45,478 nucleotides of DNA from Caulobacterales bacterium. Its GTDB lineage: Bacteria; Pseudomonadota; Alphaproteobacteria; Caulobacterales; Caulobacteraceae. Positions 1-45,478 of the stretch are shown piece after piece. The notes beneath the pieces were generated by a model. That model did not search any database and was not told the origin of the DNA. It saw only the letters and a list, made by a program, of their open reading frames with translations. The stretch's first letter is position 1. Each line of letters begins with the position of its first letter. The stretch covers positions 1 through 45,478 of the forward strand of contig CANJOB010000003.1 of NCBI GenBank assembly GCA_947475655.1. The letters run 5' to 3'. A program made the position numbers and the translations under genes.

Positions 1-1
1 C

Positions 2-1489
2 TACGTCGTCGCCGGGCCGAACGGCACGCCGGTCTGCGGCCCGGTCAGCTCCAACCCCAACTACCTGGCGCAGACGGCGGAAATCCGGGCGATCTGGCTG
101 GCCAACCGCGAGCCGGGCTGCGTGCCCTACAACCCGTTCGGCACCAAGAACGCCTCGCAGCAATGGTGGCGCTGGGTCGACGGCGAATCCATCGAGGACG
201 CGGATCTGGACCAACGGTCGGCCCAGGCCAACCTGTCGGGTGAGCCGCTGACGCTGCCGGCGGGTCCGCTGTCGCTGGCGGTCGGCGCCGAATGGCGCAA
301 GACCAAGTACGCCTCGCACGCGGCGCAAAACTCGCGCCCCTTCGCCCTGGTGAACGAGAATAACGTCTCCTACTCGGCCGCCATCATCGTGAAGGAAGCC
401 TATGCCGAAGTCGGCGTGCCGGTCGTGCGTGACCTGCCGCTGATCAAGCAACTCGACCTGAACGGCGCCGTCCGCCGCACCGACTATTCGACCAGCGGCG
501 GCGTCACCACCTGGAAGATCGGCGGCGTTTGGGACGTGACCGACATGGTCCGTATCCGCGCCACGCGGTCGCGCGACATCCGCGCGCCCAACTTCCAGGA
601 AGTGTTCCTGAAAGGCCTGAGCGGCGCCGGCCAACTGACCAACCGCATCACCGGCGCCAGCGGCCAGATCAGCGGCGGCACGGTCGGCAACCCGAACCTG
701 CAGCCAGAAATCGCCGACACCTTCACCGCCGGCTTGGTGTTCCAGCCGACGTGGGAATGGGCCTGGGGCCTGCGCGCCTCGGTCGACTACTATTCGATCG
801 ACATCGCCGACGTGATCGCCTCGGTCGCCACCCAGGACGTGGCCGACCGCTGCTTCGTCAACAAGTTGCCGCAGTACTGCGCCCGCCTGACGCTCGACAA
901 TTCGGCGGTCGGCTTCAACTACAGCGTCAACTTCCCCGAGAATCTGAACAACCTGAAGACCAACGGCATCGACTTCGAGATCGCCCTGCGGCCTCCGATC
1001 GACGCCATCGGCCTGCCGGGCCGGTTGGAGATGCGCACTCTGGGGACCTGGGTCGACGATCTGCGCACGATCCAGCCGCTGCCGGCGGGCGGCGTCTCTG
1101 ACATCGACGCCGCCGGCCAGTCGGTGTCGTCGCTGAACGTCAACATCAGCTTCACCTACACCCTGCCCAGGTTCTCGACCAACCTGACGGTTCGCCACTT
1201 GTCGGACCGCAAGTGGAGCACCGCCCTGATCGGGCCGGAGGATCCCACCTACCGCCCGAGCCTGCCCAACAGCATCAACAAGAACGTCTTCCCGTCCTCG
1301 ACCCTCTGGTACCTGACCGGGACCTACGATCTGGTCGAGCCTGAGGCGGGCCGGCGGCTGCAGCTGTTCGGCGTGATCGAAAACCTCTGGGACAAGGACC
1401 CGCCCGGGATCATCATCTCCGGCGCGGGCGGCAGTTCCTACGATCCGATCGGCCGCAACTTCAAGCTTGGCCTGCGGTTCAACTTCTAG
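2..1489 (+). CDS. TonB-dependent receptor, C-terminal part (5' end outside window)
   Basis: Frame open from base 2 (YVVAGPNGTPVCGPVSSNPN...); TBDR beta-barrel motifs 'RATRSRDIRAPNFQEVF', 'NPNLQPEIADTFTAGLVFQPTWEW', C-terminal 'GRNFKLGLRFNF'. The tracked start at 122 is an internal GTG. Confidence 0.95.
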   Translation, partial: YVVAGPNGTPVCGPVSSNPNYLAQTAEIRAIWLANREPGCVPYNPFGTKNASQQWWRWVDGESIEDADLDQRSAQANLSGEPLTLPAGPLSLAVGAEWRKTKYASHAAQNSRPFALVNENNVSYSAAIIVKEAYAEVGVPVVRDLPLIKQLDLNGAVRRTDYSTSGGVTTWKIGGVWDVTDMVRIRATRSRDIRAPNFQEVFLKGLSGAGQLTNRITGASGQISGGTVGNPNLQPEIADTFTAGLVFQPTWEWAWGLRASVDYYSIDIADVIASVATQDVADRCFVNKLPQYCARLTLDNSAVGFNYSVNFPENLNNLKTNGIDFEIALRPPIDAIGLPGRLEMRTLGTWVDDLRTIQPLPAGGVSDIDAAGQSVSSLNVNISFTYTLPRFSTNLTVRHLSDRKWSTALIGPEDPTYRPSLPNSINKNVFPSSTLWYLTGTYDLVEPEAGRRLQLFGVIENLWDKDPPGIIISGAGGSSYDPIGRNFKLGLRFNF

Positions 1490-1514
1490 CGCGAACCATC
1501 AGTCGTTCTAAGGG

Positions 1515-1553
1515 AGCGGCCCGCCGGACATCCGGCGGGCCGCTTTTCTTTTG
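1515..1553 (+). terminator. Rho-independent terminator after TonB receptor
   Basis: Perfect 14-bp arms AGCGGCCCGCCGGA / TCCGGCGGGCCGCT with 2-nt spacer, followed by TTTCTTTT. Confidence 0.85.
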
Positions 1554-1660
1554 ATCATCAGGCGTCGCCGAGGCGCCCGCCGGAGACCCAGGCACAGCGT
1601 CGGCCGCCCATGATTTTGATGAGCATTGACGGGCTATTCCAAAGGAAGAAATGCAGATTT

Positions 1661-1690
1661 CGCATTAGGACATCCGTTATTATTGCTTTT
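1661..1690 (+). promoter_or_regulatory. Shared ~30-nt upstream motif, copy H
   Basis: CGCATTAGGACATCCGTTATTATTGCTTTT; aligns without gaps to six other upstream copies; ends 80 nt before ATG at 1771. Confidence 0.6.
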
Positions 1691-1770
1691 ACGGCCCGCG
1701 CTTCGGTGAATACTCCCGACATAATCGAAGCCCTTCTGGGCAAAGAAACCAACGGGATGGAAGGTTCACG

Positions 1771-2691
1771 ATGAATCGCGCTGATCGGCAGACAGTCCAC
1801 GGCAAGTTCATGCTCGGCCTCGCCGCCGGGGCTGCGATCCTGGCGATCGGGGCTTGCGATCGCCTGGGCGGCGCTGAAGACCATCCGAACTTCAGCGGAA
1901 CCTGGGGCCCGAACCGGCCTGTGGTGAGCACGGAAACCAACATCGTCTCCGCCGGCGCCGGCAGCGGCGTGGAATGGGCGCCGATGAGCAAGGGCGCGCC
2001 GGAAACCCGCAAGCTGCCGACCGACGAGGAGTTGCGCCAGTCGACCCTCGACTACACCGAGAACGTTGAGAAGCTCGCCGTCCTGGACGATGACGCCCGC
2101 CTGGCCAACCGCAACACAAGGCCGCCGCCGTCCGTCACGCCCGCCGGCCTCGCGGCGCATACCCAGATCAACGCGGGCGAGTACATCAAGGACTACAACG
2201 AGCACTGCCTGCCCGGGAATGCTGTGGGCGGCATCCACGGAAGCTCGATGCAGATCGCCCAGCACGGCAACCTGATGATCATCGCCAGCGAGAACGGAAT
2301 CCCGCGCGTGATCTATCTGGACCAGCGCGACGACAGCAACGCCTTCCCCAACATGCGCGGCTATTCGATCGGCAAGTGGGAAGGCGACGAACTGGTCGTC
2401 ACCACCACCAAGATCGCCGGCAAGTTCATTCCGCGCGGCCTGCGCGACGGATGGCCGATGACCGAGAACATCGTCCTGACCGAGCGGTTCAAGCTGGGCG
2501 AGGACGGCAAGAGCATGACCATCAAACGGTATTTCGACGATCCCGCCTACTACACCGAGCGCTTCGGCATGATGACCTACTACGGCAAGCAGGAGCCGGG
2601 CGATCTCCTGATCACCCAGTGCATCGAGAGCCTGAGCGACCAGCCGTTCATCAGCGTCGCTGAGGACCTCAATGCCAAGCGCGGGAAATGA
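1771..2691 (+). CDS. Exported lipoprotein-like protein of 'HPDxSGxW' family, unknown function
   Basis: Signal with lipobox-like AIGAC; 'HPNFSGTWGPN', 'GYSIGKWEGDELVVTTTKIAGKF' shared with 20768 and 21691 paralogs. Confidence 0.85.
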   Translation: MNRADRQTVHGKFMLGLAAGAAILAIGACDRLGGAEDHPNFSGTWGPNRPVVSTETNIVSAGAGSGVEWAPMSKGAPETRKLPTDEELRQSTLDYTENVEKLAVLDDDARLANRNTRPPPSVTPAGLAAHTQINAGEYIKDYNEHCLPGNAVGGIHGSSMQIAQHGNLMIIASENGIPRVIYLDQRDDSNAFPNMRGYSIGKWEGDELVVTTTKIAGKFIPRGLRDGWPMTENIVLTERFKLGEDGKSMTIKRYFDDPAYYTERFGMMTYYGKQEPGDLLITQCIESLSDQPFISVAEDLNAKRGK

Positions 2692-3128
2692 TCATGAACA
2701 CCGGAAGGCGAAAGGTGACTTCGATGAAAACGAAAATCACGGGCTTGCTGGCCCTGGGCTTGGCCCTCGGCCTTGGCGCTAGCGCCAGCGCGCACCACTC
2801 AACCAACCTCTACATCGACGCTTCGAAGAAGCAGACGATCCAGGGAACCTTCGTGGCGCTGAAGATGGCTAACCCGCACGCCATCATCCAGCTGATGGCG
2901 CCGGGCAAGGGCGGCAAGATGGAGACCTGGGCGATCGAGACGCACGCGCCGGGCAGCTTGATCCGCCTGGGGTGGAAGCCCAATACCTTCCGCAAGGGCG
3001 AGAAGATCACCGTCATCGGCAACCCGTCGCGCAACGGCGACCCGTACATGAACCTGGTCGAGGTGGTCTTCGCCGACGGCTACAAGCTCAGCCCGGGCAT
3101 GGCCAACCGACCGCGTCCCGGCACCTAG
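2688..3128 (+). CDS. DUF6152-like small exported protein
   Basis: Internal ATG at 2724 gives clean signal peptide MKTKITGLLALGLALGLGASASA|HHSTNLYID; 'NPHAIIQL', 'GNPSRNGDPYMNLVEV'. Overlaps upstream stop. Confidence 0.85.
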   Translation: MIMNTGRRKVTSMKTKITGLLALGLALGLGASASAHHSTNLYIDASKKQTIQGTFVALKMANPHAIIQLMAPGKGGKMETWAIETHAPGSLIRLGWKPNTFRKGEKITVIGNPSRNGDPYMNLVEVVFADGYKLSPGMANRPRPGT

Positions 3129-3240
3129 ACGCATACTGGGAGGCGGCCGGGGGGCTGCCGGCAGCATTGGTGACGGGTCATCCGATCGCTCGCGGGCGCG
3201 CGTGCGCCGTCGGGCCTGCAATCTAAAGGGAGGCACTGCC

Positions 3241-3723
3241 TTGGAAGCCCTGGCGTCGCTCGAGAACTCAGCCGTGGCCCAGTTCATACTTGGCTACACC
3301 TGGGCCTTCTATGGGCTGCTCGCCGTGCACGCCTTCGGCATGGCCGGGGTCGTCGGCGGCTCGATCATGCTGAGTCTGCGGGTGCTGGGGTTCGCGGTCG
3401 GCGTCCCCGTCGCGGGCTTCGAATTCCTGAAGCGGGTCGCGGCGTGGAGCTTCGTCGCCAACGCCGGTTCGGGCATCCTGCTCTACTTCACCAACGCCAA
3501 GGCCCTGACCGTGCTCTGGACCTTCCAGATCAAGATGGCCAGCATCCTGCTGGGTGGGATCCTGCTTTGGGTCCTTTGGCGACAGATCAGCCCGTACAAG
3601 GCCGATGCCGACCACCGGTATGACGGCAAGGCCAAGGCTGTAGCAGCGGCGACCATTTTCTTCTGGATCGCCGCGATCGTTTCGGGCCGCTACATCGCCT
3701 ACACGCTTCCCGTGGGGTTTTAA
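3241..3723 (+). CDS. DUF6644-like integral membrane protein (first of pair)
   Basis: Likely TTG start at 3241 after AGGGAGG; ~4 hydrophobic segments; 'VHAFGMAGVVGGSIMLSLRVLG', 'WTFQIKMASI', 'SGRYIAYT'. Confidence 0.8.
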   Translation: MEALASLENSAVAQFILGYTWAFYGLLAVHAFGMAGVVGGSIMLSLRVLGFAVGVPVAGFEFLKRVAAWSFVANAGSGILLYFTNAKALTVLWTFQIKMASILLGGILLWVLWRQISPYKADADHRYDGKAKAVAAATIFFWIAAIVSGRYIAYTLPVGF

Positions 3724-3726
3724 GCC

Positions 3727-4227
3727 ATGTCGGAAACAGAATTCCTCGCCTGGGTCGGGCAGACGCCGCTGAGCGTCTTCATGGTGCAAACCCCGATCGC
3801 ATTCTCGGTTTGCGAGACACTACATTTCATCGGCCTGTGCTTGTTGATCGGCGCCCTGCTGATCGTCGATCTGCGCATGCTTGGCCTCATGCGGGTCATC
3901 ACGCTGCGCATGGCGCTGAAGTTCATCCCGATCGCGATCATCGGTTTTGTCATCAACGCCGTCACCGGCGTGATGTTCTTCACCTCCAATCCCCCGGGCT
4001 ATTGGACCAACTGGATGTTCTGGGTGAAGATGGCGCTGATCCTGGCCGCCGGCCTGAACGCCGTCTGGTTCGCGGTGTTCGAGGAGCGCAAGGTTCTGGC
4101 CGTGCCTCAAGGGAGCGACGTCGACCGCGCGACGAAGATCAGCGCCGGGCTTTCACTGGGACTTTGGCTGCTCGTGCTGCTGGCCGGTCGGCTGCTGCCG
4201 CTGACGCAGACGCTGGGCAACGGCTGA
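3727..4227 (+). CDS. DUF6644-like integral membrane protein (second of pair)
   Basis: 'CETLHFIGLCLLIGALLIVDLRMLGL', 'NWMFWVKMALIL', 'AGRLLP'; four hydrophobic segments. Confidence 0.85.
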   Translation: MSETEFLAWVGQTPLSVFMVQTPIAFSVCETLHFIGLCLLIGALLIVDLRMLGLMRVITLRMALKFIPIAIIGFVINAVTGVMFFTSNPPGYWTNWMFWVKMALILAAGLNAVWFAVFEERKVLAVPQGSDVDRATKISAGLSLGLWLLVLLAGRLLPLTQTLGNG

Positions 4228-4278
4228 GGTAAGATCGAGAAACCCGGCCGCGTGCCTAGTCCACACCGCGGCCGCCTG

Positions 4279-4311
4279 GGCCGGTCCGCTCGATGTGGAT
4301 CGGCCTTTTTT
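4279..4311 (+). terminator. Terminator between convergent units
   Basis: GGCCGGTCC...GGATCGGCC stem (one G-U) followed by TTTTTT. Confidence 0.7.
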
Positions 4312-4792
4312 AGTGCTCGGAGTTTCCGGCGATCAGCCGGCGAGCCGAATAGCTGATCACCACCTCATCGTGCTGGTTGAAAACACGCACGTCACTGTCG
4401 ACGACGGCGCGGCCGCTCTTTGAGGTTGGGCGGATGCCCGTCACCACGCCCTCGGCCCTGATCGTGTCGCCGATCTTCACCGGCGCGTGGGTCTTCAAGG
4501 TCAGTTCCAGCATGGCCTTGCCGGTGCCCTGGATCAGGGTCTGCATCATCATGCCTTCGACATAGGAATAGGTCAGGGCCGCCGGCACGGCGCCGCCGCC
4601 CATGGCGCCGCCGTGTGTGGCGTCGATGAAGATTTCCTCCAGCATGCCGGTGCAGGAGATGAAGTTCACCAGATCCGCCTCGCGGATGGTGCGGGCGAAG
4701 GTACGGAAGGTCTGGCCTACCTTCAGCTCCTGCCAGTACGGGCCTTGTCCGAGGCGCGCGGGGGCGCCGGGCGAATCGTCATGCGTCGTCAT
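4310..4792 (-). CDS. MaoC/hotdog-fold-like protein, noncanonical
   Basis: MTTHDDSPGAPARLGQGPYWQELKVGQTFRTFARTIREADLVNFISCTGM...; C-terminal 'KIGDTIRAEGVVTGIRPTSKSGRAVVDSDVRVFNQHDEVV' typical of acyl dehydratases. Confidence 0.8.
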   Translation of the reverse strand: MTTHDDSPGAPARLGQGPYWQELKVGQTFRTFARTIREADLVNFISCTGMLEEIFIDATHGGAMGGGAVPAALTYSYVEGMMMQTLIQGTGKAMLELTLKTHAPVKIGDTIRAEGVVTGIRPTSKSGRAVVDSDVRVFNQHDEVVISYSARRLIAGNSEH

Positions 4793-4833
4793 TACAGTTC
4801 CTCGAGGTCGAAAAGAAGCGCGGGCGCGCCCGC

Positions 4834-6363
4834 CTATTCGCCGCCGCCGCCGGTGCCGGCAGGCGGACGCGCGGGCCATTTTCCGGGCTGTATGTCCTGC
4901 AGGCTGAACGTGTTGACCTGGTCGATGATGCGGGCGTAGGCGCGGGCGACCTGTTGCAGGCCAACGGCGGGCACCCATTCAGGCGTGTCCTGCTCGGTGT
5001 GTTTGATCTCCGGCGAGGTGATCAGCTGCAGCGACGGCGCGTCGCGGAAGATCTGGCCCATCTCGCCGCCGGCGGTCGGGTCCATGTCGGCGGTGGTGGC
5101 GACGTTGAAGCGTTCCAGCGAGTCCCGCACCATCGGCAGCAGCTTGGGGCTGCCATCGAAAGTCCAGCGCATCGGCGAGACCGCCGTGGTCGGTCGCAGG
5201 TTTGGGCCCCAGTACTTGGTGCGGATGACCGCCACGTGTTCCAGGTTGATGATGAAGGCGGTCTTGGAGAAGTCGTGGGTGTCGTGAATCTGTTTGGTGC
5301 CGGGGCCGCCGGCGCCGCCGAACGGGCCGTGGTGGCCGACCGAGCCGACGAAGTGGATGGTGCGCCGGCGCTGGGATTTCGGAATCTTGGCGAAGTGCTC
5401 GGCCAGGCCGACCATCACCGCCATGCCGGAGGCGTTGTCGAGCGCGCCCTCGAAGAAGGCGTCCAGGTGGGCGACAACGAAGATTTCCTCGGCCGTGTTG
5501 CCGGGCAGGGTGCCCCAGACGGTGGCGGCGGGCAGGCGCACGGCGCGGCTGGCGTCCAGCTTGTAGTTGATGCGGACCTTCTTGCCCTCACCGATCAGGT
5601 TACGCAGCCGGATGCCGTCGCGGTAGCCCATGTTGCAGCCGGGCTTGTTGGCGGTGTTCTGCCAGTCGGAGAAGTTGTCCGACAGGCCGTAGGCGTTGCA
5701 GACCATGGCCGCGCCGTTGTCGAAGGCGCGCTTGACCGCCCCTTCGAGGGCGATGGTGTGGCGGATGTCGCCGGGCAGGGGGATGTCCTGGATGATCACC
5801 GCCTTGCCGCGGACGTCGCGGCCGGCGAAGTCGGCGGCCGAGCCCTGGCCCAGCCACATCATCTCAAGGTCCTGCGTCGTCGATTCGGACAACGACGGTC
5901 GCGCCGACGGCAGCTTGAAGGTCATGCCGTCGACGGCGAAGGTGATGTCGTATGACTTGGCCTGCCACATCGCCAACGGCGGAGCGAAGACCTTGTGCAC
6001 ATTGGTCAGGCCGAGCTTATTGAACTTGGCGACAGTCCAGTCCTCGGCCTCAACGTGGCCCTGCGAACCGGCGTTGCGGCCCCAGTAGATGTTGCCGTGC
6101 ACGTCGCGGTCCCGCCGCGAGATGGCGGCGATCTCCTCGACCATCGCCTTCATGGGTGCGCCTCGCAGGCCAGCGTACTTCTGGTCATCCGGGCGAAGCG
6201 GGATTTCGATCATCACATCGTCCGGCGGGAAGCCGCGCGCGTCGACCAGAGGCTGGCCAAGCGGATTCTGCGTCTTGTTGACGTTGAGCGACTGCGGCTG
6301 GGCGATAGCGGCGACGCCCGCGAACAGGCTCAGGACAAGTCCGGTAGCGATTACGCGCTTCAT
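4834..6363 (-). CDS. M28-like metallopeptidase, exported
   Basis: Signal MKRVIATGLVLSLFAGVAAIAQ; 'VVAHLDAFFEGALDNASGMAVMVGLAEHF', 'KHTEQDTPEWV' match M28 metal-site layout. Confidence 0.85.
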   Translation of the reverse strand: MKRVIATGLVLSLFAGVAAIAQPQSLNVNKTQNPLGQPLVDARGFPPDDVMIEIPLRPDDQKYAGLRGAPMKAMVEEIAAISRRDRDVHGNIYWGRNAGSQGHVEAEDWTVAKFNKLGLTNVHKVFAPPLAMWQAKSYDITFAVDGMTFKLPSARPSLSESTTQDLEMMWLGQGSAADFAGRDVRGKAVIIQDIPLPGDIRHTIALEGAVKRAFDNGAAMVCNAYGLSDNFSDWQNTANKPGCNMGYRDGIRLRNLIGEGKKVRINYKLDASRAVRLPAATVWGTLPGNTAEEIFVVAHLDAFFEGALDNASGMAVMVGLAEHFAKIPKSQRRRTIHFVGSVGHHGPFGGAGGPGTKQIHDTHDFSKTAFIINLEHVAVIRTKYWGPNLRPTTAVSPMRWTFDGSPKLLPMVRDSLERFNVATTADMDPTAGGEMGQIFRDAPSLQLITSPEIKHTEQDTPEWVPAVGLQQVARAYARIIDQVNTFSLQDIQPGKWPARPPAGTGGGGE

Positions 6364-6444
6364 TTTTTTCTTCCCCGAAATGGCGCAGGAGCGCCCTAGC
6401 GAAAAGTCCACGGCGCCGCGCTCGCGCGCCGCCGCCAAACACTA

Positions 6445-9258
6445 TCAGAAGGCGAAGCGGATCCCCGCCTTGAAGGAGCGGCCGACCAGGTCGTAGACGT
6501 TGGTCGCGCCATTGGTGTTCATGGCGATGCTCGAGAATGCCGGCGGCTTCTTGTCGAGCAGGTTGTTGATCACGCCGAAGACCTGCAGCTTGCGCTGGCC
6601 GGTCAGCAGGTCGTACTGCGCCTGCAGATTGTAATAGACCGACTCCGGCCAGAGGTTCTTGTTGATGCTAAGCGCCGAGGTGGGGCTGTAGCCGTCGTCT
6701 TCGGGCCCGATCAGGTTGATATCGCCGCGCATCTTGCCGTTGTAGCGCACCTGCAGGCTGCCGAGGAAGCGGCCGAGCGCATAGGTCGCGGTAAAGTTGC
6801 CAGTCGACTTGGGTATGCCGTTGAGCGCGACGCCGACCCGGTCCAGCGGACCGACGGCGTCGGTCGTCGTCAGATCATGGACGAACGTGTAGAGCAGCCG
6901 CACGTCGAAGCGGCCGGGCAGGGCGCCCGGCAATTGATCGAGCGGGACGCGGTACTGGATGTCGACGTCGAGGCCGCGCGTGTGCAGCTTGTTGATGTTG
7001 AAGTTCTGCGTCCTGGCCAGGGCGATGCCGAACACCGTATTGTCGAAGGTGATGGTCGCGCAATACTCCGCCTGACCGGCGAAGCAGCGGTTGATGGCGT
7101 CCTGACCGCTCACCGAGCCGACGACGTCGTGGATGGTGATGTCGTAGAAGTCGAGTGAGCCACGCAGCCCCGCGGCCCAGCCGGTGGGCTGCACCACGAT
7201 TCCCGCGGTCAAGGTGTCGGCGATTTCCGGCGTGAGCAGGAGGTTGCCGGACGACCGCGTGGTCAGGTTGCCGATCTGGCCGTTGAAGGGATTCTTGTAG
7301 GAGGTCGCCGTGCCGATGGTGCCCGTGCCGAAACGCTCGTTGATGTTGGGCGCGCGGATGTCGCGCGACTGGGTCGCGCGGAAGCGTAGAGCTTCTATCG
7401 GCTCGTAGGTGAGACCGATCTTCCAGGTGTTGGCGATGCCGGAGGTGGAGTAGTCCGTGCGGCGGTAGGCGCCGTTGAGTTCGAGTGAGCGAGCCAGCGG
7501 CATATCGCGTGCGATCGGAACGCCGACTTCGACGAAGTACTCCTTCACCGTCTCCGACCCGCTGTAGGACTGGTTGTTGCCGAAGGTGAAGGGCGAAACG
7601 CCGCCCTGCGACAGCGGGTCGCCGACCCGGTCCAGCGACTGTTTGCGGTATTCGGCGCCGAGAGCCAACTGCACCTCGCCGGCCCAGGTCGACAGCGGCG
7701 ACCCGGAAATGCTGAACGCCGCGTTGTTGAGTTTGTTGGCGTCCCTCGTGGTCTGCTCGCGGGCGACGTACTTATAGGCCTCGGCCGAGGCGCGTCCGGT
7801 GCCGAAGATGTTGAACGGCACGCAACCGGGCACCACCAGGGCGGCCCGGGCGGCGGTTAGGTTCGGGTTACTGGCGACGGGCGCGCAGGCGGGCTGGCCG
7901 TTGGCGCCGGTGATCACATAGGCGGCCGCGAGGAAGTTGGGGTCGTGCGGCATATTGGTGTTCAGGAGGTGCTGCACCGTCTTGCCAGTCTGCACCGAAG
8001 CTTCCCAGCTCCAATCCTCGAACACCTTGCCTCTCAAGCCCGCCACGAAGCGATGGGTCTTGGTGGTGTTGTCGCTGTTCCAGGCGCCGAAGTCGGTGTT
8101 CCAGCGACCCACGTTGAGGGTGGTGACATTGGCCGCCACCATCGCCGCGCGCGTGGCGGCAGGCAGGAACGGATTGTCGCGCGAGACGATGATCGAGACG
8201 GTCTGCGGCGTGTTCGACTTGGCGCCGCTGTTGTTCAGATAGCCAAAGCCGCCCTCGATGAAGCCGGTGATGGTCGGGGTGAAATCGTAGGAGAGCCGCG
8301 CCATGCCGGCGCCGCGGGAGTAGGGATAGGAAAGCTGGTAGGAAGTGAATTGGTTGTTGCCGTAGTTAGCGTCGCTGCCGACCATCTGCGTGCCGAGCAC
8401 CGTGCCGTACTTGAAGGCGTAGGGCTGGCCGTTGGCGTCGAAGGCGGTGCCCTTCAATGGCCCGCTGGTGACGATGCTGCCCGGTGTGAGCGAAGACAGC
8501 TCCACACCCATCAGATAGCCCTGGGCGGGCACGCCCGCCGCGCGGGTGGTGCCGAACGGCACCAGGCCCGGTTCGGCCTTGCCGTAGTCCCGGGTATAGG
8601 CGCTGCCGGTGCCGTCGGTATCGCTGTAGTCGCCGCCGACGACCAGGCGCCCGCGGCCCTCGTTGAACTGCATGCCCGTGGCCAGGCTGACCGACCACTG
8701 CTCATTGTCGCCGCGCTCGGAGATGCCGTACTGGGCGTTGCCCTGCACGCCTTGGATGCGGTCTTTCAGGATGAAGTTGACGACGCCGGAGATGGCGTCC
8801 GAACCGTAGGCGGCCGAGGCGCCGCCGGTGACCACTTCCACCCGGTCGATCAGGCTGGACGGGATATTGTTGGAGTCGATGGTGTTGGTGATGGTGTTGG
8901 ACACCATGCGGCGGCCGTCCAGCAGCACCAGGGTGCGCGTCGACCCGAGGCCGCGAAGATCGAGCGGCGCCTGGCCGGTGGTGCCTGTGATGCCGCGGGT
9001 GTTGTTGGTCGGTCCGTTGACGCGGAAGCCGGGCAGTTCGTTGGTGATTTCCGACACGGCGGCGGGCGCACGTTGTTCGATCACCTGCGCTCCGAGCACC
9101 TTGACCGGGGTGGGAGCCGAGAAGCCGCTCTGCAGACGGCTGCCGGTGACGACCACTTCCTCGACCTGCGCCTCCGCGGCGGTCTGGGCCAGGGCGGAAT
9201 GTCCGCCCAGCAGTGCAAGAATCGAAGCCGAGGCCAACAGGCCAAATGAATAACGCAT
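6445..9258 (-). CDS. TonB-dependent receptor
   Basis: MRYSFGLLASASILALLGGHSALAQTAAEAQVEEVVVTGSRLQSGFSAPTPVKV; plug 'VVTGGASAAYGSDAISGVVNFIL'; C-terminal 'GRSFKAGIRFAF'. Confidence 0.95.
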   Translation of the reverse strand: MRYSFGLLASASILALLGGHSALAQTAAEAQVEEVVVTGSRLQSGFSAPTPVKVLGAQVIEQRAPAAVSEITNELPGFRVNGPTNNTRGITGTTGQAPLDLRGLGSTRTLVLLDGRRMVSNTITNTIDSNNIPSSLIDRVEVVTGGASAAYGSDAISGVVNFILKDRIQGVQGNAQYGISERGDNEQWSVSLATGMQFNEGRGRLVVGGDYSDTDGTGSAYTRDYGKAEPGLVPFGTTRAAGVPAQGYLMGVELSSLTPGSIVTSGPLKGTAFDANGQPYAFKYGTVLGTQMVGSDANYGNNQFTSYQLSYPYSRGAGMARLSYDFTPTITGFIEGGFGYLNNSGAKSNTPQTVSIIVSRDNPFLPAATRAAMVAANVTTLNVGRWNTDFGAWNSDNTTKTHRFVAGLRGKVFEDWSWEASVQTGKTVQHLLNTNMPHDPNFLAAAYVITGANGQPACAPVASNPNLTAARAALVVPGCVPFNIFGTGRASAEAYKYVAREQTTRDANKLNNAAFSISGSPLSTWAGEVQLALGAEYRKQSLDRVGDPLSQGGVSPFTFGNNQSYSGSETVKEYFVEVGVPIARDMPLARSLELNGAYRRTDYSTSGIANTWKIGLTYEPIEALRFRATQSRDIRAPNINERFGTGTIGTATSYKNPFNGQIGNLTTRSSGNLLLTPEIADTLTAGIVVQPTGWAAGLRGSLDFYDITIHDVVGSVSGQDAINRCFAGQAEYCATITFDNTVFGIALARTQNFNINKLHTRGLDVDIQYRVPLDQLPGALPGRFDVRLLYTFVHDLTTTDAVGPLDRVGVALNGIPKSTGNFTATYALGRFLGSLQVRYNGKMRGDINLIGPEDDGYSPTSALSINKNLWPESVYYNLQAQYDLLTGQRKLQVFGVINNLLDKKPPAFSSIAMNTNGATNVYDLVGRSFKAGIRFAF

Positions 9259-9433
9259 GGTACTCTCCCCGTGAACCGGCAACAGCTCTTTGTGCCCTGA
9301 ACTGCACCGCAGCCCGGACTGGCTTCGCCGGCAAATTGTCTTGCACAGGCCTTGGTCACCTGTGGGGGACCACGTACTAACGCCCCGGATGTCCACGCCC
9401 CCGCTTAAGTACTAGGTTCGCGTTAGGCTCCAG

Positions 9434-9463
9434 CAAATTGATATGTTCGGATGAGATAGTGCC
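9434..9463 (-). promoter_or_regulatory. Shared ~30-nt upstream motif, copy C
   Basis: On - strand: GGCACTATCTCATCCGAACATATCAATTTG; ends 175 nt before start codon of TBDR 9258. Confidence 0.65.
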
Positions 9464-9535
9464 TTTTTCGCATGATGGAGACCCGTGGCCGGCCTTGCGG
9501 GTTGACTGGGCATGCCGCGCGAAGCGCGGGTGTTC

Positions 9536-10483
9536 CTAGTCCGCGTTCTTGCGGCGTGGCGGCGCCTGGGCCAGCTCCAGCGGATCCTCCGGCGATGTCC
9601 GCCCCTTGGCCTCGTCCACCAGCCAGTTGATGAATTTCCGCAAAGCCGGGGCGGCCGTGATGCCCTCCGGCGCCACGACATAATAGGCCATCGGCGTCTG
9701 CAACGGCCGGTCGAACAGCACGACCAGGCTGCCGGACTCCAGTTCCGGCGTGGCCAGGAACAACGGCACCAGCGATACGCCAAGCCCCGCCACGGCGTGC
9801 TGGATCACCATTTCGAACTGCTCTAGGCGCGGACCGCGGAAGGCATTGGGAATCTGCAGTCCCGCGTCCTCATACCAGTCGGCCCAGGCGGTGGGCCGGG
9901 TGGCCTGGTGGATCAGTTGCGCGCGGCTCAGGTCGCGCGGCTCGCGCAGGTTCAACCGGTCGCGATACTCCGGCGTGACGACCGGGATCATGATCTCGTC
10001 GAACAGGTGGTGCGCCCGCGCGCCGGCCCAGTTGCCCGAACCGACGTGGATCGCCGCGTCGAACGGTTCGGCGGAGAAATCGAACATGGTCAGACGCGTG
10101 GAGAAGTTGATCGTGATCTCGGGGTGCTGCTTATAGAAGGCCGGCAGGCGCGGAATGAGCCAGCGTGTCGTGAACGCGGCGAGCACGGCGATGTTGAGGA
10201 TCGTCTCGGAGATCGGCGCAACCTGCTGCGACAGGTCGACCAGTTCCGACAACATGTCGCGGATCTTCACATGGTAGAGGCGCCCGGTGCCGGTGATCGT
10301 CACGCGCTTGCGGGCGCGTTCGAACAGCACCACGCCCAATTTGCGTTCAAGCGACTGTATGTGCCGGCTTACCGCGCTCTGCGCGAGGGCGAGTTCGATG
10401 GCGGCGCGCGTGAAGCTACCGTGACGGGCGGCGCTCTCGAAGGCCACCAGCTCGCTCATGGACGGAAGGGACTTACGCTGCAC
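9536..10483 (-). CDS. LysR-family transcriptional regulator (GcvA-like)
   Basis: N-terminal HTH 'LVAFESAARHGSFTRAAIELALAQSAVSRHIQSLERKLGVVLFERARKRVTITGTGRLYH'; downstream start possible at 10459. Confidence 0.93.
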   Translation of the reverse strand: MQRKSLPSMSELVAFESAARHGSFTRAAIELALAQSAVSRHIQSLERKLGVVLFERARKRVTITGTGRLYHVKIRDMLSELVDLSQQVAPISETILNIAVLAAFTTRWLIPRLPAFYKQHPEITINFSTRLTMFDFSAEPFDAAIHVGSGNWAGARAHHLFDEIMIPVVTPEYRDRLNLREPRDLSRAQLIHQATRPTAWADWYEDAGLQIPNAFRGPRLEQFEMVIQHAVAGLGVSLVPLFLATPELESGSLVVLFDRPLQTPMAYYVVAPEGITAAPALRKFINWLVDEAKGRTSPEDPLELAQAPPRRKNAD

Positions 10484-10498
10484 GGTCTATGCCAAAAT

Positions 10499-10529
10499 TG
10501 AATGCTGTCAGAAGGATATATTACTTTTC
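10499..10529 (+). promoter_or_regulatory. Weaker motif copy (G) adjacent to the LysR gene start
   Basis: TGAATGCTGTCAGAAGGATATATTACTTTTC; about 20/31 matches to copy A, pointing away from the LysR gene. Confidence 0.35.
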
Positions 10530-10597
10530 ACAAGAACTTACGCGAGCTCAATCTTCACGCGACTCGGCGTCGCCGATGACAGGCGTCGCGCGGCGAC

Positions 10598-10626
10598 AAA
10601 AAAAGGCCGACCCCTGAGGGCCGGCC
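10598..10626 (-). terminator. Terminator downstream of the 11493 unit
   Basis: On - strand GGCCGGCCCTCAGGGGTCGGCC followed by TTTTTTT. Confidence 0.75.
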
Positions 10627-10671
10627 ATAGTTGTCATGCAGTGAGGGCTGCAACAACGGTCTCGTAGAATC

Positions 10672-11493
10672 CTACCGGCCGACTTCCGGAGACAGGGCGG
10701 CGGCGAGGTCGCCCCCGCGCTCCTCGCACTTGGCCTCCTCAGGCACGATCGCATCCGGATCCTTGTTCAGGTTGAGCGTCGCATTGGTCATGGTCCAAGG
10801 CTCCATCAGCATCGGGTCGATAGCGGTGACCTGATAATGCAGGATGTCGCCTTCGCGGCGGATGCGCTCGACCACTTCCAGTTCGTTGGAATGGATGTAG
10901 CCGTTGGATACGAACCAACTCTCGTCGGTGAAACCGGTGGTGTGGATCACCAGGGTATCGCCTTCCCACTTGCCGACCGAGTCGCCGAGCCAGGTCTGGT
11001 CCAGGGCGCGGGCCGCGTTGTGCGGCCGGCCGTCGATGGGGACGATACGGCGCCAATTGGCGTTGTCGTTGAAGATCAGGACGACATGCTTGTCCGTCTG
11101 GAAGATCGCTTCCGGGGTCTGGTTATAGCGCGGGAAGCTGACGAAGCATTTGAACGACGGATCGCTCTGGCGGCCGTTGTTCCAGTCCAGCTCGCGGACC
11201 TTGTCCCAGTACTCGGGCTTGTACACGGGACGGTTGGTGATGCCGCGCCTCAGAACCTGGCCGTCGTCCTCGAAGCTCTCCAGCGTGCCGTCGCGGGTAT
11301 AGTACTGCGGCTCGTCGTCCCCCTTGCGGGCATCGCCGGCGCCGACGGTTCCGTTCCAGAAGCCGGTCAGGTCCGGATGGCCGTTACGCATCGGATTGGC
11401 CGCCGCCGTCTGCGCCACCGCCTGCGTCGCCGACACCGCCAGGACGGCCGCGCCGGCCGCGGCCATAAGAAGTTTCCGAATATCACGAGTCAT
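10672..11493 (-). CDS. Exported 'HPDxSGxW' family protein, unknown function
   Basis: MTRDIRKLLMAAAGAAVLAVSATQAVAQ signal; 'GHPDLTGFWNGT', 'VGKWEGDTLVIHTTGFTDESWF...IHSNELEVVERIRREGD', parallel to 27553 protein. Confidence 0.85.
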   Translation of the reverse strand: MTRDIRKLLMAAAGAAVLAVSATQAVAQTAAANPMRNGHPDLTGFWNGTVGAGDARKGDDEPQYYTRDGTLESFEDDGQVLRRGITNRPVYKPEYWDKVRELDWNNGRQSDPSFKCFVSFPRYNQTPEAIFQTDKHVVLIFNDNANWRRIVPIDGRPHNAARALDQTWLGDSVGKWEGDTLVIHTTGFTDESWFVSNGYIHSNELEVVERIRREGDILHYQVTAIDPMLMEPWTMTNATLNLNKDPDAIVPEEAKCEERGGDLAAALSPEVGR

Positions 11494-11567
11494 CAGCGCG
11501 CGTTCCCAATCCAAGCCGTTGTTCTTCGCCCAGGCGAGGGCGCCTGGGCGGTTGCTTCCTGTTACGC

Positions 11568-11975
11568 CTATTCGCCCTTTTCGAGCGTGCCGGCGGCCAG
11601 GTTGACCTTGCGGCCGTTGGGGAAGGTCAGCTCGCGCAGGAAGCCCTTGTTCGAGCCGTCACGCGACGGGTTGATGATCATGGAGAACTGATCACCGGCA
11701 ACGAGGACGTTGCGCTGGGTCAGGCCGGCGCGGCGCATGCCGTTCACATTCGAACTTTCGATTTCCCAAACCGACTGCTTTCCGTCCGGTCCGACGACGC
11801 GGAATTGGAACTGGCTGTGGGGGTTGATCATCTCCACCTTCACCAGGGCGCCCTTCATGGTCACGAACTTGTCGGCGACGAACGAGGCGTTCACCGCGTG
11901 GTGAGCGAGGGCGGCTCCGGCGGCCGCCAGAGCCGTGGCGGCTGCGGCGATCGCGATAAATCCAGATTTCCTCAT
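11568..11975 (-). CDS. DUF6152-like small exported protein
   Basis: Signal ...AAGAALA|HHAVNASFVADKFVTMKGALVKVEMINPHSQFQF. Confidence 0.85.
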   Translation of the reverse strand: MRKSGFIAIAAAATALAAAGAALAHHAVNASFVADKFVTMKGALVKVEMINPHSQFQFRVVGPDGKQSVWEIESSNVNGMRRAGLTQRNVLVAGDQFSMIINPSRDGSNKGFLRELTFPNGRKVNLAAGTLEKGE

Positions 11976-12008
11976 TTTGGGTTCCTTATGCTTTGTCCCT
12001 CAGGACTA

Positions 12009-12806
12009 TTATTTGGGGACGGCCGCTGCTTTTGCAACATCAGGTATTGGGAAGGCCGCATACGAGTTGGTGTGACCTTCGGTGACGGTCAAATCCATCA
12101 CCACCCGTCCGCCGCGCTTCTGCACGATGTGGTGCGGGAAGTAGGTGCCGTAGACCTCGATGTCCTTGTAATCACTGTATTCCATCACCAGAGGCTGGCC
12201 GTTCTCGACCGTCTCGACCTTTTCGGGGCGGTTATCGTTGGCCAGGGTGACCTTCATGGGCGCGCCGTCGGCGGGCGAGGGGAAGGTAAGGGTGGTCTTG
12301 CCGCCGACCTCGGCGGTGGTGATCTTGCTACCGGCGTCGGCCGCCGCCCAGATCGCGGCGTGCGGATAAAGCCAGACCTGGCGCAGGCGCGTTGCGGCCT
12401 GGCCCGGCGCGGCGGTAGCGCCAAGGCCCGGGGTGGTCTCGTTCCAGGCCAGCTTGTCGCGCACCACTTCGATCCGGTGTGACTTGACACCCTTCGGGTC
12501 GGTTAGCTCCCAGTCCATCCGGGCGGCCGGCATGTAGTGCGCGATGTCGGCGACGACCTTGTCGACCTTGTAGCTGGTGCGGCCCATCTGCACCGTGCCG
12601 TTGGCGGTGTAGCGGATGAGGATGACGCCCTTGTTGGTGGTGCGGCCGGTGCCGCGGATCATGCCCAGGGCGTTGCCGGCTTCTTCCAGAATGCCGCCTG
12701 TGCCGTTGATCTCGCGCCGCGCGCGCGCGGGGCGCTGAGCATCTGCGCTGTCGACGACGCCGACGAAGGCGATGGCAATAGCCAAGGAGAGAACAGCGCG
12801 CTTCAT
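12009..12806 (-). CDS. Exported protein of unknown function
   Basis: Signal MKRAVLSLAIAIAFVGVVDSADAQ; co-directional with the DUF6152 and HPDxSGxW genes. Confidence 0.75.
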   Translation of the reverse strand: MKRAVLSLAIAIAFVGVVDSADAQRPARARREINGTGGILEEAGNALGMIRGTGRTTNKGVILIRYTANGTVQMGRTSYKVDKVVADIAHYMPAARMDWELTDPKGVKSHRIEVVRDKLAWNETTPGLGATAAPGQAATRLRQVWLYPHAAIWAAADAGSKITTAEVGGKTTLTFPSPADGAPMKVTLANDNRPEKVETVENGQPLVMEYSDYKDIEVYGTYFPHHIVQKRGGRVVMDLTVTEGHTNSYAAFPIPDVAKAAAVPK

Positions 12807-12902
12807 CCAGACTCCCGTAATCGTTTCTGTCGCCCGATAGGGCTTTCGTTTTGGCGCAGTTATTCGCGCGAGCCGTAGCTTGAGACTTATTGATTAGAAA
12901 AC

Positions 12903-12932
12903 AAAAGTGATATGTTTCTATATACTGATGCC
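12903..12932 (-). promoter_or_regulatory. Shared ~30-nt upstream motif, copy E
   Basis: On - strand: GGCATCAGTATATAGAAACATATCACTTTT; ends 96 nt before start of gene 12806. Confidence 0.65.
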
Positions 12933-12991
12933 ATTTCGAGATGAACGACGGGCGCCGAGCGGCGAGCAGAGCCGATAAATTCATGCGTTTC

Positions 12992-13021
12992 CGGCATCAA
13001 TCGATAGAATCTTGTCACTTT
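12992..13021 (+). promoter_or_regulatory. Shared ~30-nt upstream motif, copy F
   Basis: GGCATCAATCGATAGAATCTTGTCACTTTT; ends 140 nt before ATG at 13162; diverges from copy E. Confidence 0.65.
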
Positions 13022-13161
13022 ACGAGCAGTGACGATTGGGTTCCCGTTCGGGTCAGGGAGGCCCAAGTCACAGAAATGCATACGACCTTCTCGTGGAGCC
13101 CCGGAGAGTCGCGCGTGCGACTGCGCCGCGCCGCAAAGATGACCAGCCGGGGCGGACGCTG

Positions 13162-13659
13162 ATGCCGCTTCTCGCCTGGCTTTACGAAACCAATATCTCG
13201 CACTGGATTCGCGAGTCCGTGTGGGGCCATCCCATCCTGCTCTGCTTACATGCCTTAGGTATGGCCGCCGTGGTCGGCGTGGTGCTGGTGCTGTCGATCC
13301 GGGTCGCCTTTGGCTGGCCGCGGAGCATCGCGCCGGCGTCCTACGGCGGGCTGCTGCAGGGAGCGCGCTGGGGCTTCCTGGCCAATCTGGCGTCGGGTGT
13401 CCTGCTATATATGAGCAACGCTCCGTCGCTGACGCTGAACTGGACCTTCCAGGCCAAGATCGCGCTGATCGTGGCGGGCGGCATTTCGATCCTGGTCGTC
13501 TGGCGGATGGTGACGGCGAGCCCGCCGGCCGCCGACGGGACGGCGCAGGCGGTCACCATCCAGGCCAGGACGGCGGCGGTGCTGACGATCATATTCTGGC
13601 TCGCGGCGATCCTGGCCGGCCGCTACATCGCCTACACCCTCAAGTACGTGAGCGTCTGA
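13162..13659 (+). CDS. DUF6644-like integral membrane protein (first of pair)
   Basis: MPLLAWLYETNISHWIRESVWGHPILLCLHALGMAAVVGVVLVLSIRVAFGW; 'NWTFQAKIALI', 'AGRYIAYT'. Confidence 0.85.
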   Translation: MPLLAWLYETNISHWIRESVWGHPILLCLHALGMAAVVGVVLVLSIRVAFGWPRSIAPASYGGLLQGARWGFLANLASGVLLYMSNAPSLTLNWTFQAKIALIVAGGISILVVWRMVTASPPAADGTAQAVTIQARTAAVLTIIFWLAAILAGRYIAYTLKYVSV

Positions 13660-13662
13660 GCG

Positions 13663-14157
13663 ATGAGCGTTGCACACTTCTACGACTGGGCTCACGACAC
13701 GGCGCTGGGCGAATTTATGCGCGCCGCCAGCTGGGCTTTCTCTGCCTGCGAGACGCTGCACTTCATGGGGCTATGCCTGCTGCTGGGCGCCCTGCTGGTC
13801 ATCGACCTGCGCATCCTGGGCTTCTATCGTCAGATCAGGATCGACTCGGCGATGAAGCTGGTCCCGCTGGCGGTCGCCGGCTTCGCGATCAACCTGCTCA
13901 CCGGCGTCTGTTTCTTCGCCTCCGACCCGTTCAACTACGGGACCAACTGGATGTTCGGGGTGAAGATGGTCCTGATCGTGCTGGCGGGGATCAACGCCAT
14001 CTATCACGAGGTCGCCTGCAAGGCGCGGCTGTGCGGCCTGCCCGAGGGGGTCGAGCCTGACCGCACCGCGAAGTTCGTCGCCGCCAGCTCACTGGTGCTG
14101 TGGACCCTGGTGATCATCGCCGGCCGGCTGCTGCCGCAGTTCGGCATCGAGGGATGA
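13663..14157 (+). CDS. DUF6644-like integral membrane protein (second of pair)
   Basis: 'ACETLHFMGLCLLLGALLVIDLRILGF', 'NWMFGVKMVLIVLAG', 'AGRLLP'. Confidence 0.85.
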   Translation: MSVAHFYDWAHDTALGEFMRAASWAFSACETLHFMGLCLLLGALLVIDLRILGFYRQIRIDSAMKLVPLAVAGFAINLLTGVCFFASDPFNYGTNWMFGVKMVLIVLAGINAIYHEVACKARLCGLPEGVEPDRTAKFVAASSLVLWTLVIIAGRLLPQFGIEG

Positions 14158-15077
14158 GCGGCCTGTTGGGGAAGCTCTGGGGGAAGACGGCGATGAAGCG
14201 TGGTCGATTTGGCCTGGGACTGGCGGTCGCCGCGGCGGCCAGTCTGGCGGCGGCGGGCTTCGTCGCGGCGCAAAATCCCCGGCCGACGACCGGCCTCGCC
14301 GATTTCCCCAAGGAGCCCTACGCTGGCGTCACGGTCATGCGCGACGTTGTCTATGGGCCGGACGCCAAGCACAGGCTCGACTTCTTCGCCGTCACCGCGC
14401 CACGCCGCGCGCCGCGCACCACGGTGATCTTCGTGCACGGCGGCGCCTATCGCGGCGGCGACAAGCACGCGCCGGGCAATTTCGACTACGAGAACATCAT
14501 GCTTTGGGCCAGGCGCGCTGGCATGATCGGCATCAACATGAATTACCGCCTGTTCGAGGGCGCTGGCTTCCCGGCGCAGGAGCAGGACCTGGGGACCGTG
14601 GTCCAGTGGGCCAAGGCCAATGTGGGGAAGTACGGCGGCGATCCCAACCGCATCTTCCTGTTCGGCCACTCGTCCGGCGCGGCGGTGGTGGCCAACTACG
14701 CCACCATGCCGCAGTTCAAACGCGAGCCGGCCATCCGTGGCCTGATCCTGCTGTCCAGCATCATGGACAACAACTACTACGACAAACCCTGGGCCTATTA
14801 CGGCGCCACCGACAAGAAGACGCTGGAAGCGCTCTCGCCGCAGACCAACCTGGCGAAATCCAGGATCCCGGTGCTGATGGGCCATGGCGACAACGACAGC
14901 GTCACTGTGTTGGCGCAGATGCCGGCCGCGCGGGCCAAGCTCTGCGCCGCCGGTCGCTGCCCGGACTTCGCCGTCACCCAGGGCGACCACGCCGGTGTCG
15001 CGCATGCGATTGGCGGCTGGGGCGGCGATCCGACCTTCGGCAACCGCGCCCTGGAATTCATCGGAAAAACACCATAG
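14154..15077 (+). CDS. Exported alpha/beta hydrolase (BD-FAE-like esterase)
   Basis: ATGA overlap with preceding stop; 'TTVIFVHGGAYRGG', nucleophile elbow 'GHSSG', C-terminal 'QGDHAGVAHAI'. Confidence 0.85.
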   Translation: MSGLLGKLWGKTAMKRGRFGLGLAVAAAASLAAAGFVAAQNPRPTTGLADFPKEPYAGVTVMRDVVYGPDAKHRLDFFAVTAPRRAPRTTVIFVHGGAYRGGDKHAPGNFDYENIMLWARRAGMIGINMNYRLFEGAGFPAQEQDLGTVVQWAKANVGKYGGDPNRIFLFGHSSGAAVVANYATMPQFKREPAIRGLILLSSIMDNNYYDKPWAYYGATDKKTLEALSPQTNLAKSRIPVLMGHGDNDSVTVLAQMPAARAKLCAAGRCPDFAVTQGDHAGVAHAIGGWGGDPTFGNRALEFIGKTP

Positions 15078-15152
15078 CGCGGCGCCCGCCTTCTGGCGGG
15101 CATGCTCGCGCAGCGACCGCCTAAACGGCGGCGCATCACAGGAGGAGACGAC

Positions 15153-17276
15153 ATGATCCGCACCAATCGACGTCTGGCAACCCTTGTCGCCGGCCTGCTG
15201 CTGGGGACCAGTCTGGCGGGGGCCGCCATCGCGCAGCCGCAGCCGCGCGTAGCCAACGGGATCACGGCGGGGAATGTCATCGTCGAGCCGCCGACCCTGA
15301 TCTCGATCGGGTTGGAATGGCCGATGGCCGGCGACGACAATCGCAACTCCTCGGTGGCCGTGTCCTACCGTAAGAAGGGCGATCAGGCGTGGAAGAATTT
15401 CCTGCCGATGCTGCGCACCCAGAACGAGGAGGTGCTGACCGCATTCCCGGGCACGTTCAAGACCGGCAACGGTTTTGTCGGCAGCATTTTCGACCTGCAG
15501 CCGGCCACCGATTACGAAGTGCGGCTGGTGCTATCGGATCCCGACGGTATCAAGGGTCAGGCTCAGAAGCTGGTGAACGTGCGCACCCGCGCCGAGCCGA
15601 TGCCGGCGGCGGGGGGCAAGACCTACCACGCCTATCCGGGCGACTGGAAAGGCGAGGTCATCCAGCCGGCGTTCTATGGGTTGTACGCGGCCTACTACAA
15701 CAACAGCGACGTCGGCTCGGAACGCTACAACGCCTATCCGGCGCGCGTGCAGCCGGGCGACACCATCCTGGTGCACGGCGGGCTCTACAAGGACCGGTGG
15801 GACGTCTACTGGACCACCTCCATGCCGGCCCCGGCCCCGGCCGACCACCGCGAATGCTGCGGCACCACGTTTGACGGCACCTACTACCTGACCGCCAGCG
15901 GCACGGCCGAGAAGCCGATCGTCATCAAGGCGGCGGGCGACGGCGAGGTGATCTTCGACGGCGGCGGCAACCACACCCTCTTCAACCTGATGGGGGCCAG
16001 CTACAACTATTTCGAGGGCATCACCTTCCGCAACACCAACGTCGCCATCGACGCCGGCAAGAAGCGGATCGCCGGCGGTGAAGGCCTGACGGTGAAGAAG
16101 TCGAAATTCCTCAACGTCGGCATCGGCATCTCGACCGACTGGTCGGGAGCGAAGAATTTCTACATCGTCGACAACGTCTTCGTCGGCAAACACAATCCGC
16201 GCGTCCTGGTGCCGTTCGACATCGACAGCGAGAACGGCAAGCGCTTCGCGGCCGACGGCGCCACCAACGACGACCGCAAGAACCTGTCCTTCGCCGCCAT
16301 CAAGATCTACGGCTCGGGCCACGTGATCGCGTACAACTCGTTCCGCAACTTCCACGACGGCGTCGCGCATACGATCTACGGCCTGCCGGACGGCTATCCG
16401 AACATGATCCGCGACCGCATGCCGGTGTCGAACGACTACTACAACAACGACATGTCCAACCTGCACGACGACTGTTTCGAGATCGACGGTCAGGTCTACA
16501 ACGTGCGGATTCTGCGTAACCGGTGCGTCAACGCCGCCGGTTCAGCCTTCAGCACCCAGCCGCTGTTCGGCGGCGCGGGCTATATCGTGCGCAACACGAT
16601 CTACAACGTGCCGGGCGGTTCGCGCGGCCTGAAGTTCGCCGGCTCCAGTGGCGAGCTGGTGTACAACAACACCTTCGTCAGCGCCGAGATCGTCGCGGGC
16701 GGCATCGGGCCGATCTCCAACGGTCACTTCCGCAACAACCTGGTGATCTCGGGCACGCCCACCAACGGCGCTTTCAGCATCGCCACGTTCACCGACTACA
16801 CGACGTCGGACTACAACGGGTTCATGTCCGGCGCCCAGGCCCGCAACCAGTTCGCCTGGCGCGGGCCCAAGCCGGGCATCCGCCAGAGCTATGAGGTGCC
16901 GGTGGAACTGCGCACGCCGGACAATGTGTATCCGGCCTATCAGATCGGAACTCAGCGCACCCGGCCGCAGCTGGTGAATGAGGGCCTGGTGCAGCAGAAC
17001 TTCCCGACCCTGGCCGCCTACCAGCAAGCCACCGGACAGGACCGCAACAGCCGACTGGTCGATCTGTCGATCTTCGAAAGCATGCGCATGACCGACTACG
17101 ATCATCCCACCCGTGTCTATGATCCGACCAAGATCGACTTCCGCATCCGCGCGGGATCTGCGGCGGTCGACGGCGGGACCATCCTGCCGGGGATCACCGA
17201 CGGCTTCGCCGGCGCCGCCCCCGATCTCGGCGCCGTGGAACAGGGGCAGCCCGAGCCGCATTACGGACCGCGCTAA
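15153..17276 (+). CDS. Exported right-handed parallel beta-helix protein
   Basis: AGGAGG before ATG at 15153; signal; repeats such as 'NYFEGITFRNTNVAID', 'YNNDMSNLHDDCFEIDGQVYNVRILRNRCVNAAGSAF', 'YNNTFVSAEI'. Confidence 0.85.
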   Translation: MIRTNRRLATLVAGLLLGTSLAGAAIAQPQPRVANGITAGNVIVEPPTLISIGLEWPMAGDDNRNSSVAVSYRKKGDQAWKNFLPMLRTQNEEVLTAFPGTFKTGNGFVGSIFDLQPATDYEVRLVLSDPDGIKGQAQKLVNVRTRAEPMPAAGGKTYHAYPGDWKGEVIQPAFYGLYAAYYNNSDVGSERYNAYPARVQPGDTILVHGGLYKDRWDVYWTTSMPAPAPADHRECCGTTFDGTYYLTASGTAEKPIVIKAAGDGEVIFDGGGNHTLFNLMGASYNYFEGITFRNTNVAIDAGKKRIAGGEGLTVKKSKFLNVGIGISTDWSGAKNFYIVDNVFVGKHNPRVLVPFDIDSENGKRFAADGATNDDRKNLSFAAIKIYGSGHVIAYNSFRNFHDGVAHTIYGLPDGYPNMIRDRMPVSNDYYNNDMSNLHDDCFEIDGQVYNVRILRNRCVNAAGSAFSTQPLFGGAGYIVRNTIYNVPGGSRGLKFAGSSGELVYNNTFVSAEIVAGGIGPISNGHFRNNLVISGTPTNGAFSIATFTDYTTSDYNGFMSGAQARNQFAWRGPKPGIRQSYEVPVELRTPDNVYPAYQIGTQRTRPQLVNEGLVQQNFPTLAAYQQATGQDRNSRLVDLSIFESMRMTDYDHPTRVYDPTKIDFRIRAGSAAVDGGTILPGITDGFAGAAPDLGAVEQGQPEPHYGPR

Positions 17277-17623
17277 GTGGATGAAGCGGTTCAGAACAAG
17301 CTTAAGTGAATATCTGCGCATTGCGTAGAACGCTGGAGAGAGCCGCGATACAATCTGTTTGGCCGATAGTAAGAGGCTCGCCATCATTATGCTTGTGTCA
17401 GTAGGAGGCCGCGTCGAGCCGAACGTGCGATTTCGGCCGCCGGCGAACGAAACGCCGGTGGTCGCCGCCGCAGCCTTCGATGTGTTTGGCCCTTGGTTCA
17501 CGAATGCTACGGCTGTTGCGGCGACAGCTTGGCGGAACTCGGCCCGAGATAGAAAAATTTCGGGAAATCAGCGTCTAAGAACCCGCAGCCTGCACGGGGG
17601 CGGGTGCGGATGGCGCCATAAAA

Positions 17624-17653
17624 GGCATGATTTCATCCAAACATATTGCTTTT
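17624..17653 (+). promoter_or_regulatory. Shared ~30-nt upstream motif, copy A
   Basis: GGCATGATTTCATCCAAACATATTGCTTTT; ends 55 nt before ATG at 17709. Confidence 0.65.
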
Positions 17654-17708
17654 CAGGACCTACCATCGCCGCACAGGTTGATCGGGTAGGGTGGGATTTT
17701 GGCGCTCA

Positions 17709-18986
17709 ATGAAGCCTTTGGATGATGTGAAGGTCGTCGACCTGAGCCGAGTTTTGGCTGGCCCCTGGGCCGGCCAATTGCTCGCTGACCTCGGGGCGGA
17801 GGTGATCAAGGTCGAGCGACCTGGCGTCGGCGACGACACTCGCGAGTGGGGCCCGCCTTATGCGGACTCGCCCGAAGCGGAAGCGCCGGGGGAGTCCGCC
17901 TATTTTCTCTCGGCTAATCGGGGCAAGCTCGGCATCGCCGTGGACTTCACCACCGAGGCCGGCCGCAAGGTGATCGAGCAGCTGGTCGCCCAGGCGGACG
18001 TGGTGCTGGAGAACTTCCGGGTCGGCCACCTGGCTAAGTACGGCCTCGACTACGCTTCCCTGGCCAAGGTGAAGCCGGACATCATCTATTGCTCGATCAG
18101 CGGCTTTGGTCAGACCGGACCCTATGCCCTGCGGCCGGGCTACGATTTCATCGTCCAGGGCCTGGGCGGGCTGATGAGCGTCACCGGCGTGGCCGACGGC
18201 CAGCCCGGCGGCGGGCCGCTCAAGGCGGGCGTGGCCCTGACCGACATCATGACCGGTCTTTACGCCGCCAGCGCGGTGCTCGCGGCCCTGCATCACAGGA
18301 ACCGCACTGGCCTTGGCCAGCATATCGACATCGCCCTGCTCGACGTGCAGGTGGCGACCCTTGCCAACCAGGCGCTAAGCTATCTCGTCTCCGGACGCAG
18401 CCCCGAGCGGATCGGCAACGACCATCCCAGCATTGTCCCCTACCGGACCTTCGACGCCCTCGACGAGCCGTTCAACATCGCCGTCGGAAACGACGCGCAG
18501 TTCGTCAAGGTCTGCAATATCCTGGGGCTGGATTCGCTGGGCGCGGACCCGCGTTTCTCCTCCAACGCCGCCCGCGTCCGCCACCGCGGCGAGCTGGTGC
18601 CGCTGCTGCAGGGGGCGCTGGCCACACGGCCTGCGGCGGAGTGGCTCAACCTGCTGAAAACTGGCGGCGTGCCGGCCGGACCGATCAATTCCCTGAAAGC
18701 CGTGTTCGACGATCCGCAGGTGAAGCATCGCGGGACACGGATCGACCTGCCGCACAAGACCCTCGGCACCGCGCCCGGCGTCGCTTGTCCGGTGCGGTTC
18801 TCGCAGGCCGAGGTCGGCTCAAAGATATCGGCGCCGGTCCTGGGCGAACACACGATCGCGATCCTGCAGGGGCGGCTTAAGCTCAGCCAGGCGGAGATAG
18901 ACGCCCTGATCGCCGCCGGCGCCGTGGCGGCCCATCCCGAGTACCTGGACGTCGACAAGACCAGAGCCACGCAGACCGCTGAGTAG
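17709..18986 (+). CDS. Family III (CaiB/BaiF) CoA-transferase
   Basis: 'MKPLDDVKVVDLSRVLAGPWAGQLLADLGAEVIKVERPGVGDDTREWGPP', catalytic-Asp context 'RPGYDFIVQGLGGLMSVTG'. Confidence 0.93.
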   Translation: MKPLDDVKVVDLSRVLAGPWAGQLLADLGAEVIKVERPGVGDDTREWGPPYADSPEAEAPGESAYFLSANRGKLGIAVDFTTEAGRKVIEQLVAQADVVLENFRVGHLAKYGLDYASLAKVKPDIIYCSISGFGQTGPYALRPGYDFIVQGLGGLMSVTGVADGQPGGGPLKAGVALTDIMTGLYAASAVLAALHHRNRTGLGQHIDIALLDVQVATLANQALSYLVSGRSPERIGNDHPSIVPYRTFDALDEPFNIAVGNDAQFVKVCNILGLDSLGADPRFSSNAARVRHRGELVPLLQGALATRPAAEWLNLLKTGGVPAGPINSLKAVFDDPQVKHRGTRIDLPHKTLGTAPGVACPVRFSQAEVGSKISAPVLGEHTIAILQGRLKLSQAEIDALIAAGAVAAHPEYLDVDKTRATQTAE

Positions 18987-19036
18987 ACAGGGCGAACCTG
19001 AGCGGGCACGCTGCAAGAAATAATCGGGGGGATAAG

Positions 19037-20440
19037 ATGCCGAAGCCAACCAAGACCGTCGCGGCGCCCGCTGCGAGCGAGGGCTCCGGCGCGGCGCCGA
19101 TCAAGGTCGGGGTCTACAGCTACTACGTCCTCGCCGTCCTGCTGCTGATCTACATCGTCAACTTCATCGACCGCACGATCCTCAGCATCGTCGCCCAGCC
19201 GATGAAGGAGGAGCTGGGCCTAGCCGACTGGCAGCTTGGCGTACTCAGCGGCATCGCCTTCGCCGTCTTCTACGTGGTCATGGGCGTTCCCGTGGCGCGG
19301 CTGGCCGAGCGGCGTAACCGGGTGAAGATCATTTCCGGCCTGATCGTCATCTGGTCGATCATGACCGCCGTGTGCGGGCTGGCGCAGAATTTCACCCAGA
19401 TTCTACTGGCGCGTTTTGGTGTCGGCGTCGGTGAGGGCGGCTGCTCGCCCGCCTCGCACTCGATCATCGCCGACTATTTCCCGCGCAAGCAGCGCTCCTT
19501 CGCCCTGTCGCTCTATTCGATGGGCATCCCCGCCGGCGCCCTGTTCGGGGCCCTGATCGGCGGCTGGACGGCGCAGCACTTCGGCTGGCGCATGGCGTTC
19601 ATGGTGGTGGGCCTGCCGGGCCTCCTGCTGGCTCTGCTGATGTTGACGATCCGTGAGCCGCTGCGGGGCCGGTTCGATCCGGTGGCCTCCACTGAAGCAC
19701 CATCGCTGATGGACGCGCTCAAGCTGCTGGCCCGCAAGAAGACCTTCGTGCACATCTGCATCGGCGCGACCCTGGCCACCTTCGCCAACTACGGCATCTC
19801 CTCCTTCGCCGTGCCCTACCTGCTGCGCGGTTTCGACATCAAATTGGCCGCCGCCTCCTCCGGCTACGGCCTGGTCACCGGCATCGCCGCCGTATTCGGC
19901 GTGGCCCTGGGCGGCTGGCTGGTCGACCGTTTCGGCGCCAAGGACCGGCGCTGGTACACCTGGATCCCGGCCATCGGCGTGGCGCTGTCGACGCCGCTCT
20001 ACATCCTGACCTTCGCCCAGACCAGCCTGGTCGCCCTGGCCAGCTTTGTGGTGCTGCCGGCGATCATCCACTACCTGTACATGGGTCCGACCTACGGCCT
20101 GACCAGCAACCTGGTCGAGCCGCGCATGCGCGCCACGGCCGCGGCCATCCTGCTGTTGTTCATGAACCTGTTCGGCCTGGGGTTTGGTCCGACCGTCGTC
20201 GGGATATTGAGCGATATCTTCGCCAGCAATGCCTACGCCGGCCAGTTCCTGACCGACTGCCCGGGCGGGATCGCGCCCGCCGGTTCGGCGGCGCCTGCGC
20301 TGGCGGCGTGCAAGCTGGCCTCGTTCACCGGCCTGAAATACGGAATGTATGTCGCCGCCGCCGTCTACCTCTGGTCGGCCGTGCACTACTTCCTGGCCGC
20401 GAAATCCGTCACCGCGGACCTCGCCGTCTACGATCACTAG
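19037..20440 (+). CDS. MFS transporter (spinster-like)
   Basis: 'YIVNFIDRTILSIVAQPMKEELGLADWQLGVLSGIAFAVFYVVMGVPVARLAERRNRVKII', 12-helix hydrophobic pattern. Confidence 0.9.
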   Translation: MPKPTKTVAAPAASEGSGAAPIKVGVYSYYVLAVLLLIYIVNFIDRTILSIVAQPMKEELGLADWQLGVLSGIAFAVFYVVMGVPVARLAERRNRVKIISGLIVIWSIMTAVCGLAQNFTQILLARFGVGVGEGGCSPASHSIIADYFPRKQRSFALSLYSMGIPAGALFGALIGGWTAQHFGWRMAFMVVGLPGLLLALLMLTIREPLRGRFDPVASTEAPSLMDALKLLARKKTFVHICIGATLATFANYGISSFAVPYLLRGFDIKLAAASSGYGLVTGIAAVFGVALGGWLVDRFGAKDRRWYTWIPAIGVALSTPLYILTFAQTSLVALASFVVLPAIIHYLYMGPTYGLTSNLVEPRMRATAAAILLLFMNLFGLGFGPTVVGILSDIFASNAYAGQFLTDCPGGIAPAGSAAPALAACKLASFTGLKYGMYVAAAVYLWSAVHYFLAAKSVTADLAVYDH

Positions 20441-20540
20441 CCTTGCGGCGGCCGGGTTTTCCGGCCGCCCAATATTCTCAAAACCGCTGAATAGCGCGCT
20501 CAATCGGCGGATCGGACTGCGCGCGATACCATACAGTTAT

Positions 20541-20570
20541 GGCATCAATTCATCGCATAAAAGCACTTTT
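20541..20570 (+). promoter_or_regulatory. Shared ~30-nt upstream motif, copy D
   Basis: GGCATCAATTCATCGCATAAAAGCACTTTT; ends 197 nt before ATG at 20768. Confidence 0.6.
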
Positions 20571-20767
20571 AACTATCGTGCGGGCAATGCACCGTTTTGC
20601 CAGCAACACGAATTCTTCGACCAGCATGCTGAGGTGACCAATACAGGACCTAGTGCGCGGCCGGTAAAATCCTAGAAGTTGCGACCTTCTACGCTTCGCG
20701 CGCAGCCAGATACACACTCAACATGCGTAGACACAAAAGCAATATGACTGCAGCAGGGAGGAAAATC

Positions 20768-21694
20768 ATGAAGATGTCCGGTGCGACAGCCGTGCTCACG
20801 GGGGTGGCGATCGCCGTGGTCGTGGGCGCTATCGCGTTCGTAGCGACGCCCGCGCCCACCATCCGAGCCATGGCGGCGGCGAAGGACTCGCACCCGGACT
20901 TCTCCGGCTCCTGGTGGCCGGGGCCCGAGGGAGAGTCGCCCACGAACCTCGTCGCCTTGGGCAACCCGAAGAGTATCGGCTGGGCGCCGCTGAGCCAGGG
21001 CCTTCCCGAGAACCGTAAGCCGCCGACGCCGGAGGAACTGCAGGCCAACGCGCTTAAGTCCGAGGCGCGGTTCGAAAGCCTGGCGGTGACTGACGACCTG
21101 ACCCGGCTGGCCAACGCCACCGGCGCGCCGCCGCCCGCGACGACGCCGGAAGGCGACAAGCGCTACAAGGAATTGAGCACCGGCACCTACGTCAAGGATT
21201 ACAACGAAGCTTGCATGTCCCCGACGGTGATCAGCGGCCTGATGCGCGACTCGGCCGACATCGTGCAGACGCCGACCAAGCTGGTCATGCAGAGCGACAC
21301 CGGGTTCACCCGGACGATCTATATCGACGGCCGCGACGACAGCAAGGCCATCCCCAGCATGTTCGGCTATTCGGTCGGCAAGTGGGAGGGCAAGACCCTG
21401 GTCGTCACCACCACCAACATCGCGGGCAAGTTCATCGCCGCCGGCCTGCGCAACGGCTGGCCGCTGTCCGAGAACGCCAAGCTGACCGAGTGGTTCTCGA
21501 TCACGCCGGACGGCAAGACCCTGGCGATCAAGCGCGTCTTCGAAGACCCATTGTACTACAAGGAGCCGATCGGCTCGATGATGTACTTCGACAGATCGCC
21601 CGATGATCTTTTCGTGTCTCCGTGCGTCGAGGGACTGGCCGACCAGCCCTACAAGCAGGCGTCCGAGTCGCTCTACAAGAGCCTGGGCAAATGA
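20768..21694 (+). CDS. Exported 'HPDxSGxW' family protein (tandem copy 1)
   Basis: MKMSGATAVLTGVAIAVVVGAIAFVATPA signal; 'HPDFSGSWWPGPEGESPTNLVAL', 'GYSVGKWEGKTLVVTTTNIAGKF'. Confidence 0.85.
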   Translation: MKMSGATAVLTGVAIAVVVGAIAFVATPAPTIRAMAAAKDSHPDFSGSWWPGPEGESPTNLVALGNPKSIGWAPLSQGLPENRKPPTPEELQANALKSEARFESLAVTDDLTRLANATGAPPPATTPEGDKRYKELSTGTYVKDYNEACMSPTVISGLMRDSADIVQTPTKLVMQSDTGFTRTIYIDGRDDSKAIPSMFGYSVGKWEGKTLVVTTTNIAGKFIAAGLRNGWPLSENAKLTEWFSITPDGKTLAIKRVFEDPLYYKEPIGSMMYFDRSPDDLFVSPCVEGLADQPYKQASESLYKSLGK

Positions 21695-22635
21695 TCCGAC
21701 TCTCAGCACCTCAAGGGCCGCCCGGCGCCCGCCTTTCGGGAGCCATGTACATCGTCTTGCTCGTTGCGACCTCCGCATTGACGGTCGTTGCCGCGCCGAT
21801 GGACCACGCCATGGCGCAAACCGGAGCAGGACACCCGGATTTTTCCGGATCCTGGTGGCCGGGCCCGGAGGGCGAATCTCCGACCCACATTGTCGCCTTG
21901 CGTAATTCACGGAGTATCCCCTGGGCGCCGCTAAGTAAGGGGCTCCCGGAAAACCGCAAACCACCGACCGACGCTGAGCGCGCCGCCGTCGCGCTCAGCA
22001 GCGAAACCCGCTACACCGCCCTGGCCGTGACCGACGACCGGACGAGGCTGGCAAATCTGACCGGTCAACTTCCCCCCGCGCTCACACCGGAAGGCGATCA
22101 GCGCTATCGCGAACTGAGCGCCGGCACCTACGTCAAGGACTACAACGAAGCTTGCCTGGCTCCCAACGTCATCAGCGGCCTGGCGCGCGACTCGGCCGAC
22201 ATCGTGCAGACGCCGACCAAGATCGTCATGCAGAGCGACCTTGGTTTCACTCGCACGATCTGGATCGACGACCGTGACGACAGCAAGGCCATCCCCAGCA
22301 TGTTCGGCTATTCGATCGGCAAATGGGAGGGGCAAACTCTCGTGGTCACCACCACCAACATCAGCGGCAAGTTCATCGAGTCCGGACAGCGCAACGGCTG
22401 GCCGCTCTCGGAAAACGTCAAACTGACTGAATGGTTTTCGCTGTCGCAGGACGGCAAAACCCTGTCGATCAAGCGCATCATGGAAGATCCGCAGTATTAC
22501 ACGGAGCCCCTCGGCTCGATGATGTCTTTTGAAAAGACGCAGGATGATCTTTTCGTATCGCCCTGCGTCGAAGGCTTGGCAGACCAACCTTACAAGCAGG
22601 CCTCAGACGACCTCTACCAAGCTCTCGGCAGATGA
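21691..22635 (+). CDS. Exported 'HPDxSGxW' family protein (tandem copy 2)
   Basis: ATG overlaps stop of copy 1 (ATGA); 'HPDFSGSWWPGPEGESPTHIVAL', 'GYSIGKWEGQTLVVTTTNISGKF'; very close to copy 1. Confidence 0.85.
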   Translation: MIRLSAPQGPPGARLSGAMYIVLLVATSALTVVAAPMDHAMAQTGAGHPDFSGSWWPGPEGESPTHIVALRNSRSIPWAPLSKGLPENRKPPTDAERAAVALSSETRYTALAVTDDRTRLANLTGQLPPALTPEGDQRYRELSAGTYVKDYNEACLAPNVISGLARDSADIVQTPTKIVMQSDLGFTRTIWIDDRDDSKAIPSMFGYSIGKWEGQTLVVTTTNISGKFIESGQRNGWPLSENVKLTEWFSLSQDGKTLSIKRIMEDPQYYTEPLGSMMSFEKTQDDLFVSPCVEGLADQPYKQASDDLYQALGR

Positions 22636-22679
22636 GCGGCCACCGTTTTTCGCATTTCGCAAACTAGGGAGATTGAGAC

Positions 22680-23078
22680 ATGAAGCGGGCTATTATCCTC
22701 ACAATTGCCGCCCTGGCGATACCGCAGTTCAGCCAGGCCCACCATTCGACCAACCTGTACGTCGATGTCTCCAAGAAGGTGTCGGTGACGGGCGAGTTCG
22801 ACAGCTTGAAGCTGGTCAACCCGCACGCGCTGCTGATGTTCTGGGCGCCCAACGCCAAGGGCGAGCGGGTGTTGTGGTCGGTGGAAACCCACGCGGCCGG
22901 TAACATGATCCGCCTCGGCTGGCGGCCGCAGATGTTCAAGCGCGGCGAGAAGATCACGGTGACGGGTAATCCGTCCCGGAACGGAAGCCCGTACCTGAAC
23001 CTCGTCGAGGTCGTTTTCGCCTCGGACGGATATCACCTGAGCCCGCAGAAGGCGAACAAGGCGCGGAAACCTACATAG
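22680..23078 (+). CDS. DUF6152-like small exported protein
   Basis: MKRAIILTIAALAIPQFSQA|HHSTNLYVDVSKKVSVTGEFDSLKLVNPHALLMFW. Confidence 0.88.
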   Translation: MKRAIILTIAALAIPQFSQAHHSTNLYVDVSKKVSVTGEFDSLKLVNPHALLMFWAPNAKGERVLWSVETHAAGNMIRLGWRPQMFKRGEKITVTGNPSRNGSPYLNLVEVVFASDGYHLSPQKANKARKPT

Positions 23079-23182
23079 CCCGTCTCTAGACGACGTCGTC
23101 CACGGCTCAAGACCGCGTATCGTGCAACGTTACGCGGCGGGCGGGGTGCTGCCTTAAGAAACGAAACATTGGGGGGACCGCC

Positions 23183-25996
23183 ATGCTACGCGCCACCGCG
23201 CTTTTCAGCTCCGCATCCATTCTTGTCCTGCTGACACCGCACGTCGCGCTGTCGCAAACAGCGGCGACGGCTGAGGCCGCCGTGGAAGAAGTCGTCGTCA
23301 CGGGCTCGCGCCTGCAGTCCGGCTTCGCCGCGCCGACGCCGGTGAAGGTGGTCGGCCAGGAGATGATCCAGCAGCGCGCCCCCGCCGGCGCCGGTGAGCT
23401 GATCTCGGAAATCCCAGGCTTCCGCCCCGTGGGCCCGGGCATCGCCACCCGCAGCGGCACCAGCACCACCGGCGGCCAGAACCAGCCTGACCTGCGCGGC
23501 CTTGGGCCGACGCGCACCCTGACGCTGATCGACGGGCGGCGGGTGGTAGGCACCAACGCCACCCAGACGGTGGACATCAACACCATCCCGACGAACCTGA
23601 TCGGCCGTGTGGAAGTGGTGACCGGCGGCGCCTCCGCCGCCTATGGCTCGGACGCCGTGGCGGGCGTGGTGAATTTCATCTTGCTGGACCGCCTGACCGG
23701 CCTGCGCGGCAGCGTCACCAAGGGCATCTCGGCGAAACTCGACAACCGCGAACTCGACTTCACCTTCGCCGGCGGCCACGCCTTCCTCGACGACAAGCTG
23801 CACGTCGTGCTGGGCGGCGACTACAGCAAGAACGAAGGCGTCCCCTACATGTACAACCGCAAATGGGGCGCGCGGGAGCCTGGCCAGCTGGCCAATCCCG
23901 TCACCCGGGCAGCGGGCGTGCCGGCGGTGCAGTACATTGAGGGCGTCGAGTTTTCGACCATGACGCCGGGCTCGATCATCCAGTCCGGTCCGTTGAAGGG
24001 CACCGCCTTCGACATGAACGGCAATCCCTACGCCTTTCAGTACGGCACCGTGGTCGGCACCCAGATGTACGGAAGCACCGCCAACTACGGCAACAACCAG
24101 TTCATGGCCTTCAACATCAAGAACCCCATCGAGCGCGCCGGCTTCATGGGACGGGCCACCTACGACCTGAACGACGACACCTCCCTGTTCATCGAGGGGG
24201 GTTACGGCATGATGGATAACGCCGGCACCAAGAGCAACATCACCCAGCAGCTAGCGCTGACGGTGTCGCGAGACAACCCGTTCCTACCGGCGGCGACGCG
24301 CGCCGCCATGGTGTCCAACAACCTGACCACCGTCACCATCGGCCGGGTCAACAATGACATCGGGCCGTACGACATCTTCAACCACAACGAAACCTGGCGC
24401 ATCGCCACCGGCGCCAAGGGCAAGATCTTCGACGACTGGAATTGGGACCTCTACTACCAGCACGGCGAGACGCAGAACGACTTCAACGTCAACGAACAGC
24501 ATGTGCCCAACTTTCTGGCCTCGACCTATGTGGTCGCCGGGGCCAACGGCCAGCCGGTCTGCGGCCCCGTCGCCACCAACCCCAACCTGACCGCGGCGCA
24601 GCGGGCGATCGTCCAGCCGGGCTGCGTGCCCTACAACATCTTCGGCGACGGCCGCGCCTCCGCCGAAGCGATCAAATATGTGCGCCAGCACATGTACTCC
24701 GTGACTACCCTCAAGCAGGACGTCGCCGCGGCGACGATCTCAGGCGAGCCGTTCGAGAGCTGGGCCGGCCCGGTCTCGGTGGCGGCCGGCATCGAATACC
24801 GCAAGGACTCGATGGACCAGGTCGGCGACCCGGTCTCGGCGGTGGGCGGACCCTTCATCTTCGGCAACCCGCAGTCCTTCGCCGGCTCCAATTCCGTGAA
24901 GGAAGGCTTCGCCGAAATCGGCGTGCCGCTGGCGCGCGACATGCCGCTGCTCAAGGCGCTGGACGTCAACGGCGCGATCCGGCGCACCGACTACAAGATC
25001 AGCGGACCGGTCACCACCTGGAAAGTCGGCGCCACCTACGAGCCGTTCGACGCCATCCGCATCCGCGCTACCCAGTCGCGCGACATCCGCGCGCCCAACC
25101 TCAGCGACCTGTTCAGCATCGGCGGCGCCTCCACCGGCGGCATCGGTTCGCGCAATCCGTTCAACAACCAACAGGGCCAGTTCCGCGGCGTCGCGCGCGG
25201 CAACCCCAATCTGCTGCCGGAGGTCGCCGACACCTTCACCGCCGGCGTGGTGTTCCAGCCGACCTGGGAGTGGGCGTCCGGCTTCCGCGCCTCGGTCGAC
25301 TACTACAACATCATCATCAAGGGCGTGATCGCCAGCGTCAGCTCGCAGGACACCATCAACCGCTGCTTCGCCGGCCAGACGATCTATTGTCCGCAGATCA
25401 CCTTCGACAACAGCGTGTTCGGCGTCGCCGAGATACGCACTTTCGTCTATAACCTGAACAAGCTGGCCACCAACGGCGTCGATATCGACGTCAACTACCG
25501 CGTGCCGCTGGGCGACTTTCCCGGGCGGCTCGACCTGCGCGGGCTGTATTCGTTCGTCGGCGAACTGACCACCACCGATGTCAGCGGCCAGATCGACCGC
25601 GCCGGCGCCGCCCTGGCTGGCCTGCCGTCCAGGAGCGGCAATTTCACCGCCACCTATGTGGTGGGCCGTTTCACCGGCAGCCTGCAGGCCCGCTACACGG
25701 GTTCGATGATCCTCGACGCCAACCTCCGACAGCCGGGCGACTCCGACTACAATGCCGCAGCGACCAACAGCGTGAGCCAGAACCGCTGGCCGTCGACGGT
25801 CTATTATAACCTGCAGGGCCAGGTCGACATCTACCAGCGCGACGCCCGCCGGATACAGCTGTTCGGCGTGGTCAACAACCTGTTCGACAAACAGCCGCCG
25901 CTCTATGCTCCGGTGGCGATGAACACCACAGGGGCGACCAACCCGTACGACCTGGTTGGCCGCAGCTTCAAGTTCGGCTTACGCTTCGAGTTCTGA
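23183..25996 (+). CDS. TonB-dependent receptor
   Basis: 'AAVEEVVVTGSRLQSGFAAPTPVKVVGQ', 'VVTGGASAAYGSDAVAGVVNFIL', C-terminal 'GRSFKFGLRFEF'. Confidence 0.95.
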   Translation: MLRATALFSSASILVLLTPHVALSQTAATAEAAVEEVVVTGSRLQSGFAAPTPVKVVGQEMIQQRAPAGAGELISEIPGFRPVGPGIATRSGTSTTGGQNQPDLRGLGPTRTLTLIDGRRVVGTNATQTVDINTIPTNLIGRVEVVTGGASAAYGSDAVAGVVNFILLDRLTGLRGSVTKGISAKLDNRELDFTFAGGHAFLDDKLHVVLGGDYSKNEGVPYMYNRKWGAREPGQLANPVTRAAGVPAVQYIEGVEFSTMTPGSIIQSGPLKGTAFDMNGNPYAFQYGTVVGTQMYGSTANYGNNQFMAFNIKNPIERAGFMGRATYDLNDDTSLFIEGGYGMMDNAGTKSNITQQLALTVSRDNPFLPAATRAAMVSNNLTTVTIGRVNNDIGPYDIFNHNETWRIATGAKGKIFDDWNWDLYYQHGETQNDFNVNEQHVPNFLASTYVVAGANGQPVCGPVATNPNLTAAQRAIVQPGCVPYNIFGDGRASAEAIKYVRQHMYSVTTLKQDVAAATISGEPFESWAGPVSVAAGIEYRKDSMDQVGDPVSAVGGPFIFGNPQSFAGSNSVKEGFAEIGVPLARDMPLLKALDVNGAIRRTDYKISGPVTTWKVGATYEPFDAIRIRATQSRDIRAPNLSDLFSIGGASTGGIGSRNPFNNQQGQFRGVARGNPNLLPEVADTFTAGVVFQPTWEWASGFRASVDYYNIIIKGVIASVSSQDTINRCFAGQTIYCPQITFDNSVFGVAEIRTFVYNLNKLATNGVDIDVNYRVPLGDFPGRLDLRGLYSFVGELTTTDVSGQIDRAGAALAGLPSRSGNFTATYVVGRFTGSLQARYTGSMILDANLRQPGDSDYNAAATNSVSQNRWPSTVYYNLQGQVDIYQRDARRIQLFGVVNNLFDKQPPLYAPVAMNTTGATNPYDLVGRSFKFGLRFEF

Positions 25997-26135
25997 TTTA
26001 GCGCTGTCGTTTCGCCGCGCTGAACGGGCGCCGTCCTGAGTCACCGCCAAGGGCCGCAGAGCATCCGGCCCGAAGCCAGACACTCAGGGCGGCCCTCAGT
26101 TTCACCGGCGGGCGCAGAACCTCGAGGGGAAGGCC

Positions 26136-27146
26136 GTGGATTCAAAGACGCGACGCAGATTTATCGAGTCCCTGGCCGCCGCCGGCATGCTGACGGCGGC
26201 CAGCCGCGCCCAGGCGATGATCACGGAGAACGACCGGGCCCTGTTGGCCAGGCGCGCCGCCTCCGCGCCCCGGCCCATGCCCGATCCGGAGAGCGATCCC
26301 GAGCTTGTGGCGCAATACCGGCGCCAGATGGACGCGGGCGACGTTCTCGCCAACGCTGATCCGTTGCCGGATGTGGCCGCCTACCATCCGGCCTTCCAGC
26401 TACGGCCGGGCCTGACCGCCGGCATCGCCGTGCCGCATGGACCGGGCCCGTTCCCGGTGATGCTGCACTGTCATGGCAACGGCTTCATCGCCGGCAGCGC
26501 GCGCAGCTACCGCCGCTTCACCATGGACTGCGCCCGCGGCGGCTTCCTCACCATTCTGCCCGACTACCGCCTGGCGCCGGAGAACAAGTGGCCCGCCGGT
26601 TTCGACGACCTGGTCTTTGCCGCCAACTGGGCGCGCGATCATTCCGGCCAGTTCAAGGGCGACGGCCGCAAGCTGCTCGTCACCGGCAACTCCGTCGGCG
26701 GCGGGATATCCCTGTCCCTAGCGCGCTATCTGCAGACCACTCCCGGGTCGCCGAAGATCGCCGGCGTGGCGTCGATGGACGGGCTGCCCGACAACTACGG
26801 CGCCTTCATCGCCAATCCGAAGGCCGGCCGCGCGCGGCGGATATCCTATTGGGCGAGCAGCACCGATCCCGAGCGGATCAGGGATCCGCGCATCAGCCCG
26901 GGGCAGGGGTTGCGCCCCGGCATGCTGCCGCCGGCGATCCTGCTCACCACCGGCAGCGCCGATTTCGCCGCGCCGGAAACGCTGGCCTTCGCCGTGCAGC
27001 TGCGCGCGCTGAACATCCCGTTCGAACTGCGCGTGTTCGAGGGCATGCCGCACGACGCGGCCAAACAGGCCCTGCTCGACGGCGGCCGCGAACAACTCGA
27101 GGTGCTGTTCAGGTTCGGTCACGCCGCCGTCGCGCGTTACGCCTAG
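26136..27146 (+). CDS. Exported alpha/beta hydrolase (HSL/family IV-like), possible Tat signal
   Basis: N-terminal 'KTRRRFIESLAAAGMLTAASRAQA'; oxyanion-type 'HCHGNGFIAG', 'VTGNSVGGGISL'. Confidence 0.82.
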   Translation: MDSKTRRRFIESLAAAGMLTAASRAQAMITENDRALLARRAASAPRPMPDPESDPELVAQYRRQMDAGDVLANADPLPDVAAYHPAFQLRPGLTAGIAVPHGPGPFPVMLHCHGNGFIAGSARSYRRFTMDCARGGFLTILPDYRLAPENKWPAGFDDLVFAANWARDHSGQFKGDGRKLLVTGNSVGGGISLSLARYLQTTPGSPKIAGVASMDGLPDNYGAFIANPKAGRARRISYWASSTDPERIRDPRISPGQGLRPGMLPPAILLTTGSADFAAPETLAFAVQLRALNIPFELRVFEGMPHDAAKQALLDGGREQLEVLFRFGHAAVARYA

Positions 27147-27157
27147 GGGAAACAAAA

Positions 27158-27542
27158 ATGCGCATGTCTCTGAAACTCGCCGCCTGCGCTGTCCTGCTGA
27201 CCGCCGGCGCGGTCACGCCGGTGTCGGCGCATCACTCCGCCGAGGCCGCCTACGACATCAACAAGACAGTGACCTTCGAAGGCACGCTGCAGCGGATCGA
27301 CTGGATCAATCCGCATGTCCTGTTCCACGTGGTTCAGACGGGGCCGGGCGCCCGCACCACCGCCTGGACGGTGGAGGCCAATCCGCCGCGCGGGCCTGGC
27401 CAAGAAGGATTTCGACGGCGCGATCGGCAAGAAGGTGACGGTCGAGGGCTGGCCGGGCCGCAACGGGCGCAAGATCGCTTATTTCCAGGTACTGAACTTC
27501 CCTGACGGCCGCCACATCAGCTTCAAACGCGCCAGCAGATAG
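27158..27542 (+). pseudogene. DUF6152-like protein gene with apparent +1 frameshift near 27395
   Basis: First frame: MRMSLKLAACAVLLTAGAVTPVSAHHSAEAAYDINKTVTFEGTLQRIDWINPHVLFHVVQ...WTVEANPPRG; family-like continuation LAKKDFDGAIGKKVTVEGWPGRNGRKIAYFQVLNFPDGRHISFKRASR* is in the next frame. Confidence 0.75.
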
Positions 27543-27552
27543 GGAGCTTGAA

Positions 27553-28347
27553 GTGAACCACCGAAGGATTTCCCTGTCCGCCGCGGCCGTCGTCGCGGTC
27601 CTGGCGCTTTGCGCCTGCAAGCCGGCCGCGCCCGCCGGCGGCGCCACGCCGGAACTCAGCGACGGCCATCCCGACCTCAGCGGCGTCTGGGCTCCCAAGG
27701 GCATGGCTTTCAAGGTCGCCGACAACAACGGCTCGGTCGACATCACCTATGGCGGGGGCGGCGCCGCGCCGACGCCGCGCAACGCTGCGGCCGAGCCCAA
27801 CACCCCTAAGTACAAGCCGGAGTTCCGCGACAAGGTGGCCGATTTCGCCCGCCGCCAGGACTTCATCGATCCGGTGTTCACCTGCGGCCGGCCCGGCGTG
27901 CCGCGCCTGGGACCGCCGGTGAAGATCATGCACACGGCGAACGAGATCGTGCTGCTCTACCAGCACTACCCGGTCGGCGATTTCTTCCGTGTCGTGCCGA
28001 CCAAGGAAGGCGCGGCCTATCACGACGACCTGGAGCCGACCTTCAACGGCGACGCCGTCGGCCGCTGGGAGGACGACACCCTGGTGATCGAAAGCCGCAA
28101 CTTCGTGCCCGACAGCTGGTTCGGCGAGGACGGCTACATCCACAGCCCGAACATGCGGGTGGTTGAGCGCTTTCGGCGCGAAGGCGACAGCCTGACCTAC
28201 TCGGCCCAGGTCATCGATCCCGATATGCTGGAGGAGCCGTGGACCAAGCCGCAGGCGCAGCTCAGCATCAGCGACACGCCGATCGTGGAATCGCCACCCT
28301 GCACCGACATCTCGCGCCCGCTGCTGTCGACCGAAGAGCACCATTGA
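27553..28347 (+). CDS. Exported lipoprotein-like 'HPDxSGxW' family protein
   Basis: GTG start; lipobox-like 'ALCAC'; 'GHPDLSGVWAPKG', 'VGRWEDDTLVIESRNFVPDSWF...IHSPNMRVVERFRREGD'. Confidence 0.85.
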   Translation: MNHRRISLSAAAVVAVLALCACKPAAPAGGATPELSDGHPDLSGVWAPKGMAFKVADNNGSVDITYGGGGAAPTPRNAAAEPNTPKYKPEFRDKVADFARRQDFIDPVFTCGRPGVPRLGPPVKIMHTANEIVLLYQHYPVGDFFRVVPTKEGAAYHDDLEPTFNGDAVGRWEDDTLVIESRNFVPDSWFGEDGYIHSPNMRVVERFRREGDSLTYSAQVIDPDMLEEPWTKPQAQLSISDTPIVESPPCTDISRPLLSTEEHH

Positions 28348-28378
28348 CCCGGCCCCCGCGATCCCGGAGGCTGCGCTG

Positions 28379-28876
28379 ATGCTTGACCTCGACTCTCTGG
28401 CGCAGTGGATTCAGCAGACGCCCTACAGCCAGTTCGTGCGCGGCTCGCGCAATACCTTCCCGCTGTTCGTGCCGATCGCCCTGGTGCTGCACCTGCTCGG
28501 CATAGCGGCGATTGTCGGCTCGTCCTTGCTGGTCGGCCTCCGGCTGCAGGGGCTGGTGGGAAAGTCGATGCCGGTGTCGGAGGTCAGCCGCCGAATGTTG
28601 CCGTGGATATGGACCGCCGTGCCGGTGATGATCCTCAGCGGCGCCACGGTCTTGAGCAACCGGCCGGGCCGCTACCTCCACAACCCTATCTTCCAGATTA
28701 AGATGGGCCTGCTGGCCACCGCAATACTGGTCACCCTGGCGGTGCACCGCATCTATGCACGTCAGGTCACGCCGCGCGCGGCCGAGGGCGCCGCGGCGCG
28801 GATCGCCGGGGCGGGGCTGATCGCCGTCTGGATCGCCACCCTGTTCGCTGGACGGTGGATTCCCTATGCCTACTGA
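28379..28876 (+). CDS. DUF6644-like integral membrane protein (first of pair)
   Basis: 'IALVLHLLGIAAIVGSSLLVGLRLQGL', 'NPIFQIKMGLLATAIL', 'AGRWIPYAY'. Confidence 0.85.
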   Translation: MLDLDSLAQWIQQTPYSQFVRGSRNTFPLFVPIALVLHLLGIAAIVGSSLLVGLRLQGLVGKSMPVSEVSRRMLPWIWTAVPVMILSGATVLSNRPGRYLHNPIFQIKMGLLATAILVTLAVHRIYARQVTPRAAEGAAARIAGAGLIAVWIATLFAGRWIPYAY

Positions 28877-29369
28877 GCTGCACGCCTTCCTGAGCGCCCT
28901 GCTGACGTCGATGGAATCCTGGGCCTTGCCCATGGCCGTGGTGGCCAGCAGCTTCTGGTTTCCGCTGGTGCTGACCCTGCATGTGCTGGCCATGGCGACG
29001 CTGGTCGGCTGTATCGCCGTGGTCGATTTTCGCCTGCTCGGGCTGGTCGCCAAGCATGTGTCCGTGGAGCGGTTCTCCGCCGACATTCTGCCCCTGACCT
29101 GGATCGCTTTCACCCTGGCCATCATCACCGGTGTGACGCTGTTTCCGCCCCAGGCGCTGCGCTACGCCGCCAATCCGATGTTCCAGGCCAAGATGCTGTT
29201 TCTGATCGCGGCGGGGATCAACATGCTGGTGTTCCACCGCATGACGCGGGCCGGGGCTCAGGCCAGCCCCAGCCATGTGCGGATCGCCGGCGCCCTGTCG
29301 CTGCTGTTCTGGATCGGCGTGCTGATCTGCGGTCGGTTCATTCCCTATTTCGGCGAGAACTCGTTTTAG
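28866..29369 (+). CDS. DUF6644-like integral membrane protein (second of pair)
   Basis: 'VLTLHVLAMATLVGCIAVVDFRLLGL', 'NPMFQAKMLFLIAAGINMLVFHRM', 'CGRFIPYF'. Confidence 0.85.
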   Translation: MPTELHAFLSALLTSMESWALPMAVVASSFWFPLVLTLHVLAMATLVGCIAVVDFRLLGLVAKHVSVERFSADILPLTWIAFTLAIITGVTLFPPQALRYAANPMFQAKMLFLIAAGINMLVFHRMTRAGAQASPSHVRIAGALSLLFWIGVLICGRFIPYFGENSF

Positions 29370-30571
29370 GCCACATCGACCTTGCCGGCGTCGTATTCGT
29401 ACAGCCAGTCGTAGCGCAGGCGCGAGACGTCGGGGTCCCACTCGCGGCTGATGTAGGCGTCGGCCAGGTCCGGATCGGCCAGAACCGGATTGTGGAAGCG
29501 CCCGGCCATTTCGCGCGACTTGCGGACGATGGAGGCGGTGCGCTCGGCGCGCAAACGCTCGAACCGTTTCAACGCCGCGGGCGGATCGCCCGGTGACGCC
29601 TCGATGCAACGCGCCAGCACCATCCCGTCCTCGATCGCCATGTTCGCCCCCTGCGCCAGGAAGGGCAGGGTGGGGTGGGCTGCGTCGCCCATCAGGCAGA
29701 CCCGGCCCTGGGCCCAGGTGTCGAGCGGCTCGCGCCCGATCAGCGCCCATTTGAAAGGCTGGTCCAGGTTGCGGATCATGGCCTCGACATGGGGATGCCA
29801 CCCGGCGAAGTCGGCCAGGCATTCTTCGTAGGTCCCGGCCTCGGTCCAGGATTCCACCGGCCAATCGCGGCCCTCGACGATGCCGACGAAGTTGAAGATC
29901 GCTCCGCCGCGCAGGGGGTAAGTGACCACATGGCCGCCGGGCCCGACCCAGTTGCAGCCCACGGGCCGGCGCAGGTGTTCGGGCAGGCCTTCGGCGCGGG
30001 CGATGCCCCGCCAGGCCATGATGCCGGTGAAGGCTGGCCGGTCCTGCACGCCCATGGCCGAGCGCACGGCCGAGTGCACGCCGTCCCCGCCGATCAGCAC
30101 CCCTGCACGGGCCGTGTCGCCGCTCTCGAGTTGCAGGCGCACGCCGGTTTCGTCCTGGTCGAAGCCGCGCACCGCAGAGCCTAGGCGCACCACGTCAGGC
30201 TTGAGCGCCCGCGCCCCCTCGAGCAGGGCGCGGTGGAAGTCGCCGCGGTGCACCATCCAGTAGGGCGCGCCGAAGCGCTCGATACAATCGGCGCCCAGGT
30301 CGAACAGCTTCCAGGTGCGGCCGGTGCGCCAGTGGCGCACTTCCTTGGCGGCGGCCTCGGAGACGATGACGTCCATGGCCTCGCCTAGGCCCAAGTCGAT
30401 CAGCACCCGCGAGCCGTTGGGGCCGATCTGCAGCCCGGCGCCGATTTCGCGCAGTTCGGCGGCCTGTTCGTGAATCTCGACGTCGATCCCCCGCCGCAGC
30501 AGGGCTATGGCCAGGGTCAAGCCGGCGATCCCCGCCCCGGCGATGGCGACCGGAGGATTGTTCAAAGGCAT
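29366..30571 (-). CDS. FAD-dependent monooxygenase (salicylate hydroxylase-like)
   Basis: 'GAGIAGLTLAIALLRRGIDVEIHEQAAELREIGAGLQIGPNGSRVL', 'GDGVHSAVRSAMG', 'GDAAHPTLPFLAQGANMAIED'. Confidence 0.92.
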   Translation of the reverse strand: MPLNNPPVAIAGAGIAGLTLAIALLRRGIDVEIHEQAAELREIGAGLQIGPNGSRVLIDLGLGEAMDVIVSEAAAKEVRHWRTGRTWKLFDLGADCIERFGAPYWMVHRGDFHRALLEGARALKPDVVRLGSAVRGFDQDETGVRLQLESGDTARAGVLIGGDGVHSAVRSAMGVQDRPAFTGIMAWRGIARAEGLPEHLRRPVGCNWVGPGGHVVTYPLRGGAIFNFVGIVEGRDWPVESWTEAGTYEECLADFAGWHPHVEAMIRNLDQPFKWALIGREPLDTWAQGRVCLMGDAAHPTLPFLAQGANMAIEDGMVLARCIEASPGDPPAALKRFERLRAERTASIVRKSREMAGRFHNPVLADPDLADAYISREWDPDVSRLRYDWLYEYDAGKVDVA

Positions 30572-30709
30572 GCGGACGCTCGGGGCTGTGGGAGGGCTCG
30601 ATTAAGGCGTTTGATAAACGAACGCGCGGGCGATATCCAACAGGGACGCGGCGCCGCCGCCCATACGACGACCAGCCCAAGAACGCTGGCGCAGCCGCAA
30701 GGGGAAGCA

Positions 30710-32026
30710 ATGCACGTTCCTGGGGCCAACGAAGACACCCTGCGCATCACCACCGTGGGCCGCTACCAGATTCTGATCCTGGTCCTGGGCATACTGGTGA
30801 TGTTCGCGGACGGGTTCGACGCCCAGATGGTCGGCTTTGTGGCCCCGTCCCTGACCCATGCCTGGGGGGTGACCAACACGGTCTTTTCGCCGGTGTTCGC
30901 CGCCAATGTGTTCGGGCTGATGATCGGCAGCATGACCATCCCTGTGCTGGCCGACATGATCGGGCGCAAGCTGATCATCGTCGCCTGTGTCACCCTGTTC
31001 GGCCTGGCGTCCATGGCCACGGCCCTGGTGACCAACGTCCAGGAACTGTCGATCATGCGGCTGATCTCGGGCCTCACGCTCGGCGGCGCCATGCCCTGCG
31101 TGATCTCGTTCGGCTCCGACTACTTCCCGGTGAAGATTCGCACCCGCCTGGCGGTGCTGCTCAGCACGGCCTGGTCGCTCGGCATCGCCATCTGCGGCAT
31201 CGTCACCGGCGGGCTGGTGGAGACTCGCGGCTGGCAGGCGATCTTCTTCATCGGCGGCGTGCTGCCGCTGGTACTCGCGCCGATCCTGCTGTTCGTCCTG
31301 CCGGAAAGCCCAGCCTTCCTGATCGCCAAGGGCCGGCTCGACCAGCTGCGCGCCATCCTGGCCAAGATCGACCCGAACCTGGGCTATGCGCCCGAGGCGG
31401 CGCCGCCGCCCCTGCCGCGTTTTCCCCTGACCGCCCTGTTCCGGCCCGGCTTGGTGGGAACCACCCTGCTGGTCTGGCTGGCCTATGTCTCGGCCGGGGT
31501 GACGGTCTATTTCTTCCTGCAGTGGATGGGAATCCTGGTGCGCGACAGCGGCTACAGCACGGGCCAGGCGGCCTATGTCAGTTCGCTGTACCAATTCGGC
31601 GGCATGGTCGGCGGCATCTTCATCAGCATCGCCGTCGACCGCTGGGGCGCCATCGCCCTGACCGGGTCGCTGCTGTTGGCCAGCCTGGCGGTTGCGTGCC
31701 TGGGCCTCGCCGCCCCGTCTCTGATCGTGCTGGCGGTCTGCGCCGCCCTGACCGGCGCCCTGGTCGTCGGCAGCCAGAATACATCCAACGCCTATGTCGG
31801 CAGCCGGCTCTACCCGAGCGAAATCCGCGCCTCAGGCCTGGGCTGGGCGCTGGGCGTGCTGCGCCTCAGCGGGGTGATCGCCGGCTCCTGGGGCCTTGGG
31901 TTGCTGATCGACCTCAACCTTGGCCCGGTCTCGACCCTGCGCATCATCGCCCTGCCGGAGGTGGTGGCGGCCCTGGCCTTCCTGGGCATCCATTTCGTGC
32001 TGCGGGCCCGCGCCAGGCAGGCCTGA
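30710..32026 (+). CDS. MFS transporter, aromatic acid:H+ symporter (AAHS)-like
   Basis: 'MFADGFDAQMVGFVAPSLTHAWGVTNTVFSPVFAANVFGLMIGSMTIPVLADMIGRK' signature. Confidence 0.9.
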   Translation: MHVPGANEDTLRITTVGRYQILILVLGILVMFADGFDAQMVGFVAPSLTHAWGVTNTVFSPVFAANVFGLMIGSMTIPVLADMIGRKLIIVACVTLFGLASMATALVTNVQELSIMRLISGLTLGGAMPCVISFGSDYFPVKIRTRLAVLLSTAWSLGIAICGIVTGGLVETRGWQAIFFIGGVLPLVLAPILLFVLPESPAFLIAKGRLDQLRAILAKIDPNLGYAPEAAPPPLPRFPLTALFRPGLVGTTLLVWLAYVSAGVTVYFFLQWMGILVRDSGYSTGQAAYVSSLYQFGGMVGGIFISIAVDRWGAIALTGSLLLASLAVACLGLAAPSLIVLAVCAALTGALVVGSQNTSNAYVGSRLYPSEIRASGLGWALGVLRLSGVIAGSWGLGLLIDLNLGPVSTLRIIALPEVVAALAFLGIHFVLRARARQA

Positions 32027-32160
32027 TCGCGCATCCGCTCGAGGGCCCGCGCGAACGACGCAGACCAGCGATCGCCCTCGCTTCGCCGCGGCCCGGTCTC
32101 GGTGAACACGCTTCAGGACATGCGCGGTCCGTGCAGAGCCATGCGGATGATTGCTAATTC

Positions 32161-32190
32161 CGCATGATCTCATCCGAAGATAGTAATTTC
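32161..32190 (+). promoter_or_regulatory. Shared ~30-nt upstream motif, copy B
   Basis: CGCATGATCTCATCCGAAGATAGTAATTTC; ends 171 nt before ATG at 32362. Confidence 0.65.
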
Positions 32191-32361
32191 GTGGGGTCTT
32201 CTAACCGGCCAAAGTATAGCCCGGACAATTGATTTGCCTCTGCTGGGCGGACTCCACACCAACCCGTGGATCCGCTTCGTTGAGTCATGGTGATCTTTGC
32301 CATTCAACCCTGCGCTGTAAGTGGGGAGCAGGATCATAATCGCAATAAGTAGGAGGGGAAT

Positions 32362-35178
32362 ATGCGTAGCTGGATCGCACTAATTTCAACCGTATCGACC
32401 GTTGCTCTGCTGGGCGCGGGCGCCGCGCAGGCGCAAACGGACGGCGCCGCTTCGGTAGAGGCCGTGGTCGTCACCGGCACCCGCCTGCAGACCGGCTTTG
32501 CCGCGCCGACGCCGGTCAAGGTCATCGGCGAAGACCTGATCGCCAGCCGGGCGCCGGTGAGCATCGGGGAAATCACCAACGAAATTCCCGGCTTCCGCTA
32601 TGTCGGCCCGACCAACAACACCCGCAGCACCACCGCCGCGGTGGGCACCAACGTCCCCGACCTGCGGGGCCTCGGCCAGCAGCGCACCCTGGTGCTGCTC
32701 AACGGCCGCCGCTTCACGCCCAGCTACATAACCAACGTCGTCGACACCAACTATATCCCTTCCAGCCTGATCAGCCGGCTGGAAGTGGTGACCGGCGGCG
32801 CTTCCGCCGCCTACGGCTCGGACGCCGTGGCCGGCGTGGTGAACTTCATCACCAAAGACCGGATCGACGGCATCGAGGGCAATATCCAGACCGGGATCTC
32901 GCAGTACGGCGACAACAAGACCTACGCCGGCAGCCTGGCCACCGGGGGTGAGTTCGCCGGCGGCCGCGGCCGCTACATGATCGGCGGCGAGGCGACCCAG
33001 GCGCGCGGCGCGGGCTTCCACTACGAACGCAAATGGGGCCGCCGCGAACCCGGCGTGTTCTCGTTCGGCAACGTTCGCGCGGCGAACCAGCCGTTCACCG
33101 GCTACGCCGACGGCGTGGCGCTGTCCAACATGACCTCCGGCGGGCTGATCACCGCCGGCCCGCTGAAGGGCACGGCGTTCGGTCCGGGCGGGACGCCGTA
33201 CCAGTTCCAGTACGGCACCGTCTATGGCACCTCCATGGTGGGCGGCGACAACTACGGCGCCAACAACTTCCTCACCTACCAGTTGTCATACCCGTTCCGG
33301 CGCCATGCCGTGATGGGCACGGTGAACTTCGACTTCACCGACAACCTGAGCGGCTTCATCGAGCTCAGCACCGGCTCGCTCAACAACCGCGGCTCCTGGA
33401 GCAACGTCCCGCAGACGACGGTCATCGTCTCGCGCGACAACCCGTTCCTGCCGGCCGCCACGCGTCAGGCCATGATCGCCACCAACCAGACCACCGCCAC
33501 AGTGGGCCGTTTCAACCTCGACATCGGCGGATGGGCGGTGAACACCACCACCGAGACCAACCGGACCGTGGCCGGCCTCAAGGGCGAGGTTTTCGGCGGC
33601 TGGCAATGGGAAGCGTCCATCACCACCGGCCATACGAAGATGGACAACAGCCACATCAACATGGTGCACCTGCCGAACTACCAGGCGGCCGCCTATGCGG
33701 TGCGTGACGCCAGCGGCAACATCGTCTGCGGCCCGCTGGCCTCCAACCCGAACCTGACCGCCGTGACGCGGCTGCAGGTCAAGTCCGGCTGCGTGCCGTT
33801 CAACATCTTCGGCCCCGGCGCCGGTTCGCAGGCGGCCTACGACTATGTGACCCCCCGTCAGGCCTTCCTGGCCCGCAATACCCAGGACGTCGCCGCCTTC
33901 AGCATCGCCGGCGAGCCTTTCGCCTTGCCGGCCGGCCCCGTGGCCCTGGCCATGGGCGTGGAATACCGCAAGGAGTCTGTGTACCTCGGCGGGGTCAAGG
34001 AATCCGACGGCGGCCTCAACCCGTTCCAGTTCGGCAACAACCAGTCCTTCGACGGATCCACCACGGTCAAGGAAGCCTTCGCCGAAGTGGGCGTGCCCAT
34101 CCTCAAGGATATGCCGCTCGCCCGGGCGCTCGACGTGAACGGCGCCATCCGCCGCACCGACTACAAGACCTCGGGCGCGGTCACCACCTGGAAATTCGGC
34201 TTCACCTACGAGCCGAACGAGACGTTCCGCGTCCGCGCCACCCAGTCGCGCGACATCCGTGCGCCCAGCCTCAACGACCTCTATAGCGTCGGCGGCATCG
34301 GCACCGGCGGCGCGGGCACGGTCAACCCGTTCACCGGCCGGGTCGGCACCATCACCTCCCAGACCCTGGGCAACCCCAACCTGGTCCCGGAAGTCGCCGA
34401 CACTCTCACGGCCGGCATCGTGTTCCAGCCGACCTGGACCTGGGCCCAAGGCTTCCGCGCCTCGCTCGACATGTACCGCATCACCATGCACGGGGTTATC
34501 GGAGCGGTGGGCGGCGCGGAAACGTTGGACCGCTGCTTCGCGGGGGATAAGAACTTCTGCGCCGCCATCACCTTCGCCAACGCGGCGGGCGACGTCTCCT
34601 TCGTCCGCGCCCAGACCTACAACATCAACAAGCTGGCCACCAACGGCGTCGACCTCGACGTGCAGTACCGCGTGCCGCTGGAAAACCTGCCGGGCGCTCT
34701 CCCGGGCCGGCTCGACCTGCGGGTCCTGCACACCTGGATCGACGACCTGACCACCACCGACACCAACGGTCCGACCGACCGCGCCGGCGCCGCGCAAGCC
34801 GGCATGCCGTCGATCACCGGCACCGTCACCTTCGACTACAGCCTGGGCCGCTTCGGCGCGAATCTGCAGGCCCGCTACCTGAACGAGATGAAGTACGACG
34901 CCCTCCTGAAGGGTCCGGACGACCCGAATTTCGATCCTCGGTTGACGACCAGCGTCAGCAAGAACAGGTGGCCGGCGGTGGTCTATTACAATCTGCAGGC
35001 CCGTTACGACCTGATCGATACGGACGACCGCCAGCTGCAGATCTTCGGGGTCATCAACAACCTCTTGAACAAGGATCCGGCGTTCGCAGCCTCGGTCGCG
35101 TTCAACAACAACGGGGCCACCAACCCCTACGACCTGATCGGCCGCAGCTTCCGCGCTGGGGTGCGGTTCGGCTTCTAA
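32362..35178 (+). CDS. TonB-dependent receptor
   Basis: 'SVEAVVVTGTRLQTGFAAPTPVKVIGEDLI', 'VVTGGASAAYGSDAVAGVVNFIT', C-terminal 'GRSFRAGVRFGF'. Confidence 0.95.
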   Translation: MRSWIALISTVSTVALLGAGAAQAQTDGAASVEAVVVTGTRLQTGFAAPTPVKVIGEDLIASRAPVSIGEITNEIPGFRYVGPTNNTRSTTAAVGTNVPDLRGLGQQRTLVLLNGRRFTPSYITNVVDTNYIPSSLISRLEVVTGGASAAYGSDAVAGVVNFITKDRIDGIEGNIQTGISQYGDNKTYAGSLATGGEFAGGRGRYMIGGEATQARGAGFHYERKWGRREPGVFSFGNVRAANQPFTGYADGVALSNMTSGGLITAGPLKGTAFGPGGTPYQFQYGTVYGTSMVGGDNYGANNFLTYQLSYPFRRHAVMGTVNFDFTDNLSGFIELSTGSLNNRGSWSNVPQTTVIVSRDNPFLPAATRQAMIATNQTTATVGRFNLDIGGWAVNTTTETNRTVAGLKGEVFGGWQWEASITTGHTKMDNSHINMVHLPNYQAAAYAVRDASGNIVCGPLASNPNLTAVTRLQVKSGCVPFNIFGPGAGSQAAYDYVTPRQAFLARNTQDVAAFSIAGEPFALPAGPVALAMGVEYRKESVYLGGVKESDGGLNPFQFGNNQSFDGSTTVKEAFAEVGVPILKDMPLARALDVNGAIRRTDYKTSGAVTTWKFGFTYEPNETFRVRATQSRDIRAPSLNDLYSVGGIGTGGAGTVNPFTGRVGTITSQTLGNPNLVPEVADTLTAGIVFQPTWTWAQGFRASLDMYRITMHGVIGAVGGAETLDRCFAGDKNFCAAITFANAAGDVSFVRAQTYNINKLATNGVDLDVQYRVPLENLPGALPGRLDLRVLHTWIDDLTTTDTNGPTDRAGAAQAGMPSITGTVTFDYSLGRFGANLQARYLNEMKYDALLKGPDDPNFDPRLTTSVSKNRWPAVVYYNLQARYDLIDTDDRQLQIFGVINNLLNKDPAFAASVAFNNNGATNPYDLIGRSFRAGVRFGF

Positions 35179-35198
35179 CGATTGTCGACAAACGAGCG

Positions 35199-35234
35199 AA
35201 GGGCCGCCCCGGGCAACCAGGGCGGCCCTTTTCC
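35199..35234 (+). terminator. Rho-independent terminator after TonB receptor
   Basis: Perfect 11-bp arms AAGGGCCGCCC / GGGCGGCCCTT followed by TT; lies between convergent genes. Confidence 0.8.
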
Positions 35235-35242
35235 ATTTTGAG

Positions 35243-36412
35243 CTAGCCGAGGTCGCGGGCGATCAGCATGCGCTGGATGTCGCTGGCCCCTTCGTAGATC
35301 TGGCACACCCGCACATCGCGGTAGATCTTCTCAACCGGAAAATCAGCCAGGTAGCCGTAGCCGCCGTGAATCTGGATGGCGTCGGAACAGACTCGTTCGG
35401 CCATTTCGGAGGCGAACAATTTCGCCATCGAGGCTTCGGTCAGGGCAGGGCGGCCGGCCGCTCGCAGGGCGGCGGCGTGGTGTGTCAGTTGCCGGGCGGC
35501 GGTGATCTGCGTCGCCATGTCAGCGAGCCGGAACGCCACCGCCTGATGCTCGATGATCGGCTTGCCGAAGGTCACGCGCTCGCGGGCGTAGTCCCGCGCC
35601 GCTTCGAACGCGGCGCGCGCCATGCCCACCGCCTGGCAAGCGATGCCGATGCGCCCGCCTTCGAGGTTGGACAAGGCGATCCTGTAACCCTCGCCCTCGG
35701 CGCCGAGCCGCAGATCGGCGGACAGGCGCATGTCCTCGAACACGATCTGCGCCGTGTCGGACGCGTGCTGGCCCAGCTTGTCCTCGATGCGCGCGACTTT
35801 GAAGCCGGGCGAGTCGGTCGGGACGATGAAGGCGGAAATCCCCTTCTTGCCCGCGGCGGGGTCGGTCACGGCGAAGGTGATCACCACCTTGCCGGTGGAG
35901 GCGGAGGTGATGAACTGTTTCGAGCCGTTCAGCACATAGTGGTCGCCGTCGCGCACGGCCTTGGTCAGCAGGTTGGAGGCGTCCGACCCGGCCTGCGGTT
36001 CGGTCAGGGCGAAGCCGCCGATCCATTCGCCGGTGGCCATCCTGGGCAGGAAGCGCTGCTTCTGCTCTTCGGTCCCGAACTTGACGATCGGCGCGCAGCC
36101 GACGGAATTGTGCACGCTCATGATCGTTGAACAGGCGCCGTCGCCCGCCGCGATCTCTTCCATGGCCACGGCATAGGCCAGCTGCCCCGCGGCCGAGCCG
36201 CCATAGGCCTCCGGCACGGTCATGCCGAACAGACCCAGTTCGCCCATCTCGCGGATCGCCTCGGCGGGATAGGCGTGTTTGCGGTCCCATTCGGCGGCGA
36301 ACGGCTTGATGCGCTCGTTGGCGAAGCGGCGGATGGCGTCGCGGATCTCGATCACGTCGCCGCTGAGCAGCATCGGCGCGTCGGCGTCGTCCAACAGGTT
36401 GCCGTCGGCCAT
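35243..36412 (-). CDS. Acyl-CoA dehydrogenase
   Basis: '[23 protein letters not shown]', '[14 protein letters not shown]', '[48 protein letters not shown]'. Confidence 0.95.
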
Positions 36413-36532
36413 GAGCTTGCCGTCCTCTTCCCGGGTTCGCGGGCAGGATAGCCCATCGATGGGCCGCCCGCGAGGTGGCCGCTAGGTAGGGGGCGTGTAT
36501 CATCGGCGCAGCGCCGAGTACGGAGACCAGGG

Positions 36533-37633
36533 ATGAGCATGGAGCGAGAGGGGCCGCTGGACGGCCTGCGGGTGGTCGAATTCGCCGGCATCGGCCCGGC
36601 GCCGTTCTGCGGCATGCTGCTTTCCGACCTGGGCGCCGACGTGGTGCGGATCGACCGCAGGAGCGGGGCGTCGGCGATCGGCATCGATCCGATCCTGGGG
36701 CGTGGGCGGCGCTCGGTGGCGCTCGACCTGAAGGACCCGCGTGATCTGGAGCGGTGCCTGCAGTTGGCTGAGCGGGCTGACGCGGTGCTGGAGGGGTTCC
36801 GCCCCGGCGTGATGGAGCGGCTGGGCCTGGGGCCGGACGTTCTGCTCGCCCGCAATCCCAAGCTCGCGTTCGGGCGGATGACGGGCTGGGGCCAGACCGG
36901 CCCCTATGCCATGACAGCGGGGCACGACCTCAACTACATCGCCCTCACCGGCGCCCTGCACGCGATCGGCCCGAAGGAAAAGCCTGCGCCGCCGCTCAAC
37001 CTGGTCGGTGATTTCGGCGGCGGCGCGCTCTACATGGCGTTTGGCCTGCTGGCCGGGGTGCTCAGCGCGCGCGCGACCGGCAAGGGGCAGGTGATCGACT
37101 GCGCCATGGTCGACGGCGCCAGCTCGCTGATGAGCTTCATGTACGCGGCCAGGGCCGCCGGCGACTGGACCGACGCGCGGGCCAGCAACATGCTCGACGG
37201 CGGGCGGCCCTACTACGACACCTACCAATGCGCCGACGGCCGCTGGATATCGATCGCGCCGCTGGAGCCGCAGTTCTTCGCCCTGCTGCGCGAGAAGACC
37301 GGGCAGTCCGGCCCGGCCTTCGCCGACCAGGAAAACCCGGACACCTGGCCGCGGATGCGTGCTGACCTCACCGCCCTGTTCGCGTCGAGGACGCGCGACG
37401 ACTGGTGTGCGCTGCTGGAAGGGAGCGACGTCTGTTTCGCGCCGGTGCTGACCATGGCGGAAGCGCCGTCGCATCCGCACCTTGCCGCGCGGCAGACCTT
37501 CGTCGAGATCGACGGCATGACACAGCCCGCGCCGGCGCCGCGGTTCTCGGCGACGCCGGGACGCATCCAGCGCCCTGCGCCGAAGATCGGCGCGGACAAC
37601 GACGCGGTGTTCTCCGACTGGAGGATCGGCTAA
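36533..37633 (+). CDS. CaiB/BaiF family protein, alpha-methylacyl-CoA racemase-like
   Basis: 'GPLDGLRVVEFAGIGPAPFCGMLLSDLGADVVRIDR', 'AGHDLNYIALTGALHAIG', 'GDFGGGALYMAFGLLAG', 'APLEPQFFALL' match AMACR motifs. Confidence 0.88.
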   Translation: MSMEREGPLDGLRVVEFAGIGPAPFCGMLLSDLGADVVRIDRRSGASAIGIDPILGRGRRSVALDLKDPRDLERCLQLAERADAVLEGFRPGVMERLGLGPDVLLARNPKLAFGRMTGWGQTGPYAMTAGHDLNYIALTGALHAIGPKEKPAPPLNLVGDFGGGALYMAFGLLAGVLSARATGKGQVIDCAMVDGASSLMSFMYAARAAGDWTDARASNMLDGGRPYYDTYQCADGRWISIAPLEPQFFALLREKTGQSGPAFADQENPDTWPRMRADLTALFASRTRDDWCALLEGSDVCFAPVLTMAEAPSHPHLAARQTFVEIDGMTQPAPAPRFSATPGRIQRPAPKIGADNDAVFSDWRIG

Positions 37634-37640
37634 CGGCAAA

Positions 37641-37670
37641 CAAAAGGGGCCGGCGTGATCCGCCGGCCCC
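37641..37670 (-). terminator. Terminator for the amidohydrolase gene
   Basis: On - strand GGGGCCGGCG...CGCCGGCCCC followed by TTTTG. Confidence 0.65.
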
Positions 37671-37700
37671 GATCGTTGTCTGCAGTCGTTTGGCGCTGGC

Positions 37701-39104
37701 CTAGTAGAGGCCGGCCTTGCCGCGGACGGAATCGATCAGGCGCTTGGGATCGTAGCCGTAGCCTTCCTTGAACACGACCTCGACGTTGCGGACATCACGC
37801 ACGTTGACGGTGGGGTCGCCGCCTATCAGCACCACGTCCGCCTGTTTGCCGACGGCGAGCGAACCGATCTTGTCGGCGCGGTTCAGGTAGGTAGCGGCGT
37901 TCATGGTCGAGGCCTTGACGATCTCCTCGAACTTGAAGCCGCCTTCGACCCGCAGTTCGAGTTCGTGCAGGTTGGAGAAGCCGGGCACCACGCCGCCGGC
38001 GCCGGTCGGGTCGGTGCCGATCATCAGCAGGCCGCCCTTGTCATAGAACTGCTTGTCGATCTTCACCTGTTCGGTCAGGCGCGCGGGCGGCGGGCTGCCG
38101 GGGGGGAGCGAGGCGCGGCCGCGGCTGTTGCTCTCGTACAGCTTCTGCACGTCCGGGGCGTAGACGTCGAACCCGGGCTTTTCCCGCGCCGTGTCGGCGA
38201 GGGCCAGGTTGGACGTCATGGCCACCTTGTGCGCGACCATGTAGTCGAGCAGGTCGTTGACCTTCCTGGGTTCGTACACCGACTCTCCAGTGGGGCAGAC
38301 GTCGGGCTTTTTGTCGGCCTTGAAGTCCGAAGCCGCGCCCAGACCGTGCTCGATGTTGTCGATGCCCAGATCCACCGCTTCGCGCACCGTCACCGAACAG
38401 AGATGTCCGGTGAATTTCAGCCCGCGCGCGTGCGCCGCCTTGATCGCGGCGCCCAGTTCGGCGCGCGTGATATTCATATAGGCCTTGAACGACATCGCGC
38501 CTTGGTCGGCGTAGAAGTTGACCGCTTGAACCGCAGCCTCGGGCGTCTTGATATCCATCAGCTGCGGAAACCGGCCCGGGCCGTTGATATAGGGACCGGT
38601 GGTGTCCATCCAGGGACCGGGCTGGTCGCCGCGGTTGATCGCATCACGCACATGCATGTCGCCGGCGAAGTGCATGGCGCCGGCCGTGCGCAGCGAGGTG
38701 ACCCCCCCGGCAAGGTAGAGCCTGGTGTAGCTCTCGGCGACGTAGCCGTACGATTTGCCGATCAGGATCGTGTAGAACATGTGCTCGTGCATGTGGATCA
38801 GACCGGGGATCACGGTCTTGCCCGTGCCGTCGATCACCCGCGCGCCGGCCGGCGCGCGGGTGGTGGCGGACGGACCCAGCGCGGTGATCTTGCCATCGCT
38901 CAGCACGATGGTCTGGCCGGCGCGCGGCGCGGCGCCCGTGCCGTCCACCACCTTGACGTTGGTGATGGCGACGACCGGGGCGTCGACCGAGACGAACTTC
39001 ATCGTCTCTTCGCTCAGCTTGGGACGCTGGGCCAGGGCCGGCCCCGCCAGCAGAAACGCGCCGGCGGCGGCGAGGAGGGCGGACTTACGTAGTGTGACGG
39101 TCAT
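37701..39104 (-). CDS. Exported amidohydrolase-family protein
   Basis: Signal MTVTLRKSALLAAAGAFLLAGPALA; metal motifs 'GLIHMHEHMF', 'FTGHLCS', 'NIEHGL', 'IGTDPTGAGG'; 'ADKIGSLAVGKQADVVLIGGDP'. Confidence 0.9.
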   Translation of the reverse strand: MTVTLRKSALLAAAGAFLLAGPALAQRPKLSEETMKFVSVDAPVVAITNVKVVDGTGAAPRAGQTIVLSDGKITALGPSATTRAPAGARVIDGTGKTVIPGLIHMHEHMFYTILIGKSYGYVAESYTRLYLAGGVTSLRTAGAMHFAGDMHVRDAINRGDQPGPWMDTTGPYINGPGRFPQLMDIKTPEAAVQAVNFYADQGAMSFKAYMNITRAELGAAIKAAHARGLKFTGHLCSVTVREAVDLGIDNIEHGLGAASDFKADKKPDVCPTGESVYEPRKVNDLLDYMVAHKVAMTSNLALADTAREKPGFDVYAPDVQKLYESNSRGRASLPPGSPPPARLTEQVKIDKQFYDKGGLLMIGTDPTGAGGVVPGFSNLHELELRVEGGFKFEEIVKASTMNAATYLNRADKIGSLAVGKQADVVLIGGDPTVNVRDVRNVEVVFKEGYGYDPKRLIDSVRGKAGLY

Positions 39105-39116
39105 GTCCGTCCTCCT

Positions 39117-41936
39117 TTAGAACTGGAACCGGATGCCGGCGCGGTAGGAGCGGCCGAGCAGGTCGTAGAGCGCCTCGGCGCCGATGCTGTTGGTCGGCAC
39201 GCGCGGCGGGTCGGTGTCGGCCACGTTCTCGATCACGCCGAACAGGGTGAACTTCTTGCCCCAGAGCTCAAGGTCGTAGTTCTGGGCCAGGTCCAGGTAG
39301 GCGACGTCGGCGACGTGGTTGCCGGCGATGCTCAGCGGGTGGCCCGACGGATAGTTGTTGAGCACGCCTTCACCCAGGTAGCGCAGGGTGGCGGTGGTGC
39401 GGCTCGGGCCCTGCAGATAGCTGGCGACGAACAGCCAGCGCCAGGCGGGGCCTTCGGTCGTGGCGCCCTTGGCGTTGGTGATCGCGCCGGCCAGCAGGGT
39501 TTCGCTCTTCAGTCGCTGCGAGCCCAGGGCACGCAGATCGAGCGAGCCGTTGAAACGGCCCATGTCGATCGGCATGCGGTAGGAAAGTTCGTAGTCGACG
39601 CCTTCCACCACTTGCTGTTGGGCGTTGATGCCGCCGATGTAGATGGTCGCGTCCACCAGGGTGTTGGGGTTTGAGCGGACGATCGACGTACAGGCCGCTG
39701 GATTTTGCGGCACGCCGACGCCGAAGCACTGGTCGACGACGGCCTGGCCGTTGATGACCGTGATCGCGTCCTTCACCTGGATCTTGTAGTAGTCGACCGA
39801 GACGCTGAAGCCGCTGAACCAGTCCGGGCGATATACGACGCCGTAGGTTTGGGTCTTGGCGATTTCGGGAGTCAGGTTCCTGTTGCCGCCGGTGATCTGG
39901 CGGGTTGAGACCGCCGGGCTGCCGGCCTGGGTGTGGTCCCGCGTCTGCGCCACGGTAGCCACGCCGCCGTTGAACAGTTCCAGCAGGTTAGGCGCGCGGA
40001 TGTCGCGCGAGCGGGTGCCGCGCAGGCGCAGCTGGTCGTTGACTTCCCAGGTCGCGCCCAGCTTCCAGGTGGTGACCTTGCCGCTGGTGGAATAGTCGGT
40101 GCGGCGCGCAGCGCCGTTGATGTCCAGGCTCTTGACCAGCGGAATATCGCGCAACACGGGGATGATGGTTTCGCCGTAGAACTCCTTCACCGTGAAGCTG
40201 CCGCTCGAGGGTGTGAAGCCGCCGCCGAACCACAGGCCCATGGAGGACGCCCGGTCGACCACCGACTTGTAGCTGTCCTTGCGCTGTTCGTAGCCGGCGG
40301 CCACAGAGACCGGGCCGGCCGGAAGCGTGATGGGTTCGATCTGAGCGTCGAAGGCGAACACCTCCTGGTTGATGTCGATGTCCTGCTGCGCCGGCGAGAA
40401 TCCTTGGGTGACGCCGGTGATGTAGTTGATCGATTGCTGGCTGATGAGGCCTTCGCCGAAGATGTTGGCCGGGACGCAGCCGTTGGTCGGGTTGGTCAGG
40501 GTCGAGCGGCAGATCGGGGCGCCTGCCGCCACGCCGGCGACGCCGCCGGTGGCCGGATTGCGGATCGCATCGATCGCCAGCGAGTAGTAGCTCGGGATCG
40601 TCATGTCGAAGTAGTTATAGCGGACGTCACTGGTGCCCTTTTGATAATAGGCCGACCACTTGCCGGTCTGCAGGAAGTCGCCTTCCAGGGCGGCCAGCCA
40701 GCGCTGCTGCTGGCGGTGATAGCCGATCGAGGTCACGTGTCCGCCCGGCTGGGTCAGGTCACGGTTCATCCGGCCGTATTGGAAGGTGGTGATGTTGGCG
40801 GCCGCCATGGAGTTCAGAATCTGCTGCGGCAGGAAGGGGTTTTCGTTGCGCACGGTGATGTCCGCGAAACGTGAGGGGACCGCCGACCAGTTCCAGGAGT
40901 CCGACTTTCCGAAGCCCGCCTCGCCGTAGAAGCGGATCTTATCGGTGATCTCGTAGCTGACACGGCCGAAGGTGTTCCAGTTGGTCAGGTCGGAGATCAG
41001 GGGCCAGCCGCTGGCGGTGTCCTCGAAGGTGCCGCCGGCCTGCAGGTTGCCGCTGATGATGTCGCCATACCGCCATTGATAGATCTGGCCGCCTGGGCCA
41101 AAGGCGGTGCCCTTCAGCGGGCCGGCGGTGATCAGGCCGCCGTTGGTGGCGCGGCCGAAGGTGATGTCCGTGCGCGCGATCTGCGCCGGCTGGGTTCCGC
41201 CCGCCACGTAGGCGGGGTTGGGGATCAGGCGGTAGCCTGGCACGTACCAGTCGCGCTTCACCACGTCGTCGATGCCGTTGGCGGTCAGGTACAGGCCGCT
41301 GAGGATGACGTGGCCCCGGCCGCCGGCGAAGGCCTGTCCGATTGCGATGTCTGCAGTGCCGGTCTCGCCGTCGCCGTATTCGGTGCCGCCGTAGCTCACC
41401 GAGCCCTTGATGCCCTTAAACTTGGAGTCGAGGATGAAGTTGGTGACGCCGGCCACGGCGTCCGAGCCGTAGGCGGCCGAGGCGCCGCCGGTGACGATGT
41501 CGACGCGCTGGACCAGGTTGGTGGGGAGCAGGTTGATGTCGACGGCGGAGTTGAGGCCGGCGCTGACCACCCGGCGGCCGTCCAGCAGAACCAGGGTGCG
41601 CGCGGTGCCGAGGCCCCGCATGTTCAGCAGGTTCGAGCTGCCGAAAATGGTGTTGGAGGTGCTGCGGGTCGTCCGCGGCGAGGTGGCGTTGCCCAGCTGC
41701 GGCAACTGGTTGACGTAGTCGGCGATGTTGGCCGGCCCGCGGGCGATGATGTCCTCGGCGCCGATGACGGTCGTTGGGGTGGGGGCCTCATAGCCGTTCC
41801 GAATAATGCGGGAGCCGGTGATGACCACTTCCTCGACCACCGGAGCGGCGGGAGCCTGGGCGTAGGCCTGGCTGGTCAGGGCGACGGCGCAGACACCGCC
41901 GAGCAACATGGACGTCCTCGAGACGATCCGATTCAT
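39117..41936 (-). CDS. TonB-dependent receptor (divergent from the other four)
   Basis: Likely start MNRIVSRTSMLLGGVCAVALTSQAYA at 41936; 'EEVVITGSRIIRNGYEAPTPTTVIG', 'IVTGGASAAYGSDAVAGVTNFIL', C-terminal 'GRSYRAGIRFQF'. Confidence 0.95.
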   Translation of the reverse strand: MNRIVSRTSMLLGGVCAVALTSQAYAQAPAAPVVEEVVITGSRIIRNGYEAPTPTTVIGAEDIIARGPANIADYVNQLPQLGNATSPRTTRSTSNTIFGSSNLLNMRGLGTARTLVLLDGRRVVSAGLNSAVDINLLPTNLVQRVDIVTGGASAAYGSDAVAGVTNFILDSKFKGIKGSVSYGGTEYGDGETGTADIAIGQAFAGGRGHVILSGLYLTANGIDDVVKRDWYVPGYRLIPNPAYVAGGTQPAQIARTDITFGRATNGGLITAGPLKGTAFGPGGQIYQWRYGDIISGNLQAGGTFEDTASGWPLISDLTNWNTFGRVSYEITDKIRFYGEAGFGKSDSWNWSAVPSRFADITVRNENPFLPQQILNSMAAANITTFQYGRMNRDLTQPGGHVTSIGYHRQQQRWLAALEGDFLQTGKWSAYYQKGTSDVRYNYFDMTIPSYYSLAIDAIRNPATGGVAGVAAGAPICRSTLTNPTNGCVPANIFGEGLISQQSINYITGVTQGFSPAQQDIDINQEVFAFDAQIEPITLPAGPVSVAAGYEQRKDSYKSVVDRASSMGLWFGGGFTPSSGSFTVKEFYGETIIPVLRDIPLVKSLDINGAARRTDYSTSGKVTTWKLGATWEVNDQLRLRGTRSRDIRAPNLLELFNGGVATVAQTRDHTQAGSPAVSTRQITGGNRNLTPEIAKTQTYGVVYRPDWFSGFSVSVDYYKIQVKDAITVINGQAVVDQCFGVGVPQNPAACTSIVRSNPNTLVDATIYIGGINAQQQVVEGVDYELSYRMPIDMGRFNGSLDLRALGSQRLKSETLLAGAITNAKGATTEGPAWRWLFVASYLQGPSRTTATLRYLGEGVLNNYPSGHPLSIAGNHVADVAYLDLAQNYDLELWGKKFTLFGVIENVADTDPPRVPTNSIGAEALYDLLGRSYRAGIRFQF

Positions 41937-41968
41937 GAGTTTTCCTCCCCTAAGAATTCGCGCTTTAG

Positions 41969-41984
41969 AAACGCTCGACCGTTT
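41969..41984. promoter_or_regulatory. Candidate palindromic operator upstream of TBDR 39117-41936
   Basis: AAACG-CTCGAC-CGTTT; same arm and spacer layout as site at 42936. Confidence 0.35.
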
Positions 41985-42199
41985 TTCTTCCAGAATCGTA
42001 GGTTTGTTTCTGGACCGGCACAAGACCTCAGGCCAGCTTCACCATGGAATCAAGCCTAGGAGATCGTGTATAATTCCACTTATTTTGGAGCGCTAACGTC
42101 GCCGCCTTAGGGGCTCCGCGACAAAATCGGCAAATCTCTGCATAAATTCTTCGAAAGCGGCGAAATCCCGACGGCAGCCCATGCGCAGCTAAGCCATGA

Positions 42200-42802
42200 T
42201 CACTTTTTTTCATCTGGGATCGGCAGGCCGCTGAAGACCATGTCGGTGTGCATCCGAACGAGTTCGGCCTTGGTCAGCGGCCCGTCCGGCCGGTACCAGG
42301 CGCAGATGCCTGTCACCATGGCGATGATGGCGAAGGCCGCGACGTGGGTGTTGATCGGCGCCAGCCGGCCCTGGGCCACGCACTCGTCCAGGGTGTCGAT
42401 CAGCCGCCGCTCATAGGCCCGGCGCAGGCTGACGATCTCCCGCCTGTTCTCCGGCTCCAGGCTTCTCAGCTCGGAGTTGGCGATGAACACATCGGCCTTG
42501 CGGACCATGTGGTCCATGAGATGAAATTCGACAAAGACCCGCAACTTCTCCAGCGGATCCTGCACCCCGGCCAGCGCCTGGTCGACGTCGACCAGCAGGC
42601 GGGTCAGGTGCCCGCGCAACAGGGTGACAAGGAGATCCTGCTTGGTTTCTATGTAGTTGTAGAGAGATCCGGGCTGCAGGCCGACCTCCCTGGCCAGCTG
42701 CCGCAGGGTCAGCGCGTCGTAGCCGTGTTCGTAAATCAGGCGGACGCCCGCCGCCATGATCGCTTCCATGGTCTTGGGACCGCGCGAGCCCACGGTTCTC
42801 AT
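42200..42802 (-). CDS. TetR/AcrR-family transcriptional regulator
   Basis: HTH 'GYDALTLRQLAREVGLQPGSLYNYIETKQDLLVTLL'. Confidence 0.93.
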   Translation of the reverse strand: MRTVGSRGPKTMEAIMAAGVRLIYEHGYDALTLRQLAREVGLQPGSLYNYIETKQDLLVTLLRGHLTRLLVDVDQALAGVQDPLEKLRVFVEFHLMDHMVRKADVFIANSELRSLEPENRREIVSLRRAYERRLIDTLDECVAQGRLAPINTHVAAFAIIAMVTGICAWYRPDGPLTKAELVRMHTDMVFSGLPIPDEKK

Positions 42803-42935
42803 GGTTCAGCCCGCTTCCGCGCCTGGAGGACCATCGCTGCCGATGTGGTCAAAACCATTGCCAGTTCCAATTCGCCCGTGTGACCCTCTGCCCAGCCTGG
42901 GCCCCTCCGAACCGCCGTTGCGCGGCCCCGGAAAA

Positions 42936-42951
42936 AAACGTATGGCCGTTC
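42936..42951. promoter_or_regulatory. Candidate palindromic operator upstream of isovaleryl-CoA dehydrogenase gene
   Basis: AAACG-TATGGC-CGTTC, 45 nt before TTG start at 42996, in the TetR/acyl-CoA dehydrogenase divergent region. Confidence 0.35.
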
Positions 42952-42995
42952 TTAACCGGCATGGAAAGACCGTTTTAGCCTGAAGGGAAGACACT

Positions 42996-44164
42996 TTGCT
43001 GCTGAATAGGGAGAGGGAGCTCGATTTCGACCTGGGCGAGACCGCCGACGCGATCCGCGAGAGCGTGCGCGGCTTCAGCCAGGACGTCATCGCCCCCCTC
43101 GCCGCGGAGATCGACCGCAGCAACGAGTTCCCCAACCACCTGTGGCGCAAGCTGGGCGACCTGGGCGTGCTGGGCGTCACCGTGCCGGAGGAATACGGCG
43201 GCGCGGGCCTGGGCTACGTCGAGCACTGCGTCGTGATGGAGGAGATCAGCCGCGCCTCGGCCTCGGTCGGGCTGTCGTACGGCGCGCACTCCAACCTCTG
43301 CGTCAACCAGATCAAGCTGAACGGAACCCACGAGCAGAAACTCAAATACCTGCCCCGGCTGATCAGCGGCGAGCATGTCGGCGCCCTGGCCATGTCGGAG
43401 ACGGGTGCGGGGTCGGACGTCGTCTCGATGAAGCTCAAGGCGGTCAAGGCCGGCGACCGCTGGATCCTGAACGGCACGAAGATGTGGATCACCAATGGTC
43501 CGGACGCCGACACCCTGGTGGTCTACGCCAAGACCGATCCGGAGGCCGGGGCGAAGGGCATCACCGCCTTCCTGATCGAGAAGACCTTCAAGGGATTTTC
43601 CACCGCCCAGAAGCTGGACAAGCTGGGCATGCGCGGGTCGAACACCTGCGAACTGGTGTTCGAGGATTGCGAGGTTCCGGCGGAGAACGTGCTCGGCAAC
43701 CTGGGCAAGGGCGTCAACGTGCTGATGAGCGGGCTCGACTACGAGCGCGCGGTCCTGGCGGCGGGGCCCATCGGCATCATGCGCGCCTGCATGGACGTGG
43801 TCATGCCCTACATCCACGAGCGTAAGCAGTTCGGCCAGGCGATCGGCGAGTTTCAGCTGATGCAAGGCAAGGTCGGCGACATGTACACGATCATGAACGC
43901 CGCGACGTCCTATGTGTACACCGTCGCCAAGGCTTGCGACCGAGGCCAGGCCTCGCGCAAGGACGCCGCCGCCGCCATCCTGTTCGCGGCCGAGAAGGCG
44001 ACCTGGATGGCGCTGGAGACGATCCAGTGCCTGGGCGGCGTCGGCTACACCAACGAATTCCCCGCCGGGCGCCTGTTGCGCGACGCCAAGCTGTACGAGA
44101 TCGGCGCCGGCACCTCGGAAATCCGGCGCATGCTGATCGGCCGCGAGCTCTTCAAGGAGACGGC

Positions 44165-44168
<4 letters not shown>
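42996..44168 (+). CDS. ivd: Isovaleryl-CoA dehydrogenase
   Basis: '[80 protein letters not shown]', '[20 protein letters not shown]'; followed directly by MCC beta gene. Confidence 0.93.

Positions 44169-45478
<1,310 letters not shown>

Follow-up and report, generated by a model that had tools for sequence, protein, structure and literature searches.

A GcvA/GcdR-like LysR regulator as the probable reader of a shared 40-bp operator in a TonB-receptor-rich catabolic cluster

Several operons in the stretch of DNA analysed here (45,478 nucleotides, referred to as the window) are preceded by one and the same element of about 40 bp, which raises the question of which protein reads it and to what effect. 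We propose that a GcvA/GcdR-like LysR regulator encoded within the window very probably reads this operator before seven operons and before its own gene, as the local switch of the cluster. Sequence statistics support the motif, its first box, the pairing of regulator and motif, and the confinement of the motif to the cluster. Systems of this kind are ordinary, but the link between regulator and motif is unusually firm for one drawn from sequence alone. An uncharacterised catabolic cluster rich in TonB receptors thereby gains a regulator and an operator that can be put to the test, and a simple reporter could be used to seek the inducer and, via the inducer, the substrate.

Gene content, regulator and operator copies

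The window is a complete contig of a draft genome (2.88 Mb, 239 contigs, 83% complete), and its gene content reads as that of an uptake-and-catabolism cluster rich in TonB receptors. A domain search placed TonB-dependent receptors at 1-1489 (truncated at the contig end), 9258-6445, 23183, 32362 and 42023-39117, and Pfam identified among the other products three DUF6152 proteins, DUF6644, alpha/beta hydrolases, a CoA-transferase, MFS transporters, acyl-CoA dehydrogenases, an FAD-binding monooxygenase-like protein and an amidohydrolase. The regulator is the following gene:

9536..10483, minus strand: LysR-type regulator, 315 aa, GcvA/GcdR-like (Pfam HTH_1 and LysR_substrate; NCBIfam GcvA; PDB 8y6u)

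Both of its Pfam domains, the N-terminal HTH_1 (E=4.3e-19) and the C-terminal LysR_substrate (E=5.7e-32), score above the gathering threshold, and the GTG at 10483 is the longest possible start because an in-frame TAG lies immediately upstream. The GcvA subfamily of NCBIfam (PRK11139) is the nearest curated family and the GcvA structure 8y6u (E=4.6e-48), as best match in the PDB, the nearest solved structure; on the other hand, the subfamily score of 275.6 bits stays under the cutoff of 288, and no gcv genes were recognised by Pfam in the window. No divergent gene lies beside the LysR gene, which is followed on that side by a terminator-like sequence and then a same-strand gene. The earlier note had described this LysR gene as the only regulator gene of the motif-bearing region, and Pfam bears this out for the interval between the first and the last operator copy (1.6-32.2 kb). 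A TetR-family regulator (TetR_C_24, with weak FadR-like NCBIfam matches) is encoded outside that interval at 42200-42802, with genes for a TonB receptor and for an acyl-CoA dehydrogenase next to it, and the right-hand side of the contig may form a separate part under its control. Genes of similar catabolic flavour at 27523-32026 and 35243-45478 carry no operator copy, and are either subject to other control or members of another cluster.

The motif search was seeded with the sequence upstream of the receptor gene at 9258, and similar stretches were refined to eight copies of a 40-bp element, all of them intergenic. Seven are strong, lie upstream of operons (about 40-200 bp from the start codons) and share an identical orientation relative to the downstream gene, and a weaker one is found at the LysR start. 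The approximate consensus, in gene direction, is ATGC-N7-GCAT-N6-ATCC-GAACATA-TCAC-TTTT. The copies are listed below, with presumed extents for the seven operons.

1651..1690, plus strand: operator of operon 1771-4227 (+), box ATGC-AGATTTC-GCAT
9434..9473, minus strand: operator of the TonB-receptor operon 9258-4310 (-), box ATGC-GAAAAAG-GCAC
10489..10528, plus strand: operator at the LysR start, box ATGC-CAAAATT-GAAT adjoining the LysR start codon, TTTT end facing away from LysR
12903..12942, minus strand: operator of operon 12806-10672 (-), box ATCT-CGAAATG-GCAT
12983..13022, plus strand: operator of operon 13221-17276 (+), box ATGC-GTTTCCG-GCAT
17614..17653, plus strand: operator of the CoA-transferase/MFS operon 17691-20440 (+), right part strong, left half-site degenerate (CGCC)
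20531..20570, plus strand: operator of operon 20723-27146 (+), TonB receptor included, box ATAC-AGTTATG-GCAT
32151..32190, plus strand: operator of the TonB receptor 32362-35178 (+), box TTGC-TAATTCC-GCAT

That a shared motif exists, as had been claimed, is confirmed by leave-one-out matrices, with which every held-out copy remains one of the eight best-scoring positions in the window. Six copies exceed the maxima of simulated intergenic DNA of equal size by a wide margin, whereas the LysR copy (25.2 bits, with 21.3 as the highest value among 60 simulated intergenic sets) and the 12983 copy (23.6 versus 18.6) do so narrowly. The weaker sequence beside the LysR start had been placed at 10499-10529; the copy itself is real, but it occupies 10489-10528, and position 10529 relates to the end of the motif rather than of the gene. 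A profile of the eight copies, searched against the whole genome, returned exactly those eight, with the next match at E=4.8; since it was trained on them, the absence of further copies is the informative part, and at 83% completeness copies may also lie in the missing DNA. An exact-type motif search in 298 other genomes of the family gave no match, which says nothing on diverged versions, and inspection by eye of the sequence downstream of the operator sites found no conserved promoter elements.

The three DUF6152 proteins (2688-3128, 11568-11975 and 22680-23078) each lie inside a presumed operon with an operator, and no mention of this family was found in the literature searched. Three paralogous proteins without a Pfam match (1771-2691, 20723-21694 and 21622-22635; about 306-337 aa, 45-72% identity to the first) are encoded first, or close to first, in operons under the motif; used as a probe for the same cluster in the contigs of other genomes, they retrieved remote relatives only.

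Box structure of the operator

When the aligned copies and 30 bp of flank were scanned exhaustively for dyads, one ranked clearly first, ATGC-N7-GCAT, with four-base arms and a seven-base spacer. It has the form T-N11-A and is present in seven of the eight copies. The dyad sits at the outer edge of the motif, and its left arm falls beyond the block that had been used for finding the copies. The LysR box had previously been sought at T5-N11-A17, a register whose place in the present alignment is approximate: inside the motif three offsets of T-N11-A compete, each in 5/8 copies and none in excess of what column composition predicts, and this candidate was rejected in favour of the box at the edge. 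Similarly, the partly palindromic core ATGA-nn-TCAT proposed in the earlier note is real at 32151 (ATGA-GA-TCAT) and 17614 (ATGA-AA-TCAT), but is no general feature of the copies.

A second box (ATCC-N7-TCAC, then TTT) may lie 21 bp further toward the target gene. Scored as T-N11-A alone in the window set, it was seen 5 times versus 5.2 expected; as this is not above column expectation, we call it the looser box, on the basis of an ortholog alignment, in which two orthologs (L040 and L042) read ATTC-N7-GAAT and then TTGC-N7-GCAA, and of the GcdR footprint described below.

Read in reverse, the palindromic box within the 12983 copy is likewise followed by a partial operator (12958-12997; GAATTTATCGGCTC), so that both divergent operons may be served from here.

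Conservation of the regulator-motif pair

LysR orthologs with 43-49% identity were found in some members of the family and in alphaproteobacteria of other families, and their co-occurrence with the motif, a check suggested in the earlier note, was examined in both directions. In the forward test, a matrix trained on the seven target copies, without the one at LysR, was run over 17-kb or 4-kb loci around the orthologs. In other genera and families, its top or near-top match adjoins the gene start of most LysR orthologs; in many loci this match ranks first among about 34,000 positions. Because intergenic DNA near LysR starts is AT-rich, the columns of the matrix were permuted 500 times; the permuted matrices scored moderately well at the ortholog starts, and none (0/500) reached the combined score, within the family set and in the other-family set alike. 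The loci are partly non-independent, several being from one genus, and the other-family set passes alone. A few orthologs (L037, L056 and L062) have no clear site.

The reverse test is the stronger of the two. Here the matrix was derived only from the LysR promoters of the orthologs, with a generic ATNN-N7-NNAT box, which is present at most ortholog starts, as the anchor. With it, the eight sites of the window rank 1-6, 8 and 11 of 90,878 positions, which none of 1000 permuted matrices matched (0/1000), and rank 1 belongs to the copy at the LysR start. A stricter profile from the ortholog LysR promoters gave a single genome-wide match at E<=10, the copy at 32151 (E=0.47), and within the window it recovers some copies only. 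Of eight genomes with an ortholog that were searched, six have practically no site besides the one at the LysR promoter; those promoter sites had belonged to the training set. The element thus accompanies the LysR gene through genomes in which its neighbours differ, the signature of a regulator's own operator. The two reciprocal tests with their permutation controls, and the occurrence of the motif on this contig only, support the assignment of the motif to LysR made in the earlier note, although the argument given there, from T5-N11-A17 and ATGA-nn-TCAT, is not the right one.

The LysR paralogs of the same genome (L002 and L003; 34% and 30-31% identity) have no motif nearby. No second genome with both a close LysR ortholog and the same cluster was found (best identities 47% in the family sample and 49% in the class sample); a protein scan of other genomes' contigs for either yielded nothing, and 74 other genomes of the genus contained one ortholog, at 44%.

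Predicted mode of regulation and related systems

In the standard LysR scheme, one box is occupied permanently and the occupancy of the promoter-proximal part depends on the ligand. Applied to this locus, LysR would act as a dedicated regulator of the uptake-and-catabolism cluster that binds the operator of two boxes; the ATGC-N7-GCAT box would hold it permanently, the promoter-proximal part would differ in occupancy with and without ligand, and the paired boxes would correspond to the arrangement expected for a LysR tetramer. A compound of the pathway would bind the sensor domain, upon which the seven operons would most likely be activated, given that the second box always lies toward the gene and the sites some 40-200 bp upstream of it. 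We infer activation over repression from the habit of the family and from site orientation.

GcvA-type regulators are capable of both activation and repression. That LysR binds these same sites and mainly represses until the inducer comes, a variant in which the sign alone differs, is accordingly worth keeping in mind, if unlikely: the site that abuts the LysR start codon is in a repressing position for that gene, whereas the sites of the target operons, with their distance and second box, have the usual activator arrangement. For the LysR gene itself, 10489-10528 is probably an autoregulation site, as previously suggested, in view of its leave-one-out score, its rank with the ortholog-only matrix and the matches at the equivalent place in most orthologs; with the operator ending six bases from the start codon, binding there would most likely limit LysR synthesis.

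A copy at the LysR promoter would also be expected if LysR were just a target of another regulator, such as the TetR protein encoded on the same contig beside the receptor gene at 42023 and an acyl-CoA dehydrogenase, or one encoded elsewhere. We consider this very improbable, since the TetR gene has no copy in its vicinity (10 kb separate it from the last one), the LysR-start element is conserved with LysR in genera and families with quite different neighbours, and the dyad, T-N11-A with N7, has LysR format. Less probable still is a promoter element (alternative sigma factor) or other structural cis-element in place of a classical operator, which would suit seven strong upstream copies in constant orientation, but not the variable spacing between element and start codon (about 40-200 bp), the LysR-format dyad inside, the persistence of the element beside LysR in relatives or the confinement of the genome's copies to the cluster.

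Among the closest described systems is GcdR of Pseudomonas putida, a tetrameric LysR activator of glutaryl-CoA dehydrogenase, encoded by the adjacent gcdH (PMC6667623). The GcdR footprint holds 5'-GTGACAAAATATCAC-3', that is AGTGA-N7-TCACT with the spacer CAAAATA (PMC6667623). Compared by eye, its T-N11-A resembles the right-hand part of the operator (AACATATCACTTT), a candidate AAATATCACT-type half, and the CAAAATA-TCGC of the orthologs. The likeness is one of footprint and ortholog neighbours. Many orthologs are divergent from genes that, judged from N-terminal residues, are similar to glutaryl-CoA dehydrogenase (an acyl-CoA dehydrogenase; L031, L056, L057, L060 and L063) or 2-oxoadipate dioxygenase (L054, L055 and L061); by the same reading, an FAD oxidoreductase is divergent in most orthologs of one genus and an aminotransferase-like gene in L032. 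In contrast to GcdR with its adjacent gcdH, the regulator described here has no divergent partner and its site is found on seven operons of an unrelated cluster. PheR of Sphingobium is likewise a single local regulator of both uptake and catabolism, but is described as a repressor with phenanthrene as substrate (PMC13273656), whereas activation is proposed for the present LysR.

This LysR is probably a cluster-specific activator with an expanded regulon, whose divergent partner is missing here. As orthologs do have such a partner, a single-target regulator may have turned into a whole-cluster switch: a tentative scenario, to which we give somewhat less than an even chance, is that it lost its divergent metabolic gene and became the master switch of a seven-operon cluster, with half-sites changing from ATTC/GAAT to ATGC/GCAT and its own promoter (ATGC-N7-GAAT) as the intermediate. 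The locus would then possibly be a readable case of a regulon that began at one divergent promoter and grew to take in a whole cluster.

In several orthologs, for instance L048 (about 8604-8620, in LysR-minus orientation), the likely start codon abuts or overlaps the T-N11-A box, an arrangement that would fit a leaderless LysR transcript.
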